Below are positions 1 to 64,000 of a DNA stretch of 64,000 nucleotides, piece after piece; position 1 is the first letter of the stretch, and each line of letters starts with the position of its first letter. The stretch comes from Chryseobacterium caseinilyticum (GTDB lineage: Bacteria > Bacteroidota > Bacteroidia > Flavobacteriales > Weeksellaceae): assembly GCF_014837145.1 (NCBI RefSeq), contig NZ_JACYFS010000004.1:1-64000 (forward strand). The letters are read 5' to 3'. A program made the position numbers and the translations under genes. The notes below the pieces were generated by a model. That model had not been told where the DNA came from. It saw only the letters and a list, made by a program, of their open reading frames with translations, and made no database searches.

Positions 1-66
<66 letters not shown>

Positions 67-215
67 ATGTTTGTCTGACTCACTCAAAGTTTCTTATATA
101 CGCTTTAGTTTTTCCTTAATTTTTGGTTGTTATATCTATTTTTCAATGATCTCTTTTCTTTCGCTTTTTAACCAAGACTACTTTTCTGTCAGTTTCGTCT
201 CCGTATTTGCGAGTG

Positions 216-247
216 CAAAAGTAATAAGTTATTTTCAATTGACCAAA
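216..247 (-). promoter_or_regulatory. rRNA operon promoter, proximal
   Basis: On the minus strand this reads TTTG, 20 nt, TACTTTTG, which matches the Bacteroidetes -33/-7 consensus (TTTG and TAnnTTTG). It is the closest of three such elements to the 16S 5' end. Its spacing and direction fit rRNA transcription. Confidence 0.8.
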
Positions 248-343
248 TGTTTTCAAAGAAAATTTTAAAGTTTTTTGATGACCTTAAATTTCTTTCTTTA
301 CATCCTCTCAATCAACTCCTGCGCTTCCCCATAATTGGGTCTG

Positions 344-374
344 CAAATATACAACTGTTTTTTATTCTTGCAAA
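344..374 (-). promoter_or_regulatory. rRNA operon promoter, middle
   Basis: On the minus strand: TTTG, 19 nt, TATATTTG, a perfect match to the Bacteroidetes sigma-70 consensus. It lies about 280 nt upstream of the 16S 5' end, between two similar promoters. Confidence 0.82.
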
Positions 375-456
375 TTTTTCAGTGTGTATTTTTTCTGAAG
401 TTTCTTTCTTATCTTTATCCTCCTGCGCTACTTACTTCCTTCCGTTTTCAGTGGTG

Positions 457-488
457 CAAAAGTAGAAACTTTTACATTCCCTACCAAA
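457..488 (-). promoter_or_regulatory. rRNA operon promoter, distal
   Basis: On the minus strand: TTTG, 20 nt, TACTTTTG. The -7 element is identical to that of the proximal promoter. The three sites give the rrn operon a tandem promoter array, as is usual for strongly expressed rRNA operons. Confidence 0.8.
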
Positions 489-571
489 CTTTTATTCATA
501 TTTATTTAACATAATTAAGCAACAGACTGATTGTGTGGAGAGAAAATGTGTTAGAGGGTTGGAGGGTGCGG

Positions 572-616
572 GTGAGATTTGAAATTTGATGTTTGAGATT
601 TGAGATTTGAGATTCG
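572..616. repeat. Low-complexity GATTTGA-type repeat, copy 1
   Basis: Tandem-like runs of gagatttga/aatttga variants ending in attcgggg. A closely similar run occurs at 1161-1196. No reading frame with coding character crosses it. Together with the neighbouring palindromes it marks this 1.4-kb spacer as non-coding and repeat-rich. Confidence 0.6.
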
Positions 617-894
617 GGGTACGGTATAGGAGGATTGGGATTTGGTGGATTCGCGGCGCAAGTAATGGATGCGAGGTGCGGGATGTAATGTAGGAAATGG
701 GAGTTTGGAAAGAATCATTGTGCATGGTTACGTGTTATTTTTCTGCAGGCTGGTGAGCTGGTTGAATATATATTGTTGGGAATTTTTGAGCATCATTGTT
801 TATTTTGTAAGGCTTTTCGGTGAAAATGACTATGCATTGCATGATTTGAAAATATACAAAATGAGTTTTCAGGTCGCTTTTGTGGATGTTTTTA

Positions 895-1020
895 AGATGG
901 CACTCCTACGGAGTGCTGTTATTTTTGGAATGGTGGTTTCTACACAGATGGCACTCCTACGGAGCGCTGTGGCGTTAGTTGTCGCTTTTGCTACACAGAT
1001 TTTACTCCTCCGGAGTAAGG
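895..1020. repeat. Three short palindromic (REP-like) repeats
   Basis: Three copies of a palindrome with core ACTCCTACGGAGT lie near 902-914, 953-965 (ACTCCTACGGAGC) and 1004-1016 (ACTCCTCCGGAGT). The last two share the flank CTACACAGAT, the first only AGATGGC. Open frames crossing this stretch are made of the repeat itself and are not convincing genes. Confidence 0.7.
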
Positions 1021-1160
1021 TGGAATTTTGATTTTTGAAAGGTGTGGGAATTGCTGACATTACGTGAGTGGATTCTGATTGGATGAAAAGTGTTTTTGGC
1101 TGAACGGGTGCGAGTTCGTTTTACATAGTATCGGTGGTACGTCCGCAGCAGCAGATGGGA

Positions 1161-1196
1161 TGATTTGAAATTTGAAGTTTGAGATTTGAAATTCGG
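1161..1196. repeat. Low-complexity GATTTGA-type repeat, copy 2
   Basis: Second occurrence of the run seen at 572-616 (gatttgaaatttgaagtttg, then attcgg). It ends at the same attcgg motif, so the two are related copies and not chance AT-rich sequence. Confidence 0.55.
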
Positions 1197-1384
1197 ACTG
1201 CAGAGTCCGGATGTGGAATGTGGATTGTGGGTACGGGCGGGACGACAGAATCAGCGGTGGATCCTCTGGATGCAGAATTCTGGAACAGGTAGACTGTTAA
1301 ATAAGAGCAGATGGGTTTTTGAAAGTTTTATTTTTGATGAAGTTTATACTTCTATTGCACGTAAGGTTAATTTTGCACTGGTGT

Positions 1385-1433
1385 AACCACCCCGTCTAAA
1401 ATCTGCGATTTTTGACATCCCCTCCAGAGGATG
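1385..1433. repeat. Interspersed repeat with GGGGTGGTT end
   Basis: On the minus strand it begins CCTCTGGAGGGG and ends GACGGGGTGGTT, with a small internal hairpin (AAATC/GATTT). The same two ends occur at 24111-24160, where they lie inside a coding sequence. The function is unknown; it appears to be a dispersed intergenic repeat. Confidence 0.6.
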
Positions 1434-1666
1434 GGAATGGTTCAACGGGGTATTGGAAATAAGGGAAGTTTGTTTTTTACTGCTGGCCGGACTGAAAATG
1501 TAGTGAGAATTGATGGTTAAAACTTTTGAATTGAAGTTTTGGCTTTCCGATTATAGTTTTTGCTGCTTTCTTTAATGAGATTATTGTAGATTAATTGCTT
1601 ACTGGTGATTACTTATTGCTCATTACTTATCAAAATTCAACAGTTCTCAAAAAGCAAAATCGTTAC

Positions 1667-1763
1667 TAGCCCCGATGGCAGCGACATCCTTTTTTGTGGC
1701 GGACGTTGCGGAGTGGAGACCGGCACAAAAAAGATACAGCGGACAGCGGGTTCCCGGCTCCTG
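1667..1763. repeat. Structured intergenic element (AGCCCCGAT...AGCGGG type)
   Basis: Starts TAGCCCCGATGGCAGCGACA, has an inner stem built from CTTTTTTGTG and CACAAAAAAG, then GATACAGCGGACAGCGGG and ends GGCTCCTGA. From memory, elements with this layout recur between genes in many flavobacterial genomes; this is unverified here. A related copy lies at 54601-54690. It could be a terminator-like or structured RNA element. Confidence 0.5.
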
Positions 1764-1894
1764 AAAATATGAGCTATGAGTAATGAGTAATAAGAACGGA
1801 ATGATAATTTATTAAGTTGTAAAGGGAGTTGGCAAGCTTTTGAGATGCTGGCAATATGAGTATAGTGGGGAGGCGCGAAATAAGAGGGTCTGAA

Positions 1895-2251
1895 TCAGAA
1901 TTTTTTCGTGAGAAATTTGTAAGTGTAATATCCGATGAGGCAGCCGACGGTGTCTGCGACGATGTCGAGGGTTTCCATGGATCGGCCAAGCTTCATTTCT
2001 TCCTGGAAGATTTCTGTCAGGAAGGCGTAAATGAGGATGATCTGAATATAATAAGCAAATTTTATTTTGGGGAAGGATGCTATGAGCAGAAAGCCCAATG
2101 CCGCGAAGATACTTAAGTGTAAGACTTTGTCTATGCCATTAAACATAAACCAATATTCATGGTTTTCCTGGCCCGGCCTGAGGAGCATAAAAGTAAGAAA
2201 TGCCCAATAAATGGGCAAAATCTTATTAAATATGTTTCTGTAATTATCCAA
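1895..2251 (-). CDS. VanZ-like membrane protein
   Basis: A 118-residue protein with about four hydrophobic segments, and the IDKVLHL and Glu-rich ([15 protein letters not shown]) stretches typical of short VanZ-family proteins. VanZ relatives are small membrane proteins linked to glycopeptide tolerance; the biochemical role is unclear. The start is a TTG at 2251, overlapping the last 8 nt of gcvH on the same strand, which suggests translational coupling. No ATG lies before the first membrane segment, so the TTG is the best choice, though the exact start is uncertain. Downstream is only repeat-rich spacer before the rRNA operon. Confidence 0.75.
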
Positions 2252-2621
2252 TGACAGCCTGATATTCTTCTGCAGTTAGCAATTCTGACTGATCTGCACC
2301 TTCCGCGATTTCCAGTTTGATGATCCATCCGTTTCCGTATGGGTCGGTGTTTAGTAATTCCGGCTGGTCTTCTAATTCAGCATTGAACTCGATTACTTTC
2401 CCAGCGATTGGAAGGAAAAGGTCTGACACTGTTTTTACTGCTTCTACACTTCCGAAAACGGCTTCTCCTTCAAGATCTTCGTCTACCGTGTCAACGTCTA
2501 CGTAAACGATGTCGCCCAACTCGCCCTGTGCGAAATCTGTAATTCCGATTGTAGCAACGTTTCCTTCAATCCTGATCCATTCGTGGTCTTTGGTGTACTT
2601 TAGTTCTGCAGGTGTATTCAT
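2244..2621 (-). CDS. gcvH: Glycine cleavage system H protein
   Basis: A 125-residue protein of normal GcvH length. It carries the lipoyl-carrier domain, with the lipoylated lysine in EAVKTVSD (about residue 62) and the conserved DPYGNGWI motif near residue 95. The protein shuttles the aminomethyl group between the P, T and L proteins of glycine cleavage in the cytoplasm. No gcvP or gcvT lies nearby, which is common in this phylum. A consensus promoter sits at 2641-2672, and the ATG at 2621 gives the standard N-terminus. VanZ follows with a short overlap. Confidence 0.97.
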
Positions 2622-2640
2622 TTTTATTTTTTTATACCGA

Positions 2641-2672
2641 CAAATTTAATTTAAAATTGGTGAATGGTCAAA
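2641..2672 (-). promoter_or_regulatory. gcvH promoter
   Basis: On the minus strand: TTTG, 20 nt, TAAATTTG, ending about 20 nt before the gcvH ATG. It matches the Bacteroidetes -33/-7 consensus in both boxes and the spacing. Confidence 0.75.
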
Positions 2673-2907
2673 AGAAAATTTAATTTTTGTTGGGTTGGTA
2701 GTTCGGGATGCGAGTTACGAGATGCGATTTACGGGATTTGTGTTTTGGATTTAAGGTTAAGGTTATGGAAGATAAAGATTTATACTAAGATTTGATTTAA
2801 TGCAAAGCCAGACAATGATATTATATTTTAGTTGGTTTCAATATAAACAAAGCCATAAACTTTGAAAGGAAATATAAAGTGAATAAATGTACAAGATTTT
2901 CAAAAAA

Positions 2908-2942
2908 AAATCCCTTTCAGTTTTCTGAAAGGGATTTTTTTG
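2908..2942 (-). terminator. Rho-independent terminator of sprA
   Basis: A 13-bp perfect stem (AAATCCCTTTCAG / CTGAAAGGGATTT) with a TTTT loop, flanked by A/T runs. It lies 10 nt beyond the sprA stop. The symmetric runs mean it could act in both directions. Confidence 0.88.
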
Positions 2943-2952
2943 AAAATTATTT

Positions 2953-5900
2953 TTAGAAACCTCCTGCGTCTCCGAATGTGAAGGTCGCTCTAAGCCCTGC
3001 TCTTACGGTTGACAGCGGGAAGGCTGTGGATATTTTATATTTTGAAGTCATCTGTTCATAGAAAACTGCAAGATTTAAATTTTGTGAAACGTTGTAGTCT
3101 GCAGATAATTTAATATTCATCAAACGTTGTCCGCCTGTTACCTGAGAATCATCCAGCAAGATATTCATTATACTTGTACGGCTGTCGCGAAGGGAAATAT
3201 CTCCTCTGATATTCAGGTCTGCTCCCTTATTGTTTCTGCCTCCTCCACCGGCATTTCCTAATCTGAAGTTTCTGACAATATACCCCAGACGAACTACATA
3301 TTCGGTATTTGAATCTTCGGTAATTGTTTGATTTACCAAACCAAGCAACAACATTCTGTTTCTGTTGTACTGAATTCCAAACTGCATATTGTTTCGCATT
3401 GTCACATCTATTCCTACAAGCGGTGCAAAAGATTCTACATATCCCACCTGTGAGAATGTAAATGGATTGATGCGGTCTCCGTTAACGTCGAAACTTCCCG
3501 GATTATTAAAATAATCGATGCTCGACTGTACACCTGTTGCAGTGTAAGTTGCATTGTAGCTGTGAAGGATATCAAACTTGGTAAACTGACCGCTGATCAC
3601 CGGAATGTTTTTTAAACCAGACCATGTGATTCTCCAGTTCGGAAAAGGAAGTCCGGATTTTCTTGCGTTACCAACCTGTCTTGGAGCCTTACCTTCTACT
3701 GCTGCACGGAATGCAGGAATCAAAACATAAGCATTCGCAATACTGTATCCTGCAGCGTAACCGTTAGCTCCCGGAGCTCCGCCCAATTGCTGCGAAATTG
3801 CCTGGGCATTTTGTCTGATCGCTGCATAAATAGCTGTATTATCTTTAAATGAAGTTTTCACCAGACTTACCGAGTTGGAATAGCTGATTAAATCTGTCGC
3901 AAAGGTAAGATTCGGATTAGCATTGCCGAAGCCATCTCTATAGTTGAAACCTGTTTGCGAGAAGTTTCTGTTATAGGTTTGAATGACATTGAAATCTATT
4001 CTTAAATCATTGACCGGCATCATCTGGAGATTAGCCCGCAAATCCCGGGTCGACATCCGGACGTAAGGATCAATCATTAAATCTGAAGTACTTACCCATC
4101 CGTTTTCAATCACTGTTCTTCGGATATCTGCCTGCGAACCGAGAAGAAACCCTACTGTTGGACCACCCAAAGTCTGCCCTGTTCCGTACCAGTTTGGTGC
4201 AGAAATAAGACCCGGAAGTACAGTTCCGTTATTTTCTGAATAGGTTACATCCAACTGTTTGAATGAGGTAAGGAAAAATGCTGCTCCCTGTAATGCTGTG
4301 AGTTTATTTTTGTATTTATATTTTTTGTAAGCATATCTCTTTTTCTCCCAAGCCTGCGTATAAGCTGTATTCAGAGAATCTGTCTCCTTTTTTCTTTTTC
4401 CTAAAGTTTCAGTAATTCTCTTAAAATAACTAAACTGACTGAAGAAACGAGGAAGATCTGCTGTAGCATTTGCCTGAATCACATTTGTGTTTTGACCAAT
4501 GGAACCTAAACTTCCTTCAGGACTTGACAATAACGCTGTGGATCTTGCATTCCAGTTGTAGGTGAAACCGTAGCCAACCTCAGCATCAATAAATTCTAAA
4601 TACGGAAGATATTGGAAAGGTAATTTATAATTTAACTGAACTCTGTGATTGTACAATACCGGTCTACCCGCTCTGAAAACATTTCCGAAGATGGAAGAAT
4701 TATCCATCGTGTTGACATCCACCTGATCATTTAAAGTTCTTGTAGCCGAGTTGATTTCCAGTTTTAAAGATTTAGTGAAATTAAATCCTAAACCATACTG
4801 CCAGCCGAAGTAGAAGTTTCTGTTTTTAATGGCTGCGAAATCATTTCCAGGGTTTCCACTTAAAATCGATTCAATATTTCTGAATTCAAGCTCATTGTAA
4901 TTTCTGTCGATTTCAGTTCTGAAAGATAATCTTGTAGGAATCGGATTAAAATTAAATTCTTTTACCCATTTCAGATATTTATACGATTTTGCAGTATCAC
5001 TGATCAGTTTATTGAAAGGCTTAATCACCCAAGGTTTAAACTGATAATTATAATCTACATACCCTCGCAGATATTGTCTGTAGTTTTTCTTGGTATAAAT
5101 ATCTCTGTAATGATCGTCATTATATACAGCAGTCACAGAAATGTTTTCTACATCATAGAATTTTGGTTTTTTGTCAGGATTTACTCTTTCCTTATGCATA
5201 TTAACAACACCTAAACTTCTCTGCTGAGTGTAAGTACGTGCTACTTTTTTAAGCTCTTCTCTATTGGCAGCCTTGCTGAATTCTACATCGGTATCTAAAG
5301 GATTGTACTTCGGATCTTCGATGGTTTGTGAGTAAGAATAGTTGACAGGAATTTTGATTCCGGTTTTTTCAGGTAGGAATTTATCTGCGTTGATAGCCGT
5401 ATTAATGCTGAATGCTGACTGACTTGCCTGACTTCTCTCGGCAGGTTTAGAATCAATATTTCCGAAACCTACAGATGAATAAGATGCATTGGTGTTTACG
5501 GTTGCAAAATCACCAAGGTTGAAATTTAAGCTTGCATTTCCGGCGTAACCTCCGTCGTTTTCAATTTCAGAAAGACGAATTTCGTTGACCCAGAGAACTC
5601 TTCCGTTATCAGCAATTCTCCCACCCTCATTTCTTACACCAATCATGATGGTAGTAATATTTCCTAAACTTGGACGTCCTTTTATGTAGATTCTTTTATT
5701 ATCATCCCCAAACTGGGTATCTTCTCTTCTCTCGACTATGTTACCCGGGAAATTCCGGTCTCTTCTGATTTTAGCATCTACGAAATCCTGAACATCAAAA
5801 TTCATCTCATTCTCAATTGGCCAGATTTCCATCGGTGTAGTCGCCGTTCTTTGGGTATATTTTACCGAAGATTCATATTCATAATAATTATCTGCACCAT

Positions 5901-8900
5901 CACTACCAAAACGAATAAAGAATTTCAGTTTAGGATCTAATTCTGAACTTGTTGGAGTGTCAAGATTTTGTGCATGTACAAAAAGTCTCAGTTTTTTGTA
6001 TCTTCTCATATCCAGCGTAGTATTTTTGAAAACACCTCTAGATTCATTACCCATATTTCTTACTTTCAGATAAAGAGAAGATTCATTCTGTCTTTGTGCA
6101 CCTGCATTTCCGCTCAAAACCTGTCTGTCGATTCCAGGAGGCAAAACGTAAGGTGGCTGGTTCAATGCATTTTCTTCAATATTTACACTTCCAACTTCGA
6201 AATTATCGTTTAATGTTGGAGACCCTGTTGTACCTTCGGTAGGTGAGTCAACTGTTGAGCTTGCAATTTGATTAGGATATTTTCTCCAGTCTGATCTTAC
6301 CAAATCCATGGTTCCGAATCTTAACGTAGAAACATTATCAAAACCAGTTAATAACATTCTTGCGAAACGTACATTATTTAAGATAGACGGGTCTTTATCA
6401 CCACCTGCAAGCGGATCATTGTATTTGTTAACCGGAATTCTGAAAAGGAACCATTTCACATCGTCGGTCTGACCGTTTTGAAAAGTAGCCTGAACAGTTT
6501 TTACATCAACAATATTGTTCTGTCCTAAAATTAAACTTGACTGATCAAGATTAACAACATATTCATTATAGTTTTCACTTTGATCTAAATTGTAATCTCT
6601 GTTGATATCTTCGGCGTCCGGAGTCTGTGAAGCTACTTCAAGAGAATTGCTCACTGAATTTCCTTCAGGACCTCTGAAATATTTGTAACGCTGAACCAAT
6701 GATGATGCTAAATTTCCTGTAAATCTTGTAGAAAGATAAAATACGAAATCATCAACTGCGGGGTCAGCTAAGTTGGTAACGGGATTCACAAATGTATTAC
6801 CGAAACGTGCCGCTTCCTGATCTGAACTCAAACCGTCATAACCTAAATCCTGCGCAGTTCTGTCTGTACCTTCTGTAGAGAAAGCATATAAAATCGGAGG
6901 TTGTTTTGGCTGAATACCCCAGTTTGAATTGGTTGTGGTAGAAGGAGCAGAAGGTACCGGAAGACCATTTTCGTACTGCATCAAACCATCCTTCAGAATA
7001 TCTTCTGAAACATTTCCTAATTGAAGCAAAAGTTTCGGTGCACCTCCCGGCTGACTTAAAGGTCTGTTATCGGCATACGGATCCATCATCCAGAATTCCA
7101 CGTATTCAATATTGGAATTGATGAAGTTGGAAACACTGATCGGACGCATAATACCCGCCCATCGTTGCTGCGTGGTTTCAGTTGCTGGATTTACGTTGTA
7201 AGGTCCTTTTTCGTTTGGATAGTAAGAAACATCGAAAGTATTGGTAAATGTCTGTTCACCTGCCACAAAATCTCTGTTGTTAAAAATCTCTGAAAACTGA
7301 ACCCTTCTTGAAGCGTGATTGGAAACAGACTCCGCTGTAATTCCTTCCGGAGGTCTTCCTCCTACACCCCAGAATCTCGGGTCAATATTGTACCATGAAA
7401 GCAAACCTCTTCCGTAACCATTCGTAATATCATTATTTGCTCCGGCACCGTTGAAAAGTGGGTTACCCTGATTCTTTTCCGGTTTTGAAGCTAAGCTCCA
7501 TGCCGTTGGTTCTTTTAAAGAAATCTTTGAAGTCGTCTGTTCAAAATCGTCAATGTACGACTGATCGTTTGTTCCTTTATTGATTCCCGGAATAAGATAG
7601 GCACCTTCCATTCTGAAATTCAGATTTGAAGGAGCTTCGGTATTAATTCCAGGGATTTTATCTGTAAGTCTTGTGAGGAAAGGCAATTGGTTGTTGTACA
7701 ACATATTGATACCCGCCATCGTGTTATTCACCGCTTCCTGACCGTAATTTACCTTTTGAGTTAAAGGTGATTCGGAATAATTGACAACCGTTCCGCCAAA
7801 AATGAAGTTTTCGCTGACTCTTCTTTCTAAATTTAGACCTAAAAATCTTTTACGCTGTGTATTAAAAGTAAGCTGATTTTCAAGTGAAATATTGATAGCC
7901 TGACCGGATTGTTTTACATTTTCGTTGATGATCGTCACAGATCCCAACATATAATCTACGGTATAATCTACACCTTCTGTTAGCTGAACACCGTTAGCTG
8001 AAACTTTTACTGAACCTTGAGGCACGTTCACCGCTCCAAGTGAAATCCCCTGACCTTGAGCTCCTTTATATCTACCTTCAAGCGTATATCTCTGAGGTAC
8101 ATGTTGGGCATCCTGCTTTTGCCTTGCATACAAATCAGTTTGAACATATTGAGGATCATTTGTACCCAGAACCTGTGCCATATAACTTCCAAAAGGCTGA
8201 GCTTTTGTGAAAATCAGTTTCCCTAATTCTGGTCTCACGGTAATTCCACTTACGAAATCGAAAATTCCATCGCCCAAAGTACCGTTGTTTGACTGTAAGT
8301 CACCATTCAGATTGAGTCTGTCCCAGTTTAATAATTTCAATAAATTAATATCTGCAACCGAAGTACCCGGTAAATAATTTACCTTACCTCCTGTTTTTGG
8401 ATCACGATAGAGCACATTCAGGATAAATCCGTCCTGATCAACCTGTCCCGCATCCAAAGCGTAGATGTTTTTCATCATCAGCTGCCACATTGGAGACGTA
8501 ACTTTAACCTGAGAATTTGATTTTAGCAATTTGGTAATCAAAACAGGACTTTCTTCAGAAAACTCACCCACTTTATAAACCTGGTTGGTACCATTTACGG
8601 TGTAGGAATAGGAGACCGTTAAAAGTTGTTGTTCATTAAGTCTTTGATTTAATGAAATATATCCTAACTGTGGATGAAACGTATATTCGTTACTGTTAAG
8701 TCTTCGTGCTTTTTTATTAAATAAAAATTCTTCTCCGTTTGTATAGGGCGTTGCGCTTCCGGGAAAAGTCTGTCCCAAAAGAAGCTCACCATAATTAATT
8801 GCAGGATCTCTGGGAGCACCCATTACATTGCTTACTGCTTGGTAAAGACCATTTTGAGTATTATCCGGAGTACCGGAAGCACCCTGCCCCAAATCTCTGA

Positions 8901-9984
8901 TCCCAACGATACCTTTTTGATAAGCAAGATTTGAATTTCCCTGATCCAAGACCCAGACTTCCATCCTGGAAATATTGATTCTTGAATTAATCTGCGGGTA
9001 ATTCTGCAATGCCGCATCATAATTATTTAGAAAATACTGATCTATAAAATAATGCTGATTGTCTTCGTAATCGATGGCGTTTATTTTAAACGTATTCATC
9101 ACACCACCTCCCTGTACAACGATGTTTCTGGCCTCACCCTGCTGTTGAGACATTACAACCGTTCCAAAAGTTTTCCCAAGCTGAAATTCAGATTTTATCC
9201 CGAAAAGTGACTCTGAACCACGGATTAAACTTGTAGAAAGTGGCATGTTGACATTACCAAATTCTATTCTTTTTATGATTTTATCTTCGCCTCCGGCACT
9301 GGGTTTGTTTACATCATTTAAACCTTTGGTCTGAAGATCTTTCCATGTGCCTTTTGACTGCCAAACGAGATTCATTCTGTTTTCGAATGCAAAACCGCTT
9401 TGGGTATCGTAATTGGCTTTTAACTGGAGATTTTCACCCACCTTTCCAATCAAACCCAATTGGATTCTCTGGTCAATATCGAAGGTGAAACTTGTTCTGT
9501 TTTGAGGTAAAATTAAAGGATTATCAATTTTCTGGTACAAGCCTGCGAAGTCAAAAGAAGCATATCCCGAAGGAATAATTTCGATTTTATTGCTTCCGAA
9601 CATTGCTTCGAAAAGTCTGTTATTGATGGTTAAGGAAGGAATTAAACCTAACCTTTCTGCCTCCGCTTTATCCTTACGGAACATCAGACTGTATCGGTTT
9701 GATTTGTCCCTGTAATACTCCTTTGCCTGCTGGGCGTCCATAAACTCTTTGTAGTCCTGGGGCGACATTGCAGTAGGCGGACCGGTAACCGTATTTCCTA
9801 CCTTTGGATAGACGAAATACATTCCGGTTTTGATGTCGTAATAGGCTTCGTAGTAAGTAGGATCTTCTACCTGCCAGTCTTTTTTTATGGTAAAACCGGT
9901 AGGTTCCTGCTGTGCAAAAGTGCTGCCTGAAACCAACAGTAAAATGAAGACCGAAAATATATTGAGAAAACTAATCTTTTTCAC
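2953..9984 (-). CDS. sprA: SprA/Sov-type outer-membrane translocon of the type IX secretion system
   Basis: About 2,340 residues, the usual size for SprA, the giant outer-membrane beta-barrel that forms the type IX secretion channel in gliding and non-gliding Bacteroidetes. The N-terminus has a Sec signal (LNIFSVFILLLVSGSTFAQ). The body is a long Tyr/Asn/Gly-rich barrel-like sequence, and the C-terminus ends in an aromatic beta-strand (RAGLRATFTFGDAGGF). The gene follows ruvA by 6 nt, the ruvA-sprA order often seen in flavobacteria. No ATG is available before the signal peptide: the start is GTG (9984) or the TTG just before it (9987). A strong terminator follows the stop. The presence of this gene predicts that the cell secretes proteins by T9SS. 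Confidence 0.95.
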   Translation of the reverse strand: MKKISFLNIFSVFILLLVSGSTFAQQEPTGFTIKKDWQVEDPTYYEAYYDIKTGMYFVYPKVGNTVTGPPTAMSPQDYKEFMDAQQAKEYYRDKSNRYSLMFRKDKAEAERLGLIPSLTINNRLFEAMFGSNKIEIIPSGYASFDFAGLYQKIDNPLILPQNRTSFTFDIDQRIQLGLIGKVGENLQLKANYDTQSGFAFENRMNLVWQSKGTWKDLQTKGLNDVNKPSAGGEDKIIKRIEFGNVNMPLSTSLIRGSESLFGIKSEFQLGKTFGTVVMSQQQGEARNIVVQGGGVMNTFKINAIDYEDNQHYFIDQYFLNNYDAALQNYPQINSRINISRMEVWVLDQGNSNLAYQKGIVGIRDLGQGASGTPDNTQNGLYQAVSNVMGAPRDPAINYGELLLGQTFPGSATPYTNGEEFLFNKKARRLNSNEYTFHPQLGYISLNQRLNEQQLLTVSYSYTVNGTNQVYKVGEFSEESPVLITKLLKSNSQVKVTSPMWQLMMKNIYALDAGQVDQDGFILNVLYRDPKTGGKVNYLPGTSVADINLLKLLNWDRLNLNGDLQSNNGTLGDGIFDFVSGITVRPELGKLIFTKAQPFGSYMAQVLGTNDPQYVQTDLYARQKQDAQHVPQRYTLEGRYKGAQGQGISLGAVNVPQGSVKVSANGVQLTEGVDYTVDYMLGSVTIINENVKQSGQAINISLENQLTFNTQRKRFLGLNLERRVSENFIFGGTVVNYSESPLTQKVNYGQEAVNNTMAGINMLYNNQLPFLTRLTDKIPGINTEAPSNLNFRMEGAYLIPGINKGTNDQSYIDDFEQTTSKISLKEPTAWSLASKPEKNQGNPLFNGAGANNDITNGYGRGLLSWYNIDPRFWGVGGRPPEGITAESVSNHASRRVQFSEIFNNRDFVAGEQTFTNTFDVSYYPNEKGPYNVNPATETTQQRWAGIMRPISVSNFINSNIEYVEFWMMDPYADNRPLSQPGGAPKLLLQLGNVSEDILKDGLMQYENGLPVPSAPSTTTNSNWGIQPKQPPILYAFSTEGTDRTAQDLGYDGLSSDQEAARFGNTFVNPVTNLADPAVDDFVFYLSTRFTGNLASSLVQRYKYFRGPEGNSVSNSLEVASQTPDAEDINRDYNLDQSENYNEYVVNLDQSSLILGQNNIVDVKTVQATFQNGQTDDVKWFLFRIPVNKYNDPLAGGDKDPSILNNVRFARMLLTGFDNVSTLRFGTMDLVRSDWRKYPNQIASSTVDSPTEGTTGSPTLNDNFEVGSVNIEENALNQPPYVLPPGIDRQVLSGNAGAQRQNESSLYLKVRNMGNESRGVFKNTTLDMRRYKKLRLFVHAQNLDTPTSSELDPKLKFFIRFGSDGADNYYEYESSVKYTQRTATTPMEIWPIENEMNFDVQDFVDAKIRRDRNFPGNIVERREDTQFGDDNKRIYIKGRPSLGNITTIMIGVRNEGGRIADNGRVLWVNEIRLSEIENDGGYAGNASLNFNLGDFATVNTNASYSSVGFGNIDSKPAERSQASQSAFSINTAINADKFLPEKTGIKIPVNYSYSQTIEDPKYNPLDTDVEFSKAANREELKKVARTYTQQRSLGVVNMHKERVNPDKKPKFYDVENISVTAVYNDDHYRDIYTKKNYRQYLRGYVDYNYQFKPWVIKPFNKLISDTAKSYKYLKWVKEFNFNPIPTRLSFRTEIDRNYNELEFRNIESILSGNPGNDFAAIKNRNFYFGWQYGLGFNFTKSLKLEINSATRTLNDQVDVNTMDNSSIFGNVFRAGRPVLYNHRVQLNYKLPFQYLPYLEFIDAEVGYGFTYNWNARSTALLSSPEGSLGSIGQNTNVIQANATADLPRFFSQFSYFKRITETLGKRKKETDSLNTAYTQAWEKKRYAYKKYKYKNKLTALQGAAFFLTSFKQLDVTYSENNGTVLPGLISAPNWYGTGQTLGGPTVGFLLGSQADIRRTVIENGWVSTSDLMIDPYVRMSTRDLRANLQMMPVNDLRIDFNVIQTYNRNFSQTGFNYRDGFGNANPNLTFATDLISYSNSVSLVKTSFKDNTAIYAAIRQNAQAISQQLGGAPGANGYAAGYSIANAYVLIPAFRAAVEGKAPRQVGNARKSGLPFPNWRITWSGLKNIPVISGQFTKFDILHSYNATYTATGVQSSIDYFNNPGSFDVNGDRINPFTFSQVGYVESFAPLVGIDVTMRNNMQFGIQYNRNRMLLLGLVNQTITEDSNTEYVVRLGYIVRNFRLGNAGGGGRNNKGADLNIRGDISLRDSRTSIMNILLDDSQVTGGQRLMNIKLSADYNVSQNLNLAVFYEQMTSKYKISTAFPLSTVRAGLRATFTFGDAGGF

Positions 9985-9990
9985 CAACCC

Positions 9991-10575
9991 TTAAATATTT
10001 TTTAAAATTTGCTTTACGAGTTCTTCCGTTGTGATGTCTGCATTCTGCTTGATCATGCGGTCTGCGATCTTCTCGCTCATCCTTTTCGGAATTCCCAAAA
10101 CTTCTAATGCTGATAACGCATCTTCCTTGGTTTTATTATTCACAACAGCCGAAATCTCTTCGCCTTCAACCTTGAATTTCTGCACCTTATCTTTGAGATC
10201 TACAATGATTCTTTCCGCAGTTTTTGCACCGATACCTTTCGCTTTTTGAATCAGAGCACTGTTCGCAGACAAAATTGCTGTTGCGATTTCTTCAAGATTT
10301 AATGTTGATAAAAGTATAAGTGCGGAAACGGCTCCTACCCCATTCACGCTGATAAGAAGATTAAACATTTCTTTCTCTAAACGGGTATGAAAACCAAAGA
10401 GCAAATGAGCATCCTCACGGATAATCTGCTGAATAAAAAGAAAAGATTCTTTGTTGTGAACCAGTTTTTGGGAAGTCATTAAACTTATGCCAACATAGTA
10501 TCCAACGCCTTGTACATTGAGTACAGCATAGGTGGGACTAAGTTCCTGAACGGCTCCCTGTAAAGAAAATATCAT
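9991..10575 (-). CDS. ruvA: Holliday junction branch migration protein RuvA
   Basis: A 194-residue protein beginning MIFSLQG, with an N-terminal OB-fold, two helix-hairpin-helix motifs (around VNGVGAVSA and AKGIGAKTAERIIVDLK) and a short C-terminal domain (DALSALEVLGIPKRMSEKI) that contacts RuvB. RuvA binds four-way junctions as a tetramer and directs RuvB during recombination repair. The length is normal. A TTG two codons upstream is in frame, but the ATG at 10575 gives the standard RuvA N-terminus. sprA follows immediately, so the two are probably cotranscribed. A -7 box (TATATTTG) is present at 10595-10602. Confidence 0.97.
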   Translation of the reverse strand: MIFSLQGAVQELSPTYAVLNVQGVGYYVGISLMTSQKLVHNKESFLFIQQIIREDAHLLFGFHTRLEKEMFNLLISVNGVGAVSALILLSTLNLEEIATAILSANSALIQKAKGIGAKTAERIIVDLKDKVQKFKVEGEEISAVVNNKTKEDALSALEVLGIPKRMSEKIADRMIKQNADITTEELVKQILKNI

Positions 10576-10594
10576 TATCAATTTTTATAACTCC

Positions 10595-10602
10595 CAAATA
10601 TA
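10595..10602 (-). promoter_or_regulatory. Candidate -7 box for ruvA-sprA
   Basis: TATATTTG on the minus strand, 20 nt before the ruvA ATG. It matches the -7 consensus, but no clear TTTG lies at the expected -33 position. Confidence 0.5.
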
Positions 10603-10714
10603 GTAAATTAAACTAAGTAATACTTTCATCTCTGAAAGGAATGATTTTATTTGTTTTCTTTATTAAATTTTTCATAGAGAATCTAAAAATTTTATGAATG
10701 TGAAAATTAATTCA

Positions 10715-10746
10715 TTTCACAAATTCGGTCGCATTAATTACATTTG
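10715..10746 (+). promoter_or_regulatory. Promoter of the DEDDh exonuclease gene
   Basis: TTTC, 20 nt, TACATTTG. The -7 box lies about 20 nt before the ATG at 10766. This placement supports that ATG over the in-frame one at 10694, which would lie upstream of the promoter. Confidence 0.55.
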
Positions 10747-10765
10747 CGAAAAACTTTGCAGACAA

Positions 10766-11287
10766 ATGAGTTATTTCGTTGTTGACGTCGAGGCAGATGG
10801 CCCAATTCCCGGCGATTTTTCTATGGTTTCCTTCGGAGCCGTTTTGGTTGATGAAAATCTCAATCGCACATTTTATGGTAAAATAATACCAATTTCTGAA
10901 CAGTATATTCCAGAAGTTCTTTCCATATCAGGATTTAGTCGTGAGGAAACTTTAAAATTTGATGACCCTTTTGAAACGATGCTGAAATTTGAAGAATGGA
11001 TAGCAAAAAATTCTAAAGGAAAACCTATTTTTATAAGTGACAACAATGGATTTGACTGGATGTTTATCTGTTGGTATTTCCATCATTTTTTAAAAAGAAA
11101 CCCTTTCGGATATTCGTCAAGAAGAATTTCTGATTTATATTGCGGAATTGTGAAAGACACATTTGCCCAATGGAAACATTTAAGAAAAACCGAACACACT
11201 CATAATCCTGTAGATGATGCTCGGGGAAATGCCGAAGTTCTTTTATACATGAAAAATGAACTTGAACTTAAAATTGATTTAAGATGA
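10766..11287 (+). CDS. DEDDh-type 3'-5' exonuclease (RNase T/DnaQ-like)
   Basis: A 173-residue protein with the exonuclease motifs in order: Exo I DVEADG near the N-terminus, Exo II around SDNNGFDW (about residue 90) and Exo III HNPVDDARGNA (about residue 150), giving the Asp-Glu-Asp-His-Asp metal site. Members of this superfamily remove nucleotides from 3' ends of DNA or RNA; the substrate cannot be told from sequence. The start at MSYFVVD is preferred because the conserved strand starts there and a promoter precedes it; an upstream ATG at 10694 would add 24 residues unlike the family. It converges on maeB, with a shared terminator between them. Confidence 0.85.
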   Translation: MSYFVVDVEADGPIPGDFSMVSFGAVLVDENLNRTFYGKIIPISEQYIPEVLSISGFSREETLKFDDPFETMLKFEEWIAKNSKGKPIFISDNNGFDWMFICWYFHHFLKRNPFGYSSRRISDLYCGIVKDTFAQWKHLRKTEHTHNPVDDARGNAEVLLYMKNELELKIDLR

Positions 11288-11329
11288 AAAAAGGCGAACA
11301 GAATTCCACAAATTCCGTTCGCCTTTTTT
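11287..11329. terminator. Bidirectional terminator between exonuclease gene and maeB
   Basis: A 13-bp stem of AAAAAAGGCGAAC with GTTCGCCTTTTTT, extended inward by partial pairing (GAATT/AATTC). A-run on one side and T-run on the other. It sits between convergent stop codons and can serve both genes. Confidence 0.88.
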
Positions 11330-11372
11330 ATAACTTTTACTGATAGGATTTCATCCTAACTTTTGGAACTTT

Positions 11373-13661
11373 TTATTTTTTAGCTTCTCTTCTCTGCGCA
11401 TCCAAAACTGCAACCGTAGCAAGATTCACAATCTCATCTACACTTGAACGCATCTGTAATACGTGAACAGGCTGTTTCAGTCCCATCAGAATTGGCCCAA
11501 TAACCTGTGCCACCTTCATTCCTCTGATGATTTTATATGACAGGTTTGCTGACTCAAGATTTGGGAAAATAAATGTATTAGCCGGAGTTGTTCCTAGTTT
11601 TGAGAACGGATAATCACTCAGATGATCAGAATTCATCGCAAAATCCGGCTGAATTTCTCCGTCAACTATCATTTTTGGGAATTTCTCGTGAAGAATACTT
11701 ACCGCTTTTGCGACTTTTTTCGAAGTATCAGAAATCGCTGCGAAATTTTCAAAACCTAACATTGCAATTCTCGGTTCGATAGCGAAAGATTTTACGGTGT
11801 GCTCTGCCATTTTAGCAATATTTACCAAATCTTCAGCCGTAGGATTTTGATTGATTGATGTATCAGCGAAGAAAATAGGTTTCTTTTCAGACAGAATCAT
11901 CATCATTGCCGCTACTTTTTCGACTCCTTTTTCTTTTTCGATCACTTCTAAAACAGGTCTTAAAGTTGATACGTAGTTTTTAGAAAAACCAATAATCAAA
12001 CCGTCTGTGTCTCCGTGTTTCAGCATTAAAGGCCCGAAATAATCTCTCTGGCGCACGTATCTTTTTGCCTTGTACTCGTTCATCCCTTTTCTCTGACGGA
12101 GTTTCCAAAGTGTTTCTCTGTATTTCCTTCTGTTTTCCTTTTGGTCGTCGTCACTCGGGTCGATAATCGGAACATCAATGTTGATTCCGAAACGCTCCAT
12201 TTGTTCTTTGACGTATTTTTTATCTCCTAAAAGACTTGGGTAAGCGATTCCTTCTTCATATAAAATCTGAGCCGCTTTCAGAACATTGTATTCTTCAGCA
12301 TTTCCTAAAGTGATTCTTTTAGGATTCGCTTTTGCGCGGTTCTGCATCATTCTTACCAACTTCTCATCTCTTCCCATTCTGTCAAGAAGCTGAGTTTCGT
12401 ATTCGTCAAAATCAGTAATCGTTTTTCTTGCAATTCCACTGTCGATCGCAGCTTTGGCAACAGCACTTGAAACTTTGGTAATTAATCTGTTGTCAAAAGG
12501 TTTAGGAATGAAATATTCTCTTCCAAACTGTAAATTCTGAACGTTATACGCTAAAATTACTGCCTCAGGAACGGGTTCTTTCGCCAAATCAGCAATCGCA
12601 TGAACGGCAGCCAGTTTCATTTCTTCATTAATTCCTTTAGCCTGCACATCTAAAGCACCACGGAAAATATACGGGAAACCTAGAACGTTGTTTACCTGAT
12701 TAGGATAATCACTTCTACCCGTTGCCATGATCACGTCTTTTCTGGTAGAAAGTGCTAAATCATAAGCGATCTCAGGGTCAGGATTGGATAATGCGAATAC
12801 AATCGGGTTTTCATTCATGCTCAAAAGCATTTCAGGAGTCATCACATTTCCTTTAGACAAACCAATGAAAACATCTGAACCTTTACAGGCATCTTCCAAA
12901 GTTTCGATGTCGGTCTGAGCGATGAAATCTAATTTTTCAGGCGTAAGGTTTTCTCTTTTGTGATTGATAACGCCTTTGCTGTCGCACATCAACACGTTTT
13001 CTCTTTTTAAACCTAAAGAAATATACAGATTGGTACAGGCAACAGCCGCAGCTCCTGCTCCATTCACTACCATCTTTACCTCATCGATATTTTTGTTGGC
13101 AATCTGAAGCGAATTAATTAATGCCGCCGCAGAAATAATTGCTGTTCCGTGCTGGTCGTCGTGCATCAAAGGAATATCTAATTCTTCCTTTAATTTCTGT
13201 TCGATATAAAAAGCTTCAGGAGCTTTGATATCTTCAAGGTTGATCCCTCCGAAAGTCGGGGCGATACCTTTTACAATCTGGATAAATTTATCGGGATCTT
13301 TTTCGTCAATTTCAATATCAAAAACATTGATGTCAGCGAAAATTTTAAATAAAAGTCCCTTTCCTTCCATTACCGGTTTAGAAGCTTCAGCACCGATGTC
13401 GCCCAAACCAAGAACTGCTGTTCCGTTTGAAATTACGGCAACCAAATTACCTTTTCCTGTATAATCGTAAACCGTTTCAGGATTTTTCTCAATTTCAAGA
13501 CATGGAATTGCCACTCCCGGAGAATATGCCAATGACAAATCTCTCTGTGATGAGTGCGGTTTTGACGGGATAACTTCAATTTTTCCCTTTGGTTCAGCTT
13601 TATGGTAATCTAAGGCGGCCTGATTGAAATTTTTCTCGTCGCGATGGGTTTTATTTGACAT
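11373..13661 (-). CDS. maeB: NADP-dependent malic enzyme with C-terminal phosphotransacetylase-like domain
   Basis: A 762-residue protein of MaeB type. Residues 1-430 form the malic enzyme part (SLAYSPGVA, MHDDQHGTAI, NGAGAAAVAC dinucleotide-binding loop, FALSNPDPE). Residues 430-762 resemble phosphate acetyl/butyryltransferase (GDTDGLIIG, MNSDHLSDYPFSKLG). The enzyme decarboxylates malate to pyruvate with NADP reduction; the PTA-like part is usually regulatory (acetyl-CoA inhibition is known for homologues). It is cytoplasmic and monocistronic by context: convergent with the exonuclease, and 334 bp from the next gene. The ATG start gives the family-typical N-terminus. Confidence 0.96.
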   Translation of the reverse strand: MSNKTHRDEKNFNQAALDYHKAEPKGKIEVIPSKPHSSQRDLSLAYSPGVAIPCLEIEKNPETVYDYTGKGNLVAVISNGTAVLGLGDIGAEASKPVMEGKGLLFKIFADINVFDIEIDEKDPDKFIQIVKGIAPTFGGINLEDIKAPEAFYIEQKLKEELDIPLMHDDQHGTAIISAAALINSLQIANKNIDEVKMVVNGAGAAAVACTNLYISLGLKRENVLMCDSKGVINHKRENLTPEKLDFIAQTDIETLEDACKGSDVFIGLSKGNVMTPEMLLSMNENPIVFALSNPDPEIAYDLALSTRKDVIMATGRSDYPNQVNNVLGFPYIFRGALDVQAKGINEEMKLAAVHAIADLAKEPVPEAVILAYNVQNLQFGREYFIPKPFDNRLITKVSSAVAKAAIDSGIARKTITDFDEYETQLLDRMGRDEKLVRMMQNRAKANPKRITLGNAEEYNVLKAAQILYEEGIAYPSLLGDKKYVKEQMERFGINIDVPIIDPSDDDQKENRRKYRETLWKLRQRKGMNEYKAKRYVRQRDYFGPLMLKHGDTDGLIIGFSKNYVSTLRPVLEVIEKEKGVEKVAAMMMILSEKKPIFFADTSINQNPTAEDLVNIAKMAEHTVKSFAIEPRIAMLGFENFAAISDTSKKVAKAVSILHEKFPKMIVDGEIQPDFAMNSDHLSDYPFSKLGTTPANTFIFPNLESANLSYKIIRGMKVAQVIGPILMGLKQPVHVLQMRSSVDEIVNLATVAVLDAQRREAKK

Positions 13662-13995
13662 AAAATTTTATTTTTTTATTTAACATTTACCAAATTGAAA
13701 TTCTTAATGTTCTTTTGTCTTAAAACAAAAGGACCAAAAGTTCAAGACTGGATTTCTGCGCTAAAATTTTAAAAACTTCCTAAATTTCCAAACTCGGGCG
13801 GAAACATGTAATCTTATTATATTTACAATTTCTGCCGCCACTCAAACAATGGAAATTTATTTACGGAATTTTTTAAAATTTCTTAACGCTTCGAATTCCT
13901 GAGTCATTTTTGAGATGTCCTGCATCAACTTAGATGCACTTACCAATCCAATTCGATATTAATTTACTATTTTCTTTAATGACTTACTATCAGTA
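13662..13995. other. Spacer between maeB and BadF-type kinase
   Basis: A 334-bp AT-rich gap. It holds a TTTTGTCTTAAAACAAAA palindrome near 13714-13731 and a short minus-strand frame at 13857-13946, described separately. No consensus promoter for maeB was found by eye. Confidence 0.4.
13857..13946 (-). other. Possible very small ORF or gene remnant (29 codons)
   Basis: From a TTG at 13946 (or ATG at 13925) this frame encodes a short peptide with plausible amphipathic character (MQDISKMTQEFEALRNFKKF). Codon choice looks protein-like, unlike the surrounding AT-rich spacer. It may be a genuine microprotein or the relic of a longer gene's C-terminus. No function can be given. Confidence 0.2.
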
Positions 13996-14847
13996 TTACA
14001 ATATATATTGAATGTGGTAGTTGACCAGACTCTCAATAGGTTTCTGTACAACGTGTCCCACATTTAATCCGAGCTCTGCAGCTGCAGAACGCAAAATATC
14101 TTCATAATAATAAGCGATAGAGCCGATGAAATTAATCTCGGCATTTTTGGATTCTTCATAAGGAAGAACCTGATAATCGAAGAAATTTTTCATCTCTTCC
14201 AAAACCATAGTCTGGAAGTAGGGATGATTTTTTCTTTCGACAACAAATTTATTGAAATCTGCCAGATAGGCATTAGGTCTCGTCTTGTGATACATATTCT
14301 GCAATGCATCATCAATCGTCAACCCATAAATTCCTTTGAATTCTGAATGTAAATCCTGAGGAAGTTTCTGCATGAAGAATCTTCGTACCAGCTGTTTTCC
14401 GATGGCACTTCCGCTTCCTTCGTCGCCCATGAGGTAACCCAGTGAAGGAAGTTTAATATTTAAATTTTCTCCGTCGAAATAACATGAGTTTGAACCTGTA
14501 CCCAAAATACAGACAATTGTCGGTTTACCGTTGTAAGCAGCGTACGCAGCAGCGTAAAGATCTTCTTTTACAACAATATCTGCATTGGTAAAAACTTTAC
14601 CGATTTCCTGCTCAATGGTCTCGCAGTTTTGGCGGACACCACAACCTGAACCGTAGAAAAAAATTCTTGTAATCGAATTTTTAACTGATGTCAGACTGTG
14701 ATTTTTCTCAATCTCAGGTACAATAAGTTCTTTGCTGATAAAATTGGGGTTGAAACCAATAGTTTCGGTCTTTAAGAAAACATTTTTGAAGTCATCCAGG
14801 ATTACCCAATCAGATTTAGTAGAACCACTATCAACAATAGCAACCAT
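13996..14847 (-). CDS. BadF/BadG/BcrA/BcrD-type ATPase, N-acetylglucosamine kinase-like
   Basis: A 283-residue protein with ASKHA-fold signatures: phosphate-1 loop DSGSTKSDW at the N-terminus, phosphate-2 loop CILGTGSNS near residue 115, and a GDEGSGSAIG segment near 145. This size and motif set match the cytoplasmic GlcNAc kinase-like branch common in flavobacteria, which phosphorylates an amino sugar with ATP. The substrate is inferred, not shown. The gene stands alone on the minus strand between two spacers, and its start at 14847 directly precedes the phosphate-1 strand (MVAIVDSG). Confidence 0.8.
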   Translation of the reverse strand: MVAIVDSGSTKSDWVILDDFKNVFLKTETIGFNPNFISKELIVPEIEKNHSLTSVKNSITRIFFYGSGCGVRQNCETIEQEIGKVFTNADIVVKEDLYAAAYAAYNGKPTIVCILGTGSNSCYFDGENLNIKLPSLGYLMGDEGSGSAIGKQLVRRFFMQKLPQDLHSEFKGIYGLTIDDALQNMYHKTRPNAYLADFNKFVVERKNHPYFQTMVLEEMKNFFDYQVLPYEESKNAEINFIGSIAYYYEDILRSAAAELGLNVGHVVQKPIESLVNYHIQYIL

Positions 14848-14931
14848 ATTTTACAATTTCATTTAAGAGTGCTAAAATATGAATTTATCTTGAAAGAGCG
14901 GGGTAAAGAACAATGACTTTATTCACAAAAA

Positions 14932-15195
14932 CTAGGATTGCACCTCATTCTGTGATGTATTATACTGATGTAACCAGTCTTCGATTTCATCTTCGAGATA
15001 AGTGGTCTGGAGGATCATGGCGTCTAAAAAATCGTCCGGTACTGCCTCGCCCTCAGCATTTTCGAGATTCCAAAGCTCTTCCGACATATTTTCATACTCA
15101 GAGTACACTCTTTTGAACCGCGAGTTCTGTCTTTCCAGATCTGCAATTTTCTTTTGCTGAAGCTGAAATTTTCTGTATTTGTTTTGACGTTCCAT
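14932..15195 (-). CDS. Conserved-looking hypothetical protein, coiled-coil
   Basis: An 87-residue, highly charged protein beginning MERQNKYRKFQ. It is predicted by eye to form a long helix or coiled coil (heptad-like KKIADLERQNSRFKRV), followed by an acidic C-terminal half. I do not recognise the family. The ATG at 15195 is chosen because the 40 codons upstream are AT-rich, hydrophobic and unlike the rest. It lies upstream of the kinase gene on the same strand, 84 bp away, so cotranscription is possible. Confidence 0.55.
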   Translation of the reverse strand: MERQNKYRKFQLQQKKIADLERQNSRFKRVYSEYENMSEELWNLENAEGEAVPDDFLDAMILQTTYLEDEIEDWLHQYNTSQNEVQS

Positions 15196-15380
15196 ACAAA
15201 TATATTGGTGTTTGATGTGAATTTGGTTTAGTGAAATAAGCTGTAAACAAGCACTACAAGATAGAAAAAACTCCAATCTCAATAGATTGAATATTAATTT
15301 ATTATCAGGTATCAATTCTTCAGTTCTGAAAATTAAATTTAGAAATAATTTTCAATGGAGAAAAAAAATTAACATCTTTT

Positions 15381-15410
15381 TTTAGTGTTTAACATATAGT
15401 TATAACTTTG
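15381..15410 (+). promoter_or_regulatory. Promoter of the gtrA-plsC pair
   Basis: TTTA, 18 nt, TAACTTTG. The -7 box is a perfect TAnnTTTG match 18 nt before the ATG at 15429; the -33 box is imperfect. Confidence 0.55.
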
Positions 15411-15428
15411 CAGTAATTGATCAATTTG

Positions 15429-15887
15429 ATGAAAGATATCCTAATAAGGCAGAAACAGGTACTTTTTTTTATTATTGCCGGCGGCCTGAGTGCCGTGGTA
15501 GAGATTGGAAGTTTTAAGATTTTCAGTTCGTATTTACCTCAGCTCATTGCAGAAGAGAAAAATTTCCACGGAATACATTTTCCTTTGAGCAATATTTTCT
15601 CCACTTCATGCGGTATTATCACCAATTACTTCCTCAGCATCTGGTTTGTTTTTGAGCGCGGAAAACATTCCAAGAAAAAAGAATTTGTCTACTTCATGGC
15701 GGTTTCTGTAGTTTCTACCTTGTTCAGTTTACTATTTTTTCAGATTTTCTACAGTTTTATATTTAAAGATAACATAGATCTTATCATTTATACATTGAGT
15801 CCTGAAATACTGAGTAAAATTTCGGCGATTCTTCTGGTTTCCATTTTAAATTACTCCGTAAAGAAAAAAGTAATATTTAATGGATAA
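15429..15887 (+). CDS. GtrA-like membrane protein
   Basis: A 152-residue protein with four transmembrane segments in the GtrA arrangement: VLFFIIAGGLSAVVEIGSF, the IFSTSCGIITNYFLSIWFVF helix, AVSVVSTLFSLLFFQIFY and the final ISAILLVSILNYSV with a basic tail. GtrA-family proteins are thought to move lipid-linked sugars across the inner membrane for cell-surface polysaccharide work. The ATG at 15429 is preferred over an upstream TTG (15417), because the latter falls at the expected transcription start. It overlaps plsC by 8 nt, so the two are translationally coupled. Confidence 0.8.
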   Translation: MKDILIRQKQVLFFIIAGGLSAVVEIGSFKIFSSYLPQLIAEEKNFHGIHFPLSNIFSTSCGIITNYFLSIWFVFERGKHSKKKEFVYFMAVSVVSTLFSLLFFQIFYSFIFKDNIDLIIYTLSPEILSKISAILLVSILNYSVKKKVIFNG

Positions 15888-16614
15888 AATTAAAATGATC
15901 CTCAACTACCTTTGGCGGGGCTGGCTGATTCTTCTGGCGTTTGTACTCACAATCATTTTCGGAATTCCTGTGTACATACTATCTTATAAAAAGAAAACTT
16001 ACAAGTACGCTTACAAATTTATCCGACTGTGGTGCTACGGAATTTTCTACGGAATGGGTCTCCGGTATGAACTTATCAATCTCACCGATAAAAAAATCGA
16101 CAAAAACCAGCAGTACGTAGTGATTTCCAATCATACCTCGATTATGGATATTATGCTTCCCTGCATTCTGTTTCCCAATCATCCGCTGTGTTATGTCGGT
16201 AAAAAAGAGCTTGAAAAAATCCCCATTTTCGGAACTATTTACAGACGAATCTGTGTGATGGTAGACCGCAGCAGCGCGAGAAGCCGTGCCGATGTTTACA
16301 GAAGATGTGCAGAAAAAATGGAAGAAGGCAACAGCATCGTCATCTTTCCTGAAGGAGGCGTTCCCGATGACACTTCTGTTGTTTTGGATGAATTTAAAGA
16401 CGGCGCATTTACGCTTTCATCAAAACACAATTCACCGATTGCTGTATTTACTTTTATAGGTTTAAAGGAAATTTTTCCGTTTGACAATTCGAAGGGACAT
16501 CCCGGAAAAGTAAAGGTATATTTTAATGATATCCTCGAGCCGACAGCATCTCCCAAAGAATTAAAATTGTCCGCTTTTGAGACAATAAAAAAAACACTGA
16601 CAGAATACAGTTAA
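15880..16614 (+). CDS. 1-acyl-sn-glycerol-3-phosphate acyltransferase (PlsC family)
   Basis: A 244-residue protein with an N-terminal membrane helix (LWRGWLILLAFVLTIIFGIP) and the acyltransferase motifs: block I NHTSIMD (HX4D, about residue 88), block II around GTIYRRICVMVDR and block III FPEGGVP. It transfers an acyl chain to lysophosphatidate at the inner membrane; related enzymes acylate other lipids. Overlap with the upstream GtrA-like gene suggests a shared transcript and a possible role in envelope lipid assembly. The length is typical. Confidence 0.9.
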   Translation: MDKIKMILNYLWRGWLILLAFVLTIIFGIPVYILSYKKKTYKYAYKFIRLWCYGIFYGMGLRYELINLTDKKIDKNQQYVVISNHTSIMDIMLPCILFPNHPLCYVGKKELEKIPIFGTIYRRICVMVDRSSARSRADVYRRCAEKMEEGNSIVIFPEGGVPDDTSVVLDEFKDGAFTLSSKHNSPIAVFTFIGLKEIFPFDNSKGHPGKVKVYFNDILEPTASPKELKLSAFETIKKTLTEYS

Positions 16615-16628
16615 TTGCATAAATAAAT

Positions 16629-16636
16629 TATATTTG
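16629..16636 (+). promoter_or_regulatory. Candidate -7 box for the sugar MFS gene
   Basis: TATATTTG 18 nt before the MFS ATG. It matches the -7 consensus; no good TTTG is seen at the -33 distance. Confidence 0.45.
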
Positions 16637-16654
16637 TGTAATTAAAAATTCAAA

Positions 16655-18418
16655 ATGGATTCAAACCCACAACAGACCAAGTGGTCTCAATTTCTATCAC
16701 TCATTGTAGTGTTCTTCTTCTGGGGCTTTGTAGCCGCAAGTAATGATATCCTGATTCCGGTATTTAAAAAATGGTTTGTACTTTCACAGGTACAGAGCCA
16801 GTTGGTAGCATGGGCATTTTATGTAGCTTACTTTATAGGTTCAGTAGTTTTCTTTTTAATTTCAATAAAAAGCGATATCCTTCAGAAGTTCGGATATAAA
16901 AAAACACTGGCAGTAGGTCTTGTGCTCTCTTCTTTAGGTGCATTTCTATTTGTACCGGCAGCGGCATCGGCCAATTTCTGGTTCTTCCTTACTGCTTTAT
17001 TTATCGTAGGACTTGGTTTTTCTGTTCAGCAGATTGTTGCCAATCCACTGGCTATTAAAATGGGAAGTCCGCAGACAGGTGCTCACCGTTTAACGCTTGC
17101 TGGAGGTATCAACTCTTTGGGAACGACCATTGGGCCAATCCTTGTAGGTATCGCCCTTTTCGGGATGGGGAATGATAAAGAAACCGCATCTGCCGATAAA
17201 GATCTTTCTAAAATCGAAATCGTAAAAAACGAGTACATTACGCACAGAGATGAGCTTGTAAAGAATATTGTATCGCTCAAACAGGATTCAAAAGATGATC
17301 CTGCCGTTGTGGCAAAAGCTGTAAATACTGTTCAGCAGAATGTAGATGCTTTAGATACTGAAATTAACCAACTGAATAATATCTCTACAGCAAGCGATCT
17401 GCAGGTTGATGAATTTTCAGATAAACTAGGGAAGATCAAAGAAAAGACTTCTGCGATCAGCTATCCTGTGGAGTTTGTGAAGGAAAATCTGAAACTGGTG
17501 AAAGGACCGTTTATCGTTTTGGGAATTGCCTTTATTCTTGTTGCAGTCTTTATGCTTTTCTCAAAAATTGAAGACCCTGCAAAAGAAGAGGAAGAAAATA
17601 TTGAAGAAGGAAGCACAAAATTCAGTATTTTAAATTACCCTCAGCTGTATCTGGGAATGCTTGCTATCTTTATTTATGTTGGCGTGGAGGTTTCAATTAT
17701 CAGTAATCTACCTGCCCTGCTTCATACCAAAGAATTTGGTGGCGTTTTGGAACATAATATCGCTCCATTCGTTTCTCTGTACTGGGGAAGTCTGATGATC
17801 GGAAGATGGAACGGAAGTATCAACGTTTTCAATATGTCGAAAACTACGGTTAACATTCTGAAATTTGTAGTTCCTTTTGTTGCGTTTGCAATCATTATTA
17901 TTGCCAATACATTGAGTGGTAAAGATGTTTCTTCATTCTATATCTACGGATTCTGGATTGTTGCATTTATCCTGATGAGTTTCTTAGGCGGCAAAAATGC
18001 CGGAAAAACCCTGATGATCTTCGGTATTGCAGGCGTTTTGATGATGCTGATTGGCTTAGTTTATCCTGACAAAGAGATTGCAAAATACTTCTTTATCTCT
18101 GGCGGACTTTTCTGTTCCATCATGTGGCCATCTATTTTTGACCTTGCAATTGCAGGATTAGGCAAAAACACTGGTAAAGCTTCTTCTTTCCTTGTCATGA
18201 TGATTTTGGGTGGAGGTATCATTCCTTTACTTCAGGGCTACATCTGTGACTTCGACAAAGTAAACAAAGACGGAATTTTCGGAATTACATGGACGCATTT
18301 CTCTTACGTAATCCCTGTTCTATGTTTCGTATATCTTGCATTCTACGGATTTATCACTCCGAAGATTCTGAGAAAACAAGGTATTGTAATGGGCGAATCT
18401 GAATCTCATGGACACTAA
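16655..18418 (+). CDS. Sugar MFS transporter (FucP/GlcP-like) with an inserted loop
   Basis: A 587-residue major facilitator of the fucose/glucose-galactose branch. The N-terminal half is recognisable by the FFFWGFVAASNDILIPVF first helix and the GLGFSVQQIVANPLA segment. About 12 membrane helices are visible. Unusually, roughly 110 residues (about 175-285) are inserted between helices 5 and 6. They are rich in Lys/Glu/Asp and heptad-like, and by topology should lie on the periplasmic side. The protein probably imports a hexose with protons; the substrate is unknown. It overlaps the DUF3810 gene by 11 nt, so the two are coexpressed. It is not next to the rhamnose genes and need not belong to them. 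Confidence 0.85.
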   Translation: MDSNPQQTKWSQFLSLIVVFFFWGFVAASNDILIPVFKKWFVLSQVQSQLVAWAFYVAYFIGSVVFFLISIKSDILQKFGYKKTLAVGLVLSSLGAFLFVPAAASANFWFFLTALFIVGLGFSVQQIVANPLAIKMGSPQTGAHRLTLAGGINSLGTTIGPILVGIALFGMGNDKETASADKDLSKIEIVKNEYITHRDELVKNIVSLKQDSKDDPAVVAKAVNTVQQNVDALDTEINQLNNISTASDLQVDEFSDKLGKIKEKTSAISYPVEFVKENLKLVKGPFIVLGIAFILVAVFMLFSKIEDPAKEEEENIEEGSTKFSILNYPQLYLGMLAIFIYVGVEVSIISNLPALLHTKEFGGVLEHNIAPFVSLYWGSLMIGRWNGSINVFNMSKTTVNILKFVVPFVAFAIIIIANTLSGKDVSSFYIYGFWIVAFILMSFLGGKNAGKTLMIFGIAGVLMMLIGLVYPDKEIAKYFFISGGLFCSIMWPSIFDLAIAGLGKNTGKASSFLVMMILGGGIIPLLQGYICDFDKVNKDGIFGITWTHFSYVIPVLCFVYLAFYGFITPKILRKQGIVMGESESHGH

Positions 18419-19466
18419 AAATGTTCCACTCATAAAAACAAAAAGATTTTGGGCAGGTATTTTACTTGCCCAATTTATTTTGTTTTACATCTTTTCAAAG
18501 TCTGAATACTGGATCAGTTTCTTTGATAAATTATATGACGTTCAGAAGAATTTTCATATCAGAATTTTCAGCTGGATACCTTTCTCTGCAGGTGATTTAT
18601 TTTATATTCTTATTGGAATTTTTCTGCTAGTTCAGATCATGAACATCTTCAGAAAAAACAGAAGGAAAAAAGCACTGTTTAGGATTTTAATATTCTTAAA
18701 TATCATCTACTTTACATATCAGATCTTTTGGGGAATGATGTATTTCCAGAACCCGATCATTAAAAAATTAGCATCGCAGGACAAACCTAATGTAGAGAAA
18801 GCAAAACTTTTAGCTTTAAAATACCTGAAGAAGGCAGGCGAAACCCGAAAATCCGCTTCAGAGGATAAAAACGGAGTTTTTGTGATTAAAAACAGGGAAG
18901 GTTTAGTACAGGAAATCATCCGTCGTCAGAGCTTTTTGCCTAACCAAATTATTTCAAAGAATACACTCACAAAGATTTCTGTGAAGGAAAGCCTTTTCAG
19001 CAACATAATGAGTTACACAGGAATCTCTGGCTATTACAATCCATTTACAGCTGAAAGTCAGTTTAATTCAAATCTTCCTCATTCCATTATTCCGTTTACA
19101 ATTGCCCACGAAACTTCCCATCAGTTGGGGTTTGCCCGTGAGCAGGAGGCAAATTTTGTTGCTTACCTTACCGGCATCAACTCAGACAATCCCGAACTTC
19201 GCTACAGTGCTGAATATTTTACATTGAAAAGTCTGTTGAGATACATTTATACTGAGGATAAAATTTTTGCTGAAAATCTCATCAGGCAATATTCTCCTGC
19301 AATGAAAAGAGACCGTGCCTACGAAAGAAATTTCATGATAAGCCATGAAGGCAGACTGGAAGATTTTTTCGGATTCACCAATGATCTTTTTCTGAAAAGC
19401 AACCGTCAGGAGGGTTCAGTTACCTATTCTTACTTCGTCAATCTTCTTCTGAACTACGAGAAATAA
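18408..19466 (+). CDS. DUF3810 domain membrane protein with HExxH motif
   Basis: A 352-residue protein with three N-terminal membrane segments (residues about 12-32, 62-82 and 92-112) and a soluble domain. The domain carries HETSHQLGFAREQEANF near residue 230, an HExxH zinc-peptidase signature with a downstream Glu as in gluzincins. This is the layout of the DUF3810 family, whose members are presumed membrane-bound metallopeptidases; activity is inferred from the motif only. The start ATG overlaps the end of the MFS gene by 11 nt. A weak hairpin terminator follows the stop. Confidence 0.82.
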   Translation: MDTKNVPLIKTKRFWAGILLAQFILFYIFSKSEYWISFFDKLYDVQKNFHIRIFSWIPFSAGDLFYILIGIFLLVQIMNIFRKNRRKKALFRILIFLNIIYFTYQIFWGMMYFQNPIIKKLASQDKPNVEKAKLLALKYLKKAGETRKSASEDKNGVFVIKNREGLVQEIIRRQSFLPNQIISKNTLTKISVKESLFSNIMSYTGISGYYNPFTAESQFNSNLPHSIIPFTIAHETSHQLGFAREQEANFVAYLTGINSDNPELRYSAEYFTLKSLLRYIYTEDKIFAENLIRQYSPAMKRDRAYERNFMISHEGRLEDFFGFTNDLFLKSNRQEGSVTYSYFVNLLLNYEK

Positions 19467-19472
19467 AAAAAA

Positions 19473-19496
19473 GAACCGTATCAGGCGATACGATTC
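19473..19496 (+). terminator. Hairpin after DUF3810 gene
   Basis: GAACCGTATC, loop AGGC, GATACGATTC: 9 of 10 positions pair. There is no strong T-run, so termination would be weak; the position just after the stop supports the call. Confidence 0.5.
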
Positions 19497-19499
19497 TAA

Positions 19500-20076
19500 A
19501 AACACAAATGATGAAAAAAAATTTATTACCTTGACTTGTTCCCTCATTCAAGGTGATGTAAAAGTACGACAATAATTTAATTTCCAAAATACCTGCGACT
19601 CTTTTTTACAAAATTTAGTACAAATTTAACAAATACCACATCGTAATATACAGATTTTCACAACAATAAGAATTAACTGTACGTTAATAAAACGCTAATT
19701 ATATTGTCAAAATTACCTGAAATAGAGACACATTGCTTCATTAAGAAAAATTATATACTGCTATAATTATCAATCATTTGAGTCAAAAAAAACATGGATT
19801 CTGTTAAAAAATGTTAAAACGCTAAATTTGTCCATCTGACAAACATTTAAAATTACTTTCAAACTATGGTTAATACTGAGTTTTCTGAGATAAAAAACTT
19901 TAAATTTTACTGAAAGAATTTACCTTTTAAGTAAAAAAATGATTCTGAATCTCAATTTAAGATTCGTTTTACCTTTACTAATTTTTCTGCTATTTTTAAC
20001 GAAAGTAAACCAAGATTGGAAAAACATGTTTTATAAATTACCTGAAAGCAAAAGCCATAAACTTGCAAAATTCATA
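19500..20076. other. AT-rich spacer upstream of the GH28 gene
   Basis: A very AT-rich stretch with frequent stops in all frames and no recognisable gene, tRNA or long repeat. The GH28 promoter follows at 20077. I see nothing else that I can support. Confidence 0.4.
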
Positions 20077-20108
20077 TTGGTACAGTAATAATTTACTGAT
20101 TAATTTTG
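20077..20108 (+). promoter_or_regulatory. Promoter of the GH28-DUF4450 pair
   Basis: TTG, 21 nt, TAATTTTG, both close to the Bacteroidetes consensus. It leaves a leader of about 100 nt before the GH28 ATG at 20215. Confidence 0.6.
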
Positions 20109-20214
20109 AAGAACCGACAGTGCAGGATAATTATTGATTCTAATAATATTAGTTTGCAAAATAAAGTTTTACAGAAAAGGAAATTTTTCCTTCCAACTAA
20201 ATATGTTTGTCATT

Positions 20215-21618
20215 ATGAAAAAATTCACGCTGATTCTCCTCGCATTTCTACTGTCAATACCGCTTTCCGCTCAATACAAACCGTGGACTTCCGCAAAGCA
20301 GCCTTTAAAAGAAATTAAAGCTTTAAAGAAACAAATCAAAGCTCCAAAATTCAGAAAAGCAGACTATCTGATAACGGATTTCGGAGCAGTAGGTGACGGA
20401 AAAACAAAAAATACGGAAGCTTTCAAAAAAGCGATTGAAAAATGCAGCGCTGAAGGCGGCGGACGAGTTGTGGTTCCAAACGGCGTTTTCCTAACGGGTG
20501 CAATTTATCTTGAATCTAATGTGAATCTTCATTTGACCGATGGTTCAACGATTCTGTTCAGTCAGGACAGCAACGACTACCCTATCGTCTTCACGCGTTG
20601 GGAAGGGATGGAATGTATGAATTATTCCTCTTTGATTTACGCTTATGAAGAAGAAAATATTGCAGTGACCGGAAAAGGAACTTTGGATGGAAATTCAGAT
20701 TTAGACAACTGGTGGTTCTGGTGTGGCGCTACAAAATATGGTTACAACACATCGCGTCCGGGAAGACAAAATCCTGCAAGAGCTAAACTTCACGAATATA
20801 TGGCCAACAGAACGCCTGCAAGAGAAAGAATTTTTGGGGACGGATGGTATTTAAGACCCAATTTCGTTCAGCCTTACAAGTCTAAAAACTTCTATATGGC
20901 AGATGTTTTGGTGAAAAATTCTCCGATGTGGAATCTGAATCCTGTTTTGTGTGAAAATGTTTTAATTGAAAGAGTAAAAGTAATCAGCCACGGACCAAAC
21001 AACGATGGTTTCGACCCTGAAGCGTGTAAAAATGTATGGATTAAAGATTCTTATTTTGACACCGGAGACGACTGTATTGCCATTAAATCAGGTAGAGACG
21101 AGGACGGAAGAGATATAGGAAGACCTGCAGAAAACCACATCATCGAAAACTGCGAAATGAAAGACGGTCACGGCGGTGTTGTGATTGGAAGTGAAATTGC
21201 AGGCGGTGCGAAAAATATTTATGCCATTGGAAATGTGATGGACAGCAAGAATCTTGACCGTGCGTTGAGAATTAAAACAAGCTCAAGCCGTGGCGGAACG
21301 ATTGAAAATGTATTTTTCTACAACACAAAAGTGGGCGCTTACAAAGAAGCTGCCGTTCGTTTCAATATGCATTATGAAAAGCCTGGAAATCACATTCCGA
21401 CCATCAGAAATATCTGGGTTGAGAATTTAACCGTTGATAAAGGCGGGAAATATGCCGTATTTTCTGATGCTTATGAATCTTCGCCAGTAACGGATTTCAC
21501 GATGATTAATGCAAAAATGGTTGGCGTTCAGATTCCTTACAAAGTAGATTACCTGAAAAATGTGACTTTAAAAAATGTAACCGTTAACGGACAGCCATTA
21601 ACTGAGTTAAAACCATAA
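20215..21618 (+). CDS. Glycoside hydrolase family 28 (polygalacturonase-type) enzyme
   Basis: A 467-residue secreted protein. After a signal peptide (MKKFTLILLAFLLSIPLSAQ) comes a right-handed beta-helix with all GH28 catalytic motifs: NNDGFDPEA, DTGDDCIAIKSG, GHGGVVIGSE and RALRIKTS. The N-terminal YLITDFGAVGDGKTKNTEAF is the usual pectate-helix cap. GH28 enzymes hydrolyse galacturonan or rhamnogalacturonan backbones by inversion; the exact linkage is unclear. The ATG at 20215 begins the signal peptide, so upstream in-frame codons are excluded. It is followed after one nucleotide by the DUF4450 gene, and together they look like a pectin side cluster. Confidence 0.93.
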   Translation: MKKFTLILLAFLLSIPLSAQYKPWTSAKQPLKEIKALKKQIKAPKFRKADYLITDFGAVGDGKTKNTEAFKKAIEKCSAEGGGRVVVPNGVFLTGAIYLESNVNLHLTDGSTILFSQDSNDYPIVFTRWEGMECMNYSSLIYAYEEENIAVTGKGTLDGNSDLDNWWFWCGATKYGYNTSRPGRQNPARAKLHEYMANRTPARERIFGDGWYLRPNFVQPYKSKNFYMADVLVKNSPMWNLNPVLCENVLIERVKVISHGPNNDGFDPEACKNVWIKDSYFDTGDDCIAIKSGRDEDGRDIGRPAENHIIENCEMKDGHGGVVIGSEIAGGAKNIYAIGNVMDSKNLDRALRIKTSSSRGGTIENVFFYNTKVGAYKEAAVRFNMHYEKPGNHIPTIRNIWVENLTVDKGGKYAVFSDAYESSPVTDFTMINAKMVGVQIPYKVDYLKNVTLKNVTVNGQPLTELKP

Positions 21619-21619
21619 A

Positions 21620-24600
21620 ATGCGAAGAAAAACCATTTTCGCCGGACTTCTGGTTTTATCGGCATTCTCACTCTCCTATTCCCAATCAAAACATTGGCAG
21701 AATAATGAGCGTGAACTGCATTACAAAGAAGACAAAGGCGATTTTTTATTGGTCAACGGAAAATACAGATTCAACCGTGCTTTGTATGGTGATAACCGTG
21801 CTTCGAGAGTTGAAGCGGGAGATTTGCCTGAATTTGCGCTGTATCTTCCGGGAATGGGCGGAAATCTTCAGTTCGTTATTCAGAAAGGAAATTCGATTAA
21901 GAAATTAATTCAGGCTGATAATATTGAAACACGTTACCGACCGGGTTCAATGCTGTATGAAATCAAAGACCCCATTCTTGGAAACGGAACTTTAAAACTG
22001 ACCGTTTTGGCACAGGCTAAGGAAGAAGGTTTGGTTTTAAAAATGGAAACCGTGAATTTAGATTCTGCAACAAAAATTTACGCAGTTTACGGCGGTGCTA
22101 GCGGAACGACTTTCAGCAGAAACGGCGACATAGGTGCAGACCCGGAATCCGGATTTTATCTGCTGCCTGAATATTGTCTGAACAATCAGTTTCAGTTGAA
22201 TAAAAATCAGTTTCAGCTCAATTATTTAAATAAGAAAAAAGAAACTCAATCCGTTTACGGAAGTTTTTCAAATGTCAATTCATTACAGCAAACTGATGCG
22301 ACGACTTTAGAAAAACTGGCTGAGTTTACTCAAAATAAAGCAGACAAATCTCCGATTGTTTACGCTTCTTATTCTTCTCAAAAGCAACCGGTTTACATTC
22401 AGATTGCCAAAGGAAAATCAGATAAAAACTTTTCAGATGAAGATTTGAAAAACATCTTCAATGAGGCGGAAAAATCCCGTTTGACATTAACCAACAGAAT
22501 TCAGCTAAAAACTCCGGATGCGGATTTAAATAATTTCGGAGCCAATTTAGCGGTCGCAGCGGATGGAATTTGGGAAAGTCCGACCTTTCTTCACGGAGCC
22601 GTTGCCTGGAGAATGCGCTTGAATGCCTGGCGGGGCGCTTACACAGCCGATGCGTTGAACTGGCACGACAGAGCGAAAGAACATTTTGAAAGTTATGCCA
22701 ATTCGCAGGTTCTGAAACCCGATTTTGCACCTGTCGAAATGGACACGATGCGACATCTTGCCCGTCACGAGGAAAAAATGGGAACTTCTGTTTTTTCAAG
22801 CGGATATATTTCCAGGAATCCGAATGACAACACAAAACCGCACCATTATGATATGAATCTGGTGTTTTTTGACCAGATGTTTTCACACTTCAATTACACC
22901 GGAGACAAGGATTTCCTGAAAAAAATGTGGCCGACAATGGTTCGTCATATGAATTGGGAAAAACGGAATTTCAAGCGTGGTGATTTGTATGATGCGTATG
23001 CGGCGATTTGGGCAAGTGATGCGCTTCAATATTCGGGTGGAAAAGTAACGCACACTTCAGCCTATAATTACAGAGCCAACCGTGAAATGGCAAAACTGGC
23101 GAAAATCATTGGAGAAAATCCTCAGCCTTACGAACAGGAAGCGGATGCGATTTTAAAAGCAATGAAAAACCAACTTTGGCTTAGAGAAAAAGGGTATTTT
23201 GCTGAATTTAAAGATGCTTTGGGTAATCAAATCGTTCACGACAAACCTGGAATCTGGTCGATTTATCACGTTTCCGATGCGTTTATTCTGAATGAATTTG
23301 AAGATTACCAAAACTTACAGTACATCAATCATCACACACCGAAAATTCCGATTACGGTAAAAGGTGCGGATAATAAAGACTATTTTACTTTAGCAACAAC
23401 AAATTGGCAACCATACGACTGGTCAATTAATAATGTGGCTTTGGCGGAAAACTTACAGACCGCTCTGGCGTATTGGCAAGCCGGAAGAACTGAGGATGCT
23501 TATCAACTTTGGAAGGGAAATCTGGTGGAGTCGATGTATTACGGCATCAGTCCGGGGAATTTTGAACAGCTTTCTCATTACGATGCATTCCGTGGAGAAT
23601 TGTACCGTGATTTCGCTGACCCGATTGGTGTGGCATCAAGAACTTTGACGGAAGGGCTTTTCGGAGTTTATCCAAATTTGTTGGAAAATAAAATCAGCAT
23701 CAAACCGGGCTTCCCGAAAGACTGGAATTCTGCCGAGCTGAAACTTCCCGATTGGGATTATCAGTTTACCAGAACTTCAAAAAAAACGGAATATTTATTT
23801 AAATCAAAATATCAGAATCCGGTATCGCTGGAAATGCATATTCCTGTAAATTATTCCAACATCAAATCGGTGAAAGTGAATGGCAAAAAAGTGGATTGGA
23901 AGATTAAACCCAATTCGATTTCACAACCATTTGTTCAGTTTGAAACGCCAAAAAGAAAAGATTTTAAAATTGAAATCAACTATTCCGGAGAAGAACTGAA
24001 AAATGAACAAACTGATTACGTTAATTATATTTCTGATAATCTTCAGTTAAATTTTGATTCAAAAAAGAAAATTAAAAATATCTACGACCCGCAAGGACTA
24101 ATAAAAAATTCCTCTCCTCTGGAGGGGTGGATTCGACCGAAGGGAGAAGACGGGGTGGTTAACCAGGCAATTACATTGGATAATAAAGAAAGAAAAGGAA
24201 CTTTTTTCGTTCAGGTCGAGCAAAACGGAACAGCCTGGTGGCAACCGGTGAATGTTGACATCCGTTTTCCTTTGGAGACAAAATGGGTGAATAAAAAATT
24301 GCAGATTCAGTCGAAATCTTCCAATCCAATTACTGGAAAACTGACGGTTAATGGTTTAAACAAAACTTTTGCGATTCAAAAAAATCAAAATACAAATATT
24401 GAAATTCATGTGAATGTTTTGAGCAAAGGAACCAATTCAATCGTCCTTGATTATAACGGAATTCAACAGAATATTGAAATTACAGACTGGGAAATAGAAA
24501 ACCAAGGTCAATTCAACAACATTTCACTGGCTTCAAAATACAATGAAAAAGTAACCGAGACTTTCAATCAGAAATACCTTTCACCGAGATTGGAAGTTCC

Positions 24601-25228
24601 GACTTTACAGCTTCCGTGGCAGGGAATCGGAAACTGGTGTTATCCATTAATCACCGCTCAAATCGATGACAGCGGATTGATGAGCAAAAGAAAAAACGGT
24701 AAAGTAGAATTTCTTGGAATTCCTTTTTTAATAGACAAAACCGATAAAAATATTGCTTTTGTAAGTCAGTGGGATAATTATTCGGATGTTCTTGAAATTC
24801 CAGTTACAGGAAAAGGAAAGAAAATCTATTTTCTGATGGCTGGAACTACGAATCCGATGCAGTCGCAGATTGTGAATGGAAAAATTACGGTTCAGTATGC
24901 AGATGGTTCGACAGCTGAATTGGAGTTGAAAAATCCGACGAACTGGTGGCCGATTGAGCAGGATTTGTTTGATGACAATTTTGCCTTTGAAATTCCGGAT
25001 GATAAAATTCCGTATCGCGTAAAACTGAAAACGGGAGAATTGTACAAAGGTGGAACTTTGAGCAAATACTCAAGCATCAAAGGATTTACCGACCGTCAGG
25101 TGGATGGTGGTTCTGCCACAATTCTGGATTTGCCGATTGATGCGAGTAAAGAATTAAAATCAATAAAATTAACGGCCGTGAGTAATGATGTGGTGATAGG
25201 AATGATGAGTGCGACGGTTTTGAAATAG
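21620..25228 (+). CDS. DUF4450-type large secreted protein, probable glycoside hydrolase
   Basis: A 1,202-residue protein with a signal peptide (FAGLLVLSAFSLSYSQ). Residues about 300-720 resemble an (alpha/alpha)6 toroid (HGAVAWRMRLNAWRGAYTAD, ending with YGISPGNFEQLSHYDAFRGE). Beta-rich domains follow to the C-terminus. The overall layout fits the DUF4450 proteins found in Bacteroidetes pectin loci; catalytic specificity is not established. The gene starts 1 nt after the GH28 stop, so the two are an operon. Residues about 833-849 (SPLEGWIRPKGEDGVVN) are encoded by an interspersed repeat that is otherwise intergenic here, an odd insertion in a linker. Confidence 0.65.
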   Translation: MRRKTIFAGLLVLSAFSLSYSQSKHWQNNERELHYKEDKGDFLLVNGKYRFNRALYGDNRASRVEAGDLPEFALYLPGMGGNLQFVIQKGNSIKKLIQADNIETRYRPGSMLYEIKDPILGNGTLKLTVLAQAKEEGLVLKMETVNLDSATKIYAVYGGASGTTFSRNGDIGADPESGFYLLPEYCLNNQFQLNKNQFQLNYLNKKKETQSVYGSFSNVNSLQQTDATTLEKLAEFTQNKADKSPIVYASYSSQKQPVYIQIAKGKSDKNFSDEDLKNIFNEAEKSRLTLTNRIQLKTPDADLNNFGANLAVAADGIWESPTFLHGAVAWRMRLNAWRGAYTADALNWHDRAKEHFESYANSQVLKPDFAPVEMDTMRHLARHEEKMGTSVFSSGYISRNPNDNTKPHHYDMNLVFFDQMFSHFNYTGDKDFLKKMWPTMVRHMNWEKRNFKRGDLYDAYAAIWASDALQYSGGKVTHTSAYNYRANREMAKLAKIIGENPQPYEQEADAILKAMKNQLWLREKGYFAEFKDALGNQIVHDKPGIWSIYHVSDAFILNEFEDYQNLQYINHHTPKIPITVKGADNKDYFTLATTNWQPYDWSINNVALAENLQTALAYWQAGRTEDAYQLWKGNLVESMYYGISPGNFEQLSHYDAFRGELYRDFADPIGVASRTLTEGLFGVYPNLLENKISIKPGFPKDWNSAELKLPDWDYQFTRTSKKTEYLFKSKYQNPVSLEMHIPVNYSNIKSVKVNGKKVDWKIKPNSISQPFVQFETPKRKDFKIEINYSGEELKNEQTDYVNYISDNLQLNFDSKKKIKNIYDPQGLIKNSSPLEGWIRPKGEDGVVNQAITLDNKERKGTFFVQVEQNGTAWWQPVNVDIRFPLETKWVNKKLQIQSKSSNPITGKLTVNGLNKTFAIQKNQNTNIEIHVNVLSKGTNSIVLDYNGIQQNIEITDWEIENQGQFNNISLASKYNEKVTETFNQKYLSPRLEVPTLQLPWQGIGNWCYPLITAQIDDSGLMSKRKNGKVEFLGIPFLIDKTDKNIAFVSQWDNYSDVLEIPVTGKGKKIYFLMAGTTNPMQSQIVNGKITVQYADGSTAELELKNPTNWWPIEQDLFDDNFAFEIPDDKIPYRVKLKTGELYKGGTLSKYSSIKGFTDRQVDGGSATILDLPIDASKELKSIKLTAVSNDVVIGMMSATVLK
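24111..24160 (+). repeat. Interspersed repeat inside the DUF4450 coding sequence
   Basis: Begins CCTCTCCTCTGGAGGGGTGG and ends GACGGGGTGGTT, the same ends as the intergenic copy at 1385-1433 (opposite strand). The reading frame passes through it without a stop, so the gene appears to have absorbed a copy. Confidence 0.7.
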
Positions 25229-25388
25229 GTGAAAATGCCACGAATGCACGAATTAAAATATGCTTAAGATTATAAAATTACTCCCTTTAGGGTTGGGGGA
25301 AGAATTTTGATGAAATTGGATAAGCTTTAGATAAATCATAAAAATATCCTTGCATTCGAGGCAGATAAAATAAAATAATGAAAAGGCT

Positions 25389-25529
25389 TTTAACCGCAAA
25401 AGCATCAAAAGAAATAATTGAAATAAAGTGATTCAAAAGTTTGCAAAATGTTGAATCTAAATACTGTCATCTTGCTGACTTTTGAGTATCTAGAAAACAT
25501 ATAAATCTTTTGTCTCTTTTGCGGTTAAA
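25389..25529. repeat. MITE-like element with 24-bp terminal inverted repeats
   Basis: The left end begins TTTAACCGCAAAAGCATC; the right end is its inverse. 21 of 24 positions match when the ends are folded. It is 141 bp long with no coding capacity. Related inverted pairs flank the spacers at 35032-35115 and 39820-39983. Confidence 0.6.
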
Positions 25530-25560
25530 AACATCATCAACTAATAAAATTAATTGCGTA

Positions 25561-27696
25561 ATGAAAAAAATTACAATATATCTAGGAATTTTCCTGATGG
25601 GATTTTCTTCAGTGAATGCCCAGAAAATCGACCGGAAAAAAGTCGTTCAGCGACATAATATTGTCAACACAAAAGCCGATACGCTTTCCACTTTTACGGT
25701 GGGAAACGGAAAGTTTGCCTACACGGTTGACATTACCGGAATGCAGTCGTTTCCTGAGTATTACAAGAACGGCGTTTCTCTCGGAACACAGTCTGAATGG
25801 GGCTGGAACAGCTTTCCGAACAAAGAGAATTATAAATTTGAGGAAACTTTAAAGCCTTACGATTTTAATAACGACGGGCGAAAAGCTTTATACTCCGTTC
25901 AAATCAAAGAACCGGAAAGAAATAAAGGGGCTGTGGAATATTTCCGTGTGAACCAACACCGTTTGCAGTTGGGAAATATCGGGATTGAACTGACGAAAAA
26001 AGACGGTCAAAAAGCGAAAATTTCAGACCTGACCAACGTCAATCAGAAGATTGATTTATGGACTGGAATTATCACAAGCGAATTTTCTCTGGAAGGAACT
26101 CCGGTAAAAGTCTGGACGGCTTCTTTCCAAAATTCAGATAAAATCGGGGTGAAAATTGAATCGGATTTGGTGGCTAAAGGAAAGCTTAAAGTTTTTGCCA
26201 AATATCCACATCCGTCGGGACAGTTTTTGGATGACGCTGCATTTTATGGAAGAGAAAATGAGCATACTACGAAAATTGTTTCTTCTCAGTCGACGCAGGG
26301 TTTGATTCAGCACAAACTGCAAAGCACGGATTATTATACTCAATTGAATTTTACGGAAGGAAAACTTCGTGAGGCTGGAAAACACTACTTCGTTTACGAA
26401 CCTTCTTCGAAAAACAAAACCGTTGAGTTAAGTGTTGAGTTTTCCGCTAAAAGTCCGAAATCTAACAGAACTTTATTTGCAGATGCTGAAAAAGAAAGTA
26501 CTTCTGGCTGGAAAAACTTCTGGCAAAGCGGTGCTGCTGTTGATTTTGAGGGAAGTACAGACCCAAGAGCCAATGAGCTTGAAAGAAGAGTTGTCTTGTC
26601 AGAATACTTAACTAAAGTTCAGTGTGGAGGAAATAATCCACCACAAGAAACAGGTTTGACTTTCAACAGCTGGTACGGAAAACCGCACACGGAAATGCAT
26701 TGGTGGCACGGCGTTCACTTCGCTTTGTGGGGAAGACCGGAGATTTTGGAAAAACAGTTAGATTACTATTTCAGGTCGTTTGATAAAGCTAAAAAATTAG
26801 CCGAAAGACAAGGCTATAAAGGCGTTCGTTGGATTAAAATGTCGGACAATGAAGGAAATGAAAGTCCCTCTTCTGTTGCAGCATTTTTGATTTGGGAACA
26901 GCCGCACATTATTTATATGACCGAACTTTTGTACCGTAACAGCAAGGATAAAAAAGTTCTTGAAAAATATAAAGATTTGATTTTTGCGACGGCTGATTTT
27001 ATGGCTGATTTTGCGACTTATGACAAGGAGAAAAACCGCTACAACTTAGGAAAAGGCGTAATTCCGGCTCAGGAAGTTTTTCCAGCAAAAGACACTTACA
27101 ACCCGACTTACGAGGTGGCGTACTGGGATTGGTCGCTTAAAATCGCTCAGCAGTGGAAAGAAAGATTGGGTCAGCCGAGAGATAAAAAATGGGATGATGT
27201 GATTAATAAACTGGCTCCGCTTCCGGTACAGGACGGCGTTTATTTATCGACAGAATCAGCAAAAGATTCATTCACATTTCCAAAATGGATGACCGACCAC
27301 CCAGCAGTTTTGGGCGCATTGGGAATGGTTCCTGAATCTCCGAAACTGGATAAAAAAATAATGAAAAACACGCTGGATATCGTTTGGGAAAGATGGAACT
27401 GGGAACATACCTGGGGTTGGGATTTCCCAATGACAGCAATGAACGCGGCAAGACTGGGACTCCCAAATAAAGCTTTGGACGCTTTGTTTATGAACATTCA
27501 AACCAATACCTATCTGAAAAACGGACATAATTTCCAGGACAAACGTCTTAGAATTTATCTTCCCGGAAACGGTGGTGTTTTAACTACTGTTGCAATGATG
27601 TTGGAAGGTTGGGATGCTTCGACAGGAGAATTTCCTGGTTTCCCGAAAGACGGAAGCTGGAAGATAAAAGCGGAAGGTTTTAAAAAGATGCCTTAA
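25561..27696 (+). CDS. Secreted six-hairpin glycosidase-like protein
   Basis: A 711-residue protein with a signal peptide (KKITIYLGIFLMGFSSVNAQ). The N-terminal ~300 residues look like a beta-sandwich, and the rest like an (alpha/alpha)6 barrel of the GH65/GH95-type clan: EMHWWHGVHFALWGRPE near residue 375 and GWDFPMTAMNAARLGLPNKA near 615. I cannot assign a CAZy family with certainty. Context next to GH28 and DUF4450 genes suggests trimming of pectin side chains in the periplasm. The ATG at 25561 starts the signal peptide. It is separated from DUF4450 by a MITE-like element and ends at a strong terminator. Confidence 0.65.
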   Translation: MKKITIYLGIFLMGFSSVNAQKIDRKKVVQRHNIVNTKADTLSTFTVGNGKFAYTVDITGMQSFPEYYKNGVSLGTQSEWGWNSFPNKENYKFEETLKPYDFNNDGRKALYSVQIKEPERNKGAVEYFRVNQHRLQLGNIGIELTKKDGQKAKISDLTNVNQKIDLWTGIITSEFSLEGTPVKVWTASFQNSDKIGVKIESDLVAKGKLKVFAKYPHPSGQFLDDAAFYGRENEHTTKIVSSQSTQGLIQHKLQSTDYYTQLNFTEGKLREAGKHYFVYEPSSKNKTVELSVEFSAKSPKSNRTLFADAEKESTSGWKNFWQSGAAVDFEGSTDPRANELERRVVLSEYLTKVQCGGNNPPQETGLTFNSWYGKPHTEMHWWHGVHFALWGRPEILEKQLDYYFRSFDKAKKLAERQGYKGVRWIKMSDNEGNESPSSVAAFLIWEQPHIIYMTELLYRNSKDKKVLEKYKDLIFATADFMADFATYDKEKNRYNLGKGVIPAQEVFPAKDTYNPTYEVAYWDWSLKIAQQWKERLGQPRDKKWDDVINKLAPLPVQDGVYLSTESAKDSFTFPKWMTDHPAVLGALGMVPESPKLDKKIMKNTLDIVWERWNWEHTWGWDFPMTAMNAARLGLPNKALDALFMNIQTNTYLKNGHNFQDKRLRIYLPGNGGVLTTVAMMLEGWDASTGEFPGFPKDGSWKIKAEGFKKMP

Positions 27697-27722
27697 AAAT
27701 TTCACATTCATATAGTTTCTAA

Positions 27723-27753
27723 AGTCTGTTCCGAAAGGGGCAGGCTTTTTTTT
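27723..27753 (+). terminator. Rho-independent terminator
   Basis: AGTCTGTTCC, GAAA tetraloop, GGGGCAGGCT: ten pairs including G-T wobbles, followed by eight T. It closes the plus-strand pectin cluster. Confidence 0.9.
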
Positions 27754-27825
27754 GAATAATAATCTGAAAATTATCAGCTGTGATTTTCTTTTAATTTATC
27801 CTGACAGGTTTCCAACCACATTCGT

Positions 27826-28179
27826 TTATTCGCCAAAAACTTCTTCAGGAAAAGTGCTTACATAATATTCTAAATAATTGAAGTCAAGATTAAAAAAATT
27901 TTGCCCCACTGAGGTATTTCTTTTTATTTCATCAATGATGTCAGCTTTTGAATACATTTCACCATTAAGCGTGGATATCATATTGTCTTCAACAGATTTT
28001 TTATATCTTTCAATCACAAGTTTCAGCCGTAACTGCTTATCCAGTAAAGAAAGAGGATATATTTTCTTATCACCCGAAGCTACTTCGTCATATAATACAA
28101 AACTGTCTGATTGCGGATTGTAGCTCAGTGGCTTGCTTTTAGCCTCATCAATAATTGCCGGAAGGTTAATTTTTTTCAT
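27826..28179 (-). CDS. Small protein homologous to the N-terminal domain of the caspase-like neighbour
   Basis: A 117-residue protein with no signal peptide. By eye it aligns over its full length with residues 1-113 of the upstream protein (28238-29350): INLPAI with LTLPQF, and IIDEIKRNTSVGQ with IISHIENQTSLGK, followed by a similar Tyr-containing helix. It is therefore a stand-alone copy of that domain. I do not recognise the family. It may bind the effector's N-domain as an inhibitor, partner or adaptor; this is inference. It lies 58 bp downstream on the same strand, with a hairpin terminator between, so its expression may depend on read-through or on a separate promoter I could not find. 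Confidence 0.7.
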   Translation of the reverse strand: MKKINLPAIIDEAKSKPLSYNPQSDSFVLYDEVASGDKKIYPLSLLDKQLRLKLVIERYKKSVEDNMISTLNGEMYSKADIIDEIKRNTSVGQNFFNLDFNYLEYYVSTFPEEVFGE

Positions 28180-28193
28180 AATGGTAAAAATAA

Positions 28194-28231
28194 AAAATCA
28201 GGAATTATTTCTGTGAAAAATTCCTGATTTT
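28194..28231 (-). terminator. Terminator hairpin between caspase-like gene and small paralogue
   Basis: AAAATCAGGAATT pairs perfectly with AATTCCTGATTTT (13 bp). On the minus strand it is followed by a T-rich run. It starts 7 nt beyond the caspase-like stop, so it can reduce expression of the downstream small gene. Confidence 0.8.
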
Positions 28232-28237
28232 GTGTGA

Positions 28238-29350
28238 TTACACAGATCTGTTGGCAAAATCCTTCAGACTGATATTGTAGAACACATACGGCAGAACGGT
28301 ATCTGTTTTGCTGCCCCACGCCGCTCCACTTACGGGAGAACGCAGCAGATCACGATCCTGCATAAGCAGTGCCGCTGTACTCGTTCCCGGAACCGTCGCC
28401 ATCCCCACATTAAACTGGTTGACTGTATCAGCAATCGCCTGCTGTACGGTTCTGCCAATTGCCATACTGATATCAAACTGCGAATCTGCCTTCCAAAAAA
28501 GTGTCGAATTTGCCCAGGTAAAGGTGAAATTTTCAGAATATCCAGTATACGACTTTGCACCTTTTGCGATTGTATTTGGTCCCAGATCACGACCTGTACG
28601 GCAACTTAGAAAATGAAGAGAGCAATCCTGCACTTCCAGCGGATCATAAGCTCCGATTCTGAGAACAGATGAATTTCCGTGACCTGTATACAAATCATAG
28701 TTACCATGACCGATCCCGCCAATGTAAACTACTCTGGATTCTTTAGCTCTTGCGGCAAAATTAGTTCTGTTATCATTCACTCCATCTAATTTAATGACCT
28801 CAAAACCTCTGTTTGCAAATACAGGGTGAACATTATTAATTCTGTACAAAGCTGCCTGATTGGTCACACTGTCTGTTGTATTTTCACAAAAAAGAACTTT
28901 ATTTCTGAACGAAATCCATTTTGCTTTTGGAATAATTTTCCACTCAGCCGGAACTGCAGGCAAAGCAATTTCTTTAGGCATCACAAATCTATCCGAAAGC
29001 AAGGCCGTTTTTCCCAGCATTTGATTGAGAAGAAATTCAGAATATTTAATCTCGGCATCTGCAATTTGTTTTCCCAGCGAGGTTTGATTTTCAATGTGAG
29101 AGATGATCTCTCTCTGGTTATAAATTCCTTCGCTTATCACTCCGATTTTGAGGTCGGATTCCATTTTTATTCTTGCAATCGCTAATTTCGCTTTGTTTTG
29201 AAATGATGTAAGATCAAGACCAAACTTAGGAGGTGTTTTTCCGGCGATTATTTCTTTGGCATACATCAGTGTGCCATCGCCTCTTACTCCTATTGGTTTC
29301 TCGGCTGCAAATTGCGGTAAGGTCAATTTGCCTAATTTAACTGTACTCAT
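28238..29350 (-). CDS. Caspase/gingipain-like cysteine peptidase with N-terminal partner domain
   Basis: A 370-residue protein without a signal peptide. Residues 1-115 form a helical domain shared with the next gene. Residues about 140-340 resemble clan CD peptidases: a strand ending in VVYIGGIGHG, then LYTGHGNSS (His224) and SLHFLSCRTGRD (Cys250), the spacing and context of the His-Cys dyad in gingipain/caspase folds (gingipain has YTGHGS and a strand ending in Ala-Cys). Cytoplasmic location is inferred from the absence of a signal. It stands between a pectin cluster and the GntR regulator with no evident metabolic link. It may be a regulated effector protease of a conflict or signalling system, but no such system is identifiable here. 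Activity is unproven. Confidence 0.7.
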   Translation of the reverse strand: MSTVKLGKLTLPQFAAEKPIGVRGDGTLMYAKEIIAGKTPPKFGLDLTSFQNKAKLAIARIKMESDLKIGVISEGIYNQREIISHIENQTSLGKQIADAEIKYSEFLLNQMLGKTALLSDRFVMPKEIALPAVPAEWKIIPKAKWISFRNKVLFCENTTDSVTNQAALYRINNVHPVFANRGFEVIKLDGVNDNRTNFAARAKESRVVYIGGIGHGNYDLYTGHGNSSVLRIGAYDPLEVQDCSLHFLSCRTGRDLGPNTIAKGAKSYTGYSENFTFTWANSTLFWKADSQFDISMAIGRTVQQAIADTVNQFNVGMATVPGTSTAALLMQDRDLLRSPVSGAAWGSKTDTVLPYVFYNISLKDFANRSV

Positions 29351-30319
29351 GGTTTAAAAATTTTAGGTTCGTATTTTTGTTTATTAGTTTTTTTAAAGGT
29401 TTTTCAAAACAGAAATTTATTTTATCTGTTACAGAGTAAAAACTTTTACATTGTTGAGGATCAGAGAATTTCACACAGCGGGACACTGCAGATTTCCATA
29501 ACAATTCGTTACGGGTCTGGCAGGAAAATTTCACACACGAATCCAACAATGCCTGACATTTTTTTGTCTTTCAACAATCAATTTGCCAACGGTGTGAAAT
29601 TAAGTTGGGTTTTCCACTACAATTATACTTTGTATTCAAATGTTATCGACATCATCAATTAAAGGAAATCAAGATTGAAACAAACCAAAATATGTTGTGA
29701 ATTACTTTAAATTTAAAATAGAAAACTCAAAAATATCAACAGAAATGTTGAGAATTGAAACACGAATTAATCGGAATAGAATTTTGTAATTTTTCTCATA
29801 TTATCATTGTTATTAGTTAGATTAAAGTTAGATAAAAAACACAGACAAAAAAAACTTTTCAGCAATGATTTGATAATAATTTTAATCAAAATCTCAAAAT
29901 TACTGTATAGAAAGCATATTGGAAGGGGGTTTATTGAACCTGTTTAATCTTGATCCATCATATAAAACTTGTATAATTTAGAAAAGCTGACTGTTCAAAT
30001 AGACAAATTTTATTAAACCATTAGAGTTTATGACTTGGGGAATCTCACAGCCTGAGATTTTCACGATGTCAGAGTTCAGAAGATCCGAAGCTTTTACAGT
30101 TTTAAAAAAACTGAGCGTTGAAACGGGAGTTTCATAAAAATTTAAGTAATTCATTTATAATCTGTAAAGAATTGATAACTAACAGTTTTAGACTATCAAC
30201 ATTATAAAAAACATTCATGAATCTGTTACTTCAAATTTTTGTATCTTGTTTTCAGCTATTAATCGCTTTTGATTTTAGCTGTTTTTTAACTGAATTGCAT
30301 TTCCTATCTGTAAAAAATC
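29351..30319. other. Long spacer between divergent caspase-like and GntR genes
   Basis: 969 bp, AT-rich, with no credible ORF. It holds AATTTCACAC at 29468 and 29528 and an inverted copy (GTGTGAAAT) at 29592-29600, all on the caspase-gene side. A 70-codon minus-strand frame at 29337-29549 is built largely from these motifs and overlaps the caspase start, so it was not accepted as a gene. No consensus promoter is obvious for either flanking gene. Confidence 0.5.
29467..29600. repeat. Repeated TTTCACAC motif upstream of caspase-like gene
   Basis: Two direct copies of AATTTCACAC 60 nt apart and one inverted GTGTGAAAT 64 nt further. The arrangement could be an operator set or a remnant of repeats; no regulator is known. 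Confidence 0.35.
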
Positions 30320-31366
30320 ATGGCCGAAACATTAGAAATCAACATCAATGAAAACTCCAGAGTTCCGAAATACAAACAGATTGTAGATTCTATTCTGAAC
30401 GGAATTGATGGAGGGCAAATAAAAATCGGAGAAAAAATTCCGTCAATCAATGAACTCAGCGAATCCTGCTTCCTTTCCCGGGATACCGTAGAAAAGGCTT
30501 ACAAAGAGCTTCGCAAAAGACAAATCATTGAATCTGTAAAGGGAAAAGGTTATTATATTTCCCGCATCAACAAGAACGACATCATCAATATTTTCTTTCT
30601 GATCAACAAGCCGAGTACCTATAAAATGATGATTTACAATTATTTCGTCAATGCAATCGGTACCAAAGGCAATGTGGAGATGTACATCTATCATTGCGAC
30701 GAAACGCTTTTTATCAATGCGCTGAAGAAAAATCTTGGTGGATTTGATTATTATGTCGTGATGCCTCACTTCCGTGATGAACAGTCGAAACATACGAGTT
30801 CCACACAGGAAGTTTTAGATATTATCGAACAGATTCCGAAGAACAAACTTTTACTTTTAGACAATACAAAACCTAATATTTCTGGGGATTACGGATCAAT
30901 TTTCCAGGATTTCGAGCATGATATTTATGATGCGCTGAAGGAAGGTTTAGATAAAATTAAAAAGTACGAAAAGATTATTTTGGTCTATCCTGATAAATCC
31001 ATTCATCCCTACCCTTTCCGCATTGTGCGCGGTTTTGAGCAGTTTTGCAGAGATTTTAAACTCGACTATGAAATTCTGGATGAAATTTATCCCGACATGG
31101 AACTGCAGGACAAAGATATTTTCATCACCATCCGTGAGCGTGATTTGGTGAATTTGGTGAAACAGATCCGTCAGAAAAACTTAAAACTGGGTGAAGACAT
31201 CGGAATTATTTCTTACAACGAAACCCCTTTGAAAGAATTGCTTGGAATTACTGTAATTACTACTGATTTTAAGGCGATGGGAGAATCTGCCGCATATATG
31301 ATTTTAAAAAACAAGAAAGAGCAGGTGAATAATGTTTTTAAATTTATTCAGAGAGAATCGCTATAG
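30320..31366 (+). CDS. GntR-family regulator with LacI/periplasmic-binding-like sensor domain
   Basis: A 348-residue protein. Residues 12-82 form a GntR winged helix (IPSINELSESCFLSRDTVEK, then KGKGYYIS). Residues 90-345 resemble a sugar-binding periplasmic-protein fold like that of Bacillus AraR, with a ligand-domain end IGIISYNETPLKELLGITVI. Such regulators release DNA on binding a sugar. Its position beside the rhamnose/rhamnogalacturonan genes makes it the best candidate regulator of that locus, with L-rhamnose or an early intermediate as effector; this is inference. A 20-bp motif shared upstream of the aldolase gene and susC is a candidate binding site. Confidence 0.88.
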   Translation: MAETLEININENSRVPKYKQIVDSILNGIDGGQIKIGEKIPSINELSESCFLSRDTVEKAYKELRKRQIIESVKGKGYYISRINKNDIINIFFLINKPSTYKMMIYNYFVNAIGTKGNVEMYIYHCDETLFINALKKNLGGFDYYVVMPHFRDEQSKHTSSTQEVLDIIEQIPKNKLLLLDNTKPNISGDYGSIFQDFEHDIYDALKEGLDKIKKYEKIILVYPDKSIHPYPFRIVRGFEQFCRDFKLDYEILDEIYPDMELQDKDIFITIRERDLVNLVKQIRQKNLKLGEDIGIISYNETPLKELLGITVITTDFKAMGESAAYMILKNKKEQVNNVFKFIQRESL

Positions 31367-31623
31367 ATGATTGATGATTGATAAAATTATAAATGAATGT
31401 CGATTGTTAAGCATAACGCTAAGATCAGCAGTCATTTTGTCATTCTGTAGGAATTTCAACACATCAAAATAAAGCAGTTCAGGGTCCTACTGAATGACAA
31501 ACAAACCGTTCAAAACTAAGTTATTACTACTAACGGAAATTCATTATATTATACTTTAAAAGAATAAGATTCTAATAATTATCGGAACAAATTAAAATCT
31601 TTAAAAAATATATCTAATTATTT

Positions 31624-32067
31624 ATGATTAAAAAAATAATTTTCGCCCTGAGTTTTTTAGTGGCAATAACTGTTTTCGGACAGAAAAAAAATGATATCCA
31701 ATCTGTAACAGATGCAGCAGAAAAACTGAGATCAGCAATGATCAGCGGTGAAAAATCAGCACTGGAATCCTTAATTGTTCCAGAACTGACTTACGGACAT
31801 TCGGGAGGTCATATTGATGATGCCAAAGAATTTGTTGAAAAACTGGTCAGCAAAAAATCAGATTTTCTAACGATTGATATTACGAACCAAAATATACAAA
31901 TCGTCGGAAATACAGCGATTGTCCGTCATCATTTTTATGCAACGACTGCTGATTTGGGAAAGGAGCCTGGTGATGTAACTTTGGATATTTTATTGGTCTG
32001 GACAAAGGTGAAAAACGACTGGAAATTACTGGCGAGACAGGCAGTGAAGTCGGAGAAGAAAAAGTAA
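31624..32067 (+). CDS. NTF2-like (SnoaL/DUF4440-type) secreted protein
   Basis: A 147-residue protein with a signal peptide (IIFALSFLVAITVFGQ) and an NTF2-like cone fold: the helix DAAEKLRSAMISGEKSALES and the strand pattern IQIVGNTAIVRHHFYAT, then DILLVWTKVKNDWKLLARQA. This family binds small ligands or acts as a simple isomerase/hydrolase; no activity can be assigned. It follows the regulator by 257 bp on the same strand. A link to sugar use is possible but not shown. Confidence 0.78.
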   Translation: MIKKIIFALSFLVAITVFGQKKNDIQSVTDAAEKLRSAMISGEKSALESLIVPELTYGHSGGHIDDAKEFVEKLVSKKSDFLTIDITNQNIQIVGNTAIVRHHFYATTADLGKEPGDVTLDILLVWTKVKNDWKLLARQAVKSEKKK

Positions 32068-32143
32068 TAAATTGTCAATTTGATAATAAATAATTTTTTG
32101 CAGAAGGGACTTAGATTTTTTAGTAAAAAATCGCATTAAAAAC

Positions 32144-32176
32144 TTTAAAATTATTTAATCTATTTAAGTATATTTG
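32144..32176 (+). promoter_or_regulatory. Promoter of the proteasome-like gene
   Basis: TTTA, 21 nt, TATATTTG, ending 35 nt before the ATG at 32212. The -7 box is a perfect consensus match; -33 has one mismatch. Confidence 0.5.
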
Positions 32177-32211
32177 AAGTTAGAAAAATTTCAAAACCTA
32201 AGATTAATTTA

Positions 32212-33033
32212 ATGACATTAATAATTTCATGGGTTGGTGTAGATGATAAAAAAACTGGTAAAGAAATATCATCTCTTTATATAGCATCTGACAGTAGATA
32301 TACAGCAGGCATCAAAACTAAATTTGATTATGGAATTAAGGTTTTTGGGGCTTCAAAATATCCTGAAATTTTCGGATTTTGTGGGGACGTATTATTTCCC
32401 TCAACGATATTAGGCCAAATTATTCCTCAAATTGACAACGGAATTTTATTAAAAGAATCCGATGACTGCAACTCTAAAAATTCAAAAATTTTTACTTATA
32501 TAGAAACATCATTGAAAGAATACCCTGATACTTTTTTAGGTAATACTTTTACTATTATACATGGTACAAGATTTGGAAAAGATTTTAAACTTTTTAAATT
32601 TTTTTACAATAAAAAATATGGGATTGAAGTAAGTGAAATTCCATTAGGCAAAAGGTCCACAAAAGTTCTAAGTGATGGATCTGGTGCAAAAGAATTTGAT
32701 AACAAATGGTCGAAAATTTGGAACAATCCCAAACATAATGATTATAGAACTAGCCGTGCGGTTTATCACTGCCTAAACCAAACACTTAAAGAAATAAAAG
32801 ATCCTCATACAGGAGGTTTACCACAAATAATTGGACTGTATAGAAATAATAATTCAAGAATTTTTGGTATAGTAGAAAATGAAAGTAAGTATATTTATGG
32901 AAAACCTAGTAGTGAGGATATAAATTCCACAAGTATTGAATGGAGAAACGAAAATTTTGAAAGAGTCGATCCAAAAACTTTAAAAATATTAGAAGGCTCA
33001 CAAAGACAGCCTTTACAAGACGCAACTCCCTGA
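32212..33033 (+). CDS. Proteasome/HslV-like N-terminal-nucleophile hydrolase (putative)
   Basis: A 273-residue protein starting Met-Thr-Leu-Ile-Ile. Several proteasome-beta landmarks align by eye: Thr2 would become the N-terminal nucleophile after Met removal; SLYIASDSRYTAG matches the ADxR-TAG region (Asp27, Arg29, as Asp17/Arg19); YGIKVF places Lys43 at the Lys33 position; and GFCGD matches the conserved SAGD turn. Extra length lies in an insertion after the first strand and in the C-terminal ~80 residues. No HslU, ATPase or second subunit is nearby. The gene is more AT-rich than its neighbours and has its own promoter. A peptidase or other Ntn activity is inferred; the family is not one I can name. 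Confidence 0.55.
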   Translation: MTLIISWVGVDDKKTGKEISSLYIASDSRYTAGIKTKFDYGIKVFGASKYPEIFGFCGDVLFPSTILGQIIPQIDNGILLKESDDCNSKNSKIFTYIETSLKEYPDTFLGNTFTIIHGTRFGKDFKLFKFFYNKKYGIEVSEIPLGKRSTKVLSDGSGAKEFDNKWSKIWNNPKHNDYRTSRAVYHCLNQTLKEIKDPHTGGLPQIIGLYRNNNSRIFGIVENESKYIYGKPSSEDINSTSIEWRNENFERVDPKTLKILEGSQRQPLQDATP

Positions 33034-33082
33034 CTCTCCACAAATTTAATTTATCACCATTTATTTGGGGAGGTTGAGGTGA

Positions 33083-33107
33083 CTGATGGTAGTAATACCA
33101 TCATCAG
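33083..33107 (+). other. Stem-loop downstream of the proteasome-like gene
   Basis: GATGGTA, loop GTAA, TACCATC, extended by CTGAT/ATCAG with a 3-nt bulge. It has no T-run, so it is not a classical terminator. It directly precedes the tRNA-like sequence. Confidence 0.45.
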
Positions 33108-33114
33108 GGTATTT

Positions 33115-33191
33115 AAAAACCAATTGTAGTGTAATTAGATAGCACGTCCATGTCTAAATGGAAAGTCTTGGTGCGAATCCAAGCGGTTTTT
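33115..33191 (+). tRNA. Degenerate tRNA-like sequence (Arg-TCT-like)
   Basis: A cloverleaf can be drawn: D-arm GTG/CAC around TAATTAGATAG, a 5-bp anticodon stem TCCAT/ATGGA with an irregular 6-nt loop GTCTAA, and a perfect T-arm CTTGG-TGCGAAT-CCAAG. The ends AAAAACC and GGTTTTT pair over 7 bp, but with extra spacing to the D-arm. The D-arm and the TCTAA loop resemble tRNA-Arg(UCU). The abnormal anticodon loop and the TGC in place of TTC in the T-loop suggest a pseudo-tRNA or a phage/mobile-type tRNA, not a housekeeping gene. Confidence 0.4.
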
Positions 33192-33314
33192 AATTCAAAA
33201 CAATTTTTGTAGTTTTGTAAAATTTATTAGTATTATGTACTCTTAAAATTTCAGAACTCTACTTCGCAATAAGCACCAGTTTTTTTGTATTGATTACAGT
33301 CATATTATTATGCA

Positions 33315-33530
33315 TCACTTCACCCTAAACTTTTGCAACTCGTCCGGCGTATCACAGCAAACCTGCTCTATCACCTGTCTGAACTGCATTTTCAACATTT
33401 CAATAATGTGATCACTACCTTTCCTAAAGCTCCGACGGCATACATACACGTTCTACCCATAAAGGTAAATTCTGCGCCGCAACACAAAGCTCACGTAACT
33501 TCTTCTCTTATGCCTCTGTTTATAATTATA
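33315..33530 (-). pseudogene. Decayed 3' fragment of an lldD-type oxidase gene
   Basis: This stretch matches the last ~220 bases of the intact gene at 35557-36708: a very similar C-terminus (QVCCDTP, QKFRVK) and identical tracts such as TTCTACCCATAAAGGTAAAT. A 4-nt deletion near 33423 (CTTTGTCACCT in the intact copy, CTTTCCT here) breaks the frame, and similarity fades towards 33530. There is no 5' part. It lies just beyond the 3' end of the GH140 gene, so GH140 is bracketed by two copies of the lldD tail in the same orientation. It is probably left by recombination or gene insertion. Confidence 0.85.
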
Positions 33531-33567
33531 ATACCGGTTCAGACATCCTCAAAAAAAATGCTGAAGT

Positions 33568-34971
33568 TCACAGATAATTCTTACTCGCATCCACCGCCAC
33601 AAAAACAAAATCTTTAGCCTCTCCGTTTTCTTTCTCAGGAGTAATCTGCAAAATTTTATTTCCATCAGACTCGCCAATGTATTTGTACCCGCCGGTTCTT
33701 GGATTGTACCACCAGCATTTTTTCTTCTTACCACTGATTTTCGACAAATCGATCTGCATATTTCTTCCGGTGTAATTATAGACGAGCAGGTAATCTTCTC
33801 CGCGGGTAGCAATAAGTCTTTCGTAGCGTTCACCCACTTCACCTTTAATAATACTTTGATCTGGAATTCTTTCAAAATATGGAAATTTTAGCATTAGATT
33901 TTTTAAATATTGCATCTGCGTAAAACCTGCATCATTAAGACAGTCGAACCACGCACGCTGAGCTCCGTATGCAGGCGACAGACCTGGTCTGTAAAACTGC
34001 ATAATAGAATTATGGCCGTACGTATGCCCAAAAGAACCCGCAAACACAGACCAGTATGCATATCTTCTCACGTCATGATCTTTCCATCGTGGTTCGCTGG
34101 CATCGTGAAGTCCCTGTGGAATGTCTTCGTAGGAAGGTTCGCCATCGATGATGGGTTTTAAAGGTTTCATCGAAAGTGCTTTTTCGGCATATCTCCAGTT
34201 ATCTTCTTCGGTATCGGCAATTTTTTTCGCTTCACCGTCACCTTTCCGCTGTCCATATCTTCTGTGACCGCTCTGGAACATATTGAAATCTAACCAACCG
34301 GCACTGTTAAACCAATCTGCCGAACTCGTAGCACCAAAAGGATGATAGGTCATTAAATGGTTTTTGTCAACGGACTTTATGCTGTTGGCCAAAGCTTGCC
34401 AGACTTCTGTTTTGATGTCGCCTCTCATATCGCCTCCGATAAACCAAATGATATTGGGCGAATCTTTGTACCGCTCTGCTAAAAACTGTCCGTACTTTTT
34501 TGCCTGATCTACATCCATTTTTCCTGCTTTTACCAAGCCGCCCCAGATGCAGACCATCCCGATGTAAATTCCGTTTTTCTCGGCTGTTTTTACAATGTAA
34601 TCCATGTGATCCCAATATCCATACACGCCTTTTTGGTTGATGTTGCTGAAATCAAAACCGTCAGTCATTGAAGGCTGTCCGTATTTATTGAACGCAGGAA
34701 CGGCATTGATGGTCTGTACCTGAACGACATTGAATCCGTTTTTTGCACATTGACTCAGATAAAAATCTACTTCATCCCGATCAGTACGTTCCGGCAGAAG
34801 CCATCCGGTTTCTCCTAACCAGAAAAATGGTTTTCCGTTTTTGTGCTGCAAATATTTGTTGTTAGAGCTGACCTGCAGCGCTCCATTTGACCATGGCATT
34901 TCCTGTTTTTTGTTTTGAGAAAAGGTAAAAACTGAATAAATAATGAGGAGCAATATGAGGAATTTTTTCAT
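33568..34971 (-). CDS. GH140-type (DUF4038) apiosidase-like glycoside hydrolase
   Basis: A 467-residue secreted protein: signal peptide FLILLLIIYSVFTFSQ, a (beta/alpha)8 barrel of the DUF4038 type (FFWLGETGWLL; WFIGGDMRGD with Asp181; PIIDGEPSYED with Glu278) and a C-terminal beta-sandwich of the putative collagen-binding type (GGYKYIGESDGN). The two acids correspond to the pair described for GH140 endo-apiosidase, which cuts apiose-linked side chains of rhamnogalacturonan II; related DUF4038 enzymes have other substrates. It lies alone on the minus strand, flanked by an lldD remnant and a repeat-rich spacer, which suggests it was inserted. No other RG-II-specific enzyme is recognisable nearby. 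Confidence 0.82.
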   Translation of the reverse strand: MKKFLILLLIIYSVFTFSQNKKQEMPWSNGALQVSSNNKYLQHKNGKPFFWLGETGWLLPERTDRDEVDFYLSQCAKNGFNVVQVQTINAVPAFNKYGQPSMTDGFDFSNINQKGVYGYWDHMDYIVKTAEKNGIYIGMVCIWGGLVKAGKMDVDQAKKYGQFLAERYKDSPNIIWFIGGDMRGDIKTEVWQALANSIKSVDKNHLMTYHPFGATSSADWFNSAGWLDFNMFQSGHRRYGQRKGDGEAKKIADTEEDNWRYAEKALSMKPLKPIIDGEPSYEDIPQGLHDASEPRWKDHDVRRYAYWSVFAGSFGHTYGHNSIMQFYRPGLSPAYGAQRAWFDCLNDAGFTQMQYLKNLMLKFPYFERIPDQSIIKGEVGERYERLIATRGEDYLLVYNYTGRNMQIDLSKISGKKKKCWWYNPRTGGYKYIGESDGNKILQITPEKENGEAKDFVFVAVDASKNYL

Positions 34972-35556
34972 GACAGTAATTTGGTTTTTAAATGATTTCG
35001 TTTTTGATTATCTTTTGTTTTCACGATGTGATTTACTACTAAGAACACTAAGCATTTCACTATAAACACAAAGCTTGTGAACCTTGTGAAAAATCTTTGT
35101 ATTCCTTGTGGTAAAAAATACATATGCAATAATTTTTCAAACATTACACAAATTGTTTTTAACGCAAAGATTATTTTAATGTTGCATATTTTTTAGAAAG
35201 CTAAGGCAAATAAATTTGATTCGCAAAGCTTGAAAACATTCTTTGCATATTGATTAAAATAGTATTATAAAACAAAAAATACAATTCACCGAACTGTATT
35301 TTTTTTGCTATGATTATTCAAAATATTTTATTTCAACGCAAAGTGCACAAAGAATTTTTAAATACTATCTGCTTTTAAGTTACACAAAGCCGTTTCACTT
35401 ATACAAGCTCACTAAGCTTTTCATTCATTACAAAATAAGAACTTTTTTTAATATGAAAATTGGTGGTTCGCATTCTGTAAAGCTGTATTTAGATAAAAGA
35501 TCTTTCAATGAAAACTTAAAAACTTCCAGCTTCCATCACTCAGCTTCCCACTCAAA
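34972..35556. other. Repeat-rich spacer between GH140 and lldD genes
   Basis: 585 bp of AT-rich sequence containing an inverted-repeat element at 35032-35115 and further degenerate ACGCAAAG/CACAAAG motifs near 35160, 35335 and 35390. A simple ACTTCCAGCTTCC repeat near 35521 recurs at 36791. No gene is seen. Confidence 0.5.
35032..35115. repeat. Short inverted-repeat (MITE-like) element
   Basis: The 21-nt ends TTTACTACTAAGAACACTAA(G) and CTTTGTATTCCTTGTGGTAA(A) are inverted copies at 16 of 21 positions. Same class of ends as the elements at 25389 and 39820, but more decayed. Confidence 0.45.
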
Positions 35557-36708
35557 CTACTTCACCCTAAACTTCTGCAATTGCTCTGGCGTATCACAGC
35601 AAACCTGTTCCATCACCTGTCTGAACTGCATTTTTAGCATTTCAATAATATGATCGCCACCTTTGTCACCTAAAGCACCAACAGCATACATAAATGTTCT
35701 ACCCATAAAGGTAAATTCTGCACCGCAACTCAGAGCACGGGCAACATCCGGACCGGTTCTTACGCCACTGTCCATCATAATTTTAATTTGACCTTTGTAT
35801 TTTTCGCTGATCTCTTTTACTACAGCAATAGTAGATTCTCCTGCATCAAGCTGCCTTCCACCATGATTGGAAATAATCATTCCGTCAAAACCTAAACGAA
35901 CTGCTTCTGCTGCATCTTCGTCGGAAGCCACGCCTTTGATGACCAGTTTTCCTTTCCACTTATCGCGGATGGCTTTGATTCGGTCTGAATTTAATCTGCC
36001 GGAAAAAGTGGAATTCATGAACTGTCCCAGTTGTTTCACATTCATGTTTTTGTCCATGTATTTTTCCATCGTTTTAAAACTCGGAACGCCATGTTTTAAA
36101 ATTTCAAGACACCATTCAGGTCTTGCTAAGGCTTGCGAAACATTTCTGAAATTCAGTTGTGGAGGCATCGCCAAACCGTTTCTAATCTCTTTTGCCCGGT
36201 AACCGAACGTGGGAACATCCGATAAAACGCACAGAACATCATACCCAGAAGCTTCACAACGATCAAGAATATCGTCACGCAACCATTCTTCTCTTGGATG
36301 ATAGAGTTGATACCATGCTTTTCCTTCGGTTAATTCGGCAATTCTTTCGATACTGCTCGTCGTTACCGTACTTAAAATAAAAGGAATATTATGCTTAAAA
36401 GCTGCTTTTGCTAAAATTTCAGGGGCATTGGGCCACATCAATCCTTGTAAACCAACGGGAGAGATTCCGAACGGAGCAGAATATTTTACACCGAATAATT
36501 CCGTTTCCATATTGGCTTCCGTGTAATTGTTGTTCAGATATTGCGGACGAAGCAGAACATCGCGCAATTCGCTTGTATTCCTATCGCGGTTGATATTTTC
36601 GTTACAGCCGCCATCCAGATATTCGAATGCGAAACGGGGCATTTTCTTTTTTGCTTTTTCGATCAGCAATTCGAGAGAAGCGTAGTTGGTATCAAATGGA
36701 AAGGACAT
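35557..36708 (-). CDS. lldD: FMN-dependent alpha-hydroxy-acid dehydrogenase/oxidase (L-lactate type)
   Basis: A 383-residue protein of the LldD/glycolate oxidase family. It has the N-terminal FAFEYLDGGCNENINRDRN segment, the FMN and substrate residues around ISPVGLQGLMWPNAP, and the catalytic region IISNHGGRQLDAGES with the active-site His. It oxidises an L-2-hydroxy acid, most likely L-lactate to pyruvate. Here it lies downstream of the rhamnose kinase on the same strand. The rhamnose pathway ends in L-lactate, so this enzyme would complete the route. A decayed copy of its 3' end lies at 33315-33530. It may act at the inner membrane with quinones, as LldD does; specificity is inferred from context. 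Confidence 0.88.
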   Translation of the reverse strand: MSFPFDTNYASLELLIEKAKKKMPRFAFEYLDGGCNENINRDRNTSELRDVLLRPQYLNNNYTEANMETELFGVKYSAPFGISPVGLQGLMWPNAPEILAKAAFKHNIPFILSTVTTSSIERIAELTEGKAWYQLYHPREEWLRDDILDRCEASGYDVLCVLSDVPTFGYRAKEIRNGLAMPPQLNFRNVSQALARPEWCLEILKHGVPSFKTMEKYMDKNMNVKQLGQFMNSTFSGRLNSDRIKAIRDKWKGKLVIKGVASDEDAAEAVRLGFDGMIISNHGGRQLDAGESTIAVVKEISEKYKGQIKIMMDSGVRTGPDVARALSCGAEFTFMGRTFMYAVGALGDKGGDHIIEMLKMQFRQVMEQVCCDTPEQLQKFRVK

Positions 36709-36718
36709 AGTTTGTTGT

Positions 36719-36756
36719 TAGATGTTGGATGTTGGGTGTTGGGTGATGGATGTTTA
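36719..36756. repeat. Simple GATGTTGG/GGTGTTGG repeat
   Basis: Degenerate tandem GATGTTGG-type units just upstream of the lldD start. The same kind of low-complexity run occurs in other spacers of the window. No coding potential. Confidence 0.5.
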
Positions 36757-36822
36757 ATTTGATGTTAAAAACTAAATTACTGTTTTTATTACCGGCATCT
36801 GACTTCCAGCTTCCAACAAAAT

Positions 36823-38208
36823 TTATAAATTAAGAATTAAAGGCTGAAGCACTTTCATCTGATAATGCTGCTGTAAAAAAGTTTCGTCTATTTTTTTGTT
36901 TGAAATCACCATTGATGCACCCAAAGCCGATCCCAACGGAGAATGGGTAGACATCACATTGTAATGCTGGAAATGGTGCGACATTAGTTTCATAAAAACA
37001 TCGTTATCTGTGAAGCCTCCGTCGATATAAATATTTTTTATTTCTGAATTTCCGATCGCATTGGTAATCGTATGAATCTGCAAATCCATTAATTCGATCA
37101 TTAATTGATGATAGGCTTCTTCGAAAGTTTCAAATGAATTTAAATCTGTTGCGGTAATCATTTTTCTTTTTAAAATAATCCCTTCAAAACGGAAATAAAT
37201 GTTTTTGTTTTTCATCAGACGCAGGTACAGATCCTGATCAAACTGCACTTCTCTGTGAAAACCATATTCTTTTCCATAGTACGCACACAGTTTTTCAACC
37301 TGAATTTTATACTCATTTCCCATGAAAAAACGGGATGCTTTCACACGTTTTCCGTCAATTCGCATGTAGTTCAGACAGTTGTTTTCGATATCTTCATCCG
37401 TTAAACTTTCATCGTTGAATGGATTTAAAGAAATACTCCATGTTCCTGTTGAAAGCAGTAAAAATGGTTCTTTTTTACTTAAAATATAAGGCAACAGTGC
37501 GGAAGAACTGTCGTGAATTCCAACGCCGATTTTAATTTTTTTATTTCTGTAAGACGTGTTGATGCTTGCAGAGGTTGGAACAATTGGTCCCAATAATGCA
37601 TCAATTCCCTCTTCATAAACCCAGTCATGATAATCTGCTTTGTCGTAATCCCAAAGGTTGGTATGACAGCCGATTGAGGTAAATTCAGAAACGCAAATTC
37701 CGGTAAATAAATACGATAAATACTGTGGTAAATGAAGACTGTAACGGATTTTTTTGAAAACTTCCGGATGTTTGTATTTTAACCAGAATAACTGCAGTCC
37801 TGAGTTCAACATTCCGGTTTGTGGAGATGCTGTTTCGCGGGCAATTTTCAGTTTGCTGCCATGTTTTTCGTAAAATAAATCAAGAATATCCTGATCCATT
37901 GGTTTGGTGTAGTTGTACAAAGGCGTCAGAACATTTCCTTTCTGATCAAGGTGCACAAAACTCGCTCCGTACGTAGAAAAATTGATGGCTTTTACTTCAA
38001 AATTTTCATCATCGAGAATGGCATTGAAGTTATCTTTGATCCAGTTTTGCAATGCTGCCAAATCTTCTGTGGGATAACCATCTTCATCGGTGGTAAGGGG
38101 AAGTTCGGTATATTCACGCACAACTTCTTTGTAATTTTTATCAAATAAAAAAAACTTTTTGTTGGTTTTTCCAATATCAAATACGATGGTTACCTTTTTT
38201 TTGGACAT
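36823..38208 (-). CDS. rhaB: FGGY-family sugar kinase, probable L-rhamnulokinase
   Basis: A 461-residue FGGY kinase: N-terminal phosphate loop VFDIGKTNKKFFLFD, FGGY_N region FSTYGASFVHLDQKGN, sugar/ATP cleft IGVGIHDSSSALLPY with its catalytic Asp near residue 233, and C-terminal YIDGGFTDND and SPLGSALGASM. FGGY enzymes phosphorylate ketoses such as L-rhamnulose, L-fuculose or xylulose. The isomerase and rhamnulose-1-P aldolase upstream make L-rhamnulose the likely substrate. The symbol rests on context, not on sequence alone. It is separated from rhaI by 310 bp with a terminator, so it may have its own promoter. Confidence 0.82.
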   Translation of the reverse strand: MSKKKVTIVFDIGKTNKKFFLFDKNYKEVVREYTELPLTTDEDGYPTEDLAALQNWIKDNFNAILDDENFEVKAINFSTYGASFVHLDQKGNVLTPLYNYTKPMDQDILDLFYEKHGSKLKIARETASPQTGMLNSGLQLFWLKYKHPEVFKKIRYSLHLPQYLSYLFTGICVSEFTSIGCHTNLWDYDKADYHDWVYEEGIDALLGPIVPTSASINTSYRNKKIKIGVGIHDSSSALLPYILSKKEPFLLLSTGTWSISLNPFNDESLTDEDIENNCLNYMRIDGKRVKASRFFMGNEYKIQVEKLCAYYGKEYGFHREVQFDQDLYLRLMKNKNIYFRFEGIILKRKMITATDLNSFETFEEAYHQLMIELMDLQIHTITNAIGNSEIKNIYIDGGFTDNDVFMKLMSHHFQHYNVMSTHSPLGSALGASMVISNKKIDETFLQQHYQMKVLQPLILNL

Positions 38209-38518
38209 TCCTGAGATGAATTTAATGATTTATTATAAATGGGAATTAGTTTCTTTCAAAATTTGATTTAGAATCAGTTTAAAATTTTTTCTTTTAACGC
38301 AAAGAGCGTAAAGATTTTTCTTTAACTTTTCCTGCATATCTTCAGTTCGTCCCGAAGTTTCGGAATTTTACTTGGCAAGGAAATACGAATGTATAAATTT
38401 TAAAAACCATTAAAAAGTGTTTAGTTATTAATCCTAAACACTTTTAACGGTAATAATTAAGGATATATAATTAAACTTTCGATTGCACCTGAAAGTAATT
38501 ATCAAATTAAAACGGATC
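38209..38518. other. Spacer between rhaI and the kinase gene
   Basis: 310 bp. It contains the rhaI terminator (38412-38445) and a TTAACGCAAAGAGCGTAAAG motif at 38294-38313 of the dispersed CGCAAAG type. No promoter consensus is clear for the kinase gene. Confidence 0.4.
38412..38445 (-). terminator. Terminator of rhaI
   Basis: AAAAGTGTTTAG pairs with CTAAACACTTTT (12 bp) around a 9-nt loop; on the minus strand it ends in a T-run. It lies about 75 nt after the rhaI stop. Confidence 0.82.
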
Positions 38519-39796
38519 TTACAATCCGGTTGCTTTTGCCCAGCCTCTCTCAGAAATCAAAGTTTCTCTCACCTTTAAATTTCTGTAAGCAGCGATCGGG
38601 TCTAAAGCCGCGCCAGTCTGCAGTCTTGCCGCTTTTAACAACGGACGGACATCTGTTCTGTATGCATTCTGCAAAATATCCTGCGCCGCAACAACGTCAT
38701 TATTAAGTTGTGCTTCTTTTAAAGCTTTCTGATCAACCAAAAGTGCCTGAGCATAAGCGATTAAGATGGCTTCCAAAGACTGTAATAAATCTTCCAGAGG
38801 ATCTTTGATGTTGTGACTTGCGTCAATCATCCAAGCCGGATAAGGATTGTTTTTATTATTTTCCATTCCGTACACCAATTCGTTGAAGATGAGGAATAAA
38901 GCATAAGGTTTGATAGAACCTACCGTCAAATCATCATCACCATATTTGCTGTCATTGAAGTGGAAACCACCCAATTTACCTTTGTACATCAATGTTGCAA
39001 CAATTTGTTCGATATTCGTGTTTGGTAAATGGTGACCCAAATCAACTAAAGTAAAAGCTCTTTCGCCACAAGCGTTTGCCAACATGAAAGAAGTTCCCCA
39101 ATCCTGAATTGTTGTTGAGTAGAAATTCGGTTCGTACGGTTTGTATTCGATGAACAATTTCCAGTCTTCCGGCATTCCTGCGTAGATTTCTTTTAAGCTT
39201 TTTTCAGTGTTTGATAAAGCAGTCTGGAAATTCAGCTGTCCAGGAAAACTTGCTCCGTCAGCCAACCAAACGGTTAAGCTTTTCGAATCTAATTCTTTTC
39301 CGATTCTGATTACTTCTTTGTTGTGTTCAACAGCATAAGCTCTCGAATCTTCGTTTGCAGAATTTAAAGAACCGAATTTGTACGAATGTTTTGCATCCGG
39401 CTGATCCTGAAATGTGTTTGAATTCATTGCATCAAAGATCAGTCCGTGAGATGCTGCACTTTCTTTCAAAGCACTTACATCACTAGGAATATCCCATGGA
39501 ATGTGTAGTGAAACCGCTCCAGCAGAATGAGTCAGTGCGTGAAGCAATCCAACGTCATCTAATTTCTGTTCCAAAACAGCAGGTTCGCCACCGTAAGAAA
39601 ATCTTCCGAAACGGGTTCCACCTGCGCCTAAAGCCCAGCTTGGAATTGCCACCTGAAAATCGGCGATTTTGTTAACGATTTCAGTAACGTCTGAACCTGA
39701 TTTTGTTAATTTATCTGATAAATATGCGAAGTCTGAATTAAAATTTTCAACTTCGTTTTTATTGTGTTGTTCAATGATATCTTTTCCTATAATCAT
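38519..39796 (-). CDS. rhaI: L-rhamnose isomerase (RhaI type, xylose-isomerase-like TIM barrel)
   Basis: A 425-residue sugar isomerase: VAIPSWALGAGGTRFGRF near the N-terminus, HIPWDIP, a metal-binding set FIEYKPYEP (Glu), VDLGHHLPNTN (Asp, His), GGFHFNDSKYGDDDLT (His, Asp) and WMIDASHNIKD. This is the signature of the Pseudomonas-type RhaI and not of E. coli RhaA. The enzyme converts L-rhamnose to L-rhamnulose in the cytoplasm with Mn or Zn. It lies between the aldolase and kinase genes, in pathway order. A 164-bp inverted-repeat element separates it from the upstream aldolase gene, and a terminator follows, so it can be read with the aldolase transcript. Confidence 0.93.
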   Translation of the reverse strand: MIIGKDIIEQHNKNEVENFNSDFAYLSDKLTKSGSDVTEIVNKIADFQVAIPSWALGAGGTRFGRFSYGGEPAVLEQKLDDVGLLHALTHSAGAVSLHIPWDIPSDVSALKESAASHGLIFDAMNSNTFQDQPDAKHSYKFGSLNSANEDSRAYAVEHNKEVIRIGKELDSKSLTVWLADGASFPGQLNFQTALSNTEKSLKEIYAGMPEDWKLFIEYKPYEPNFYSTTIQDWGTSFMLANACGERAFTLVDLGHHLPNTNIEQIVATLMYKGKLGGFHFNDSKYGDDDLTVGSIKPYALFLIFNELVYGMENNKNNPYPAWMIDASHNIKDPLEDLLQSLEAILIAYAQALLVDQKALKEAQLNNDVVAAQDILQNAYRTDVRPLLKAARLQTGAALDPIAAYRNLKVRETLISERGWAKATGL

Positions 39797-39819
39797 GATT
39801 TATTTTTAAATTTATTTTT

Positions 39820-39983
39820 ACCACAAAAGTCACAAAAGCTTTCCTGAAAATTTCTAGCTTTAATGTTTTGCGCATTAAAGTTCAAATAAGCCTTGTCTTT
39901 TCAATTCAACAAATTTCGGTAATCCTTATTTGATCTTTTCAGAATCCGAATAATAACTTGAATAACTTTGTGCCTTTTGTGGT
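39820..39983. repeat. MITE-like element between aldolase and rhaI genes
   Basis: Terminal cores ACCACAAAAGTCACAAA and TTTGTGCCTTTTGTGGT are inverted copies at 16 of 17 positions. It fills nearly the whole spacer (39797-39996) and codes for nothing. A single matching end lies at 58358-58374. Confidence 0.6.
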
Positions 39984-39996
39984 TAAATTTTTAATA

Positions 39997-42099
39997 TTAT
40001 CTTGGGAAAGCATTCGCCATTCCGCCATCTACATTGATGATATTTCCTGTGGTTTTATCTAAGATCGCAACACAAGCGAAAACTCCGTTGGCGATGTCTT
40101 CAGGAAGGATAATTTCGTTTAATAAATTTCTTTTTGCGTAAAATGCAGGCAATTCTTCTACAGAAATTCCGTTGGCTTTTGCACGGCCTTCTGCCCAAGA
40201 ACCTTCCCAGATTTTGCTTCCAACGATAACCCCGTCAGGATTTACAACGTTTACACGGATTTTATCAGCTGCCAATTCTGCTGCCAATAATCTTGTCATG
40301 TGCTGTTGCGCTGCTTTTGCAGTTCCGTAGGCTACGTTGTTTGGTCCGGCAACCAATCCGTTTTTACTTGCAATGCTTACAATGTCTCCACCTAAATTTT
40401 GCTTTTTCAAAACCTCAGCACCACTTTTCGCCATTAAGAACTGACCTTTTACCAAAACATTTTCCAGTAAATCCCAGTCTTTTGTAGTGGTGTCTTCTAA
40501 AGATTTAGAAATAGCCAAACCTGCAGAATGCACGATAATGTCTACTCCACCAAAAGCTAAAACAGCTTCTTTGAAAGCGTTCGCGATTGCCTCTTCGCTG
40601 GTCACATCACAAGTCACGGCTACAGCCTGATCTTTGCTGTATTTTGCTGTTACAGATTCTACTGCTTCCTGATTTAAATCTGTGTAAACAACGACTGCAC
40701 CTTCCTGAACCATTTTGTCAGCAATTGCCTGCCCGATTCCACCACCTGCTCCGGTTACGATAGCAACTTTTCTCGAAAGTGGTTTTTCTTTTGGCATTCT
40801 CTGAAGCTTCGCTTCTTCCAATAACCAGTATTCGATATCGAATGCTTCCTGTCTTGGCAGAGAAGTGTATTCAGAAATTGCTTCTGCGCCACGCATAACG
40901 TTGATTGCATTCACGTAAAATTCATTCGCAACACGCGTTGTCTGCTTATCTTTTGAGAAACTGAACATTCCAACTCCCGGGTAGATGATGATCACCGGAT
41001 TCGGGTCACGCATTGCAGGGCTGTTTGGATGTTTGCAGGTTTCGTAATAGTCTTTGTATTCCTGTCTGTACTGTTCGAAAAGTGGATTTAATTTTTCTAA
41101 AATAGCTTTCGAATCACCTAAATCTTCATTTTTATCTAAAGTCAACACTAAAGGCTGAATTTTTGTTCTTAAGAAGTGATCCGGACAAGAAGTTCCAAGC
41201 GGAGCCAGTCTTTCTAAATCATTGCTATTAATATATTCCAAAACAACGTCGCTGTCTGTGAAATGACCGACCATTCTGTTTTCAGAAGATGCTAAACCTC
41301 TCAACAAAGGCATGATTTGAGCAGCTTTGTTTTTACGTTCTTCAGCAGGTAGAGATTCTACTTTCTGTCCTCCAAAAACCTGTCCTTTTTCTTCGATTTT
41401 TTTAGCGATATATTCAGAAGCCATTTCGATTACTTCCAGACTGTTCATGTAAGATTCGTAAGAAGTGTCTCCCCATGTGAACAGACCGTGGCTTCCCAAA
41501 ACGATTCCTCTGATTCCTGGATTATCGGCTAAACATTTTTCCAACTGTAAACCTAAATCAAAACCGGGACGCTGCCATGGAACCCAGCCCATTGTATCTC
41601 CCCAGATTTCTTTGGTAATCGCTTCGCTGTCTTTAGCGGCAGCTACTGCAATTAATGCATCCGGGTGAAGGTGATCGATATGTTTGAATGGAAGTAAACC
41701 GTGAAGTGGCGTATCAATAGAAGGCGCTTTGCTTTCAAGATCAAAAATACAGTGGTCGAATAAACCAACCATTCTGTCTTCGTCTGCAAGACCTCCGTAA
41801 ACATTTTTTAGATTTCTTAATCTTTCCGTATATAATCCGGCGATCCCTTTTCTGGTAAGCGTTCCGATGTCTCCACCTGAACCTTTTACCCACATTACCT
41901 CAACTTCTTCGTTGGTCAAAGGATCTTTTTCGATGGTTTTGCAACTTGTGTTACCACCACCATAATTGGTAATTCTAAGGTCTGCTCCTAATATGTTTGA
42001 ACGGTATAAAAATAAAGCCACCTGGTCGTCGCCAAATGATGCAGCTTTTTCTTCGTCCCATAAATAATCTACGTATTTAAATGTTTTTACGTTTTCCAT
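39997..42099 (-). CDS. Bifunctional rhamnulose-1-phosphate aldolase / L-lactaldehyde dehydrogenase
   Basis: A 700-residue fusion. Residues 1-400 are a class II aldolase domain (KGSGGDIGTL; metal site in IDHLHPDALIA; GSHGLFTWGD). Residues 425-700 are a short-chain dehydrogenase (AIVTGAGGGIGQAIADKM cofactor loop; catalytic NVAYGTAKAA with Tyr and Lys). Homologues (the RhaEW type) split L-rhamnulose-1-P into dihydroxyacetone phosphate and L-lactaldehyde, and oxidise the latter to L-lactate with NAD. A -7 box lies at 42129-42136, and a candidate regulator site overlaps the -33 region. It is the first gene of the catabolic transcript. Confidence 0.93.
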   Translation of the reverse strand: MENVKTFKYVDYLWDEEKAASFGDDQVALFLYRSNILGADLRITNYGGGNTSCKTIEKDPLTNEEVEVMWVKGSGGDIGTLTRKGIAGLYTERLRNLKNVYGGLADEDRMVGLFDHCIFDLESKAPSIDTPLHGLLPFKHIDHLHPDALIAVAAAKDSEAITKEIWGDTMGWVPWQRPGFDLGLQLEKCLADNPGIRGIVLGSHGLFTWGDTSYESYMNSLEVIEMASEYIAKKIEEKGQVFGGQKVESLPAEERKNKAAQIMPLLRGLASSENRMVGHFTDSDVVLEYINSNDLERLAPLGTSCPDHFLRTKIQPLVLTLDKNEDLGDSKAILEKLNPLFEQYRQEYKDYYETCKHPNSPAMRDPNPVIIIYPGVGMFSFSKDKQTTRVANEFYVNAINVMRGAEAISEYTSLPRQEAFDIEYWLLEEAKLQRMPKEKPLSRKVAIVTGAGGGIGQAIADKMVQEGAVVVYTDLNQEAVESVTAKYSKDQAVAVTCDVTSEEAIANAFKEAVLAFGGVDIIVHSAGLAISKSLEDTTTKDWDLLENVLVKGQFLMAKSGAEVLKKQNLGGDIVSIASKNGLVAGPNNVAYGTAKAAQQHMTRLLAAELAADKIRVNVVNPDGVIVGSKIWEGSWAEGRAKANGISVEELPAFYAKRNLLNEIILPEDIANGVFACVAILDKTTGNIINVDGGMANAFPR

Positions 42100-42128
42100 T
42101 TGTTTTCTTTTTGTTTCTGAATTTTACT

Positions 42129-42136
42129 CAAATTTA
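42129..42136 (-). promoter_or_regulatory. -7 box of the rhamnulose-1-P aldolase gene
   Basis: TAAATTTG on the minus strand, about 30 nt before the ATG. The -33 region lacks TTTG and is overlapped by a palindromic motif, as expected for a regulated promoter. Confidence 0.5.
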
Positions 42137-42153
42137 GACTGTTATCTAATTTA

Positions 42154-42176
42154 CAGCATCCCGTACTATACTGCTG
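42154..42176 (-). promoter_or_regulatory. Candidate operator of the rhamnose regulon, site 1
   Basis: Inverted ends CAGCA and TGCTG bracket 13 nt. The core AGCATCCCGTACTATACTGC matches a site upstream of susC (47790-47809) at 15 of 20 positions. It overlaps the -33 region of the aldolase promoter. Binding by the GntR protein encoded at 30320 is a guess. Confidence 0.4.
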
Positions 42177-42380
42177 AATGCTTCTTTTAGAAAATAATTA
42201 ACATTTAATTTAAAATCAGATTAAATGTTTATGACAATCGTGAAGAGTAATTTATAATTAATAGTTTGTGATTGAGCGGATAAAAATTTAAACAGGTAAT
42301 AAAAATCAAAGCAGTATCAGAGAAATTCTGAAAGAATAAAGGTCAATTTTGCCGTTTTTGTCACTTTATAAACACAAGCA

Positions 42381-42399
42381 ATCGGTATAATATCGGTAT
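42381..42399. promoter_or_regulatory. Direct repeat ATCGGTAT x2
   Basis: ATCGGTAT occurs twice with starts 11 bp apart, one helical turn, in the gap between the susD terminator and the aldolase promoter. This spacing is typical of tandem half-sites for a DNA-binding protein; none is identified. Confidence 0.3.
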
Positions 42400-42507
42400 C
42401 AGGTTCCTATAAGCTTCACTTGACATTGCGACTATTCAAATAAACTGAAGTTTGGCACTTTGACAAAAAGTTAAAAACTTAACTAAAAATGAACTTTGCT
42501 TAAAATT

Positions 42508-42556
42508 AAAAAAGCAGCCAAAGCGATAACTTGTTTATGGCACAGGGCTGCTTTTT
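42508..42556 (-). terminator. Terminator of susCD
   Basis: AAAAAGCAGCC pairs with GGCTGCTTTTT (11 bp) around a long loop, about 40 nt after the susD stop. On the minus strand the stem ends in a T-run. Confidence 0.8.
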
Positions 42557-42596
42557 ACTGCTTATTTTATAATGTTTAAATTACATTGTTTTCAAA

Positions 42597-44660
42597 TTAA
42601 TAACCAGGCAACTGTGTAAGGTTAGGGTTATCAATCATTGGATGACCGGCAGCTTGGTTTGCGAACGGTAATAATTCTGTTTTATTCGGTACAAAACCAT
42701 AGAATAAACCGTCACCACCACCTTCAATCCAGTTTGGATACGTTCCGCCATTTTCGGCCGAACCGGTTGGTTTAGTATAAATGATTGCTCCGATTTGAAG
42801 TACATTGAAACCACTTGTAAATCCTACTGCCTTTCTTGAGTTTCCGTTGAATGTACTTGTATAGGCTTCAAACATTCTTGCAGGATACCATTTATCATCA
42901 GTTGTAGAGGTTTGCCCGTTTGCTGCTGCAATTCCTTTAAGCGTAGTCTGGAAGGCTGCATAGTTTGCAGAACTTGTAGGAACTGCTGAGGCAGCGGCAA
43001 TCTGAGCTGGGTTCGTTAAATCAATATACGTAACCGCCAAGAACGGATCTCCGTAAACCTGATTATTTTTATGATATTTGTAAAGACGAAGTGTCGGCGT
43101 GTTGGCATAAGCACCTGTTTTGTTTGAAAGATCTTTCATAGCCTGTCTTGTAGCCAGGATTTCGCTTTCAAGCTTGTTCATTCTGATTAAATCTGTACGA
43201 AGGTTAAACTCTCCTGCAAATTCCCATTTTCTTTCCTGAACAAGTGCCTGATCGAAAGCAGCCTGCCCTGAAGGAACTGCCATAGAGCCAATACCTGCAC
43301 GGTTTCTGACCTGCTGTAATGCTGCAATACCTGCTGCTGTAGGACCATTATTTAAATAATTCTGAGTTTCTGCAAACATCAAAAGTACATCAGCATATCT
43401 GATCAAAGGTACATTCAGGTTACGTGAATCTGCAGCCTGAGGCTCTACACACCAAGAAATTCTGAATTTCCCCGGCATAATACATGAAAATGTAGTTCCT
43501 ACATCAACCCAGGTATCAGTAGCTGCACCGCCATTTAAGAAATAGATACTGTAAGAAGTACAAGATACATCTCTTCTGGTGTCTCCCGGAGCGAATGACA
43601 GGTAGTACGTTGGCAATAAAAACTGTAAAGCTTTACGTGATCCATAAACACCACCACGACTACCCGGGTGTGCATACACTCCGAATCCGCCATTGGTATT
43701 AGGCCCAAACTGAGCAATCTGGAACATCACTTCCTGATTCAGCGTGCTTAAGTTTCTTCTGCAGAAGTTGAACCAAAGACTTTCGAAACCACTTTTACCT
43801 CCTGAGGCCTGCATCAAAGAGTTTTGACCTCCATTGATTACAGCTAAACATGCATCGTTTGCAATCTGATACAGTTGCTGTACCCTTGCATTATCGGGAC
43901 GACGGGACATTGTACCTGGTGTAGAAGTATTTAAAGGCCAACGAAGTGAATATCCACCAGCATACAGTGCGATTCTCGCTAAAAGAGCATTGGCTGCAGG
44001 TCTTGTTAATCTTTCTGTGGTAGGGTAACCAGCCTGGCCTAAAGTTGGCATTGCCGGAATAGATTGCTGAAGATCTGCGATGATATGATCATAAATCTCG
44101 TCACGTGAAGCACGTTTTGGGTATAAAGTACTCGGGTCGTTAGGATCCAGTTCTTCGAGAGGCAACCAAACAGCAGGAACATCCCCATAGACTCTTATTA
44201 AGTTATAGTAGCAATATGCTCTGATTGCTTTAGCCTCCGCAATTAAAGCATCCCGTCTAGCACTCACTTCCAGTGTTGACAATCTACTGATAGCAATGTT
44301 TGTTCTTTCAATAGACTGATACATTGTAGAGTAAATACCCGTAAGTGTATTGGGCGTAAAAGCGTCGTATTTGTAATTACAGATATTGTATTTTGAATTG
44401 TTGGTAGAGCCATCTTCAGCTGAGTGCATTACGGTATCGCCTGCCCCCATCTGATAATACATTTCAGTAGGTACTAAAGCTCTGTAACATCCCTGTATAA
44501 ACATATCTGCAGTTGGCAAATCTTTAAATGCCGATTCGGTATCTATAGCTGTGTAGGAAGGCTGATCGAGAAAATCTTCACTACAAGAATTAACGAATAG
44601 AGTGGCAATCACCAAAGAAGGGATGACCAGCAAGCTTTTTACAAAAGTATATTTTTTCAT
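42597..44660 (-). CDS. SusD/RagB-family outer-membrane glycan-binding lipoprotein
   Basis: A 687-residue lipoprotein: signal peptide ending in the lipobox LFVNSCSED (Cys near 26), then the SusD helical TPR-like region (FIQGCYRALVPTEMYYQ; AEAKAIRAYCYYNLIRVYGD, the hallmark of SusD proteins) and a C-terminal half with the typical RNRAGI and QERKWEFAGE motifs. It caps the paired SusC channel and binds oligosaccharide at the cell surface. It starts 20 nt after susC, and a terminator follows. Its glycan is probably a rhamnogalacturonan-derived oligosaccharide, judging from the neighbouring enzymes. Confidence 0.95.
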   Translation of the reverse strand: MKKYTFVKSLLVIPSLVIATLFVNSCSEDFLDQPSYTAIDTESAFKDLPTADMFIQGCYRALVPTEMYYQMGAGDTVMHSAEDGSTNNSKYNICNYKYDAFTPNTLTGIYSTMYQSIERTNIAISRLSTLEVSARRDALIAEAKAIRAYCYYNLIRVYGDVPAVWLPLEELDPNDPSTLYPKRASRDEIYDHIIADLQQSIPAMPTLGQAGYPTTERLTRPAANALLARIALYAGGYSLRWPLNTSTPGTMSRRPDNARVQQLYQIANDACLAVINGGQNSLMQASGGKSGFESLWFNFCRRNLSTLNQEVMFQIAQFGPNTNGGFGVYAHPGSRGGVYGSRKALQFLLPTYYLSFAPGDTRRDVSCTSYSIYFLNGGAATDTWVDVGTTFSCIMPGKFRISWCVEPQAADSRNLNVPLIRYADVLLMFAETQNYLNNGPTAAGIAALQQVRNRAGIGSMAVPSGQAAFDQALVQERKWEFAGEFNLRTDLIRMNKLESEILATRQAMKDLSNKTGAYANTPTLRLYKYHKNNQVYGDPFLAVTYIDLTNPAQIAAASAVPTSSANYAAFQTTLKGIAAANGQTSTTDDKWYPARMFEAYTSTFNGNSRKAVGFTSGFNVLQIGAIIYTKPTGSAENGGTYPNWIEGGGDGLFYGFVPNKTELLPFANQAAGHPMIDNPNLTQLPGY

Positions 44661-44680
44661 GATATTTAAATTTAAATAAG

Positions 44681-47600
44681 TTAGAATGTTAAATTGATTC
44701 CCAAAACATAACTTTTTGATCTTGGATAGGCAGAATTATCAAAGCCCGGTGTCACAGCAACCCCACTTGCAGATGAAACCTCAGGATCGTATCCCGAATA
44801 TCCGGTAATTGTCGCCAAGTTATTCAAAGTTAAGTAAATACGAGCGTTCGACAATCCTACATTTTGCAAAAACTCTCTTTCGAAGCTATATCCTAAAGTA
44901 ACCTGCGCAATTCTTAAATAAGAACCATCTTCCACATAATATGATGATGGATAGGTAATATTCTGAGAATTAGCATTGCTTAAGCTCCATGTACGTGAAC
45001 CCTCGTCTGGATTTAATTCTTTTAACCTTTGAATATTATTGGTAATTTGCCCGGTATTAGGATCAATCAAACGGTAATAATTGCTTCCAAATTCGGTTGG
45101 CACGTTTTGATATAGAGCATACGGGCTTAAACTGTGCTTTGTTGCATTATAGATGTCGCCGCCTACACTGAATTTCATAAATACCGCAAGGTCAAAGCCT
45201 TTATAAGAGAAATTGTTCTGAAAACCTCCGAAGAAATCCGGTGTACCGTTTCCGATTTTCTGCAATTTTCTGGTAAACTGATCACCTGCTTCGTTGTCAG
45301 CGGCAAATTTCATATCACCCGGTCTTGCGGTACCTGTAGCCGGTTTTACAACACCTGGTTTCAGAGCTCCAAAAGAACCGTCAGTATTCACAAGGAAGTC
45401 ATCTGTTGTATAAACTCCCTGATAAACATACCCGTACATATCTCCCAAACGCTCACCCACTGTAGCGTAATAGGTAACGACACCAGTTCTGTTTCCACCC
45501 ACAGAGAATGTTTTATTGGGCTGGTTTTTCTCGAGTGATAATACTTCAGATCTATTTGCAGAGAAATTCAAATCGGTAGTCCATCTGAATCCTGCATTTT
45601 TAAAGTTGACGGTATTTAATGTAAATTCCATCCCACGGTTGGTCATTGATCCGATATTCTCAACCCGTCTTACATACCCTGTAGACGCCGGAAAAACGCT
45701 GTTTAAAAGCATTCCGACTACTTTATTATCATATACTTCAGCGGTTAATTTAATTCTGTTGTTAAATAACGCCAAATCCATCCCTAAGTTTGAGTTTTGA
45801 GACTCTTCCCAACTTGCGTTTTTATTTCCAAGGTTGGTTCCCGGCACGTAAGCAGGATTTCCCGGTGTGTTGTTGATTGGATAATCTGTCTGTACAATGT
45901 TGGTGAAAAATATGTTACTGTCAACATCATTGTTTCCTGTTACCCCATATTCATATCTGAATTTCACATCATTAATAACATTAGAGATCTTAGAGTTTTG
46001 CCAGAAATTTTCCTGCGATAGTCTCCAGGCTACAGCAGCCGAAGGGAACAGCCCCCATTTTCTCCCAATTCCGAATTTCGAAGAACCGTCATAACGAAGG
46101 GTACCTGTTACCAAATAACGGTCGTCATAAGTATAATTTACTCTCCCGAAATAAGAAAGTAAGGTATTTGGAGTACCTCTGCCAGCAGATTTATCCTGTA
46201 CAGTTGCATTTCTAATATCATCCAGACCAGAATTCGCAATAGGGAATTTTATCAGCCTCATGCTGTTGCTTTCAGACTGAGAATAGACAGCTTCCTGCCC
46301 TGCCAAAGCACTTACTTTGTGCTTTTCGCCAAAAGTATTGGTATAATTTACGGTATTGGTAATCTGATATCTGTAAGACTCACTGTTTCCTATGCTTCCA
46401 TTGATCCCCGTATTTACAGGATCTGTGAGGAATGCCCTTGAGTTTTCATCTGAAAAAGATGTAGATTTACTGTTGCTCCACTGGTATTGCCCTGCGGTTC
46501 TGAAAGTAAAGTTTTTAAGGAAATCAACTTCCAATCCCATATTAGCCAAAAACGTTCTTGAGCGGTTGTTTGAAGTAGACGCATTGGTCTCTACAAAAGG
46601 GTTTTCGGTATCATATCCGGAATCTAAACTTGAAAAATCCGGGAAAGTCTGCGTGTTGTACAGCTCATCATCTGTAAAAAGTGTCCCTCCGGTGATCGGC
46701 TGAAGAAGGATTTTTTTGATCCCACTGTACGCACCTCCACCATTGGTAGAGTTTGAAGTAAACATGGTGCTGAAATCTACTCTAAAGCCTTTTTTCAACT
46801 CTGAATTGATATTGGCACGCAATGAGTTTCTCGTCTCGCTGTAGTTTTGGAGCAAACCATCCTGTTTGTTGTAGTTATAACTTACAAAAGCCTGGGTTTT
46901 TTCGTTTCCTGTAGAGAAGTTTACGTTATGGTTTTGCGTCATCCCAGTACTTCCCAACATTTTTTCCTGCCAGTCTAAAGCACTTGCATTTCCGTAACGG
47001 TTTGAAATTCTGTTGAAAACACCGGTATAGAAACCAGGCGTGTCGGTACCTAAACTGTTGTCGAAGACGTTACTCCACTGCGTGGTTTTACCTTGCAGCT
47101 GAGCCATTTCATACTGATATTTTACAAACTGCTCAGAGTTTGAAATCATATCTATTCTCTTCGAAAGCATATCAAATGCCATGAAAGAATTATAATTAAT
47201 TACGGTTCTACCTTTTTTACCGCTTTTCGTTTTGATAATGATAATACCGTTTGAACCACGTGCACCATAAATGGCGATTGCTGAAGGCCCTTTCAATATG
47301 TCAATACTTTCAATATCGTTGGGGTTGATTACGTTCAACGCATTATCAAGCTGGAAACCATCAACAATATATAAAGGAGAAGTACCCGAAGTGATGGATG
47401 CCCCACCACGGATGGTAACGTTGGCACCAGCACCGGGAGCTCCGCCTGATGTCACGATATTCAGACCTGCGGCTCTACCCTGCAAAGCCTGTAAAGCGTT
47501 CATTGCGGGAGTCGCCGCCAGTTCTTTTGCAGAAACCGAAGCGACAGAACCGGTAAGATCAGATTTTTTCACCTTTCCATATCCGATTACCACAACTTCC

Positions 47601-47731
47601 TCGATGTCTTTTGTATTGTCTGTTTTTACAGAATCATTTGCTTTCTGCTGTGCAAACATAAGACCTGATGCCAGCAAAAACAGCGGCGCCATGAGTGGCT
47701 TAAAATTCTTGTGTTTAACTTTGATAGACAT
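44681..47731 (-). CDS. SusC/RagA-type TonB-dependent outer-membrane transporter
   Basis: A 1,016-residue protein: signal peptide (LMAPLFLLASGLMFAQQ), a TonB box-like stretch (DIEEVVVIGYG), the SusC plug signature (AGLNIVTSGGAPGAGANVTI; SPLYIVDGFQLD; DIESIDILKGPSA; SNGIIIIKTKSG), then a 22-strand-type barrel ending in an aromatic strand (YVLGINLTF). It imports oligosaccharides into the periplasm with TonB energy, paired with the SusD that follows. Unlike many SusC proteins it lacks an N-terminal carboxypeptidase-like extension. A 20-bp motif upstream (47790-47809) matches the site before the aldolase gene. Confidence 0.96.
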   Translation of the reverse strand: MSIKVKHKNFKPLMAPLFLLASGLMFAQQKANDSVKTDNTKDIEEVVVIGYGKVKKSDLTGSVASVSAKELAATPAMNALQALQGRAAGLNIVTSGGAPGAGANVTIRGGASITSGTSPLYIVDGFQLDNALNVINPNDIESIDILKGPSAIAIYGARGSNGIIIIKTKSGKKGRTVINYNSFMAFDMLSKRIDMISNSEQFVKYQYEMAQLQGKTTQWSNVFDNSLGTDTPGFYTGVFNRISNRYGNASALDWQEKMLGSTGMTQNHNVNFSTGNEKTQAFVSYNYNKQDGLLQNYSETRNSLRANINSELKKGFRVDFSTMFTSNSTNGGGAYSGIKKILLQPITGGTLFTDDELYNTQTFPDFSSLDSGYDTENPFVETNASTSNNRSRTFLANMGLEVDFLKNFTFRTAGQYQWSNSKSTSFSDENSRAFLTDPVNTGINGSIGNSESYRYQITNTVNYTNTFGEKHKVSALAGQEAVYSQSESNSMRLIKFPIANSGLDDIRNATVQDKSAGRGTPNTLLSYFGRVNYTYDDRYLVTGTLRYDGSSKFGIGRKWGLFPSAAVAWRLSQENFWQNSKISNVINDVKFRYEYGVTGNNDVDSNIFFTNIVQTDYPINNTPGNPAYVPGTNLGNKNASWEESQNSNLGMDLALFNNRIKLTAEVYDNKVVGMLLNSVFPASTGYVRRVENIGSMTNRGMEFTLNTVNFKNAGFRWTTDLNFSANRSEVLSLEKNQPNKTFSVGGNRTGVVTYYATVGERLGDMYGYVYQGVYTTDDFLVNTDGSFGALKPGVVKPATGTARPGDMKFAADNEAGDQFTRKLQKIGNGTPDFFGGFQNNFSYKGFDLAVFMKFSVGGDIYNATKHSLSPYALYQNVPTEFGSNYYRLIDPNTGQITNNIQRLKELNPDEGSRTWSLSNANSQNITYPSSYYVEDGSYLRIAQVTLGYSFEREFLQNVGLSNARIYLTLNNLATITGYSGYDPEVSSASGVAVTPGFDNSAYPRSKSYVLGINLTF

Positions 47732-47789
47732 ATATTAATTTTTATTTACATTGAATTATGTTTGAAAAGTACATTCTTACAAATGTTTT

Positions 47790-47809
47790 AGCATCCTGCC
47801 ATATCCTGC
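47790..47809 (-). promoter_or_regulatory. Candidate operator of the rhamnose regulon, site 2
   Basis: AGCATCCTGCCATATCCTGC, with an internal direct repeat ATCCTGC, shares 15 of 20 positions with the site at 42155-42174. It lies 59 nt before the susC ATG, next to a weak -7-like AACATTTG. Confidence 0.4.
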
Positions 47810-47983
47810 ATTATAAAATTTATAATTTTTCTTAATAATTTATATATTATTTTATTTAAAAATGAATTTATTGTTAATTTAATCATTAAATAGCGAGAAA
47901 TATTTAAATTTATACAACCATACCTGTGCTGATATTTATCATGTTTTCTCCTGAACAATTTCAATTATTGGCATAAGACTTGA
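47810..47983. other. AT-rich spacer upstream of susC
   Basis: The 348-bp gap between susC and rhaM holds the operator candidate, very AT-rich sequence and the rhaM terminator. No gene or further repeat is seen. Confidence 0.4.
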
Positions 47984-48013
47984 TAAAAAAGGCAACTAAA
48001 AAATTTAGTTGCC
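47984..48013 (-). terminator. Terminator of rhaT-rhaM
   Basis: GGCAACTAAA, loop AAA, TTTAGTTGCC (10 bp perfect), followed on the minus strand by a run of T. It isolates the rhaTM transcript from susCD. Confidence 0.88.
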
Positions 48014-48079
48014 CATCAATAGCTAAATTGAACTCTAAAAAATATGTTAACTGAATATGAAATTTCCTGTTGTGTTTTT

Positions 48080-48394
48080 TTATTTTAAATAAAAAACTTC
48101 CTGTAAATCCGCGCTTTTCGGTGAATTGTCTTCATTGGTTTCCATTAAATCTTTCATGTAATCCCACCACTTCTGCATTATTGGCTGCAATGGAATGTTC
48201 TGATATCTGATTTCATCGTCATAATCCAGAACACCAAATAATACATTTGTTTCTTCATCCAAAAAAATTGAATAATTTGAAACTCCTGCATCCTTGAGCA
48301 AGTTTTTAATTTCTGGCCAGGTTTCCTCATGACGTTTTTTGTATTCAGCTTCAGCGCTTTTGTTGAGGAACATTTTAAATGCTTTCCTTGCCAT
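48080..48394 (-). CDS. rhaM: L-rhamnose mutarotase
   Basis: A 104-residue protein beginning MARKAFKMFL, the exact length of RhaM. It contains YKKRHEETWPEIKNLLKDAG, equivalent to the catalytic His region of the E. coli enzyme, plus SNYSIFLDEETNVLFGVLDY and the C-terminal WWDYMKDLM. It interconverts alpha- and beta-L-rhamnose in the cytoplasm, feeding the isomerase. The ATG at 48394 is chosen over an upstream in-frame start because it matches the family start and overlaps the rhaT stop by 1 nt (TAATG), which shows translational coupling. Confidence 0.95.
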   Translation of the reverse strand: MARKAFKMFLNKSAEAEYKKRHEETWPEIKNLLKDAGVSNYSIFLDEETNVLFGVLDYDDEIRYQNIPLQPIMQKWWDYMKDLMETNEDNSPKSADLQEVFYLK

Positions 48395-49482
48395 TACCTT
48401 ATTGAATTTCCGTATCCTACAATCAATATAGAAATAAACAGTACAAACATTCCCAATGAAATGGTAGTGATTGTTTTTTTGGAAACGCCTTTCCATTCCT
48501 TAATAATCACGCCCCAAAGGTTTGCTATTAAAATAATAAATGCCATGTGCAAAATCCATGAACTTGGGCCGTTCCCCATTTTGCTTTCTCCCATTCCGTA
48601 AAAGAAAAACTGTAAAAACCACATCGTTCCTGCCAACGCACAGAAGATGATGTTTTTTACGACAGGAACACTCTTTTTGGTATAATCTAAATATGATTTA
48701 TTTTTAAATGAAAGATAAAGACAACCGATCAGATTCGACAACATACCGCCCCAAAGAACAACAACATACGTTACATTATTCTGAAAAAGAAATTCTCCCT
48801 GATTTGGATTTGCCAATTTCCATGCTTCATTGGCAACATTCGCCATTGGTTTTCCAGCTTCCAATCCGAAATTGAAACAGGCACTTAAAACTCCCGAAAT
48901 AATCGCAACGATCAATCCTAAACCAAATTTATATTCCGTCTTTACTTCCATTCCGTGAGGATCGATCGCATCTGTCTGAAGTTCTTTATCTTTCATAACA
49001 CCAGCTTTTCCGCTGATGATGATTCCGACAACGCAGACCAAAAGTCCTAAAAGAACCATTTTTCCCCAATCGCTGGAAAACATTAAACCGATATTGTCTT
49101 TTCCTGCTTCAGGATTAAATTCATAATAGATAGAAGGCAATAGTGAACCGATTACCATCGTAAGCCCCAACATAATGCTGCTTCCCAATGCGACACCCAG
49201 ATAACGAACTCCTAATCCATACATAAAACCACCAATTCCCCAAAGTGCCCCAAATAGAAATGTAAATCCTATAATAGCCGAACTTTCATTCTGAATGATT
49301 TCCCAAAAATCAGGAATCGTAAGAAATGCAGCCAACGGCGGAACGATAATCCAAGAGAAAGTTCCTCCAATCAACCAAAAAGTTTCCCATTGCCATCCTT
49401 TTACTTTTTTGTACGGCATATAAAAACTGCCCGAAGCAAAGCCTCCGAGGAAATGAAATAGTACTCCTAATAGTGCGTTCAT
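48394..49482 (-). CDS. rhaT: L-rhamnose/proton symporter
   Basis: A 362-residue inner-membrane protein with about ten transmembrane helices and the RhaT N-terminus (LLGVLFHFLGGFASGSFYMP, then KVKGWQWETFWLIGG). It also has the family pattern GGFMYGLGVRYLGVALGSSI and the LEAGKPMANVANE loop. RhaT imports L-rhamnose with a proton. It is slightly longer than the E. coli protein. Translationally coupled to rhaM downstream. The 675-bp spacer upstream carries two hairpins and a 42-nt repeat array but no clear promoter consensus. Confidence 0.94.
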   Translation of the reverse strand: MNALLGVLFHFLGGFASGSFYMPYKKVKGWQWETFWLIGGTFSWIIVPPLAAFLTIPDFWEIIQNESSAIIGFTFLFGALWGIGGFMYGLGVRYLGVALGSSIMLGLTMVIGSLLPSIYYEFNPEAGKDNIGLMFSSDWGKMVLLGLLVCVVGIIISGKAGVMKDKELQTDAIDPHGMEVKTEYKFGLGLIVAIISGVLSACFNFGLEAGKPMANVANEAWKLANPNQGEFLFQNNVTYVVVLWGGMLSNLIGCLYLSFKNKSYLDYTKKSVPVVKNIIFCALAGTMWFLQFFFYGMGESKMGNGPSSWILHMAFIILIANLWGVIIKEWKGVSKKTITTISLGMFVLFISILIVGYGNSIR

Positions 49483-49790
49483 AATTTTTCTGATTGATTG
49501 AATTTGAAAATTAGCAAGATGTAACCGATTGCGCGTCTTGTAGTGTCATGTATGATGATTTTGAAAAATAATAAAATTCACACGATTTACAAATTTTGGT
49601 TTAAGTTGTTGTTTTAATGAATTTTATCTATAATATTTTATTCTTAAAACTTTTAAAATTTGCCCTAAATATTGTGACATTCTGGAATTTAGATTAAAAC
49701 TGAAAATTAATCAGAGCTCTTTTTATTGTTTAGAGTAAAAATCCATTTCAAAAATGCGTTTGACTTCCAATTAATTTTTCATCCAAAAAA
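49483..49790. other. Spacer upstream of rhaT
   Basis: AT-rich, no ORF. It should contain the rhaT promoter, but I found neither a clear TAnnTTTG box nor the 20-bp motif seen at the two other rhamnose promoters. Confidence 0.35.
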
Positions 49791-49794
49791 CAAA

Positions 49795-49827
49795 AAACCT
49801 AACGGGTTTTGAAAACCCGTTAGGTTT
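49795..49827 (-). terminator. Strong hairpin, terminator-like
   Basis: AAACCTAACGGGTTTT and AAAACCCGTTAGGTTT pair over 16 bp with one loop base. On the minus strand a T-run follows. It is a second barrier after the GH105 terminator. Confidence 0.75.
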
Positions 49828-49901
49828 GATCTATGGATGTTTGATGATGGGTGATTTCGTGTTAAAAAGATTAGTATTTTATTTTTAAAGACAGTTTTAG
49901 G

Positions 49902-50069
49902 GAAAGTTTAAAGCACGTTTGCAACATACAATCTACTTTAGGGGAAAGTTCATCACACGGGTGCGGCAAGGTTTCCCTCTTATGAGAAAGTTTATTCAAT
50001 GTGTGCGATTAGGGTTTCTCATGATGAGAAAGTTTAAAGCACAGATGCATGAAACTATCTCATAAAAAA
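49902..50069. repeat. Four imperfect 42-nt tandem repeats
   Basis: GAAAGTT starts at 49902, 49944, 49986 and 50028, exactly 42 nt apart. Units 2 and 3 share GAAAGTT...TGTG/CACGGGTGCG and GGTTTC...ATGA; units 1 and 4 share GAAAGTTTAAAGCAC. There are no unique spacers, so it is not CRISPR. It lies in the gap between the GH105 terminator and rhaT. Function unknown. Confidence 0.7.
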
Positions 50070-50100
50070 ACCTTCAAGGTTTTAGAAACCTTGAAGGTTT
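50068..50100 (-). terminator. Terminator of the GH105 gene
   Basis: AAACCTTCAAGGTTT, loop TAG, AAACCTTGAAGGTTT (15 bp perfect), followed on the minus strand by seven T. It lies 57 nt after the GH105 stop and closes the enzyme cluster. Confidence 0.9.
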
Positions 50101-50157
50101 GAGCAGACTTATATTTTAAAGATCTGCAAAATCACCTTGATCTGCGCGAGCTAAAAA

Positions 50158-51318
50158 CTACTTCAATTTATAAACTTCACTACCCGCAAGCAGGAAACAT
50201 CCTAATCCATAATCTTCGAAATCAGGAACTTTATCTACAGCTAAAGGTTGACCGTCTTTCGGCTCTTTTCCAGTTCCTTGAACCCAGCCTAAAAATCCGT
50301 TAGGCTGAACAGAATCTTTGACCATTGCATTCCATGCTTTAACCAAAACGGGTAGATAAGTAGCTCTGTCGATTAATCCGTTGTTCACGCCATACGCCAT
50401 TCCATACACGAAAAGTGCAGTTCCTGTTGTTTCTTTTCCACCGAAATTGTTTGGATCGTGTAAACTCACATTCCAGAACCCATCTTCCTTTTGGATGGGA
50501 AGTAAAGCTGCCAACATATCTTTATAATCCTGCAGATATTCTTTATAATGAGGATCAGATTTAGGCGTGTCTTGCAGCGTTTTTGCTAACGCAGCCACTA
50601 CCCAACCGTTTCCACGGCTCCAGTAACAGTCTTCACCATTTGGCTCTTTGTAAGGCGGTACGAAATCTTTGTCTCTCCACCAGATTTTATCGGCTTGATT
50701 ATACAAACCGTTTCCGCCATGCTTGTATTTTGTATATGCATACATTTCGTAATTTTTGTCAAAATACTTTTGCTCGCCTGTGATTCTACCTAATTTAGTA
50801 AAAATCGGCATCGACATTTGAAGGGCATCAATCCACCACCAGTCATCTACTTTTTTAGTGGCAATCATGCTGTCCATCGCAGCTTTTACATTTTTAATTC
50901 TTTCAGGATGTTTTCTTCCGTCGATTTCGTAAAGGTCGAGATAGGTCTGTCCGCAAGCCTGATGATCGGCGTTTCGGGTGTATGTTCCACGCTGTAAATC
51001 CCACTTGTGATTGTTTGCCCAAGACATTGCGTAATCGTAATATTCTTTCTTTGGATCTACAGAGTGAAGCGCCATCAAACCTTCGTAGTATACCGCTCTC
51101 GTCCAGAGATTACTTGGCCAGACTTTCTTACCAACGATGTCCTTTTTGGTATCCGGCCACTTGTCCATAAAGTATTGGTTTGCTCTTCTTGAAACCTCCA
51201 AAACTTCTTTTTTGTTGGGAATTTCCACTTTGTTTGCTGAAGCATTCTTCTGTACCGAACAGGAAGTCAATCCTCCGATGATCAGTGCAAAAAAACCTGT
51301 TGTTAACAGTTTTTTCAT
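50158..51318 (-). CDS. GH105 unsaturated rhamnogalacturonyl hydrolase (lipoprotein)
   Basis: A 386-residue lipoprotein (lipobox GGLTSCSVQ) with an (alpha/alpha)6 barrel. Family landmarks: AVYYEGLMALH, DHQACGQTYLDLYEID, DDWWWIDALQMSMPIF with the catalytic Asp, KIWWRDKDFV and CYWSRGNGWVVAALA. GH105 enzymes remove the unsaturated galacturonic acid left at the non-reducing end by rhamnogalacturonan lyases, here presumably PL11 at 52542. Its likely site is the periplasm or membrane-attached. It is the last gene of the minus-strand enzyme run before a strong terminator. A 213-bp spacer separates it from the upstream esterase gene, so it may be transcribed alone or by read-through. Confidence 0.93.
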   Translation of the reverse strand: MKKLLTTGFFALIIGGLTSCSVQKNASANKVEIPNKKEVLEVSRRANQYFMDKWPDTKKDIVGKKVWPSNLWTRAVYYEGLMALHSVDPKKEYYDYAMSWANNHKWDLQRGTYTRNADHQACGQTYLDLYEIDGRKHPERIKNVKAAMDSMIATKKVDDWWWIDALQMSMPIFTKLGRITGEQKYFDKNYEMYAYTKYKHGGNGLYNQADKIWWRDKDFVPPYKEPNGEDCYWSRGNGWVVAALAKTLQDTPKSDPHYKEYLQDYKDMLAALLPIQKEDGFWNVSLHDPNNFGGKETTGTALFVYGMAYGVNNGLIDRATYLPVLVKAWNAMVKDSVQPNGFLGWVQGTGKEPKDGQPLAVDKVPDFEDYGLGCFLLAGSEVYKLK

Positions 51319-51531
51319 AAGTATTATATATTTATTTTTCTCTAATTATAAGATTTAAACGCAACGTTCGCTATGCATTTATTAATTCTCTGCTGATTTT
51401 TTAGTTCGCAAAGGCGTTTCACTCAACGATGGCTTCTGTTAACATTTGCTGAACGGAGTGCCATTGCGAACGGAAAATATTCATAATGATTAAAAAATCC
51501 TTGCGCCCATAGCGTTTAGAATATTGTTTCG

Positions 51532-52308
51532 TTATTTTAAATACTTCTTAAGTTCACATTTCTTTAAATCCCTGATACCTTTCGCTACCAATTCAGCATT
51601 GAAAATGGCGCCTGCTTCATTGGTATGCGTATGGTCTTTTGGGAAATAGGCTTTTACTTTTTCGGCTCCCATTTTTTCATATTTTTTGATGACCATTGTA
51701 TTTAAATCTAAAAAATAAGCGCCGGTTTGTTGGGCAACTTCCTGAGCCCAGATTCCGTATTGGTCTTTTTCAATTTTACCTTTCTCATCAAATTTATTTC
51801 TTGGAATTGGTGAAACGATGATGGGAATTGCACCTTTGGATTTCGCCTCATTTGCGTATTTTCTCATGTAATGACCGTAAGTATAAACCGTTTCGTCCAC
51901 TTTACGGATAGGGTTGTAGATATCTTTCAACTCGTCTCCAATTCCTTTTATCGTACCTCTTGCCCTTAAAGTATCGGCCAGTTCGCCGCCATCGTTATGA
52001 CCAAACTGCATCAAAACATAATCGCCTTTTTTAGTGGTTTTCATAATCGAATGCCACCGGCCTTCTGTGATAAAAGTTCTGCTGCTTCTGCCACCTTTCG
52101 CATGATTCTGAATCTCAATTTTTGCTGTATCTAAAAATAAATTCATAAAACTTCCCCATCCCCAAAGTGAGTCTGCACCTTTCCCAGAACCATTCTGTAC
52201 GGTCGAATCTCCTATGATGTAAAGAACAGGTCTGTCCTGAAGTTTTTGAAATGACGCTCCGATAATTAAAATCAAAGCTAAAATTGGCAGCATGAACTTT
52301 ATTTTCAT
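51532..52308 (-). CDS. Rhamnogalacturonan acetylesterase (SGNH, CE12 type)
   Basis: A 258-residue protein with an N-terminal signal-like helix (FMLPILALILIIGASFQ). SGNH blocks are clear: YIIGDSTVQNGSG (nucleophile Ser), NHAKGGRSSRTF (block II Gly), LMQFGHNDGGE (block III Asn) and FPKDHTHTNEAGA (Asp-His). The block I form GDSTVQ and DHTHTN are CE12-like. The enzyme removes acetyl groups from rhamnogalacturonan or its oligomers so that lyases and hydrolases can act. Neighbours are PL11 and GH105. A second, longer SGNH esterase lies at 58708. Confidence 0.9.
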   Translation of the reverse strand: MKIKFMLPILALILIIGASFQKLQDRPVLYIIGDSTVQNGSGKGADSLWGWGSFMNLFLDTAKIEIQNHAKGGRSSRTFITEGRWHSIMKTTKKGDYVLMQFGHNDGGELADTLRARGTIKGIGDELKDIYNPIRKVDETVYTYGHYMRKYANEAKSKGAIPIIVSPIPRNKFDEKGKIEKDQYGIWAQEVAQQTGAYFLDLNTMVIKKYEKMGAEKVKAYFPKDHTHTNEAGAIFNAELVAKGIRDLKKCELKKYLK

Positions 52309-52319
52309 AATACTTTTAT

Positions 52320-52541
52320 TTTTTTGAACACGAAGCTCACAGAGTTTTTATTTAAATTTTTTTTTGTTTCACGAAGCCGCTTCGCTTAACTAAGGCTAAT
52401 GTGAAAATCTTTGATTTTCGAAACTGATGTGCTCTCTTTAAAGGTCAAATCACAAACTCCAAATTACCAATGTGTTTAAAATCTTTTGTGATTTTGACTT
52501 CGTCGAATCTTCGATTTGTGGTTAAAATCTTTCCAGTAAAT
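52320..52541. other. Spacer with CACAAAG-type repeats
   Basis: The gap upstream of the esterase gene holds degenerate motifs (GGTCAAATCACAAA near 52443, TTTTGTGATTTTGACTT near 52485 and ATTTGTGGTTAAAATC near 52513) of the family seen in other catabolic spacers. Confidence 0.4.
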
Positions 52542-54413
52542 CTATTTTATAGTTACAACATTCGGTTTAGGCATTTCCTTAATCGATTCATCCAAATAAT
52601 AATCGGTATGCGGTGGCTGATTGTACCCAACATTTTGCCACACTATACTCAATCTATATTGCGGATTATGCATCAAAGTGTACAGCCTGTGTTTCGTTGG
52701 AATTGTTGTAGAAAAAATTCTCAGTTCCTGATTATCGGCCGTTCTGTACATCACCTCTTCACGCCAGTCTCCGAATAAATCAGCCACCAAAGCCGGATTT
52801 TTCTTCGTTCCGTTATTCGATTCACACTGGAAACTTTTAGCATCAAAAATCAGGTTGGATTTTTCTTTTTTCCAGTCCCATTTTGATACGTTTGTTCCAT
52901 CCAAAATTTCGCTTAAAAAATCACCGTCCCAATAAATTCCCATATTGGCTGGCGGATTTTTATTGCTGATTTTTTTTCCTTTCGTGTTATAAACTCCTTT
53001 CAATCCAGCTCCTGCAGCCCATGATTCCGAACCTTCGTAACGAGGGTCAATATTTAATGACAAACCTCGCCCCGGGCCCTGAAATTTACTGGATTCACTG
53101 TAAACAGTTGATGGTAATTTCCATAAAACTTTCCCGGTTTTGCCGTCCCTGAAATGCGCTCCTGCATCATCAAACCTCTCCTGAATATCAAAAATTTCCA
53201 ATCCCGGATTGGATGGGTCTAAATCTCCAACGTGCAAAGCATCGCCGTGACCGAAACCTGTGCTGTTCAACACTTTTCCGTCGTCATCAACGGTCATTGC
53301 CCCGAAAACAATTTCATCTTTTCCGTCGTTATCGACATCCGCAATGCTGAGATTGTGATTTCCCTGTCCACGGTATTTTTTATTTTCTTCTGAGCTTTCG
53401 GTATCAAAAAGCCAACGAAGACTCAATTTTTTATCTTTATAATCCCAGGCTGCAATTGCCGTTCTGGTGTAATATCCTCTCGACATAATCACACTCGACG
53501 TTTTGCCATCCAGATAAGCAACAGCTCCCAAAAATCGGTCTAGTCGGTTTCCTTTCGCGTCGCCCCAGGTTTCTGTCATTTGTTCGTCGGTTGGATTTAA
53601 ACTGCCTGCAAATCTTGGAACTTCATAATTGACGGTGTTAATTTCTGCTCCGGTTTCTCCGTCAAAAACAGTCAGAAATTCCGGTCCGGAGAGAATCATT
53701 CCGTTTTCGTTGACGTAATTTTTTGTCGGGTCGCCAATGAATTTCCCTTTTCCGTCTCTGCTTCCGTCGGCGGTTTTCATTACAATTTCAGCTTTTCCGT
53801 CCTGGTCTAAGTCGTAGACTAAAAATTGTGTATAATGCGCTCCTTCTCTGATGTTTTTGCCTAAATTGATTTCCCACAAAAGCTTGCCATCCATTTTATA
53901 CGCCTGAATAATCGGCGGGTCGGTTTCTCCTTTTTGGCTGTTGTCTTTCGACCTTCCTGTCTGATGAAGGATGATTTCGTATTTGCCATCTCCGTCCAAA
54001 TCGGCTACAGAAGCGTCGTTTGGAGTATAACCTGCTGGCGTTTTTAGAGGAATTGAAAAATAAGGTTTTTGATTCGCGACATAGTTTGCAGAATCAGTAT
54101 CAACCGTTTTATCCTTAGTATTTGATTTGACGAAATAAGTGTAGTTTTTTGCTTTTTCAGCGGTTTTATCTAAAAAATTAGTTTCGTTTGAAAGTGGTTT
54201 TTCGTTCAGCTTTTTGGTTGAATTATTTTCAGTCCGGTACAAATCAAAATGAGTATTCTGAGCTTCTGTGCCAAGCAAACGCCAACTCACAAAAACACCT
54301 GAATCTGAAGGTATGGCAACAATTCCCCGTTTCAGATATTCCATTTGTCGTTGTGCTGACAGGAGTTCTGAAAAAAGAATTGCACCTAAAATAAATTTGA
54401 ATTTTACATTCAT
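52542..54413 (-). CDS. Rhamnogalacturonan lyase, PL11 family
   Basis: A 623-residue secreted protein: signal peptide FKFILGAILFSELLSAQ, a fibronectin-like N-terminal part (FVSWRLLGTEAQNTHFDLYR) and an eight-bladed propeller studded with calcium-loop sequences (VADLDGDGKYEI, YDLDQDGKAEIVMK, DVDNDGKDEIVFG). The C-terminal AGLKGVYNTKGK and ADLFGDWREEVMYR are typical of PL11. The enzyme cleaves the RG-I backbone between galacturonate and rhamnose by beta-elimination, giving the unsaturated ends used by GH105. Standard length. It may act outside the cell or in the periplasm. Confidence 0.94.
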   Translation of the reverse strand: MNVKFKFILGAILFSELLSAQRQMEYLKRGIVAIPSDSGVFVSWRLLGTEAQNTHFDLYRTENNSTKKLNEKPLSNETNFLDKTAEKAKNYTYFVKSNTKDKTVDTDSANYVANQKPYFSIPLKTPAGYTPNDASVADLDGDGKYEIILHQTGRSKDNSQKGETDPPIIQAYKMDGKLLWEINLGKNIREGAHYTQFLVYDLDQDGKAEIVMKTADGSRDGKGKFIGDPTKNYVNENGMILSGPEFLTVFDGETGAEINTVNYEVPRFAGSLNPTDEQMTETWGDAKGNRLDRFLGAVAYLDGKTSSVIMSRGYYTRTAIAAWDYKDKKLSLRWLFDTESSEENKKYRGQGNHNLSIADVDNDGKDEIVFGAMTVDDDGKVLNSTGFGHGDALHVGDLDPSNPGLEIFDIQERFDDAGAHFRDGKTGKVLWKLPSTVYSESSKFQGPGRGLSLNIDPRYEGSESWAAGAGLKGVYNTKGKKISNKNPPANMGIYWDGDFLSEILDGTNVSKWDWKKEKSNLIFDAKSFQCESNNGTKKNPALVADLFGDWREEVMYRTADNQELRIFSTTIPTKHRLYTLMHNPQYRLSIVWQNVGYNQPPHTDYYLDESIKEMPKPNVVTIK

Positions 54414-54477
54414 AATTCTGATTTTATAAGTTTTGGTTAATGGTTGCCGTTTTCCAAAGGTTCATTTAATTGATTTT

Positions 54478-54564
54478 GCCCTTTCAAGGCTGTGTGAAAT
54501 CTTCCTTTAATCTGTCATTGGGCATCACCCAATGCTTTTGATATTGCCCTTTCAGGGTTTTTCA
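54478..54564. repeat. REP-like element, copy 1
   Basis: Layout: CCTTTCAAGGCT, ~26 nt, then TCATTGGGCATCACCCAATG (palindromic hairpin), CTTTTGATA and CCCTTTCAGGG. A copy of the same layout and length is at 58479-58564. It lies upstream of PL11 and codes for nothing. Confidence 0.7.
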
Positions 54565-54600
54565 AAATTTAAAAGCAATTTTGAACGGTGAATCTCTCGC

Positions 54601-54690
54601 AGCCCGACTTAAGCGGAGCTCTTTTTGTGAGGAGGATCGACGAGCAAAAAAGCGGGAGTCCTTCGACAAAGCTCAGGATTAACTACAGGC
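54601..54690. repeat. Structured intergenic element, second copy
   Basis: CAGCCCGACTTAAGCGGAGC, a stem of CTTTTTGTG with GAGCAAAAAAG, then GCGGGAGTCC. It resembles the element at 1667-1763 in order of motifs (AGCCC, AGCG, T-run/A-run stem, AGCGGG). It sits between the PL11 and DUF4350 genes. Confidence 0.45.
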
Positions 54691-54749
54691 GGAGTAAGCT
54701 GCCCAAATAAATCTTGCTACACAACTTCAACCGATTGCACTTAAAAAAA

Positions 54750-55553
54750 TTATTTCTTAGAAGTCTGTTTCAACAACCATTTCACCCACTCTTCAGTTCC
54801 CTGATAATTGGTGAAATCTGCAGGAAGTTTTTTGCCGTCGATATACTCGTTGTAGCACCACGGGTCGCCTAGTGCGAAAACAGTTCCTTTGCCTATTTTT
54901 GCGATGGCTGCGATGTTTTTGCCTTCCGCAGAAAGCAATTCTTTCGCCGGACTTTTCACGGAAACCGTTGCCACTTCCTTCATATATAATTTCTGCTCAG
55001 CGAAAATTTCGTTTCCGGCTGGAACCATCACTTTTCCCTGCTCAAATTCTCTTTTCTGAACTCGGTTGTAGCTGTCATCGTTGAAATGAATTCCAAATTC
55101 GCCAGCCAGTTTGTTGAAATGTTCGAACTCTGAATTGCCGTTATCGTTGCTCATCAGAACCAAAACACCACCTTTTTTCACCCAATCTGTCAGGTTTTTG
55201 ATGCTGGTCGGGTCAATCAGATTCGCCTTTCCGCCGTACGCTTCTTTGTCAATATCGGCATCTACAATGATGTAAATATTGGTATTCTTCAAATCTTTTT
55301 TGGTCGGGGCCGTCGTCAAAGTACTGATTTCTGCACCTTGTTTTGTGAAGATTTCTCCCAACAGAGAAAACCCACCGTTGCTGGTGTCGTTCCACGTGTA
55401 ATGCCACGACTCCAGAACTTTGGTTTCTTTATTTTCCTTTTTTTCGTTGTTGAAAAAGTTGTCTAAAACTACTTTCGGTTTTTGCTGAGCATTGGAAAAA
55501 CTGAAGGTCAGCAAAGTTCCTAATGCTAATGTTTTTATGATATTTTTAGTCAT
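54750..55553 (-). CDS. DUF4350-type periplasmic protein
   Basis: A 267-residue protein with a signal peptide (IIKTLALGTLLTFSFSNAQ) and a glutaminase-like (ThuA/GATase) fold: VVLDNFFNNEK, IYIIVDADIDKEAYGGKAN, LTDWVKKGGVLVLMSNDNGN and the DUF4350 tail GKGTVFALGDPWCYNEYIDG. Catalytic Cys/His residues of true amidotransferases are not evident. In Bacteroidetes such proteins often sit beside or fused to GH105-like enzymes. Here it follows GH106 after 9 nt, so the two form an operon. An auxiliary role in rhamnogalacturonan breakdown is inferred from context. Confidence 0.75.
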   Translation of the reverse strand: MTKNIIKTLALGTLLTFSFSNAQQKPKVVLDNFFNNEKKENKETKVLESWHYTWNDTSNGGFSLLGEIFTKQGAEISTLTTAPTKKDLKNTNIYIIVDADIDKEAYGGKANLIDPTSIKNLTDWVKKGGVLVLMSNDNGNSEFEHFNKLAGEFGIHFNDDSYNRVQKREFEQGKVMVPAGNEIFAEQKLYMKEVATVSVKSPAKELLSAEGKNIAAIAKIGKGTVFALGDPWCYNEYIDGKKLPADFTNYQGTEEWVKWLLKQTSKK

Positions 55554-55562
55554 AATTAATTT

Positions 55563-58340
55563 TTATTTCGAATAATGAATTGGAATTAATTGAATTTCTC
55601 CATCCAGACCGGAAGGCTGAACTTTCCAGTTGGATGCGTCAAACGGCTTATAGTTAATATTCACAAAATTAATTTCGTGGTAATTTCGCCACTGGATTTT
55701 CTTCTGGTCCATATCACGGATTCTGTTGGCCATCAGGTTGCAGACTTCGATTTGGATGGTATTTTTTCCTTTCTTCAAATATTTTCCGATGTTGATTTCA
55801 AAAGGCAGACTCCAGACAATTCCGGCATCCTGACCGTTGACAATCACTCGAGCACTTTCATAGAGTTTATCGAATTTCAGAAGATAATCGTCGGCGTTTT
55901 TCTTTTTTAATTTTAAAGTCGTCGTGTACACTCCGGTTCCGGAAAAACTTAGGGTTGAAGCATCTTCCGCGAAGTTCGTCCAAGGCTGAAGTTTGTCTAA
56001 AGTTCTGGTCTTCGGAAGTTCTGGACCGCCTTCTTTGAAAGTGAGTTGCCAAGGCTCGTCTAAGATAATTGATGAATCAATTTTTTCAGTGTAATTCCAT
56101 TTTGTAATTGAATTATCCGGAATTTCAGAAGTTTTGAGAATTAATGATTCTCCAGATTTTAACTGAACCCTCACTAAATTATTCTGAATCTCTGCAAGTC
56201 CATAATCTCCATTTTCAGGATTCATAAAAGTCACTTGTTTTCCAACAAAATTCAACGGAATACTTTGATTGATTTCCTTTGAAGTATGGTTGACGATGTA
56301 ATAGTATTTTCCGCCATCGAACTGTCTTCTGACGAATTTCAATCCCGTATCAGTCAGTTTTTCTCTTTCAATTTTTAAATATTCCAAAGCTTTTGCAACA
56401 TCAGAACTCAGAACAATTTTTCCTTTACCAACGTTAGCAAATTTTACATTTCCGGACTGGTTTTGAAACGGAATCTGATTCCATAAAGATTTTAACTGCG
56501 TTCTTCTTTTTTCCACTTCAAAGTTTCCGGGAATATCTTTTGGTTCGTTTTGAAAGATAATTGATGCGCCGTTTTGTGCTAAATCCACTATTTTTTTTAA
56601 GGTAGATTCCGGCAAATACGTCAGTTCAGGAATAATTAAAACATGATAAGCCGAGCCTTCCTTTGAAACCTGAATTTTCTGATTTTGCGACGTCGATTCG
56701 CCAATCATTCTATCCGAAATCATATCGAGAGAATACCCCATTTTACTGAGCTTATTCATATTTTCGTACATCGGAGTCGGCACCAGCCATTTTTCCACGT
56801 TATGAACTTTGAACGTAACATCCTTCCCCTTCGGACTCGCCCACTGGTCGTAAATCGGCCAGTACATCAGCAGTTCGTTATCCGATTTTCCGCTTTGCAA
56901 AACAGATTGCGTGCGTTCGATATAAGAATTTAATCCTTTCAGATGCGGCCACAAACTGTTTTCAGGAACGAAATTCACCGACGCATAAAACAACCATCCC
57001 GGAAACTTCAAATCCGCTGGAGTATAAGTCGTACCATGATAAAAAACGTGGTTGATTCCTGATAAAAACACTTGTTCAACTTCCGGTTTCGCCTGTGACC
57101 ACGAGGTTTTGAAATGTTCTGTCAGCCAGGTAAAAGTTTCGTTGGAAGTTAATTTTTTGCCTGTCACATTCGCTGCCGAAGAAGCAAATTTCAACATATT
57201 AAAATCCGGCATATCTGATTTCTGAATGTCCGCAGTATCTCTCTTCAACCCCGGAATCTCAAAAATCGAACTTCCGAAAGTTTCAGATTCGGGAATATCG
57301 ACTGCTGCATATAAATCCAACAAATTTCCCGGCGAACCGTGTGCCTGATTGGTGTTTTTTGAGTTTTTGGAATGCGCCCAGTTGGTAAAATCTTTGGTGA
57401 AATTATTTAAAATCAATTCATTCAGAGTTTCTCTGTAATCCGATTTTACTCTTCCTGCAATTTCATTTTCCTCGTTGCTCACGAGATATTTGATGAACGG
57501 ACTTAAATCATAACCTCGTCTTTTTTTGAATTCATTTAAAAAATCCGGCGTCCAATCGGCATTATAAACCTCATAACTGTCATTGAAAAAAGACCTGATT
57601 CCGTAGTTGGAATTTCCAAACGCCTTATCGAAAGTTTTCAGATAATCTTTGGTTGCGTCCGGCGAAAAGTGGTCTAAAGTGTAACCTTCGCCACCTGGCG
57701 CCGCACGTTTTACTTTTTGTAAAGTTTTGCCCACAAAAACCGCGTAAACCGTCCATTTTCCTAAACTAGGTTTCCAGTTTAAAGTTCCGTCAGCATTGAT
57801 TTTATCCGTTAAAACTACAGCTTCATTTTTTTCATTGTAAGCCGTGACAACATCAAGTTTTATTGTTTTTAAATTCTTCTGTTTCTCATCTTTCAGAACG
57901 ATTTTATCTGAAAATTTTTCACCCGATGAAATCGTATAGGTCTGAACAATCATCTTTGTCGCCGCATCCTGTTCGTCAACTTGTGGACCACCGATTGGCC
58001 AACCTGTTCCTACCGACATATCAACGCCCATATTCAGGCTTTTTGCTTTGTTGGTCGTGAACTGCAGCATTTTCATCCACTCCGGAGAAAGGTAAGTAAG
58101 ATATTGTTTTTCAAAACCTTTTGCGCCGTAAATCGGCACGATTTCCACACCTCCAAAACCTGCTTGATTTAAAGTTGTCAGTTGTTTATCCAAACCCTTT
58201 TCGTCAACGGCATTTCCCATCCACCACCATCGGGTCCACGGTTTTGCGGTCTCGGTGGTTTTGGGCCACGGGTTTTGTGCGGAAAGATTTCCGAAGGCAA
58301 AACAGAGGAGACTGAGACTGACTATATTTTTAATTTTCAT
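55563..58340 (-). CDS. GH106 alpha-L-rhamnosidase
   Basis: A 925-residue secreted enzyme. After the signal peptide (IVSLSLLCFAFGNLSAQ) come the family features: WPKTTETAKPWTRWWWMGNA, a barrel with VDMSVGTGWPIGGPQVDEQD, FSPDATKDYLKTFD, SFFNDSYEVYNADWTPDFL (catalytic Glu region) and NQAHGSPGNLLDLY, then a C-terminal beta-sandwich with ARVIVNGQDAGIVWSLPFE. GH106 releases terminal alpha-L-rhamnose from pectic oligosaccharides, supplying the rhamnose catabolic genes of this locus. The ATG at 58340 starts the signal peptide; eight codons of an upstream in-frame start are rejected. Confidence 0.93.
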   Translation of the reverse strand: MKIKNIVSLSLLCFAFGNLSAQNPWPKTTETAKPWTRWWWMGNAVDEKGLDKQLTTLNQAGFGGVEIVPIYGAKGFEKQYLTYLSPEWMKMLQFTTNKAKSLNMGVDMSVGTGWPIGGPQVDEQDAATKMIVQTYTISSGEKFSDKIVLKDEKQKNLKTIKLDVVTAYNEKNEAVVLTDKINADGTLNWKPSLGKWTVYAVFVGKTLQKVKRAAPGGEGYTLDHFSPDATKDYLKTFDKAFGNSNYGIRSFFNDSYEVYNADWTPDFLNEFKKRRGYDLSPFIKYLVSNEENEIAGRVKSDYRETLNELILNNFTKDFTNWAHSKNSKNTNQAHGSPGNLLDLYAAVDIPESETFGSSIFEIPGLKRDTADIQKSDMPDFNMLKFASSAANVTGKKLTSNETFTWLTEHFKTSWSQAKPEVEQVFLSGINHVFYHGTTYTPADLKFPGWLFYASVNFVPENSLWPHLKGLNSYIERTQSVLQSGKSDNELLMYWPIYDQWASPKGKDVTFKVHNVEKWLVPTPMYENMNKLSKMGYSLDMISDRMIGESTSQNQKIQVSKEGSAYHVLIIPELTYLPESTLKKIVDLAQNGASIIFQNEPKDIPGNFEVEKRRTQLKSLWNQIPFQNQSGNVKFANVGKGKIVLSSDVAKALEYLKIEREKLTDTGLKFVRRQFDGGKYYYIVNHTSKEINQSIPLNFVGKQVTFMNPENGDYGLAEIQNNLVRVQLKSGESLILKTSEIPDNSITKWNYTEKIDSSIILDEPWQLTFKEGGPELPKTRTLDKLQPWTNFAEDASTLSFSGTGVYTTTLKLKKKNADDYLLKFDKLYESARVIVNGQDAGIVWSLPFEINIGKYLKKGKNTIQIEVCNLMANRIRDMDQKKIQWRNYHEINFVNINYKPFDASNWKVQPSGLDGEIQLIPIHYSK

Positions 58341-58357
58341 TTTTGACTGTTTAATTA

Positions 58358-58374
58358 ACCACAAAAGTCACAAA
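58358..58374. repeat. Single ACCACAAAAGTCACAAA motif
   Basis: Identical to the left end of the element at 39820-39983. No inverted partner is seen in the following spacer, so it is a solo end or a degenerate copy. It lies 18 nt before the GH106 start. Confidence 0.45.
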
Positions 58375-58478
58375 AGATTTTTTGGACATATTAGTTATTT
58401 ATTAGTGAATGATTCGACTGCTATAAAGAACACATTAGTTTTAAAAATCAAAGATTTTTTTTTGATACGTTCTGATTT

Positions 58479-58564
58479 CGCCCTTTCAGGGCTTGTTTGC
58501 TATTTCTTTCACTTTATCATTGGGCATCACCCAATGCTTTTGATAACGTCCTTTCAGGACATAC
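58479..58564. repeat. REP-like element, copy 2
   Basis: GCCCTTTCAGGGC, ~25 nt, then TCATTGGGCATCACCCAATG, CTTTTGATA and CCTTTCAGG. The central 29 nt are identical to copy 1 at 54478-54564. Confidence 0.72.
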
Positions 58565-58707
58565 CTGTTTCATCTACATTATTTCTCTTAACTTTTTCCT
58601 CGAGTATACTCAGAATGAAAGGAATTATTTTCTCATAACTCTCTTAGAAATTTTGCTCCCTTTAGGATTGGGGCAAACAAAATTTCGGTTCGAATCACTC
58701 TTAAATC

Positions 58708-60030
58708 CTAATTTCCATCAGGCTTCAAAGATTCCATAAAAACAGATTCCGGCCAGTGAAAGTCTTCAGCTTTATCAGGTTTATTTGGGTTAAAATTTTT
58801 ATCATTTTTTGAAATATATTTCTTTAACGGTAAACTTTGGTCTACAATTGATTTCACGACACATTTCGCCAATTCGTAAGCTCCATACGTATTGAAGTGC
58901 GTGTCATCCGCCAAAGCCGCCGGTTGGTTGGGATAAGAATTTGCGGGATAATGTACGAATGCTTTTTTTGCTTCTTCCGGTCCCATCGCTTCGAATAAGG
59001 TTTTGCTTAAGGCATTCAAATCAATTAAATCGACTTTTTCCTCTTTCGCAATTTCACGCATTGCATCAGGAAAATCATCTAAAGTATTGACGATTTTATT
59101 ATTTCCATCAAAAACTCTGCGGTTCATTGAAGTAACCAAAACAGGAATTGCTCCTAACTCTTTGGCTTTCAAAATCCATTCTTTTAATCTTTTTCGATAA
59201 CCCGATTTAATGCTGTTGCCCGCTTTCTGGTCGTTGTGCCCGAACTGAATGAACAGATAATCTCCGGGCTTTATTTTATTCCAGATTTTATCGATTCGGT
59301 GACGGTCTTCGAAGGCTTTCAAGGTTTCTCCGCTTTCGGCGTAGTTGGCAATCACGACTTCATTCGGAACGAAAAAATACGGCAACATCTGTCCCCACGA
59401 CGCCCACGGTTCGTACTGCGCATCCACAACCGTGGAATCGCCGGTAAGATAAATGGTTTTCGCGGTTTTGTTAGGCTGAATGATGACCGAACAAACTTTT
59501 GGTGCTTTGTCATTGAATTCAATCGTTAAAAGATTATCCCAATGCAAATATTTTCTTTCTCTCGGTTTCAGTTTTACAATTCCGATTTGAGTTCCTTCCT
59601 GATTTCGGATAATGCTGTCTTTGACGTGAACCGTGATTTGTTTTTCAATGATTTCTCCCTTTTTTGTTTTGATGTCATTCAACATCAGACGGCGGTTTTC
59701 TACTCTTACGGTTGTTTCCGAATTCCCTTCCGTATCTCCAAGATTTAATATAATATTATAATTTCCTTCAGGAATTGCGACTGAAAAATAGAATGGTTTT
59801 TCGCTGGTTATAAAATCTCCCGTTAAAGCATTTCCGCCATTATCAACAGATTTCAAACCGGAAATATCCATAAATCCGTAACCGATTTTCTTATCAAATT
59901 TCGATGTTGATGTGATGGGAATAAATCCGTTTTCGGTTCTGTCTGTGCCAAAATCAAACCTGAAACTCGTCTGTTGTGCGAACAAAAGCGAACCTAAAAA
60001 CAGCGTCAAAAATCTTATCCAGCTCTTCAT
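58708..60030 (-). CDS. SGNH acetylesterase with N-terminal beta-domain (rhamnogalacturonan acetylesterase-like)
   Basis: A 440-residue protein: signal peptide FLTLFLGSLLFAQ, about 150 residues of beta-rich galactose-binding-like domain (FRFDFGTDRTENGFIPI) and an SGNH/CE12 domain: TIYLTGDSTVVDA (Ser), NYAESGETLKAFED, LFIQFGHNDQKAG (Asn) and LADDTHFNTYGA (Asp-His). It probably deacetylates rhamnogalacturonan. The gene starts 1 nt after the GH2 stop, so GH28-GH2-esterase are one operon. It differs from the short esterase at 51532 by its N-terminal domain, which may bind glycan and change specificity. Confidence 0.87.
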   Translation of the reverse strand: MKSWIRFLTLFLGSLLFAQQTSFRFDFGTDRTENGFIPITSTSKFDKKIGYGFMDISGLKSVDNGGNALTGDFITSEKPFYFSVAIPEGNYNIILNLGDTEGNSETTVRVENRRLMLNDIKTKKGEIIEKQITVHVKDSIIRNQEGTQIGIVKLKPRERKYLHWDNLLTIEFNDKAPKVCSVIIQPNKTAKTIYLTGDSTVVDAQYEPWASWGQMLPYFFVPNEVVIANYAESGETLKAFEDRHRIDKIWNKIKPGDYLFIQFGHNDQKAGNSIKSGYRKRLKEWILKAKELGAIPVLVTSMNRRVFDGNNKIVNTLDDFPDAMREIAKEEKVDLIDLNALSKTLFEAMGPEEAKKAFVHYPANSYPNQPAALADDTHFNTYGAYELAKCVVKSIVDQSLPLKKYISKNDKNFNPNKPDKAEDFHWPESVFMESLKPDGN

Positions 60031-60031
60031 T

Positions 60032-62887
60032 TTAATCTGTTAAAATATTTTCTTTCGGCATTGTAAACTGTTTATTTTCATCGCCCAAATCCGGCAGGCC
60101 AAAATAGAAATACAGAGTTCTTTTAAAAGTTCCATTCAAATGGTTCGGTTCACTTTCAGGGCCTAAAGTCGAAGTGTCATTATTAATGTTAAACGCCAAG
60201 GCTGTTCCCAATGGAGGAATCGCATCGAAGAAAGAAATATTTCCCGTCGGTAGTTTCGGATACCCTTCAGCTCCGTAAATTCCGTAAAAATCAAAAAGTC
60301 TGACGAACATTTTTTCTTCTTTCGTTCCGACTGTTATTTTTCCCTCTGCCGTATTCAATTGCAACCACGAAATATCGTCAAAATAGCCTTTAAATTCAGG
60401 ATAAATCCAAGGTGAAAAACCTGTTCTGGTTGAGTTCTTGAGATTTTGCCAAACGCTGTAAGTCTGTCCCTGAGTTCTGTTTTTCCAAACGTGATATGGA
60501 CCTTTGCCGAGCCACTTCGCGCCGATGACATAATTTTCGGGATAGTCAAAACTTACACCTGCAAACTGATAATCTCCGGCAAGCGAATATTCATAATTCA
60601 ATTCTAAAATACCATTCGGATTTAATCTCCAAACTGTTTTTTTTCCGTCTTTGTATGAAATCTGAATGACTTGATTTTGTCCTTCTGCAAAAGCTTTTAT
60701 GGTTGATAATTCTGTTTTTCCATTCACGAAAACCGGTCCGTTTCGGAAGGTCATTTTTTTGCCTTTTTTATCTAATATGACAGACTTTAATAATCCATCT
60801 TTTTTTCCAAATGAAAATTCTTTCTCGTCTGATTTTAAAACAAATAAGGAATCATTTTCGATAACTGAAACCGGAAATTCTTTAATTAATGATTTTGAAA
60901 ACTGTTTTGAAATTTCATCATTAGACCTCAATTTCCAAGTCCAGGTGTAAATCTCTTTTCCAAAGGAATCGGTAGCAGTCAGCCGTAGAACTTCATTTTC
61001 TTTCCAGTTGGTTGGAAGATTTAAATTAATATTTCCTTTTTGAGCCGGTTTTATATTTGGAGATTCTGCTTTTCCATTTTGAACAATATCAAATCCGGAT
61101 TCTGAAGAAAATGGAGTTTTAAATTTGACTAATCTCCATTCAAACTGACATTCATTTAAGTTCGTAAAATGATACCGGTTTTCAACAGGAATTGTTCCAT
61201 TAAAATCATTCGGCAACGTTTTCAAATCAATTTTTACCGGACTGTAAATTTCCCGAATCGCGTAAAAACTCCCCTCTTTTTCACGATGCGGACCCAACAC
61301 TCCATCCGGAGCGTTGATTGCGTTCACATCGAGTTGATTATTAAAATCGGTTCGTACCAAACCTTCGTCTGCAAATGCCCAGAGAAAACCGCCCGCACCT
61401 TTTTTGGAATTCCAGTGAAGTTCCCAATAATCGGCCAGAGAAGTTCCGCCACCGCCGTCGTCCTGCGCGTGCAGAAACTCGGTTGGCATATAAATATTTT
61501 CTCCTTCAAGAATTTTTTTGGTGCTGTAATAATCTTCGTAATGGTTGCAGTCAATTCCGTTGAAAGCATTTCCAGGCTTGTGATGCGCGTGAATTACAGG
61601 ACGGTTGGACAAGTCATATTTTGCATATTCCGCATCCAAATCAAAATTATGTCCGCCCTCGTTTCCGTTGCTCCAAAAAATAACGGATGGATGATTGGCA
61701 TCTCGCGTAACCATTTCTCTCACGAGCCTTTTACCGACTTTGGTACTGTATTTTTTTTGCCACCCCGCCAATTCATCCAAAACATATAAACCCAAAGAAT
61801 CGCAAATCTGAAGAAAGGATTTATTCGGTGGATAATGAGCGCATCGAACTGCATTCATATTCATTTCCTTGATAAGCTGAACGTCCATCAAATCGATGTT
61901 TTTGTTAACCGCTCTACCTGTTTCAGGCCACCAAACATGACGGTTGATGCCTTTCATTTTGACTTTGGTTCCGTTGATGTAAATTCCGTCGCCTTTGCGG
62001 ATTTCAACCGTTCGGAAACCGAATTTTTCTTCGGTGTGGAAGATATTTTTTCTGTTTTTATTTAAACTGAATTTCGCCTTGTACAAATTTGGTGTTTCAG
62101 CTGTCCAGAGTTTTGGATTTTTAACCGAAAATTGAATCTGTTTTAAAGTATCTCCTTTTTGAATTTGAACGTGAGATTCGCCAGCAAGATTATTTTTAAC
62201 ATCAAAAATTTCAACCTTCACATTGTTGACAGAATTGATTCCTTTTAAATGAATATTAGAACGGAAAGTCCCGTCTGCTTTGGCATCGATGGATGTTGAT
62301 GAAATATTTTCTTTAGGGTTGGCTTCTAAATAAACCGGACGGAAAATTCCACCTAAAACCCAATAATCTGCAAGACGTTCTGCGTTGTTAACCGTTTTGT
62401 CCGCAGACATTTTGGATACTTTAACTTCTAAGATATTTTCTTTTCCAAAAATTAATTTGTCCGAAATATCATATTTAAATTCGTAAAAAGCGCCCTGATG
62501 AATTTCTCCCGCTAATTTACCATTAATTTTCACCTCTGTGTCGGTCATCGAACCTTCGAAAACGATGTTCACTGATTTTCCTTTCCACGAATTCGGAACT
62601 GAAAATTTATGTTTGTACAGACCTACTTCATCATTGAATTTAAAATTTTTGCCGTAGGTGACGTAATCCCGCCCGTAGTTGTACGAGCCAAATCCCTGCT
62701 GTTCCCATTGCGAAGGAACCTGAATTTTGTTCCAGCTTACAGATTTTCTCCCGCCGGTTATCCAAAAATCCCATTCTTTCGTATGCTCAGAATCTGTCCC
62801 GCTCAGGAATTGGATTTCCTTAGATTGAGAATGCAGAAACTGTGAGCAAAAGCATAAAAGAACGAATATTTTGGTGAAAAAACTCAT
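60032..62887 (-). CDS. GH2 beta-galactosidase-type glycoside hydrolase
   Basis: A 951-residue secreted protein (signal IFVLLCFCSQFLHSQ) with the GH2 layout: N-terminal jelly roll (VPSQWEQQGFGSYNYGRDYV), immunoglobulin-like domain, barrel starting GFRTVEIRKGDGIYINGTKV with MNAVRCAHYPPNKSFLQICD, acid/base in FWSNGNEGGHN and nucleophile Glu in MPTEFLHAQDDGG, then a C-terminal beta-galactosidase small-chain-like domain. It most likely removes beta-galactose side chains of RG-I; other GH2 specificities are possible. It overlaps the GH28 stop by 4 nt (ATGA) and runs directly into the esterase gene. Confidence 0.9.
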   Translation of the reverse strand: MSFFTKIFVLLCFCSQFLHSQSKEIQFLSGTDSEHTKEWDFWITGGRKSVSWNKIQVPSQWEQQGFGSYNYGRDYVTYGKNFKFNDEVGLYKHKFSVPNSWKGKSVNIVFEGSMTDTEVKINGKLAGEIHQGAFYEFKYDISDKLIFGKENILEVKVSKMSADKTVNNAERLADYWVLGGIFRPVYLEANPKENISSTSIDAKADGTFRSNIHLKGINSVNNVKVEIFDVKNNLAGESHVQIQKGDTLKQIQFSVKNPKLWTAETPNLYKAKFSLNKNRKNIFHTEEKFGFRTVEIRKGDGIYINGTKVKMKGINRHVWWPETGRAVNKNIDLMDVQLIKEMNMNAVRCAHYPPNKSFLQICDSLGLYVLDELAGWQKKYSTKVGKRLVREMVTRDANHPSVIFWSNGNEGGHNFDLDAEYAKYDLSNRPVIHAHHKPGNAFNGIDCNHYEDYYSTKKILEGENIYMPTEFLHAQDDGGGGTSLADYWELHWNSKKGAGGFLWAFADEGLVRTDFNNQLDVNAINAPDGVLGPHREKEGSFYAIREIYSPVKIDLKTLPNDFNGTIPVENRYHFTNLNECQFEWRLVKFKTPFSSESGFDIVQNGKAESPNIKPAQKGNINLNLPTNWKENEVLRLTATDSFGKEIYTWTWKLRSNDEISKQFSKSLIKEFPVSVIENDSLFVLKSDEKEFSFGKKDGLLKSVILDKKGKKMTFRNGPVFVNGKTELSTIKAFAEGQNQVIQISYKDGKKTVWRLNPNGILELNYEYSLAGDYQFAGVSFDYPENYVIGAKWLGKGPYHVWKNRTQGQTYSVWQNLKNSTRTGFSPWIYPEFKGYFDDISWLQLNTAEGKITVGTKEEKMFVRLFDFYGIYGAEGYPKLPTGNISFFDAIPPLGTALAFNINNDTSTLGPESEPNHLNGTFKRTLYFYFGLPDLGDENKQFTMPKENILTD

Positions 62888-63999
62888 TTAGCAGAAATAT
62901 CGGAATCGTCTTTTTTGTCGTAAGATTGCGTGAGAGAAGCAACCTGCGTCACATTGATATTTTTTTGCTTTAAATTCTGAATGTGATTCAGGTTTTGCAT
63001 TTCAGGTTTCAGAGCTTTGATTTTGAAGTTTTCAAATGTGAAATCTTTTAAGTCAAACAAATCAGATTTTTCAACAGAGAATGCCGTTTCACAACTGATA
63101 TCGATATTTTTTATGGTAATATTGTTGGCCAAACCTTTTCTCGGTCTTTCTTCACCTTTTAAATCAAAAAACTGATTCCAGCCTTTCACATATAAGAAAG
63201 TTTTTACATTTCCTGTAATGTTTTCAACCGTAAGAAATTCGTAATGCTGAGGCGTGTCGGGACGCATTTTTAAATGTAATAATCTCGATGCATCGTTCAC
63301 TTTAGAATTTCGCAGAATCACGTTGTAATTATGAATTGATTCACTTCCGCAGGTCAAAACGCTGTGGCAAAATCCGAAGCTGTTGTCTTCGATAAGGACG
63401 TTTCTGTTTTCACCGTTGTTCGGGTCTTTATCGGATTTAGGACCTTTTCCACCTTTCAAAGCGATTGCGTCGTCATTGACTGACATGTAGCAATTTTTAA
63501 TTAAGAAATTGGTGCACGCATCGATGTCAACCGCGTCTGTACTTGGCGCTTTTACAGGTTCTTTCGGAGCGAGAATCGTCAGATTTAATAATTTCACAAA
63601 ATCACTTTTGTAATAATGTGTGCTCCAGAAAGGTGAATTTTTAATGGTAATACCTTCCACCTGAACATTTTTGGAATTTGAAACGTAGATAATTCTTGGT
63701 CTCATTTCATCCATATTAGTACATTTTGGATTCCACTCGCGTCTTTTCCAGAAAGATTTCCAAAAGCGAAGTCCGTTTCCGTCCAAAGTTCCTTTACCGG
63801 AAATCGTGAAACCGTCCAATCCGTCTGCGTTAATTAAAGCCGGAAAATATTTCACCGTCTGACCTTCCATTCTCGTGGTTACCACTGGAAAGTCATTAAT
63901 GTCGTCACTTCCTTTTAATTTTGCTCCATTTTCGAGATGCAAATGCGTTCCCTGTTTGAAGAAAACCGAACTGATGAGAAAAGTTCCCTTCGGAACCAC
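62884..63999 (-). CDS. GH28 family pectin hydrolase (5'-truncated by the window)
   Basis: 371 codons are visible; the start lies beyond the window. The beta-helix carries GH28 signatures in variant form: STDAVDIDACTN, SVNDDAIALKGG (Asp pair), SFGFCHSVLTCGSE (where most GH28s have Gly-His-Gly) and RLLHLKMR. The visible start resembles the usual post-signal region (VPKGTFLISSVFFKQGTHLH). The catalytic Asp pair and His are kept, so an active enzyme is likely. The variant motif could mark a rhamnogalacturonan or other exo-acting specificity. It overlaps the GH2 gene by 4 nt and heads the GH28-GH2-esterase operon. Confidence 0.88.
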   Translation of the reverse strand: MVPKGTFLISSVFFKQGTHLHLENGAKLKGSDDINDFPVVTTRMEGQTVKYFPALINADGLDGFTISGKGTLDGNGLRFWKSFWKRREWNPKCTNMDEMRPRIIYVSNSKNVQVEGITIKNSPFWSTHYYKSDFVKLLNLTILAPKEPVKAPSTDAVDIDACTNFLIKNCYMSVNDDAIALKGGKGPKSDKDPNNGENRNVLIEDNSFGFCHSVLTCGSESIHNYNVILRNSKVNDASRLLHLKMRPDTPQHYEFLTVENITGNVKTFLYVKGWNQFFDLKGEERPRKGLANNITIKNIDISCETAFSVEKSDLFDLKDFTFENFKIKALKPEMQNLNHIQNLKQKNINVTQVASLTQSYDKKDDSDISAK

Positions 64000-64000
64000 C

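Follow-up and report, generated by a model that had tools for sequence, protein, structure and literature searches.

A predicted proteasome-like hydrolase and adjoining tRNA-like RNA elements may form an undescribed antiviral or toxin-antitoxin-like module

Results

Layout of the locus

The window (the whole 64,000-nt stretch of Chryseobacterium caseinilyticum DNA analysed here) carries an open reading frame for a predicted proteasome-beta-like hydrolase, followed on the same strand by two putative structured RNAs. The features are given below, together with the evidence on which each was called.

32067..33574, no strand assigned: strain-variable segment holding the module (blastn of L167 against the window)
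32212..33033, + strand: predicted proteasome-beta-like N-terminal-threonine hydrolase (ORF, relatives, AF2 fold, Foldseek, VIA)
32215..32217, + strand: Thr2 codon (ACA), proposed N-terminal nucleophile after Met removal (alignment, VIA)
33022..33110, + strand: core RNA, read as circularly permuted tRNA-like (covariation, permuted reading)
33022-33027, + strand: core RNA, 3' part of the T-loop
33028-33032, + strand: core RNA, 3' strand of the T-stem
33033-33039, + strand: core RNA, 3' strand of the acceptor
33067-33073, + strand: core RNA, 5' strand of the acceptor
~33073-33083, + strand: core RNA, mini D-arm
33084-33103, + strand: core RNA, long anticodon-like hairpin
33105-33109, + strand: core RNA, 5' strand of the T-stem, then T
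33115..33191, + strand: conventional tRNA-like cloverleaf with atypical elbow (Rfam, R2, hand alignment)

The first 12 bases of the core RNA overlap the end of the hydrolase ORF. As we read it, the surrounding DNA is a sugar-utilisation region, with the module placed after a DUF4440 gene. No ATPase was found among the five window proteins scanned or recognised among the other ORFs of 28000-37500, and no defence gene was recognised in the window.

The hydrolase gene and its predicted fold

The product of ORF 32212-33033 (+) is 273 aa long, and its landmarks are a Met1-Thr2 start, D27-S28-R29, K43, G58-D59, GSG156-158, D197xxTGG and a C-terminal EWRNENFE. A back-translated search yielded ten relatives whose alignments run from residue 1 to 266-273, with identities of 38-71%, and comparison with L001 over 267 codons placed 65, 45 and 118 differences at codon positions 1, 2 and 3, respectively. 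The ORF is therefore taken as protein-coding, given its full-length relatives and the codon-position bias of the differences. An earlier, sequence-only reading of this DNA had described the gene as AT-rich, and indeed its 1-kb bin has the lowest GC content of the 64 in the window (28.6%, the others 31.5-44.2%). Its proposal of an unclassified accessory gene also stands: searches of Pfam, NCBIfam and PADLOC gave no convincing match for the family proteins searched, a profile search of 99 genomes of relatives found the hydrolase in the window's own genome only (1/99), and the locus is strain-variable. It had further called the gene lone, or solitary, and there it had missed the conserved structured RNA that adjoins the ORF.

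The motifs singled out in that reading are present and conserved in a 16-row alignment (A3) that reaches down to 23% identity to the window protein. Met1, Ser28 and Lys43 are invariant, and Thr2, Asp27 and Arg29 are at least 90% conserved, with Thr2 in 15 of the 16 rows; the departures are L012, which has Ser2 and Glu27, and L025, which has Gln29. G58 and G156-x-G158 are mostly kept, the latter as GSG in most rows. The fourth place of D197xx[ST]GG is C in L008, L009 and L017 and V in L007, and L013, L022 and L025 depart in other ways. By position, these last two motifs correspond to Ser129 and Asp166/Ser169 of proteasome beta subunits. The catalytic set T/S2, D/E27 and K43 is present, its equivalence to D17 and K33 being one of motif order.

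An AlphaFold2 model built with an 11-row alignment reached a mean pLDDT of 82.3 and a pTM of 0.83, the last seven residues falling below a pLDDT of 50. DSSP assigned it the element order EEEE-HH-EEEE-HH-EEEE, that is, a pair of stacked beta sheets with helices on either side, arranged in the order of proteasome beta subunits. Foldseek retrieved 604 PDB matches at E≤0.001 (best E 4.6e-8), and all 50 matches listed are proteasome entries, with modest TM-scores of ~0.35-0.53 by query length. VIA-align gave tied Z-scores for the beta subunits of Mtb (16.2; rmsd 3.7, 201 aligned) and M. jannaschii (16.1; rmsd 3.6, 195 aligned) and for Anbu 5nyg_B (16.0; rmsd 3.1, 194 aligned). In 20 of the 50 VIA matches listed, residue 2 of the model is the first aligned and meets residue 1 or 301 of the chain, the latter of which we take to be the mature Thr1; Mtb, Thermoplasma and Anbu chains are among them. 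In about ten other VIA matches listed, all to eukaryotic subunits, residue 1 meets residue 1. The Ntn, proteasome-type fold anticipated from the sequence is thus supported by the AlphaFold2 model and by the Foldseek and VIA-align matches listed, for a predicted structure.

At the level of sequence, in contrast to structure, the hhalign comparison with HslV and the PDB profile search do not establish homology: hhalign against a two-sequence HslV alignment gave a probability of 1% over 11 columns, and the sole match of the PDB profile search was a proteasome beta subunit at E 0.17. PHROG 1040 ('peptidase HslV family') was matched weakly by L018 (E 0.026) and L013 (E 0.039). Since the Pfam proteasome family PF00227 finds none of the 16 hydrolase family members (0/16), kinship with the proteasome rests on the fold and the residues. 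By its predicted fold and catalytic residues, the protein is a proteasome-like Ntn hydrolase that PF00227 does not recognise; it is not Anbu, and an HslV identity is not established. Taken alone, it is a new member, or one already clustered, of the proteasome-like family. PF00227 had no match either in the window's genome (G000) or in four other flavobacterial carriers, in a search whose control found it in 10 of 14 control genomes. The earlier generalisation that Bacteroidetes normally use HslV therefore misfits the genome from which the window comes.

Structured RNAs beside the gene

At the 3' end of the hydrolase gene lies a conserved non-coding element, GCAACTCCCTG...GAGGTG...CAGGGT, followed in flavobacterial loci by the tRNA-like. 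The window's RNA pair (33022-33191) is below every Rfam cut-off. Its tRNA-like, scoring 28.2 bits as Rfam tRNA (gathering 29), has a 7-bp acceptor, a 4-bp D-arm with AG in the D-loop, a 5-bp anticodon arm with a 6-nt loop and a T-arm loop reading TGCGAAT. We built a covariance model, R2, from eight same-strand flavobacterial tRNA-likes, with which the window copy, a training row, scores 96.1 bits. Rfam scored the tRNA-like of L017 as tRNA above cut-off (38.2 bits) and had no match at E≤1 for those of L001 and L012; ARAGORN found no tRNA in the window and called the L013 tRNA-like tRNA-Tyr(ata). For the core, no Rfam family matched at E≤1 in window positions 31000-34500, L001, L014, L018 or parts of L034 and L007. 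Nor did tmRNA appear, by Rfam in the stretches scanned or by ARAGORN in the loci scanned.

To assess the core we used a 16-row, model-fitted alignment (A9). Standard pairs fill 94.4% of its pair cells against a shuffled mean of 77.3%, double-sided changes occur in 15 of 19 pairs against 6.8 in shuffles (0/500 shuffles reach 15), and the covariation score is 0.396 against 0.145 when shuffled; sliding the pair partners lowers all of these measures. Covariation in the core is strong by these measures, although the alignment leans towards the proposed structure, because it was fitted to it. For the tRNA-like, eight loci were aligned by hand; all 168 of their stem pairs are retained, and 9 of 21 columns show double changes. 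When partners are exchanged between loci, pairing falls to 79% in the acceptor, 84% in the anticodon stem and 93% in the T-stem; the D-stem is invariant, and its pairing is unchanged by the exchange. A GCA/TGC pseudoknot considered for the core was dropped, being broken, by eye, in L158 and the 5' copies.

The reading that suits the core best is a tRNA-like RNA in circularly permuted form, with both ends falling inside the T-loop. Its helix P1, read as the T-stem, forms 79 of 80 pairs, and the T at its 3' end together with its 5' end (GCAACT in 13/16) makes a 7-nt T-loop; on the same best reading the acceptor stem corresponds to P2 and the long anticodon-like hairpin to P3, with a small D-arm at the junction. 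Four cores (L014, L018, L031 and L034) have the acceptor paired at 7 of 7 positions with A-CCA after it; the remaining 12 pair at 5-6 of 7 and lack CCA. Here the 5' strand of the acceptor was placed where it pairs best, a placement that is implausible in L009. ARAGORN called none of the 16 re-rotated cores a tRNA by default, and under relaxed settings its 18 calls for rotated and 16 for unrotated cores gave no separation. Because ARAGORN does not support the rotated cores, we infer the permuted reading from their anatomy.

Positions assigned by hand or eye place G55-C56 in the T-loop of the core and of the regular tRNA-likes alike. All 11 distinct copies of the latter have both G55-C56 and AG in the D-loop, position 54 is T in five of the 11, and the anticodon loop is 6 nt long in seven of the eight flavobacterial ones. 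The non-translating tRNA-Gly of staphylococci probably has the same T-loop G55-C56 and D-loop AG. None of the 35 tRNAs called by ARAGORN in loci other than L153 and L013 has a T-loop of the G55-C56 type.

L153, a viral contig fragment, holds at ~200-8100 a run of 37 ARAGORN tRNAs, 33 of them with a G55 (TGC-type) T-loop. Together they amount to an almost full phage tRNA set whose elbow is altered and whose D-loops, by eye, are of the AG type. The fragment was picked up by a pattern containing the T-arm sequence itself, so no frequency estimate follows from it, and no hydrolase relative was found in the 12 kb covered.

Association of the RNAs with the hydrolase gene

We counted 22 full-length loci including the window, the proteins of L001 and L002 being identical. 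Left out were L015 (N-terminus missing), L026 (spurious), L029 (a fragment at E 8e-4), H2 (near-identical to H1) and the sister-family loci L159-L161; L011, L016, L019-L021, L027, L028, L030-L035, L156, L162, L168 and L169 (L169 = L158) are repeat or wider fetches of counted loci. One or both RNA elements accompany 20 of the 22. The core lies 3' of the gene on the same strand in 13 (window, L001-L010, L157, L158), nine of which have the tRNA-like too, and 5' of the gene in four (L034, L031, L014, L018); three have only an opposite-strand tRNA-like (L013, L012, L030/L017). R1 and R2 scans found neither element in L023 and L025.

R1, a covariance model built from eight flavobacterial cores, was run over 26 sources (396 kb) made up of the window and the loci around hydrolase genes, mostly flanks. 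Its 18 matches at E≤5 comprise the eight training cores, L002 (the same as L001), eight new cores and one in-gene match, in L013 at E 2, which we took as chance since it falls inside the hydrolase gene. All eight new cores lie within ~70 nt of a hydrolase gene, at E 2e-4 to 0.21: 3' of it in L169 (the same locus as L158; 2e-4), L007 (0.001), L009 (0.04) and L008 (0.2), and upstream in L034 (0.004), L031 (0.009), L014 (0.018) and L018 (0.1). These upstream cores lie ~35-70 nt before the start codon, all but that of L014 on the opposite strand; taken one by one they score weakly (E 0.004-0.1) with R1, which is independent of them. Over the same sources, R2 gave 12 matches at E≤5, namely its training rows, L002 and three new tRNA-likes (L013, E 7e-5; L012, 0.07; L030/L017, 1.9); those of L013, L012 and L017 sit on the opposite strand, immediately past the hydrolase stop codon.

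At the scale of 16 genomes or records, R1 gave nine matches at hydrolase genes and one elsewhere (E 0.57). The window's genome has a single R1 core match, at the hydrolase gene, and the weak cores of G486, G487, G488 and G1422 were missed at this scale. R3, a model with the 5' cores among its training rows, gave eight matches at hydrolase genes in 17 genomes or records, all of them training rows, and five away from such genes (E 0.08-0.9), three of which have stems with many unpaired positions and were taken as chance. No new locus came from R3 in 279 further-sampled genomes: two of its four matches at E≤0.1 are at known hydrolase genes of the training set, L193 lies within an alpha/beta-hydrolase-like ORF and its P1 is poor, and L194, viewed as an alignment alone, is the remaining off-gene match. 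Off-gene matches were weak in all three of these scans.

Plasmid and phage DNA searches with the RNA of L001 found nothing. A DNA pattern scan of viral contigs returned at least 120 stretches, none of those listed having the matching T-stem partner by regular expression; we discarded them as chance or as lying in the phage tRNA T-arms of L153. Near the L013 tRNA-like, a promoter scan gave one site against 0.7 expected, off the expected position.

Because the side and strand of the RNA change while its link to the gene stays, it is probably a separate partner of the gene and not part of the mRNA. That the module exists as a protein plus an RNA is, on these data, very probable.

Distribution, mobility and neighbouring genes

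The ten relatives from the back-translated search come from Flavobacteriia, other Bacteroidota, a Casimicrobiaceae MAG and two Bacillota MAGs. With tblastn we found the hydrolase in five plasmid records (two Arcobacter, two Pseudomonas, one Agrobacterium), and the IMG/VR contig L018, whose context we read as Mu-like, carries it as well. No relative turned up when phage proteins were searched with the proteins of the window and of L013, or when viral-contig proteins were scanned with those of L013 and L017. Profile searches matched 2 of 395 genomes in the window's phylum (the window's and G377), 6 of 398 in the phylum of the L007 genome, one of them spurious (L026), and 2 of 398 in that of the L008 genome, the seed and a fragment at E 8e-4. 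In the family of G489, 7 of 329 genomes matched: two were known, two are new close members (L157, L158) and three belong to a sister family. The hydrolase family is rare and patchy, its 22 loci being spread over four phyla and over chromosomes, integron cassettes, plasmids and a viral contig. The 19 distinct RNA-bearing proteins form one clade in the tree, with a printed support of 0.92. The sister family (L159-L161), from genomes of the family of G489, reads MT..SW...ATDSR...GGxPQ; by eye, L159 and L161 adjoin attC-like sequences, and R1 and R2 scans found no RNA element with any of the three.

In a genome of the same genus, ~1 kb of other DNA replaces window positions 32067-33574 between flanks that are 93-95% identical. 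L007 adjoins an integron integrase (TIGR02249, 489.9 bits, cut-off 265) and an attC seen by eye, whereas L002 adjoins an integrase fragment below cut-off; L001 and L002 share a common cassette with different DNA outside. An integrase nearby and an attC after the gene, the marks of an integron cassette, were found together for L007 only, and no attC was seen by eye at the window copy. The plasmid copies of the hydrolase gene include the truncated L015. The module is rare and mobile, its mobility being drawn from the integrase near L007, the plasmids, the viral contig and the strain swap.

Beside the module, window positions 33317-33490 are 87% identical to the 3' end of a relative's FMN-dependent dehydrogenase-like gene; the window's own copy of that gene is at 35557-36708, making 33317-33490 a partial duplication. 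A second stretch of the window, 27753-30172, is also missing from the same-genus genome whose flanks are 93-95% identical. The stretch contains a 370-aa ORF (28238-29350, -) whose GHGN and SCRTG motifs recall caspase-like/C25 peptidases and which has no convincing Pfam match.

Surveying the neighbourhoods of homologues, we found defence-type genes in several loci and no constant protein partner. Among RNA-bearing loci, L168 has a ThsB-like TIR and PDC-S60 nearby, L034 an OLD-like ATPase ~1.7 kb off, L012 HEPN_Toprim, and L018 RES and a sub-cut-off HEPN; PADLOC had no match for the HEPN_Toprim of L012 or the HEPN/RES of L018. In the RNA-less L033 (4696-8887), the hydrolase comes just after SIR2 and HerA defence genes, with an ORF at 7325-8023, probably the rest of HerA, ending 40 bp before it; the RNA-less L032 has a helicase and DUF3800 nearby. 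Two of the tightest defence linkages are those of RNA-less members, which counts against the two-component reading proposed below and slightly favours a cis-acting RNA.

Discussion

We propose that the gene and its RNA form a two-component module in which a tRNA mimic controls or informs the hydrolase, perhaps in a defence or toxin-antitoxin-like setting; for this reading as a whole we estimate a probability of about 0.47. Control of the hydrolase by the RNA is, in our judgement, slightly favoured, and a defence or toxin-antitoxin-like role is a tentative suggestion that falls a little short of even odds. According to this proposal, methionine aminopeptidase would remove Met1 and free Thr2, and the RNA, once expressed, would bind the hydrolase physically, or bind its partner in the cell, and so check or direct it, either direction of control being conceivable. 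The trigger would be the cutting, displacement or outcompeting of the tRNA mimic, as might happen in a phage-infected cell whose tRNAs and tRNA-processing enzymes come under attack or are replaced. Once released, the hydrolase might act on a peptide or aminoacyl bond, its presumptive substrate, and the cell or the phage would be stopped. A more specific version, which we regard as doubtful, is an RNA-governed proteolytic immunity in which the RNA mimics phage tRNAs with an altered (G55) elbow. A tRNA-elbow code would then keep the hydrolase idle or armed, and phage tRNAs, or enzymes acting on tRNA elbows, would trigger it.

The hydrolase could instead be an ordinary stand-alone protease or peptidase with a housekeeping or stress function, and the RNA a hitch-hiker or a cis element such as a 3' UTR stabiliser, a terminator or an RNase P site. 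Such a role would suit the 13 of 22 loci in which the RNA begins, on the gene's own strand, directly at the stop codon or behind it, as well as the flavobacterial T-arm plus U-run, which is terminator-like by eye. It sits poorly with stems that covary, with the seven of 22 loci that have the RNA on the 5' side or on the other strand, and with an RNA that scans recovered beside members of this clade but neither at the sister loci L159-L161 nor at L023 or L025, and we hold it to be unlikely. It is very improbable that the element is a recombination site resembling attC or REP and works as folded single-stranded DNA. Several copies do lie in integron cassettes (L007, L001, L002), where attC folds as single-stranded DNA, but the element is separate from attC by eye in L007 and L001, and it occurs also on plasmids, on a viral contig and in the window without a visible attC. 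Moreover, a T-G (U-G) pair at one P2 position in 13 of 15 lettered rows suits RNA, and the protein is without a recombinase fold.

Another alternative retains the RNA as a working partner and gives it a different task. The tRNA-like might be an aminoacylated substrate or carrier, kept off the ribosome by its altered elbow, whose amino acid is taken or passed on by the Ntn hydrolase; the protein would then resemble the ligase connectase and be a ligase or amidase that depends on tRNA. Connectase shows that a protein of proteasome-like fold can act as a ligase (PMC8665760). In favour of this alternative are the A-CCA found after the 3' acceptor strand of 4 permuted cores out of 16 (L014, L018, L031, L034) and the elbow shared by all 11 distinct regular tRNA-likes. 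On the other side, CCA is absent after 12 of 16 cores, acceptor stems differ greatly between loci with no common identity set seen, and 6-nt anticodon loops occur in 7 of 8 flavobacterial copies. Such a substrate or carrier role thus appears quite unlikely, and we keep the two-component module with RNA control of the hydrolase as our working interpretation.

Anbu starts with Met-Thr and lacks a propeptide, as does the hydrolase described here, and the Anbu structure ties for the best match (5nyg_B, Z 16.0). The C-terminal helix H5 is an Anbu feature in a published family survey (PMC8665760). By DSSP, our model lacks H5, with no helix of at least four residues after residue 194, and the hydrolase differs from Anbu also in its RNA partner. 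No profile match to the two-sequence HslV alignment was obtained. The proteasome-like family at large comprises 20S beta, HslV, Anbu, BPH, connectase and 22 uncharacterised homologues (Fuchs et al. 2021, PMC8665760), and many proteasome-like proteins lie outside the classical complexes. For the 22, that paper reports neither a genomic context hinting at a specific function nor a co-occurring AAA+ partner. The hydrolase shares with this family the predicted fold, N-terminal Thr, Asp/Lys set and secondary-structure order, and departs from it in lacking a PF00227 match (0/16) and a recognised adjoining ATPase and in having an RNA partner.

Type III toxin-antitoxin systems, retrons and DRT are small mobile loci of one protein and one structured RNA, and AbiF is described in the same terms (PMC12373285). 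The module resembles them in being a small mobile locus with one protein and structured RNA; it is unlike them in that the protein is of the proteasome type, not a nuclease, HEPN or RT, and the RNA a tRNA mimic. Type III toxin-antitoxin systems are set further apart, since inspection by eye showed no tandem repeat, 16 of 20 loci have the RNA 3' of the gene, and the protein has a predicted proteasome fold and not that of an endoRNase toxin. Permutation is known for tmRNA and for tRNA genes. These share with the core a tRNA-like domain in permuted form; unlike in them, the core's ends, on our reading, are in the T-loop. The regular tRNA-likes, in turn, have AG and G55-C56 in place of the G18-G19 and U55-C56 of canonical tRNA, and seven of the eight flavobacterial copies have a 6-nt in place of the 7-nt anticodon loop.

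We found no pairing of a proteasome-like protein with a tRNA-like RNA in the open-licence literature, as judged from titles and abstract starts among the matches listed, and nothing corresponding to a hydrolase/tRNA-mimic pair in Rfam, PADLOC, NCBIfam or Pfam as searched. We therefore regard the module as a candidate for an as yet undescribed anti-virus or toxin-antitoxin-like system. For one clade of proteasome-like proteins, these data provide a conserved molecular partner, a tRNA-like RNA that has moved and flipped around the gene and is still with it, and this partner is a direct, testable handle on function. Regulation through it would add RNA control to the proteasome-type hydrolases and, if the module serves in defence, would link tRNA mimicry and the altered elbows of phage tRNAs with proteolysis.
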